From the NCBI GenBank assembly GCA_002690445.1, contig NZER01000162.1:1-11581 (forward strand): a DNA stretch of 11,581 nucleotides, read 5' to 3'. Each line of letters opens with the position of its first letter. Positions within the stretch are counted from its first letter, which is position 1. Of this stretch, positions 1 through 11,581 are shown in pieces. Position numbers and translations under genes: made by a program. Origin of the DNA: Candidatus Pacearchaeota archaeon (lineage in GTDB: Archaea; Nanoarchaeota; Nanoarchaeia; Pacearchaeales; GW2011-AR1). The notes under the pieces are model-generated. The model was not told where the DNA came from, searched no databases, and was given only the letters and a program-made list of their open reading frames with translations.

Positions 1-1
1 A

Positions 2-79
2 AGGGCAAACGATTTGTGGCACATCATGCCACCAGAGGGCTATAGCTGGGAGGATGAAAAAGTTAAAGAAATCGCTTGA
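2..79 (+). CDS. 3' end of an upstream gene (partial)
   Basis: An open frame runs in from the left edge and ends at TGA 77-79. It gives about 25 residues ending WEDEKVKEIA, preceded by DLWHIMPPEGYS. The mix of aromatic and charged residues looks like real protein, but I do not recognise the family. The stop codon lies inside the -35 box (TTGACA, 76-81) of the next gene's promoter, the same arrangement seen at the next gene junction, which supports this frame. A second frame is also open from the window edge through to 341. The strong promoter at 76-104 makes a fresh start at 111 more likely than that read-through. The 5' end lies outside the window. Confidence 0.55.
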   Translation, partial: RANDLWHIMPPEGYSWEDEKVKEIA

Positions 80-104
80 CAAAGTGACTTTCTTGTGGTA
101 TATT
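66..104 (+). promoter_or_regulatory. sigma70-type promoter P1, predicted leaderless start
   Basis: The -35 box TTGACA is at 76-81, the spacer is 17 nt, and the -10 box TATATT is at 99-104 with an extended TGG at 96-98. AAGAAA at 66-71 sits 4 nt upstream of the -35, as it does at the 373 and 911 genes. ATG 111 lies 6 nt after the -10, where +1 is expected, so the mRNA should have no leader. There is no room for a Shine-Dalgarno sequence in the transcript. The 40 nt at 75-114 match 1570-1609 at 39 positions. Confidence 0.88.
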
Positions 105-110
105 ATACTA

Positions 111-341
111 ATGATTAAGAACGGTAAAAAACAAAACGTAGTTTCCACCAACCGAAAGCAGAACATGGCAGCCGCCAAGGTGTGCGAAACCCACAACGAA
201 GCCATTGGCCTGTTTCGGGCGTTACAACACGCCAACGACATGGGAACAGGTGAAGATGATTTTGATGAGTTGGCAGAGCATTTCATCAACAAGCAAGGGC
301 TTACAGACTACTGCGAAAACGGATTCAAAGAAACCTCTTGA
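111..341 (+). CDS. small orphan protein, 76 aa
   Basis: I do not recognise this protein. It has a basic, Asn/Lys-rich N-terminus (about residues 1-18, MIKNGKKQ...), then a probably helical segment (AAAKVCETHNEAIGLFRALQHAND), then an acidic stretch (GEDDFDELAEHF). It has two Cys and no membrane segment or signal peptide. The frame stays open further upstream and an ATG exists at 54, but that start would place promoter P1 inside the gene. ATG 111 coincides with the predicted transcription start and matches six sister genes. The stop TGA 339-341 is embedded in the -35 box of the next promoter. It is likely a phage accessory or early protein, by context only. Confidence 0.75.
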   Translation: MIKNGKKQNVVSTNRKQNMAAAKVCETHNEAIGLFRALQHANDMGTGEDDFDELAEHFINKQGLTDYCENGFKETS

Positions 342-366
342 CAAACACCCTTTTGTGTGTTATATT
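328..366 (+). promoter_or_regulatory. sigma70-type promoter P2, predicted leaderless start
   Basis: TTGACA is at 338-343, the spacer is 17 nt, and TATATT is at 361-366 with extended TGT at 358-360. AAGAAA is at 328-333, 4 nt before the -35. ATG 373 is 6 nt after the -10. The -35 box contains the TGA stop (339-341) of the preceding gene. Confidence 0.88.
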
Positions 367-372
367 ATACTA

Positions 373-552
373 ATGAACAACAACAAAAGCCTACCAACCG
401 AAGCGCAGATTGTTTCAATTCGCGCCACAGCAGAAGAAGCGAGAAAATTAAACGAAAGCCTTCTCGCCAAAACAACCGTTATTAAAAAAGCGATTATTGA
501 TGATATAGAAATACCAAACGGCCCAATGTTGATAAACGGGCAATGGTGGTAG
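373..552 (+). CDS. small orphan protein, 59 aa
   Basis: I recognise no family. The protein starts MNNNKSLPTEAQIV, followed by a long amphipathic helix candidate (about residues 12-45, rich in Ala, Glu and Lys). A short tail with PNGPMLINGQWW could form a beta turn or an interaction tail. It has no Cys, signal peptide or membrane span. The start is set by the promoter at 338-366, which puts +1 at ATG 373. Upstream in-frame starts (for example 205) would run through the previous gene and this promoter. Its last 10 nt overlap the start of the next gene, suggesting one transcript and coupled translation. Confidence 0.75.
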   Translation: MNNNKSLPTEAQIVSIRATAEEARKLNESLLAKTTVIKKAIIDDIEIPNGPMLINGQWW

Positions 553-788
553 GTGTAAGGGTAGACGTGGGAGAAGAAAGAAACATTCCAGATTTTGCTA
601 TTTTTCAAAACGATAGAACGAGAGTCTCCGGCCTATGGACAAAAGAAAACGGCAAGTGGGTACAGTGTTCGGAGAGTGAATATGAGGCTATTGCTTTCGT
701 GGCTCACTTACTCAGAAGCGCATCAGACCCACAGCTTGTTTTGTCCACTATAGCGGAACAAGTTAGAAAAATGCATGAAGGCGAGTAA
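543..788 (+). CDS. small orphan protein, 81 aa, coupled to upstream gene
   Basis: I do not recognise this protein. The N-terminal half (MVVGVRVDVGEERN...DFAIFQND, then GLWTKENGKWVQC) looks like beta strands. The C-terminal half (EYEAIAFVAHLLRSA...LVLSTIAEQVRKM) looks like two amphipathic helices. ATG 543 overlaps the end of the preceding gene by 10 nt. It is the only gene before 2239 without its own TTGACA/TATATT promoter, and it has no clear Shine-Dalgarno, so it is probably translated by coupling from the preceding cistron. In-frame GTG codons just downstream (546, 567) are alternative starts. The TAA stop (786-788) lies in the left arm of a long hairpin. Confidence 0.68.
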   Translation: MVVGVRVDVGEERNIPDFAIFQNDRTRVSGLWTKENGKWVQCSESEYEAIAFVAHLLRSASDPQLVLSTIAEQVRKMHEGE

Positions 789-828
789 GTTGGCATAGGG
801 CGTGCGGCCGCGCCGATCACAACTTACT
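784..828 (+). repeat. long inverted repeat (hairpin H1) at gene end
   Basis: AGTAAGTTG (784-792) pairs with CAACTTACT (820-828), a perfect 9-bp outer stem. GGCGTG (799-804) can pair with CGCGCC (809-814), giving a GC-rich top. The stop codon of the preceding gene lies in the left arm. A related hairpin with the same outer-arm sequence occurs at 1472-1516. No T-run follows directly, so it is not a textbook rho-independent terminator. It may stabilise or process the mRNA 3' end, or bind a protein. Confidence 0.6.
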
Positions 829-836
829 ACAAAAAC

Positions 837-857
837 TTATTCATAGCCTGTGGATAA
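837..857 (+). promoter_or_regulatory. DnaA-box-like inverted pair upstream of P4
   Basis: TGTGGATAA at 849-857 is an exact reverse-strand match to the DnaA consensus TTATCCACA. TTATTCATA at 837-845 is a weaker match facing it across 3 nt (GCC). The pair ends 18 nt before the -35 of promoter P4. It could bind host DnaA, a phage repressor using a similar site, or be part of an origin; only the sequence match is seen. Confidence 0.4.
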
Positions 858-865
858 ATTTCATC

Positions 866-904
866 AAGAAAGTCATTGACAAACCCCTGTTTGTGTAGTA
901 TATT
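866..904 (+). promoter_or_regulatory. sigma70-type promoter P4, predicted leaderless start
   Basis: TTGACA is at 876-881, the spacer is 17 nt, and TATATT is at 899-904. AAGAAA at 866-871 is again 4 nt before the -35. The base pair before the -10 is TAG instead of the extended TGn. ATG 911 is 6 nt after the -10. Confidence 0.87.
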
Positions 905-910
905 ATAACA

Positions 911-1282
911 ATGAACAACGAACTGAACACCATCACCAGCCCGAAGTCTCTCGCCAATCTCATCGCCCTATGGCAGGATGAGGCTGATCGCCTTAACGCA
1001 GAGCGTACAGAGGGCGAGCAGACATGGGTAGCTACAGCCCAGAACGTAGGCTATGGCTATTGCTCTGACTACTTCAAGTATGAGGCAGACAACTGCATAC
1101 GCCCACGCTGGATGTGTGACTGGCCCGTAGAGAAGCTGGCCCACACGTACGCCACCATGTACCGGGATGTCAATGAGGCGGAAGCTCGTGAGGCTGCCCG
1201 TGAGGCAGAGGGTAATCGCAAGGTGGAGGAGGCCATGCAGTCTAGCCCAGCCTTCACCATCGGCGACCTGTGCGCGCTGTAA
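911..1282 (+). CDS. orphan protein, 123 aa
   Basis: This is the largest gene of the small-gene array. I do not recognise the family. The N-terminal part (SPKSLANLIALWQDEADRLN) is helical. A middle aromatic and Cys-containing section follows (GYGYCSDYFKYEADNCIRPRWMCDW, with C51, C62 and C69), which could bind a metal or form a small fold. Residues about 86-109 are a charged, Ala/Glu/Arg-rich helix with coiled-coil character (DVNEAEAREAAREAEG). The tail is SPAFTIGDLCAL. The coding sequence is visibly GC-richer than genes on either side, suggesting a different origin. The start is fixed by promoter P4. The stop TAA (1280-1282) lies within a TGTAAATAA element just before the next promoter. Confidence 0.78.
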   Translation: MNNELNTITSPKSLANLIALWQDEADRLNAERTEGEQTWVATAQNVGYGYCSDYFKYEADNCIRPRWMCDWPVEKLAHTYATMYRDVNEAEAREAAREAEGNRKVEEAMQSSPAFTIGDLCAL

Positions 1283-1323
1283 ATAACTTTTCTCTTGACA
1301 ATTAACCTCTTGCGTGTTATATT
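1278..1323 (+). promoter_or_regulatory. sigma70-type promoter P5, predicted leaderless start
   Basis: TTGACA is at 1295-1300, the spacer is 17 nt, and TATATT is at 1318-1323 with extended TGT at 1315-1317. ATG 1330 is 6 nt after the -10. A weak DnaA-like TGTAAATAA is at 1278-1286, overlapping the stop of the preceding gene. AAGAAA is absent here. Confidence 0.85.
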
Positions 1324-1329
1324 CTTATT

Positions 1330-1473
1330 ATGAGCAACGACCCATATAGCCAGATGACTGATGATGACCACGCTGACCTGTGTGCGTGGATAGATGACCT
1401 CGATACAGAGCCAGCCTATGATGATGAGGGTGTGAGGTGTGGGTGCGAGGATGCACCGTGTTGCGGGTGCTAG
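1330..1473 (+). CDS. 47-aa acidic protein with Cys-rich C-terminus
   Basis: This gene is short enough to be skipped by most gene finders, but it sits exactly at the predicted +1 of promoter P5 and ends at TAG 1471-1473. The protein starts MSNDPYSQMTDDDHADLC and is strongly acidic. The last 12 residues are RCGCEDAPCCGC, with C37, C39, C44, C45 and C47; C18 is a sixth Cys. The CxC-x4-CCxC cluster suggests a zinc or other metal site, or a disulfide-bonded knot. Short CxxED-PCCGC-like tails occur, as far as I recall, in other phage hypothetical proteins; I cannot name a family. The stop codon directly abuts hairpin H2. Confidence 0.78.
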   Translation: MSNDPYSQMTDDDHADLCAWIDDLDTEPAYDDEGVRCGCEDAPCCGC

Positions 1474-1516
1474 TAACTTGGCATGGAACGTGCCGCACGC
1501 CGCATGCCAACTTACT
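1472..1516 (+). repeat. long inverted repeat (hairpin H2), sister of H1
   Basis: The arm at 1472-1485 (AGTAACTTGGCATG) pairs with 1503-1516 (CATGCCAACTTACT): 14 positions with a single C-C mismatch. An inner CGTG (1489-1492) can pair with CACG (1496-1499). The outer arm shares AGTAAnTTGGCAT with H1 at 784-796. Like H1, it begins at or beside a stop codon and precedes a DnaA-like 9-mer and a promoter. It is strongly structured, but no T-run follows directly. Confidence 0.7.
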
Positions 1517-1523
1517 CGGTAGG

Positions 1524-1559
1524 ACAGCCGTTGTCCCACTGGCTGTGAATAACTTTTTT
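1524..1559 (+). terminator. possible weak rho-independent terminator
   Basis: ACAGCC (1524-1529) can pair with GGCTGT (1541-1546), and a T6 run follows at 1554-1559. The 7-nt gap before the T-run and the 11-nt loop make this weak. An alternative fold, GGACA/TGTCC (1522-1536), competes. It lies after H2 and before promoter P6, where a terminator would make sense. Confidence 0.35.
1544..1552 (-). promoter_or_regulatory. DnaA-box-like 9-mer upstream of P6
   Basis: TGTGAATAA is the reverse complement of TTATTCACA, which fits TTATNCACA. It ends 18 nt before the -35 of P6, the same distance as the 849-857 box is from P4. Confidence 0.4.
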
Positions 1560-1599
1560 AAGAAAACCCCTTGACAAAGTGACGTTCTTGTGGTATATT
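1560..1599 (+). promoter_or_regulatory. sigma70-type promoter P6, predicted leaderless start
   Basis: TTGACA is at 1571-1576, the spacer is 17 nt, and TATATT is at 1594-1599 with extended TGG at 1591-1593. AAGAAA at 1560-1565 is 5 nt before the -35. ATG 1606 is 6 nt after the -10. It is nearly identical to P1, including the spacer, which a promoter does not need to conserve. Confidence 0.88.
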
Positions 1600-1605
1600 A
1601 TACTA

Positions 1606-1821
1606 ATGAATGACAGAGAACTAAAGATGGCAGAGATGGCAGAGATGAACAAAGCCTTTGATGATTTCGACAAGGCTTGTGCCAAGGCGATTGGCGCGTG
1701 CCAAGACTTTATTGACATGGACATTAACAAGACCACCAAACCTACGCTTGAGGTACGGGATAGCACCCCGCCTATGACGTGCGAAAAAACACCGACACAG
1801 CGTGATGAGGTGGCAAATTAG
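1606..1821 (+). CDS. small orphan protein, 71 aa
   Basis: I recognise no family. The N-terminal half is an acidic, Ala/Met-rich helix (MNDRELKMAEMAEMNKAFDDFD) containing a short MAE repeat, followed by KACAKAIGACQDFIDMD with two Cys. The C-terminal third is Thr/Pro-rich and probably disordered (NKTTKPTLEVRDSTPPMTC...). ATG 1606 is at the predicted +1 of promoter P6; an in-frame ATG at 1579 would lie inside that promoter. The stop TAG (1819-1821) directly abuts a DnaA-like 9-mer. Confidence 0.75.
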   Translation: MNDRELKMAEMAEMNKAFDDFDKACAKAIGACQDFIDMDINKTTKPTLEVRDSTPPMTCEKTPTQRDEVAN

Positions 1822-1830
1822 TTATTCACA
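1822..1830 (+). promoter_or_regulatory. DnaA-box-like 9-mer upstream of P7
   Basis: TTATTCACA matches TTATNCACA. It starts right after the preceding stop codon and ends 4 nt before the -35 of P7, close enough that a bound protein could affect RNA polymerase. Its orientation is opposite to the boxes near P4 and P6. Confidence 0.4.
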
Positions 1831-1834
1831 ACCC

Positions 1835-1863
1835 TTGACAAAGTAACATTCTTATGGTATATT
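1835..1863 (+). promoter_or_regulatory. sigma70-type promoter P7, predicted leaderless start
   Basis: TTGACA is at 1835-1840, the spacer is 17 nt, and TATATT is at 1858-1863 with extended TGG at 1855-1857. ATG 1869 is 5 nt after the -10. The spacer is still close to those of P1 and P6. AAGAAA is absent. Confidence 0.86.
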
Positions 1864-1868
1864 TAGAT

Positions 1869-2093
1869 ATGACAGCAAACAAAGAGAACATCGAATTCGA
1901 CGATAATCCGTTCATCCTACCAGCGTTACTCGACAATGCAGAGCATGGTTGGCTAAACGTAAATGGAGAGATTCTCCGAATCACAAACATTCATAACTTT
2001 GATGATTTCGGAGTTGAGCAAGACACGTTAACCCTTGAGGATGGCAGAGAGTTCGTTACTCAAGACGGTGGCAGTACATTTGAGGAGATCTAG
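1869..2093 (+). CDS. small acidic orphan protein, 74 aa
   Basis: I recognise no family. The protein is acidic with a probable beta-rich fold: a lead of ENIEFDDNPFILPALLDNAEHG, then WLNVNGEILRITNI, then DTLTLEDGREFVTQDGG, resembling a small barrel or sheet. It has no Cys, signal peptide or membrane span. An in-frame ATG at 1854 lies in the promoter spacer; ATG 1869 sits at the predicted +1 and matches the sister genes. The next promoter begins 9 nt after the stop. Confidence 0.76.
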   Translation: MTANKENIEFDDNPFILPALLDNAEHGWLNVNGEILRITNIHNFDDFGVEQDTLTLEDGREFVTQDGGSTFEEI

Positions 2094-2102
2094 TCTTTAC
2101 GC

Positions 2103-2131
2103 TTGACAATGACACGCAACTGTGGTATATT
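2103..2131 (+). promoter_or_regulatory. sigma70-type promoter P8, predicted leaderless start
   Basis: TTGACA is at 2103-2108, the spacer is 17 nt, and TATATT is at 2126-2131 with extended TGG at 2123-2125. ATG 2137 is 5 nt after the -10. No DnaA-like box or AAGAAA element is seen upstream. Confidence 0.86.
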
Positions 2132-2136
2132 ACAGC

Positions 2137-2238
2137 ATGAAAGAAAACAAAGACCTCATCATTGCCAGCGTTATGTTTGGCTCAATCACAACCCTCTTGC
2201 TTGTCGCTATCTTTGTGGCAGCAGTAGAACAGATGTAA
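2137..2238 (+). CDS. 33-aa single-span membrane miniprotein
   Basis: This tiny gene sits exactly at the predicted +1 of promoter P8 and ends at TAA 2236-2238. The protein has a short charged head (MKENKD), then about 24 mostly hydrophobic residues (LIIASVMFGSITTLLLVAIF and on) and a short EQM tail. That is one transmembrane helix with almost nothing outside the membrane. A Lys-containing head suggests N-in topology. Such miniproteins in phages include holin-like, antiholin-like and superinfection-exclusion proteins, but nothing here picks among them. The dedicated strong promoter is the main evidence that it is real. Confidence 0.72.
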   Translation: MKENKDLIIASVMFGSITTLLLVAIFVAAVEQM

Positions 2239-2311
2239 CCCCCCCTTTCCAAAAAAACATTTGAGAGCAGAAAAAAACCTTGCCCCTTGTAAAACACAAA
2301 ACGAACAAACT

Positions 2312-2569
2312 ATGAAAATCAACAACTGGTACGAAGTAAGAGCAGACGGCGAAAAGGTCGCTGCGTTTGGCCCCATCTCTCGCGAAGCATCAACACAAGC
2401 CTTTAAGATTGTCGACGATACGCGAAGCGACCTGTATAGAGAAAAAGTTTTGCAAATCGTTGCCATGCCTAGCGAGGAAATCATTTTTGAGACACACCCG
2501 ACACGACTTGAGGTCGAACCACCAGTTGGATGTGTCACTTCACTTCCTTATGAGCTATTCGTGATGTAA
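2312..2569 (+). CDS. small orphan protein, 85 aa
   Basis: I recognise no family. The start MKINNWYEVRADGEKVAAFGPISREASTQ suggests a beta hairpin followed by a helix, as in small phage proteins that handle a displayed value or index. The middle has DDTRSDLYREKVLQIVAM, and the tail is hydrophobic and Pro-containing (EVEPPVGCVTSLPYELFVM). ATG 2312 is chosen over an in-frame TTG at 2261. This gene breaks the pattern of its neighbours: no TTGACA/TATATT pair lies in front of it and no clear Shine-Dalgarno is visible. It may be read from P8 or from an unrecognised promoter. It is followed by a terminator. Confidence 0.66.
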   Translation: MKINNWYEVRADGEKVAAFGPISREASTQAFKIVDDTRSDLYREKVLQIVAMPSEEIIFETHPTRLEVEPPVGCVTSLPYELFVM

Positions 2570-2624
2570 ATTCACTTTTTGGAAGCGAGCAAGACGACCA
2601 GCTAATATATAAAGACCCGCCCCC

Positions 2625-2656
2625 CCTTTTTCAGATTACAAAAAGGTGTTTTTTTT
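2625..2656 (+). terminator. rho-independent terminator closing the small-gene array
   Basis: CCTTTTT (2625-2631) pairs with AAAAAGG (2640-2646) around an 8-nt loop, followed after 2 nt by a T8 run (2649-2656). The stem is A-T rich, so strength is moderate, but the layout is classic. It separates the array from the sugar operon. A C7 run lies just before (2620-2626) and a G-rich stretch (GGGGTGGGGGG, 2665-2675) just after. Confidence 0.7.
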
Positions 2657-2760
2657 ATAAAACAGGGGTGGGGGGTAAATTTCTCTCTCCCCGAAAAATG
2701 AAGCCAAACCAATTTATAATTATTAATAAATATTTGACGAAACAGATATAACACGCAAAA

Positions 2761-2789
2761 TTAGATCTTTAAAGCTTCGCCGCTATAAT
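2761..2789 (+). promoter_or_regulatory. probable promoter of the sugar operon
   Basis: TATAAT (2784-2789) is a perfect -10. TTAGAT (2761-2766) is a weak -35 at 17 nt. Very AT-rich DNA at 2711-2733, including ATTTAT/ATAAAT arms (2712-2717, 2726-2731), could act as an upstream activating element. The first gene's ATG (2798) is 8 nt after the -10, so the leader would be only about 2 nt. It differs clearly from P1-P8, suggesting separate control. TTGACG at 2734-2739 has no -10 at a proper distance. Confidence 0.55.
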
Positions 2790-2797
2790 AGAGAACT

Positions 2798-3406
2798 ATG
2801 TACTACAGCGCAACAAGTCGAGAAGATTTCCTGAAGCACGTTCAGCCCCTTGTGGGCAAAAACAGCGTCTGCGTAGAAGTCGGGGTTGAAGATGGCTTTT
2901 TTTCTGAAATGATATTAAATGAAATTAACCCAAGACAACTATTCTTAGTAGATCCGTGGGAAGTGGGGAGCGACAAAAACTCAACAGAGAAAAGCTATAA
3001 AGAAATAGATAATCTACCGACTGCTTACAGTGATGAGAGGATGTTAGAAAAAGTAAAAGAAAAATTCTCGGATCAAATTGAAAATAACAAAATTATAATA
3101 AAAAAAGGATTTTCTTATGATATTGTAGACGAATTTCCTGACGACTTTTTTGATTTTATTTATATTGACGCATGCCATCTGTATGAAAGCGTTAAAGCGG
3201 ATTTAAAAATGTTTTTACCTAAATTAAAAGCAGGAGGCTTAATGTGTGGGCATGACTACCTTGATAAGTATGGCTTTGGGGTAGTTCAGGCCGTAAATGA
3301 ATTTGTCGTTGATAATAACTTTGAATTAATTACTCTTCATACAATTCAAGAAGGGCAATGGGGTAGCAGGATGGGCGCGGGTGATTTTGCACTAAAAAGA
3401 TTATGA
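2798..3406 (+). CDS. class I SAM-dependent methyltransferase (Methyltransf_24 type)
   Basis: This is a soluble cytoplasmic methyltransferase of 202 aa, full length for the family. SAM-binding motif I is VEVGVEDG (residues 27-33 core), with the acidic residue after strand 2 at D52 (FLVDPW). The downstream signature FIYIDACHLYESVKADL (residues 120-136) and GHDY (151-154) are typical of this family, where IDGDHxYExV and GHDY are usual; here GDH reads ACH. Family members methylate sugars or small metabolites. As first gene of a rhamnose/glycan operon it most likely methylates a sugar or a sugar-linked group, which is an inference. No Shine-Dalgarno is seen at usable distance, consistent with a near-leaderless start. 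The next gene looks like a decayed copy of its C-terminal half. Confidence 0.85.
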   Translation: MYYSATSREDFLKHVQPLVGKNSVCVEVGVEDGFFSEMILNEINPRQLFLVDPWEVGSDKNSTEKSYKEIDNLPTAYSDERMLEKVKEKFSDQIENNKIIIKKGFSYDIVDEFPDDFFDFIYIDACHLYESVKADLKMFLPKLKAGGLMCGHDYLDKYGFGVVQAVNEFVVDNNFELITLHTIQEGQWGSRMGAGDFALKRL

Positions 3407-3418
3407 AGAGCGACCGTG

Positions 3419-3775
3419 ATGAAAGTTTCGCATAAATCTTTATCCGCTTTAGAAGAATGTTTCAGAGCGATTGTAGAAAAACACGAAAAAATAGAAATAA
3501 TTAAAAAATTCGATGAAAACGCCGCTAAAGAAATCGACGATAGTAGCTTAGATGTAGTTTTTATTAAAGGAGACCAAAAAATAAAAAAAAATCTAGACAT
3601 TTGGTTTCCGAAAGTAAAATACAACGCATTTATATGTGGGAATAATTATAGAGGTGATACAAAAAAAGAAATATGTAAATTTATTATTAATTATCTCGTC
3701 AAACATGGCCCTAGGAATTGGCAAACGCCTATAAAAAGCTTTCCAGATTCAACTTGGGTATTTAGAAAAATATGA
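3419..3775 (+). CDS. half-length methyltransferase-like protein, probable remnant
   Basis: This 118-aa protein (119 if GTG 3416 is used) resembles only the C-terminal half of the preceding methyltransferase. LDVVFIKGDQKIKKNL, then IWFPKVKYNAFICGNNY, lines up with the neighbour's FIYIDACHLYESVKADL and LPKLKAGGLMCGHDY. SAM-binding motif I is missing entirely. The usual IDGDH reads IKGDQ and GHDY reads GNNY, so the expected catalytic and metal-contacting residues are changed. It is probably catalytically dead: a decayed tandem duplicate, or a fragment kept as a structural partner. The frame is intact and ends in a 4-nt ATGA overlap with rmlA. GAAGAG at 3405-3410 is a plausible Shine-Dalgarno for ATG 3419. 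Confidence 0.7.
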   Translation: MKVSHKSLSALEECFRAIVEKHEKIEIIKKFDENAAKEIDDSSLDVVFIKGDQKIKKNLDIWFPKVKYNAFICGNNYRGDTKKEICKFIINYLVKHGPRNWQTPIKSFPDSTWVFRKI

Positions 3776-4626
3776 AAGGTATAATTTTAGCTGGAGGCAA
3801 CGGAACAAGACTGTATCCGACAACACAAATCCAAAATAAAGGACTTTTGCCGGTATATGACAAGCCGATGATCTACTACCCCCTCTGCACATTGATTGAA
3901 AACGGGGTAAATGATATTTGTTTAATTACTTCGCCTGAACATATGAATAATTATAAAAATTTATTTAAAAATATTCATGAGATTGGTATAAACATGACTT
4001 TTCTGGTTCAGAAAAATCCGAATGGCATTCCTGAAGCATTTTTAATCGCTAAAAAATTTATAAAAGGAGAAAAGGTTGCTTTAATTTTAGGAGATAATAT
4101 TTTTTATGGTAGCAATGTCTTCCGAAAGGCGTTTCAGCACTTTAGATCAGGCGCTACAGTGTTTGGATATGAAGTAAATGACCCAGAGAGGTACGGGGTT
4201 ATAAACTTTGAGGAGGATGGGACTCCTATGAGCCTAGTAGAGAAGCCTGAAGACTCTAAGAGCAACTTTGCTGTACCGGGATTGTATTTATTTGATGAAG
4301 ATGTTATAAAATATACTAAAAAAATATCCCCCTCTGAAAGAGGGGAGTTAGAAATCACTAGTGTTATTAATCAATATCTTGCTTACAACAAGCTAAAGGT
4401 TTATAAGATAAATCGCGGCTGTGCATGGCTAGACGCTGGGACACCTAAAGCCTTGCAAGAATCATCAGAATACATTAAAGTTATTGAAGAGAGACAAGGG
4501 ATCAAAATTGGATGTATAGAAGAAGCTTCTTTTGTTAAAAAATTTGTAAGTAAAACACAATTAAAAGAAATAACGGCAAAAATGCCAAATAGTGATTATA
4601 AAGAATACTTAGAAAAAATATTATGA
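3772..4626 (+). CDS. rmlA: glucose-1-phosphate thymidylyltransferase
   Basis: RmlA makes dTDP-glucose from glucose-1-phosphate and dTTP, the first step to dTDP-L-rhamnose and other deoxysugars, in the cytoplasm. At 284 aa it is full length. The nucleotide-binding signature LAGGNGTRLYPTT (residues 6-18) is followed by LLPVYDKPMIYYPL (25-38), LGDNIFYG (106-113, metal-binding Asp108), FGYEVNDPERYGV (131-143), VEKP (156-159), GELEIT (191-196) and WLDAGTP (219-225). All are family hallmarks. The final ~45 residues (ERQGIKIGCIEEASF and on) match the usual RmlA end. The start overlaps the previous stop (ATGA), and its own TGA overlaps the next start the same way, so translation is probably coupled. 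The gene is AT-rich like the rest of the operon. Confidence 0.96.
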   Translation: MKGIILAGGNGTRLYPTTQIQNKGLLPVYDKPMIYYPLCTLIENGVNDICLITSPEHMNNYKNLFKNIHEIGINMTFLVQKNPNGIPEAFLIAKKFIKGEKVALILGDNIFYGSNVFRKAFQHFRSGATVFGYEVNDPERYGVINFEEDGTPMSLVEKPEDSKSNFAVPGLYLFDEDVIKYTKKISPSERGELEITSVINQYLAYNKLKVYKINRGCAWLDAGTPKALQESSEYIKVIEERQGIKIGCIEEASFVKKFVSKTQLKEITAKMPNSDYKEYLEKIL

Positions 4627-5483
4627 TATTATTATTAGGAGCAAACGGTTATGTAGCTGAAGCTTTCATGAGGAAGTTTGAAGCAGAAGGTATTGATGCA
4701 GACGCTGCCTCAAGGGATATGATTGATTATACTGATCATGATAAATTATGGCCCTTCTTAAAGGCAAACGCCGCTAATATTGATGTTTTAATTAATTGTG
4801 CTGGTTATGTTGGTAAACCTAATGTGGATACTTGTGAATTACATAAAGAAGAATGTATAAAAGGTAACGTTTTGTTACCTCATACGCTTTCTAAACTTTG
4901 TAATGAGTTGATGATTAAATTTATGCATATATCTTCCGGTTGCGTATACGGTGGGTATGAAAAAGACTTTACTGAAGAAGACCCCCCCAACTTTTGTTTT
5001 AATTCTGAGATAGAAGGCTCATTTTACTCAGGTACCAAAGCTCTCGCAGAGCAATTAATAAATAAAGAAAATTCTTGGATATGCAGGTTAAGGATTCCTT
5101 TCGATGAATATGATGGCCCCAGAAATTATTTATCTAAACTTCAAAACTATGACAGATTGTTGAGTATGAAAAACTCTGTATCACATAGAGCAGACTTTGT
5201 AGATGCTTGCACATACTTGATTCAAGAAGACTGTCCTGCTGGTATATATAATGTTACTAATACTGGCGGAGTAGACGCCGAGCAGGTATGCGCGCTCATG
5301 CGCGAGCATTTAAATATTAGCAATAATTTTAGTTTTTTTGATTCTGAAGAGGAATTTTATAAGTTTGGAGCGGTAGCTCCAAGATCTAATTGTTTATTAG
5401 ATAATTCTAAACTTTTATCCACAGGATTTAAAATGAGGGACACCGTAGAAGCTATGGAAGACTCTTTAAAAAACTGGAGATAA
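4623..5483 (+). CDS. RmlD/NRS-ER-like NAD(P)-dependent sugar reductase, possibly bifunctional epimerase/reductase
   Basis: This 286-aa enzyme is of the extended SDR (RmlD) superfamily. The cofactor loop is LLGANGYVAEAF (residues 4-15), followed by INCAGYVGKPNVDTC (57-71), ISSGCVYGG (103-111) and the catalytic YSGTK (Y135, K139). Beyond generic RmlD, the string PNVDTCELHK, the EEDPPNF segment, GSFYSGTKA, GPRNYLSKL and VAPRSN closely resemble the plant and giant-virus NRS/ER proteins. These convert nucleotide-4-keto-6-deoxyglucose to the rhamnose form by doing both the 3,5-epimerisation and the 4-reduction. The Cys and Lys I recall as the epimerase residues of Arabidopsis NRS/ER appear to be present (C107, K172). 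No rmlC is seen in this window, which fits. Start and stop are tightly coupled to neighbours. Confidence 0.85.
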   Translation: MILLLGANGYVAEAFMRKFEAEGIDADAASRDMIDYTDHDKLWPFLKANAANIDVLINCAGYVGKPNVDTCELHKEECIKGNVLLPHTLSKLCNELMIKFMHISSGCVYGGYEKDFTEEDPPNFCFNSEIEGSFYSGTKALAEQLINKENSWICRLRIPFDEYDGPRNYLSKLQNYDRLLSMKNSVSHRADFVDACTYLIQEDCPAGIYNVTNTGGVDAEQVCALMREHLNISNNFSFFDSEEEFYKFGAVAPRSNCLLDNSKLLSTGFKMRDTVEAMEDSLKNWR

Positions 5484-5484
5484 G

Positions 5485-6828
5485 ATGTGTGGTATTTACT
5501 GCTCAGACTTATCCGAGTTAAGCTCCGACTCCTTCGGAGAGAAAATCTTTAAATTAAGGGGCCCCGACTGTTTATCAAAAATAAAAATTGAAAAATTCCA
5601 CTTCTCTCATTCTTTGTTGAGTATAACCGGCAACCTAAGGTTCCAGCCATTTATTAAAGATAATATTATTTGTTTATATAATGGAGAAATTTATAACCAA
5701 AGCGATTTCGGTACTGGTTACGAAAGTGATGGAGAGTGTCTCATCGACGCTTACAAGCTGCATGGTACTCGGTTCACAAAATATTTAGATGGGGAGTTCG
5801 CTCTAGTCCTATACGATACCGTTAAAGAGCTTATATTGGTCTCTACAGACGTTTTCGGCACTAAACCTTTATACTATACCCCCACGAAAGAAAACTTCGG
5901 CTGCGGCTCATATAGAGCGATACTAGAAGAAGCTGGGCACAAACAAGTGGTTAAAATGGAGCCCAATTTAACCCGTGTGTTTTCTTCTAAAAATTATGAA
6001 TTAATAGATAGTCATAACGTATTTGATTTTGAATTAGAACAATATAAAACATCTTTTGATGATTGGCATGAAGCCTTCTCTGAGTCCATTCGTAAAAGGA
6101 CTAATAACTGTAATAAAAAAATCTTTATCGGATTGAGTAGTGGATATGACAGCGGAGTTATCTGTTGTGAGCTACTAAAACAAAAAAAAGAATTTAAATC
6201 ATACACAGTTATAGGGTCCGAAGACGAAAATATTATAAGCGCGAGGCAAACCCTCGTAGAGATGTCTGAATTCGCAGAGTATCAAAGTCTATATAAAAAT
6301 GATTCTAATTACAGCGCCTCTCATGAGTTCATAGAAAAGAATACTGAACATTATAAATATGACATTAACGCCAAAGAAAACCCCTATGATCCATGGAGAG
6401 GATGTGACTTAATTGACGATAGTGGTTCTAATTGGCTTTCCTTGGTTTGTAAGTACGCCCGCGACCAAGGATATAAAGTTCACTTATCCGGCATGGGTGT
6501 AGACGAAGTCTTTTCTGATTATGGCTTTAATGGGAATGCTTATTTACCTCATAGTAATTTCGGGGGCTTGTTCCCTGATAATCTAAAATTGATATTCCCT
6601 TGGAAAAATTTTTATGGCGGAAGCATGGAAGCTTACTTAACTAAAGAGGAATATGTGGGCGGAGCCTACGGCATGGAAACAAGGTATCCTTTCTTAGACA
6701 AGTATGTGGTCCAAGAGTTTCTTTCTTTAGATAAAGACCTTAAGAATTCTTATTATAAGTCCGTATTATATGATTATTTAGAAGAGAAACGTTTCCCTTT
6801 CAGGAAAGATCAAAAATTAGGATTTTAA
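5485..6828 (+). CDS. asnB: AsnB-type glutamine-hydrolysing asparagine synthetase / amidotransferase
   Basis: The N-terminal class II glutamine amidotransferase domain starts MCGIY, with the catalytic Cys2, and carries RGPD (25-28), NGEIYN (66-71), SDGECL (81-86) and DGEFAL (102-107). It releases ammonia from glutamine. The C-terminal ATP-dependent synthetase domain has the pyrophosphate loop LSSGYDSG (217-224, usually LSGGLDSS), LSGMGVDEVFSDYG (334-347) and METRYPFLD. At 447 aa it is much shorter than the usual 550-650, although both active sites look present. In polysaccharide loci such proteins are thought to amidate sugar acids or amino-acid substituents; making asparagine itself is the alternative. 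GGAGA (5476-5480), inside the end of the previous gene, is a good Shine-Dalgarno for ATG 5485. Confidence 0.9.
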   Translation: MCGIYCSDLSELSSDSFGEKIFKLRGPDCLSKIKIEKFHFSHSLLSITGNLRFQPFIKDNIICLYNGEIYNQSDFGTGYESDGECLIDAYKLHGTRFTKYLDGEFALVLYDTVKELILVSTDVFGTKPLYYTPTKENFGCGSYRAILEEAGHKQVVKMEPNLTRVFSSKNYELIDSHNVFDFELEQYKTSFDDWHEAFSESIRKRTNNCNKKIFIGLSSGYDSGVICCELLKQKKEFKSYTVIGSEDENIISARQTLVEMSEFAEYQSLYKNDSNYSASHEFIEKNTEHYKYDINAKENPYDPWRGCDLIDDSGSNWLSLVCKYARDQGYKVHLSGMGVDEVFSDYGFNGNAYLPHSNFGGLFPDNLKLIFPWKNFYGGSMEAYLTKEEYVGGAYGMETRYPFLDKYVVQEFLSLDKDLKNSYYKSVLYDYLEEKRFPFRKDQKLGF

Positions 6829-6829
6829 A

Positions 6830-7558
6830 ATGAAATTAGATTATAGCTTATATATGACAGATAAAGGCACGTTCCATACTTACATGGATTTTTATGAAGA
6901 AGTTTTTGCCATATACGATAATGTTCCTGTTGATTTTTTAGAAATAGGCGTGGCGTGGGGTGGCAGCTTAAAAATGTGGAAAGACTTTTTTGCGGAAGGT
7001 AGTTCGGTTTCTGGAGTAGAAAATGAGGCTGGGATCTCCTATGGATTTGAGGGCCCCTTTAGAGATACGCAGATTACTGATTTCCGATACATTCCTTCAA
7101 GTTTGGCAGGAGAAGGAAAAATGAGTCTTGAGGGAGAAGAGCTTGCCAAAATGTACGATGACAATATTGCTGGATGCAACATTTATAAAGACGATGCTCG
7201 AGTGGTTCAAATAGATAAAACATTTGATATCATCATTGATGATGGAAGCCATGTATTTGACGACGTAGTTGTTACTATTAATAATTTATGGAAAAATTTA
7301 AAACCGGGAGGGATTTATATTGTAGAAGATGTCTACGCCTTGGACGGGAAAACCGGGGCCAACGGTTGGTATTGGGGAGATCTGCATGATGGAAGTTTTT
7401 GTGGGAGCCAAGGGTCTTGGAAAGATGAAATGAAAAAGAGAGTTGGGTTAGAATACGAAATCGTTGACAGAAGAGAAATACTCAATAAATTCGGAAATAC
7501 GAACAGCATAGACGAAGTTTTACTTGTCTTCAGGAAACCTGAGAATGGCCCATGTTAA
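6830..7558 (+). CDS. SAM-dependent methyltransferase, sugar O-methyltransferase-like
   Basis: This is a 242-aa class I methyltransferase. The N-terminus YMTDKGTFHTYMDFYEEVF (residues 8-26) resembles the DKGxxHxYxxxYExxF lead-in of macrolide and rhamnose O-methyltransferases (MycE, ElmMI and relatives). SAM motif I is LEIGVAWGGSLKMW (37-50), IIDDGSHVFDD (135-145) carries the likely metal-binding acidic pair, and PGGIYIVEDV (159-168) is motif-III-like. The tail contains Trp/Gly-rich GANGWYWGDLHDG. These relatives methylate sugar hydroxyls, often on rhamnose, which fits a dTDP-rhamnose operon; substrate choice is an inference. The start is preceded by TTTTAAAATG with AGGA 8-9 nt upstream. It is distinct from the methyltransferase at 2798. 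Confidence 0.85.
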   Translation: MKLDYSLYMTDKGTFHTYMDFYEEVFAIYDNVPVDFLEIGVAWGGSLKMWKDFFAEGSSVSGVENEAGISYGFEGPFRDTQITDFRYIPSSLAGEGKMSLEGEELAKMYDDNIAGCNIYKDDARVVQIDKTFDIIIDDGSHVFDDVVVTINNLWKNLKPGGIYIVEDVYALDGKTGANGWYWGDLHDGSFCGSQGSWKDEMKKRVGLEYEIVDRREILNKFGNTNSIDEVLLVFRKPENGPC

Positions 7559-7570
7559 CAAGATTTTAAA

Positions 7571-8512
7571 ATGCCATCAGCACAAAGAACATCCGAGAGA
7601 ACGTTTGCGGAAGAAGGGTATGTACCGGCATACATGCGCAACGGTGGAGAAAAAAGGAACTGCCCAATCGTAGTTTTAGGGTGGCTTTCTTATGATATAA
7701 TAAAAGCGTGTTTAAATTCTATCAATCTTCTTGAAGGGGTAAACCCGCAGATTTACTTTGTCGAAAATCAAAGTAAAAATTCCGACAAAATTAAAGAGCT
7801 CGTCCTATCTACTCCAAACGTAAAAGGGTACATCCAGTATAAAGAAAATTTCGCAGCCAACGTTTGGAAAACGTCACTAGATCATTTTCTGCCCCAAATT
7901 GATGAAGAGTTTATAACTATAACAGATGGAGACTACATATTTAGTGTAGACGCCATGACTTCGCAATACGAGCTATTTGATCAGGATGATCAAGTGGGGG
8001 TAACTTCTCAAAGAAGATCTTTCGTGGGACTTCATGGTATTGGACATAAGCCAAATTCTATTAAACTTGTTTATGATATATGGATTGGCCAAAATACCAC
8101 AGAAGTAATAAGCCCACTTTTAAGCAGATGCACCTTTAATTCTATGCTTCTTACCACAGCAAGGAAGAGCGATTGGCTAAAATTTATCGACTGCATACAG
8201 AACAGACATGTAACAATGAGCACTCATGCGCTCGCAAACCGTAACGAAGAACAATGGAGGCCTCCTCTTTTTGCTGACGCAGATTTATATAAATTTTTTG
8301 AAATTGTTTTAACTAAAAAGTCTTTAGTATATTCTGGGTTTCCAGCTTATCACTTAACTGATGAACACGACGTTGATCCAAAAAGCGAATACTCGATAGA
8401 AAAAGAAAAATTCAACTACCAAAAATCTTGGGGGGATTACGAAAATAACTATGAATTTTATCATAATAAGTTTTATGCTGATGGAAGTCTAAAATTCACC
8501 GAAATAATATAA
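7571..8512 (+). CDS. GT-A type glycosyltransferase, first of a tandem pair
   Basis: This 313-aa protein is probably a glycosyltransferase. After a ~30-residue lead comes a Rossmann-like start (CPIVVLGWLSYDIIKACLNSI), then IYFVENQSKNSDKIKELV, and the DxD-type metal motif TDGDY (D119, D121) expected of GT-A enzymes. The C-terminal half has WRPPLFADADLY, AYHLTDEHD and a tail FYHNKFYADGSLKF. No membrane span is seen, so it should act in the cytoplasm on a lipid-linked or protein acceptor, presumably adding rhamnose or another sugar made by this operon. It is clearly paralogous to the next gene. No obvious Shine-Dalgarno is present; TTTTAAAATG spans the start. Sugar donor and acceptor cannot be told. 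Confidence 0.75.
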   Translation: MPSAQRTSERTFAEEGYVPAYMRNGGEKRNCPIVVLGWLSYDIIKACLNSINLLEGVNPQIYFVENQSKNSDKIKELVLSTPNVKGYIQYKENFAANVWKTSLDHFLPQIDEEFITITDGDYIFSVDAMTSQYELFDQDDQVGVTSQRRSFVGLHGIGHKPNSIKLVYDIWIGQNTTEVISPLLSRCTFNSMLLTTARKSDWLKFIDCIQNRHVTMSTHALANRNEEQWRPPLFADADLYKFFEIVLTKKSLVYSGFPAYHLTDEHDVDPKSEYSIEKEKFNYQKSWGDYENNYEFYHNKFYADGSLKFTEII

Positions 8513-8516
8513 GCTA

Positions 8517-9542
8517 ATGAAAGACCATCCAAACGAAGATTCGTGGAATTCAAGGCCTGTTACTTATCATGATGTTACAGAGCTTATTCCGGAAGAAAGA
8601 CGCTCTGACTTTGATTGGAAGAAGGACGAAACAATCAGGCCTTTTTCTGTTATAGCCTTGTGTTGGTTAGAGCCTAAGATTCTAGAAAGGTCTCTCGCCT
8701 CCATAAACAGGCTTGAACGAGTGAAGCCAAAAATTTATATAGCCGAACAACAAAGTAAAAACTCTGACCGAATGAAAGACCTGATACTTTCTTCTGAAAA
8801 TGTTGAAGGCTATATACAAATGAAAGAGAATTGGGCTGCTGCCTCATGGAAGATTATAATGGAGCACTTCTTGCCTCAAATAGATGACGAGTTCGTTACG
8901 ATCACAGATGGAGACTACATATGGGATTTTTATGCTATGGATAGGCAATACGACTTGTTTCAAGCTCACGAAGATATTGGGATAGTTTCCCAAAAAAGAT
9001 CCTTACTAGGTGTATCAGGGTACTGGAAACAAGCGATAATGCAAGGGCACACCATGGCAACAATACCCGACGAAAGAAATACGGAAACAGCATATGGCGA
9101 AGTGGGCGCAGCTAGAATAGCGATAAACGGAATGAACCTTACTACCGCAAGAAAAAAAGACTGGGAAAAATATATAGATATTATAAATACCAAAAGTATA
9201 TCTTTTGGAACCCACCGAATAGGGGAACCTTGGGTGCATGAATATAGACCTCCTGTATTTTGGGATATTGATTTATATCCATTTTTTGAAAACGTTTTTA
9301 AGAAAGCTAGCTTTGTTATAGAAGAGAACACTTCTTACCATATTACAGACGAATACGAGAATGATCCAGAAAGCGAATATGCAATTGAAAAAAAGGTCTA
9401 CGGATCAGCCGAGGACAATCGTGGTGGGAAATTCGATGGGGAATGTTATCATTCTCATTGGAGAGATTACCAAAAAGATCCTGACTATTTTCATAATAAA
9501 TTTTATGATAATGGCGAGCTAAAATACAACGTAATTATATAA
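8517..9542 (+). CDS. GT-A type glycosyltransferase, second of a tandem pair
   Basis: This 341-aa protein is homologous to the preceding one along its length. In a 59-residue stretch from QSKNSD to TDGDYI plus two residues, I count 40 identities by hand. The DxD motif is TDGDY (D131, D133). It shares PPVFWDIDLYPFFE, SYHITDEYE and the tail DYFHNKFYDNGELKYN. It is longer by an N-terminal extension (MKDHPNEDSWNSRP...) and an insertion near the C-terminus (KKVYGSAEDNRGGKFDGEC). The pair probably arose by tandem duplication, and the differences after the DxD motif suggest different donors or acceptors. It starts 4 nt after the previous stop with no visible Shine-Dalgarno. Confidence 0.75.
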   Translation: MKDHPNEDSWNSRPVTYHDVTELIPEERRSDFDWKKDETIRPFSVIALCWLEPKILERSLASINRLERVKPKIYIAEQQSKNSDRMKDLILSSENVEGYIQMKENWAAASWKIIMEHFLPQIDDEFVTITDGDYIWDFYAMDRQYDLFQAHEDIGIVSQKRSLLGVSGYWKQAIMQGHTMATIPDERNTETAYGEVGAARIAINGMNLTTARKKDWEKYIDIINTKSISFGTHRIGEPWVHEYRPPVFWDIDLYPFFENVFKKASFVIEENTSYHITDEYENDPESEYAIEKKVYGSAEDNRGGKFDGECYHSHWRDYQKDPDYFHNKFYDNGELKYNVII

Positions 9543-9561
9543 TAAAGCGCGCAGTTTTAAA

Positions 9562-10533
9562 ATGAAAAAACGTACATTAATAATATACGCAATATATAAA
9601 GAATGCCTTGAGACTCATTACTTTATGGATAATGGCGTGAAATACGACAAAGACGTAGACTACATGTTTGTTGTAAATATTGACGGCTTTTCCTTGAAAT
9701 CAGAGGTAGACAGCAAGACTAACCCTTCTTTTTTCTCCCCATCGGAAAAGTTTGGTAACGCTCTTGAAGGTGTTAGCGCTAAATTAATGATGAGAGATAA
9801 TGTCGGGCGTGATTTTGGCGGGTATTCTTGTGTTGTAGATCGTCTTGTCTCAAACGGGTTGATTAATGAATATGATTATTTTGTTTTTTTAAATCAAACC
9901 GTTACGGGTCCCCTTTTCCCTCGTTGGTACGATAACAAACGTCATTGGTCTAACTTATTTACTGACCTAATAAACGAAAAAGATAAACTAATAGGAGCTA
10001 CGATAAACTGTTATGGAAGGATGAAAGGAGATCAGCCCAAGGACCCACGTATAGGTTCTCATTTAATATGGGACAATTATAAGGAGCCAACTATGGATGA
10101 TACTCATCCGTGGGCACCACACGTGCAGTCATTTTGTTTTGCCATGGATAGAACAGCGATAGAAATAGCAATAGATAATAATATATTCGATTACAATAAC
10201 ATTGTAGATGATTACCCGTCAATCGTTGTAGAAAAAGAAATGCGCCTTTCTGAGGTAATGCTAAGCAACGGTTACAATATCGCATCTTTACTAGACTGCT
10301 CTTACGGTATAGACTTCAGAGGAGTTAATCACGGGAAAGAAGCCAGAGAAAGGGGCTGGCAACCTTGGAACGATATATATTGTCACGCCTATTTTGATGA
10401 AAAATGCCACCCGTATGAAACAGTCTTTGTAAAAAGCAATAGGTCCACGAATGCGCCGGGCGTCCGAAGCCCATTCCATACTGCAAGATTTATGAAATGG
10501 AAAAAAAACCAAAAAGAAAAAAGAAAATTATGA
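9562..10533 (+). CDS. RgpF-like rhamnan-synthesis/glycosyltransferase protein
   Basis: This 323-aa protein resembles the rhamnan synthesis F (RgpF) family. It begins KKRTLIIYAIYKECLETHYF, a short Rossmann start, then VDYMFVVNIDGF. The hallmark is RDNVGRDFGGYSC (residues 78-90), equivalent to the (D/E)NxGxDFGAY motif of RgpF-like proteins. YDYFVFLNQTVTGPLFP (104-120) is followed by HWSNLFTDLI, again as in that family. Known RgpF proteins help build polyrhamnose, which matches the rml genes beside it. The C-terminus is very basic (KWKKNQKEKRKL) and could contact membranes or nucleic acid. The TGA overlaps the rmlB start (ATGA). I am fairly sure of the superfamily, less so of the exact reaction. 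Confidence 0.72.
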   Translation: MKKRTLIIYAIYKECLETHYFMDNGVKYDKDVDYMFVVNIDGFSLKSEVDSKTNPSFFSPSEKFGNALEGVSAKLMMRDNVGRDFGGYSCVVDRLVSNGLINEYDYFVFLNQTVTGPLFPRWYDNKRHWSNLFTDLINEKDKLIGATINCYGRMKGDQPKDPRIGSHLIWDNYKEPTMDDTHPWAPHVQSFCFAMDRTAIEIAIDNNIFDYNNIVDDYPSIVVEKEMRLSEVMLSNGYNIASLLDCSYGIDFRGVNHGKEARERGWQPWNDIYCHAYFDEKCHPYETVFVKSNRSTNAPGVRSPFHTARFMKWKKNQKEKRKL

Positions 10534-11465
10534 ACTTACTAGTAACAGGAGGATGCGGGTTTATCGGCTCTAATTTTATAGAGTACGTTATAGATAAAAA
10601 ACAAATTTGCAAGCTTGTTAATGTTGACTGCTTATCTTACGCGGGGTCTTTAGACAACACAAAAAGCTTTCACAAACATTCAAAGTACCTTTTGGAAAAA
10701 TATGATTTATCAAATTATAACAAGGTCTATGACACCTTTTATAAACATGACATTACTCATGTAGTTCATTTTGCCGCCGAGTCTCACGTTGATAATTCCA
10801 TCAAGGGGTCTAAGGAATTCGTTGATTCTAATATCGTCGGCACTCACGCTTTATTAGAAGCTGCAAGAAAATTTAAAGTAAGATTCCATCATGTTTCTAC
10901 AGACGAAGTTTACGGTGTCGCAAAAGACGGAGAGAGGTTTTCTGAAGACACCCCTTATGACCCAAGAAATCCCTATTCAGCGACAAAAGCCGCATCAGAC
11001 TTTCTGGTAAAGGCGTACGTTAACACGCACGGAATCAAAGCAACAATCTCCAACTGCTGTAATAATTATGGCCCAAATCAACATGGAGAAAAATTTATAC
11101 CCGTAGTAATTAACTCTTTGCTGGACGATCAACCTATTCCTGTATATGGGAAAGGAGATCAGGTTAGGGATTGGATTTACGTAGACGATCATTGTTCTGG
11201 GGTATGGAAGGTGCTTACTAAGGGCAAAATTGGAGAAACCTATTTAGTTGGTTCAGACTGTGAAAAAACTAATTTAGAAATAATTACTGAGCTTTGTAAA
11301 ATATTAAAAAAGGACCCTAATGAATATATTTCGTTTGTAGAAGACCGTCCGGGTCATGATTTCAGGTACGCTATAGACAGCTCAAAAATAAGAAAAAAAC
11401 TAAAGTGGAAATCAAAAATAAACTTAAAACAAGGACTCAAAAAAACGGTAAAACATTATGCATGA
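10530..11465 (+). CDS. rmlB: dTDP-glucose 4,6-dehydratase
   Basis: RmlB turns dTDP-glucose into dTDP-4-keto-6-deoxyglucose, the second step of the rhamnose pathway; it is an NAD-dependent extended SDR. Residues: TGGCGFIGS (6-14) cofactor loop, FAAESHVDNS (81-90), STDEVYG (123-129, with catalytic T124/D125/E126), YSATK (Y149, K153), NNYGPNQ (178-184) and RDWIYVDDH (213-221). All are RmlB signatures. At 311 aa it is slightly shorter than typical 330-360-aa enzymes, mainly at the C-terminus. ATG 10530 is chosen because the protein then starts MNLLVTGG as usual and overlaps the previous stop by 4 nt. An in-frame ATG at 10497 would add a Lys-rich 11-residue lead read from the end of the previous gene. 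Confidence 0.95.
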   Translation: MNLLVTGGCGFIGSNFIEYVIDKKQICKLVNVDCLSYAGSLDNTKSFHKHSKYLLEKYDLSNYNKVYDTFYKHDITHVVHFAAESHVDNSIKGSKEFVDSNIVGTHALLEAARKFKVRFHHVSTDEVYGVAKDGERFSEDTPYDPRNPYSATKAASDFLVKAYVNTHGIKATISNCCNNYGPNQHGEKFIPVVINSLLDDQPIPVYGKGDQVRDWIYVDDHCSGVWKVLTKGKIGETYLVGSDCEKTNLEIITELCKILKKDPNEYISFVEDRPGHDFRYAIDSSKIRKKLKWKSKINLKQGLKKTVKHYA

Positions 11466-11581
11466 AACATTAATAGAAAACATCAAGTTGCACATTGATT
11501 CTGTAGACGATGGAGAAGATGGACTTAACGTCGTCGGGTGGTGCGCTTCCGATACTGACAAAGTAGATAGCGTAAGGCTGT
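11458..11581 (+). CDS. 5' end of a further operon gene (partial)
   Basis: ATG 11458 opens a frame that runs to the window edge with 41 complete codons, overlapping the end of rmlB by 8 nt. The protein begins MHETLIENIKLHIDSVDD and continues GLNVVGWCASDTDKVDSVRL. The GWC-x5-7-VDSVRL pattern resembles the small beta-sandwich domain found beside glycosyltransferase and methyltransferase domains in other phage and bacterial glycan proteins, but 41 residues are too few to be sure. An ATG at 11462 in another frame stops after 3 codons. It is likely another glycan-assembly gene of the same operon. Confidence 0.6.
   Translation, partial: MHETLIENIKLHIDSVDDGEDGLNVVGWCASDTDKVDSVRL

Follow-up and report, generated by a model that had tools for sequence, protein, structure and literature searches.

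Near-perfect sigma70 promoters next to the start codons of small genes in a family of uncultured tailed phages: candidate leaderless gene cassettes

Results

The window, i.e. the whole stretch of 11,581 nucleotides analysed here, contains seven exact copies of the promoter motif TTGACA-N17-TATATT, all on the plus strand, and the distance from TATATT to the following ATG is 6, 6, 6, 6, 6, 5 and 5 nt for promoters 1 to 7, respectively. Promoter 1 (76..104) precedes ATG 111, which opens a 76-aa ORF of the MIKNGK family (111..341) with homologs in the phage records G002, G005 and G036 (84–86%) and G030 (55%). The TGA stop of this ORF falls within the -35 of promoter 2 (338..366), behind which ATG 373 opens a 59-aa ORF (373..552) whose homologs in G001 (60%) and G005 (58%) align from residue 1. 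An 81-aa ORF (543..788), which overlaps the end of the latter and lacks a separate promoter, is the second gene of a two-gene unit. Promoter 3 (876..904) leads to ATG 911 and a 123-aa ORF (911..1282), for which no relative was found in the viral contigs searched or among the promoter-led ORFs compared. Promoter 4 (1295..1323) is followed at ATG 1330 by a 47-aa ORF of the DPYSQMTDDDHA family (1330..1473; homologs in G002, 70%, and G005, 84%), promoter 5 (1571..1599) at ATG 1606 by a 71-aa ORF (1606..1821; homolog in G001, 69% identity) and promoter 6 (1835..1863) at ATG 1869 by a 74-aa ORF (1869..2093; homolog in G002, 62% identity). Promoter 7 (2103..2131) precedes ATG 2137 and a 33-aa ORF (2137..2238) without homolog among the promoter-led ORFs compared. 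All these features are on the plus strand. A TG one base upstream of the -10 is present at six of the seven promoters, the exception being the promoter at 876. Comparison of the seven promoter-led proteins with Pfam and PHROG gave no informative family. The promoter does not stand before every small gene, since the ORF at 2312-2569, like the one at 543-788, has none. No exact copy of TTGACA-N17-TATATT occurs in 2132-11581, which is mostly occupied by a cluster of sugar-nucleotide, methyltransferase and glycan genes.

In 200 dinucleotide shuffles of the window, the exact motif was found 0.01 times on average and at most once, which rules out a chance origin of the seven-copy array. When up to three mismatches were tolerated, the 26 matches in the window were not above chance (mean of 24.0 in the shuffles), so that the evidence for the array rests on the exact copies. 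These copies, 5–6 nt from their ATGs and far above the shuffled level, bear out the original prediction of seven promoters with a near-fixed spacing to the start codon.

Other elements recur upstream of the promoters. An imperfect palindrome, AGTAAGTTGGCAT..AACTTACT (784..828, plus strand), lies between a stop codon and the next promoter and is repeated at 1472..1516 on the same strand (AGTAACTTGGCATG..GCATGCCAACTTACT). Nineteen copies of this hairpin element were found, 16 of them 23–55 nt ahead of a -35. A role as intrinsic terminator is unlikely, as judged by eye, no T-run following the hairpins; a consensus terminator scan of the plus strand placed none between the genes of the window array. 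Boxes that resemble the DnaA box are present upstream of promoter 3 (849..857, minus strand, TTATCCACA, read as TGTGGATAA on the plus strand), upstream of promoter 5 (1544..1552, minus strand, TTATTCACA, read as TGTGAATAA on the plus strand) and 4 nt before the -35 of promoter 6 (1822..1830, plus strand, TTATTCACA). Among the strict promoters described below, 32 of 110 bear a copy of TTATNCACA, most frequently 4 nt from the -35, and 36 of the 73 copies of this sequence lie at most 60 nt upstream of such a promoter, against 2.2 expected. The other 78 promoters carry TTATTAACA or plain A-tracts at that place.

The window is phage DNA, from a family of uncultured tailed phages. Across this family, 110 strict copies of the promoter were counted in 14 pieces of 12 records, including the window. 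Of the 17082 bases of G030 the count covers the first 8000, and G002 has 16 strict copies, one of which spans the cut between two pieces and was left out. Also outside the counts are G010, G032 and G033 (one strict copy each), G031 and G034 (no strict copy), and G007, G009 and G025 (one ATG-linked match each). An ATG stands 5–9 nt past the -10 at 98 of the 110 promoters, G001 to G005 having been retrieved with an ATG-containing pattern and G008, G017, G027 and G030 coming from an ATG-containing search. Only G035 and G036, found via an RNA core sequence independently of any ATG, are free of this selection, and there an ATG follows 16 of 18 promoters. The offset is 5 nt in 15 cases, 6 nt in 62, 7 nt in 14, 8 nt in 3 and 9 nt in 4; 91 of the 110 thus fall at 5–7 nt and 94 at 5–8 nt, the -10 spacing used as criterion for leaderless genes. 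The extended -10 TG is present at 100 of the 110 promoters, and the consensus of 64 copies, aAaaaa.ttaaaaAaA.CcC TTGACA..TGTGtTATATT, includes UP, -35, TGn and -10 elements.

The original prediction regarded promoter and start codon as a single unit. The pair does recur as a unit; it is not invariant, given the 5–9 nt range of offsets, one GTG start (at 6 nt), four copies with the first ATG at 14–15 nt (two loci in two sibling contigs), six copies that lack an ATG and seem to serve RNA genes, and one promoter with no ATG near. The further copies that it foresaw next to small genes are numerous in the related phages. The promoter-led ORFs are for the most part small, as had been claimed (at most 100 aa in 79 of 98), with a range of 25 to 265 aa. 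As a control, TATATT without a correctly placed TTGACA was examined; ATG counts also peaked at 6 nt, at 10/133 versus 0–8 elsewhere, a weak peak which perhaps stems from units with an imperfect -35.

The pattern TTGACA-N17-TANNNT-N5-7-ATG matched in 7 of 25 records searched. With TTGACA-N17-TATATT-N5,6-ATG, the stretches L121 to L125 have 3 to 9 ATG-linked copies each and the window 7. The possibility that such units are widespread in viral DNA was discarded, since among the matches listed, at least 120 stretches have at most two ATG-linked copies each. One scan of genome contigs with a stricter motif gave four single matches, in MAGs whose titles refer to gut or rumen bacteria.

Gene names were available from G003 alone, which encodes rIIA/rIIB-like and PhoH-like proteins and a terminase with a T4-like Pfam match. 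By tblastn, the best hits of this terminase among the matches listed were Bacillus phages, at about 25% identity, and a gp88-like protein was 46–48% identical, among the matches listed, to proteins of Xanthomonas, Pelagibacter, Limnohabitans and Stenotrophomonas phages. The terminase matches being remote, no host is called from these similarities, and the kinship of these phages to T4 is remote or unclear. The window DNA itself had no match when compared with phage records.

Several features bear on translation from the promoter-adjacent ATGs. At least 45 codons are reached by 92% of the promoter-led ORFs, as compared with 15% after 2991 antisense ATGs. Over codons 2–13 of 32 pairs, differences were distributed by codon position as 50/25/82. 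Alignment from residue 3 or earlier in both partners was observed for 33 of 40 homologous pairs (21/28 without the sibling pair G003/G004) and, in a larger set, for 57 of 85 (47/75 without the sibling pair). The predicted absence of Shine-Dalgarno (SD) sequences holds at nearly all these starts, with a match of 4 nt at 3/98 promoter-led ATGs (2/64 in a smaller set) and of at least 5 nt at 0/98. This lack is not special to the array, because SD sequences are scarce throughout these phages (51/172 other first-ATG ORFs versus 202/812 internal Met codons). The first 40 nt of the mRNAs fold at -1.8 kcal/mol, as opposed to -7.0 kcal/mol for +61..100. In 79 of 98 cases the fold is weaker than that of shuffled versions of the same sequence (mean of -1.8 versus -2.9); composition accounts for part of this effect, the GC content of the 5' ends being 0.41 versus 0.51. 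An A is found at +4 in 96%. Taken together, ORF length, N-terminal homology, codon-position bias, SD lack and weak 5' folds support translation from these ATGs.

The six strict promoters without an ATG near +1 seem to drive RNA genes. In the G027 copy of the RNA gene the terminal stem begins exactly 7 nt after TATATT, and in the G002 copy at 7 nt or as much as 2 bp before that. The third copy, in G017, has no terminal stem at +7, so that this placement, an indirect indication of where RNA would start at such promoters, is clear in one of three copies. One of the putative RNA genes has a tRNA-like end.

Gene orders are mosaic and promoters track their genes only loosely. One gene present in five records has five different next genes, each joined at the promoter, and these two observations give the array the look of exchangeable cassettes. 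Unrelated genes stand behind identical 14-nt spacers in 6 of 1979 pairs. In one gene pair, identity is 91% over the first 100 nt, 50% in the spacer and 30% upstream. Fast evolution of spacers may explain such differences, which makes the shuffling argument weaker for distant pairs.

Discussion

We propose, with a probability of about 0.8, that the array consists of self-contained and exchangeable phage gene cassettes, in which a sigma70 promoter would place the AUG at the start of the RNA and yield leaderless messages. As read from the sequence, a cassette has an A-rich tract resembling a UP element, in some cases together with a TTATTCACA box, and a near-perfect sigma70 promoter, usually with an extended -10 (TTGACA-N14-TGN-TATATT). 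The AUG lies, mostly 6–8 nt past the -10, at the expected start of the host RNA polymerase. The most likely products are leaderless transcripts, with a leader of 0 to about 2 nt, whose 5'-terminal AUG would be translated without SD. Where the spacing is 5 nt, initiation 7 nt beyond the -10 would remove the A of the AUG, and one has to suppose that the RNA starts at 6 nt. With read-through from upstream, some ORFs could be translated from earlier in-frame starts, such as those found at positions 54 and 1854 of the window. Early expression, a role in host takeover and 70S initiation at these AUGs, all put forward in the original prediction, may be inferred for the array. Crossover between near-identical promoters would swap one gene for another and may have produced the mosaic orders. 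Since all expression needs would end at the AUG, replacement of genes by promoter recombination is possible, and the turnover of small genes seen among the related phages would follow from it.

Other explanations were considered. The array could mainly be transcribed as a polycistron from an upstream promoter, the leadered mRNAs using SD-independent or coupled initiation and the internal promoters being minor. Low SD usage across these phages, the overlap of the MIKNGK-family stop with the next -35 in four records and the empty plus-strand terminator scan of the window array are consistent with this. However, nearly every cassette has kept a near-perfect promoter, which would presumably not persist unused, and the sharp offset peak (62/110 at 6 nt) is left unexplained, making such a polycistron very unlikely. 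Their UP/-35/TGn/-10 make-up, which is like that of T4 early promoters in an excerpt of PMC2988021, could also mean that these are ordinary T4-like early promoters, close to the ATG through genome compaction and giving functional leaders of a few nucleotides by no special leaderless mechanism. Compaction would be expected to scatter the offsets, whereas 62 of 110 are exactly 6 nt and 91 lie at 5–7 nt, and transcripts with leaders this short would be functionally leaderless anyway; we regard this explanation as unlikely.

It is highly improbable that the ATG is only the preferred initiating sequence of a strong promoter and that translation begins at a downstream codon. Further in-frame ATGs do come soon after the first in some genes (MNDRELKMAEMAEMN in the 1606 ORF), and 28 of the 85 homologous pairs are not aligned from the N-terminus; yet the like promoters of the six apparent RNA genes have no ATG near +1, which argues that the ATG is not part of the promoter, and homology from the first residues in most pairs and the codon bias in codons 2–13 also speak for the first ATG. 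Finally, the TTATTCACA boxes could be bound by the host DnaA, or by a phage regulator that recognises a similar site; the array would then be a regulon under common control instead of a group of constitutive early genes. The enrichment of TTATNCACA near strict promoters and its favoured 4-nt gap to the -35 point in this direction, whereas 78 of 110 promoters are boxless and the copies share ancestry; this proposal therefore appears possible but rather doubtful. Such a regulon would be compatible with the cassette model.

In T4, early mRNAs have leaders with SD, and a hairpin is located near the promoter, at which genes are shuffled. Arbiol et al. in 2010 reportedly described mobile regulatory cassettes of the T4 type. 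The phages studied here may resemble T4 in these general terms by their mosaic gene orders and by the position of the hairpin, 23–55 nt before the -35 in 16 of 19 copies. They differ by having the AUG fused to the promoter instead of leadered SD mRNAs. T4 early promoters comprise UP, -35, TGn and -10 elements according to excerpts of PMC2988021, and the array promoters share this strong host-type composition. In Thermus phage phiYS40, middle and late transcripts are leaderless (PMC3594737, in excerpt); there too many phage genes are on leaderless mRNA, a state only predicted here, but the phage and host group is another and the genes are middle and late, as opposed to small accessory genes with strict sigma70 consensus promoters. 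Cluster O mycobacteriophages (Corndog) have predicted leaderless SigA promoters (PMC4351075), of which the excerpted text names PL1 and PR2, with PL2 described as similar, whereas 13 ATG-led copies are found within a single 20-kb piece of G005. The SAS/ESAS of cluster K mycobacteriophages, in the excerpted account of PMC3203893, likewise is a repeated element immediately ahead of many gene starts, part of the copies having an upstream inverted repeat. SAS is GGGATAGGAGCCC, whereas the present element is a promoter; GGGATAGGAGCCC, with up to two departures, was absent from the 40 nt before the 98 ATGs, the closest sequence having 5 mismatches. In Deinococcus-Thermus, a -10 a few bp ahead of the ORF gives leaderless mRNA (PMC12340547, in excerpt), but this concerns cellular genes with TANNNT, as opposed to full -35/-10 promoters in phages. 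PMC5312081 remarks in passing that phage transcripts are often leaderless, and its excerpted text holds no array of promoter-start units. Leaderless transcripts are described as kasugamycin-resistant in PMC5230787. A search that scarcely covered subscription papers found no published report of such an array. Both leaderless phage genes and promoter cassettes of the T4 type have precedents; it is their combination at this scale that appears to be new.

A wider form of the cassette model, which is tentative and to which we would give slightly less than even odds, describes the accessory region as plug-in units bordered by AUG, each with a UP tract, in some units a DnaA-like box, an extended sigma70 promoter and a start codon that carries the +1. 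One crossover within the promoter would then be enough to capture and express a new gene, without leader or ribosome site, and structured RNA genes would be fired from the same +1. Such starts could be annotated wrongly by gene callers with a preference for longer ORFs, given the upstream in-frame codons at 54 and 1854. The aligned promoters, together with the RNA genes, offer a collection on which to test leaderless initiation in groups other than Actinobacteria and Thermus. If transcripts start at these AUGs, these phages would carry a dense set of leaderless genes, and the leaderless design may be favoured since a gene that needs only a promoter would be the easiest module to exchange.

Promoter and start codon form a unit in the window and its relatives

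Seven exact copies of TTGACA-N17-TATATT (strict promoter) are present in the window, all on the same strand, against 0.01 expected from a shuffle control. ATG follows the end of TATATT at 6 nt in five sites and at 5 nt in two. In the usual sigma70 geometry, RNA starts 7 nt past the −10 hexamer. At the five sites with a 6-nt distance, this would put +1 on the A of ATG; at the other two the A lies one base earlier, still inside the usual start range.

A motif scan of viral contigs led to the recovery of five related contigs, G001 to G005, with 6, 16, 13, 13 and 18 strict copies, respectively, all same-strand within each contig, and no reversed promoter pattern was found in them. Pooling the window with the pieces of G001-G005 gave 72 strict promoters, of which 64 had an ATG at 5–9 nt, the others comprising one GTG at 6 nt, three apparent RNA genes and four ATGs at 14–15 nt. 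These four represent two loci in each of the sibling contigs G003 (piece L130, 17643 and 17900) and G004 (piece L137, 11389 and 11646), where an in-frame ATA or ATT occupies the usual ATG place and the first ATG lies 9 nt further, in frame; they are possibly decayed or non-AUG leaderless starts. Six further pieces had an ATG at 5–9 nt in 34/38 strict promoters, with three apparent RNA genes and one promoter in neither class. Of these, the G035 and G036 pieces, chosen without reference to ATG, had one behind 16 of 18 strict promoters. Where the −10 hexamer was a different one (26 promoters), ATG stood at 6 nt in 9 cases and at 7 nt in 7, and the 133 copies of TATATT lacking a −35 gave a weak peak, likewise at 6 nt (top ATG count, 10).

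The seven sites of the original prediction are thus all confirmed as exact. Its fixed promoter-ATG spacing becomes a 5–9 nt range in 98 of 110 strict promoters, the rest being the GTG, 14–15-nt, RNA-gene and unclassed copies. More copies beside small genes, which it had proposed to look for, were indeed recovered; 79 of the 98 promoter-led ORFs encode at most 100 aa (median 71 aa).

The window most likely belongs to a tailed phage

Window DNA gave no match to phage records. Family matches indicated a sugar-nucleotide/glycan gene cluster at 2798–11465, including NTP transferase (nucleotidyltransferase), RmlD-like, asparagine-synthase-like, Methyltransf_24, RgpF-like and GDP_Man_Dehyd (dehydratase) proteins. 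G001 shares six of these genes with the window, while G002, G005 and G036 share two or three, with order kept and 39–77% protein identity across the four contigs. TTTTAAAATG precedes three starts in this cluster, at 6830, 7571 and 9562. G003 codes for terminase, rIIA/rIIB-like, PhoH-like and tail-fibre-like proteins; the terminase of another related record, G030, is 75% identical to that of G003. G030 forms the direct link, since the first gene of the window has a homolog there too (55%); the window thus most likely comes from an uncultured tailed phage. A terminase search recovered 76 loci in viral contigs, counting G003 and G004, and at least one TTGACA-N17-TANNNT-N5-7-ATG was present in 7/25 of the terminase-bearing records searched. 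In one phage contig (G017, piece L230), ARAGORN called a tmRNA with tag peptide at 15830–16257.

Promoter-led genes and their starts

Promoter-led ORFs group into 26 families and 23 singletons. Both-sided homology began at residue 3 or earlier in 33 of 40 pairs (21/28 without G003/G004) and, in a larger set, in 57 of 85 (47/75 without these siblings), the alignment of the remaining homologous pairs starting further in. Differences in codons 2–13 were distributed 50/25/82 by position, favouring the third (32 non-independent pairs). The seven promoter-led proteins of the window matched no informative family. The predicted lack of a Shine-Dalgarno (SD) sequence nearly holds, SD-like matches occurring at 3/98 promoter-led ATGs; SD is also low elsewhere in these phages (30% of other first ATGs versus 25% of internal Met codons). 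The first 40 nt of the mRNA showed much weaker folding than +61..100, part of the difference being due to composition, and folded more weakly than their own shuffles in 79/98 cases.

Putative RNA genes behind the same promoter

Six strict promoters without ATG appear to lead to RNA genes. A shorter RNA, beginning with GTTCGTGAGGG, lies behind a strict promoter in three pieces of related records (L135 16928, reverse-complement coordinate; L229 3723; L230 11552). Its opening stem starts 7 nt past TATATT in the G027 copy and also in the G002 copy, or there 2 bp further back with upstream bases counted, and no such stem was seen in the folded first 60 nt of the G017 copy. These stems, clear in one of the three copies, provide a modest independent mark of +1. 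A tRNA-Thr is located downstream of the shorter RNA in L230 (11727–11802).

A long structured non-coding RNA was found in L135 (~6850–7321, minus strand), L125, L127/L128, L226, L130 (near 14840), L137 (near 8796) and L221–L225. It measures by eye roughly 470–560 nt in G002 and G005, and in G002, G005 and G036 it lies behind a strict promoter with no ATG. Its core, GAAAGCCCCTAGTGGA..TAGACGGTGA, is present in 10 IMG/VR contigs. The RNA displays a tRNA-like acceptor pairing, a T-arm and modules separated by CAATTTA-like linkers; some copies start with GUUCUUUGA, which we take to be boxA-like. The stretches searched against Rfam gave nothing at gathering score and two weak, chance-level matches (E 0.8 and 1.3), and ARAGORN made no call on this RNA.

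Upstream elements

A palindromic element, AGTAACTTGGCATG..GCATGCCAACTTACT, has 19 copies in the window (784–828, 1472–1516) and the G001, G002 and G005 pieces. It mostly sits between stop codon and promoter, without a T-run, and 16 copies lie 23–55 nt upstream of a −35. GC-rich GGGCCCGGGCC-like palindromes were seen by eye in the same position in G003/G004. A TTATNCACA box is enriched upstream of promoters (36/73 copies within 3% of bases) and occurs at 32/110 strict promoters. By eye, upstream boxes form dyads or pairs, e.g. GTGAATAACTTGAATAAGTTCAC, in L230 upstream of promoters 3541, 9757, 11552, 13911 and 15016, an arrangement that suggests a regulator acting as a dimer, or DnaA boxes in pairs.

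Proposed cassettes and gene turnover

Promoter-led genes were compared in 27 homologous pairs between different contigs, excluding the G003/G004 pair. Mean identity was 0.71 over the first 100 nt of the genes, 0.57 in the promoter spacer and 0.44 in the upstream 30 nt, versus 0.46 and 0.39 for the latter two in 1979 non-homologous pairs. Unrelated genes behind identical 14-nt spacers were found in six pairs, three of which have one common spacer. The MIKNGK-family gene, the window's first promoter-led ORF (111..341, plus strand, 76 aa), has its TGA stop inside the TTGACA of the next promoter in four records, and the next gene differs in each; in G001 its end lies at the contig edge and is followed by a fifth different gene.

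Relation to known systems

Leaderless transcripts are described in phiYS40 (PMC3594737) and predicted leaderless promoters in Corndog (PMC4351075), with related ideas for T4 early promoters (PMC2988021), start-associated sequences (PMC3203893) and −10 adjacent ORFs (PMC12340547); another paper remarks that phages often have leaderless transcripts (PMC5312081). No literature on this promoter-ATG array was found, in coverage thin on subscription papers.

Taken at the sequence level, these data support strong, host-type promoters with a predicted +1 on or beside the AUG. The leaderless translation, early timing and host-takeover role of the original prediction are inferred. Such a start would make the mRNA leaderless, and the data thereby support the production of putative leaderless mRNA from promoter-ATG units.
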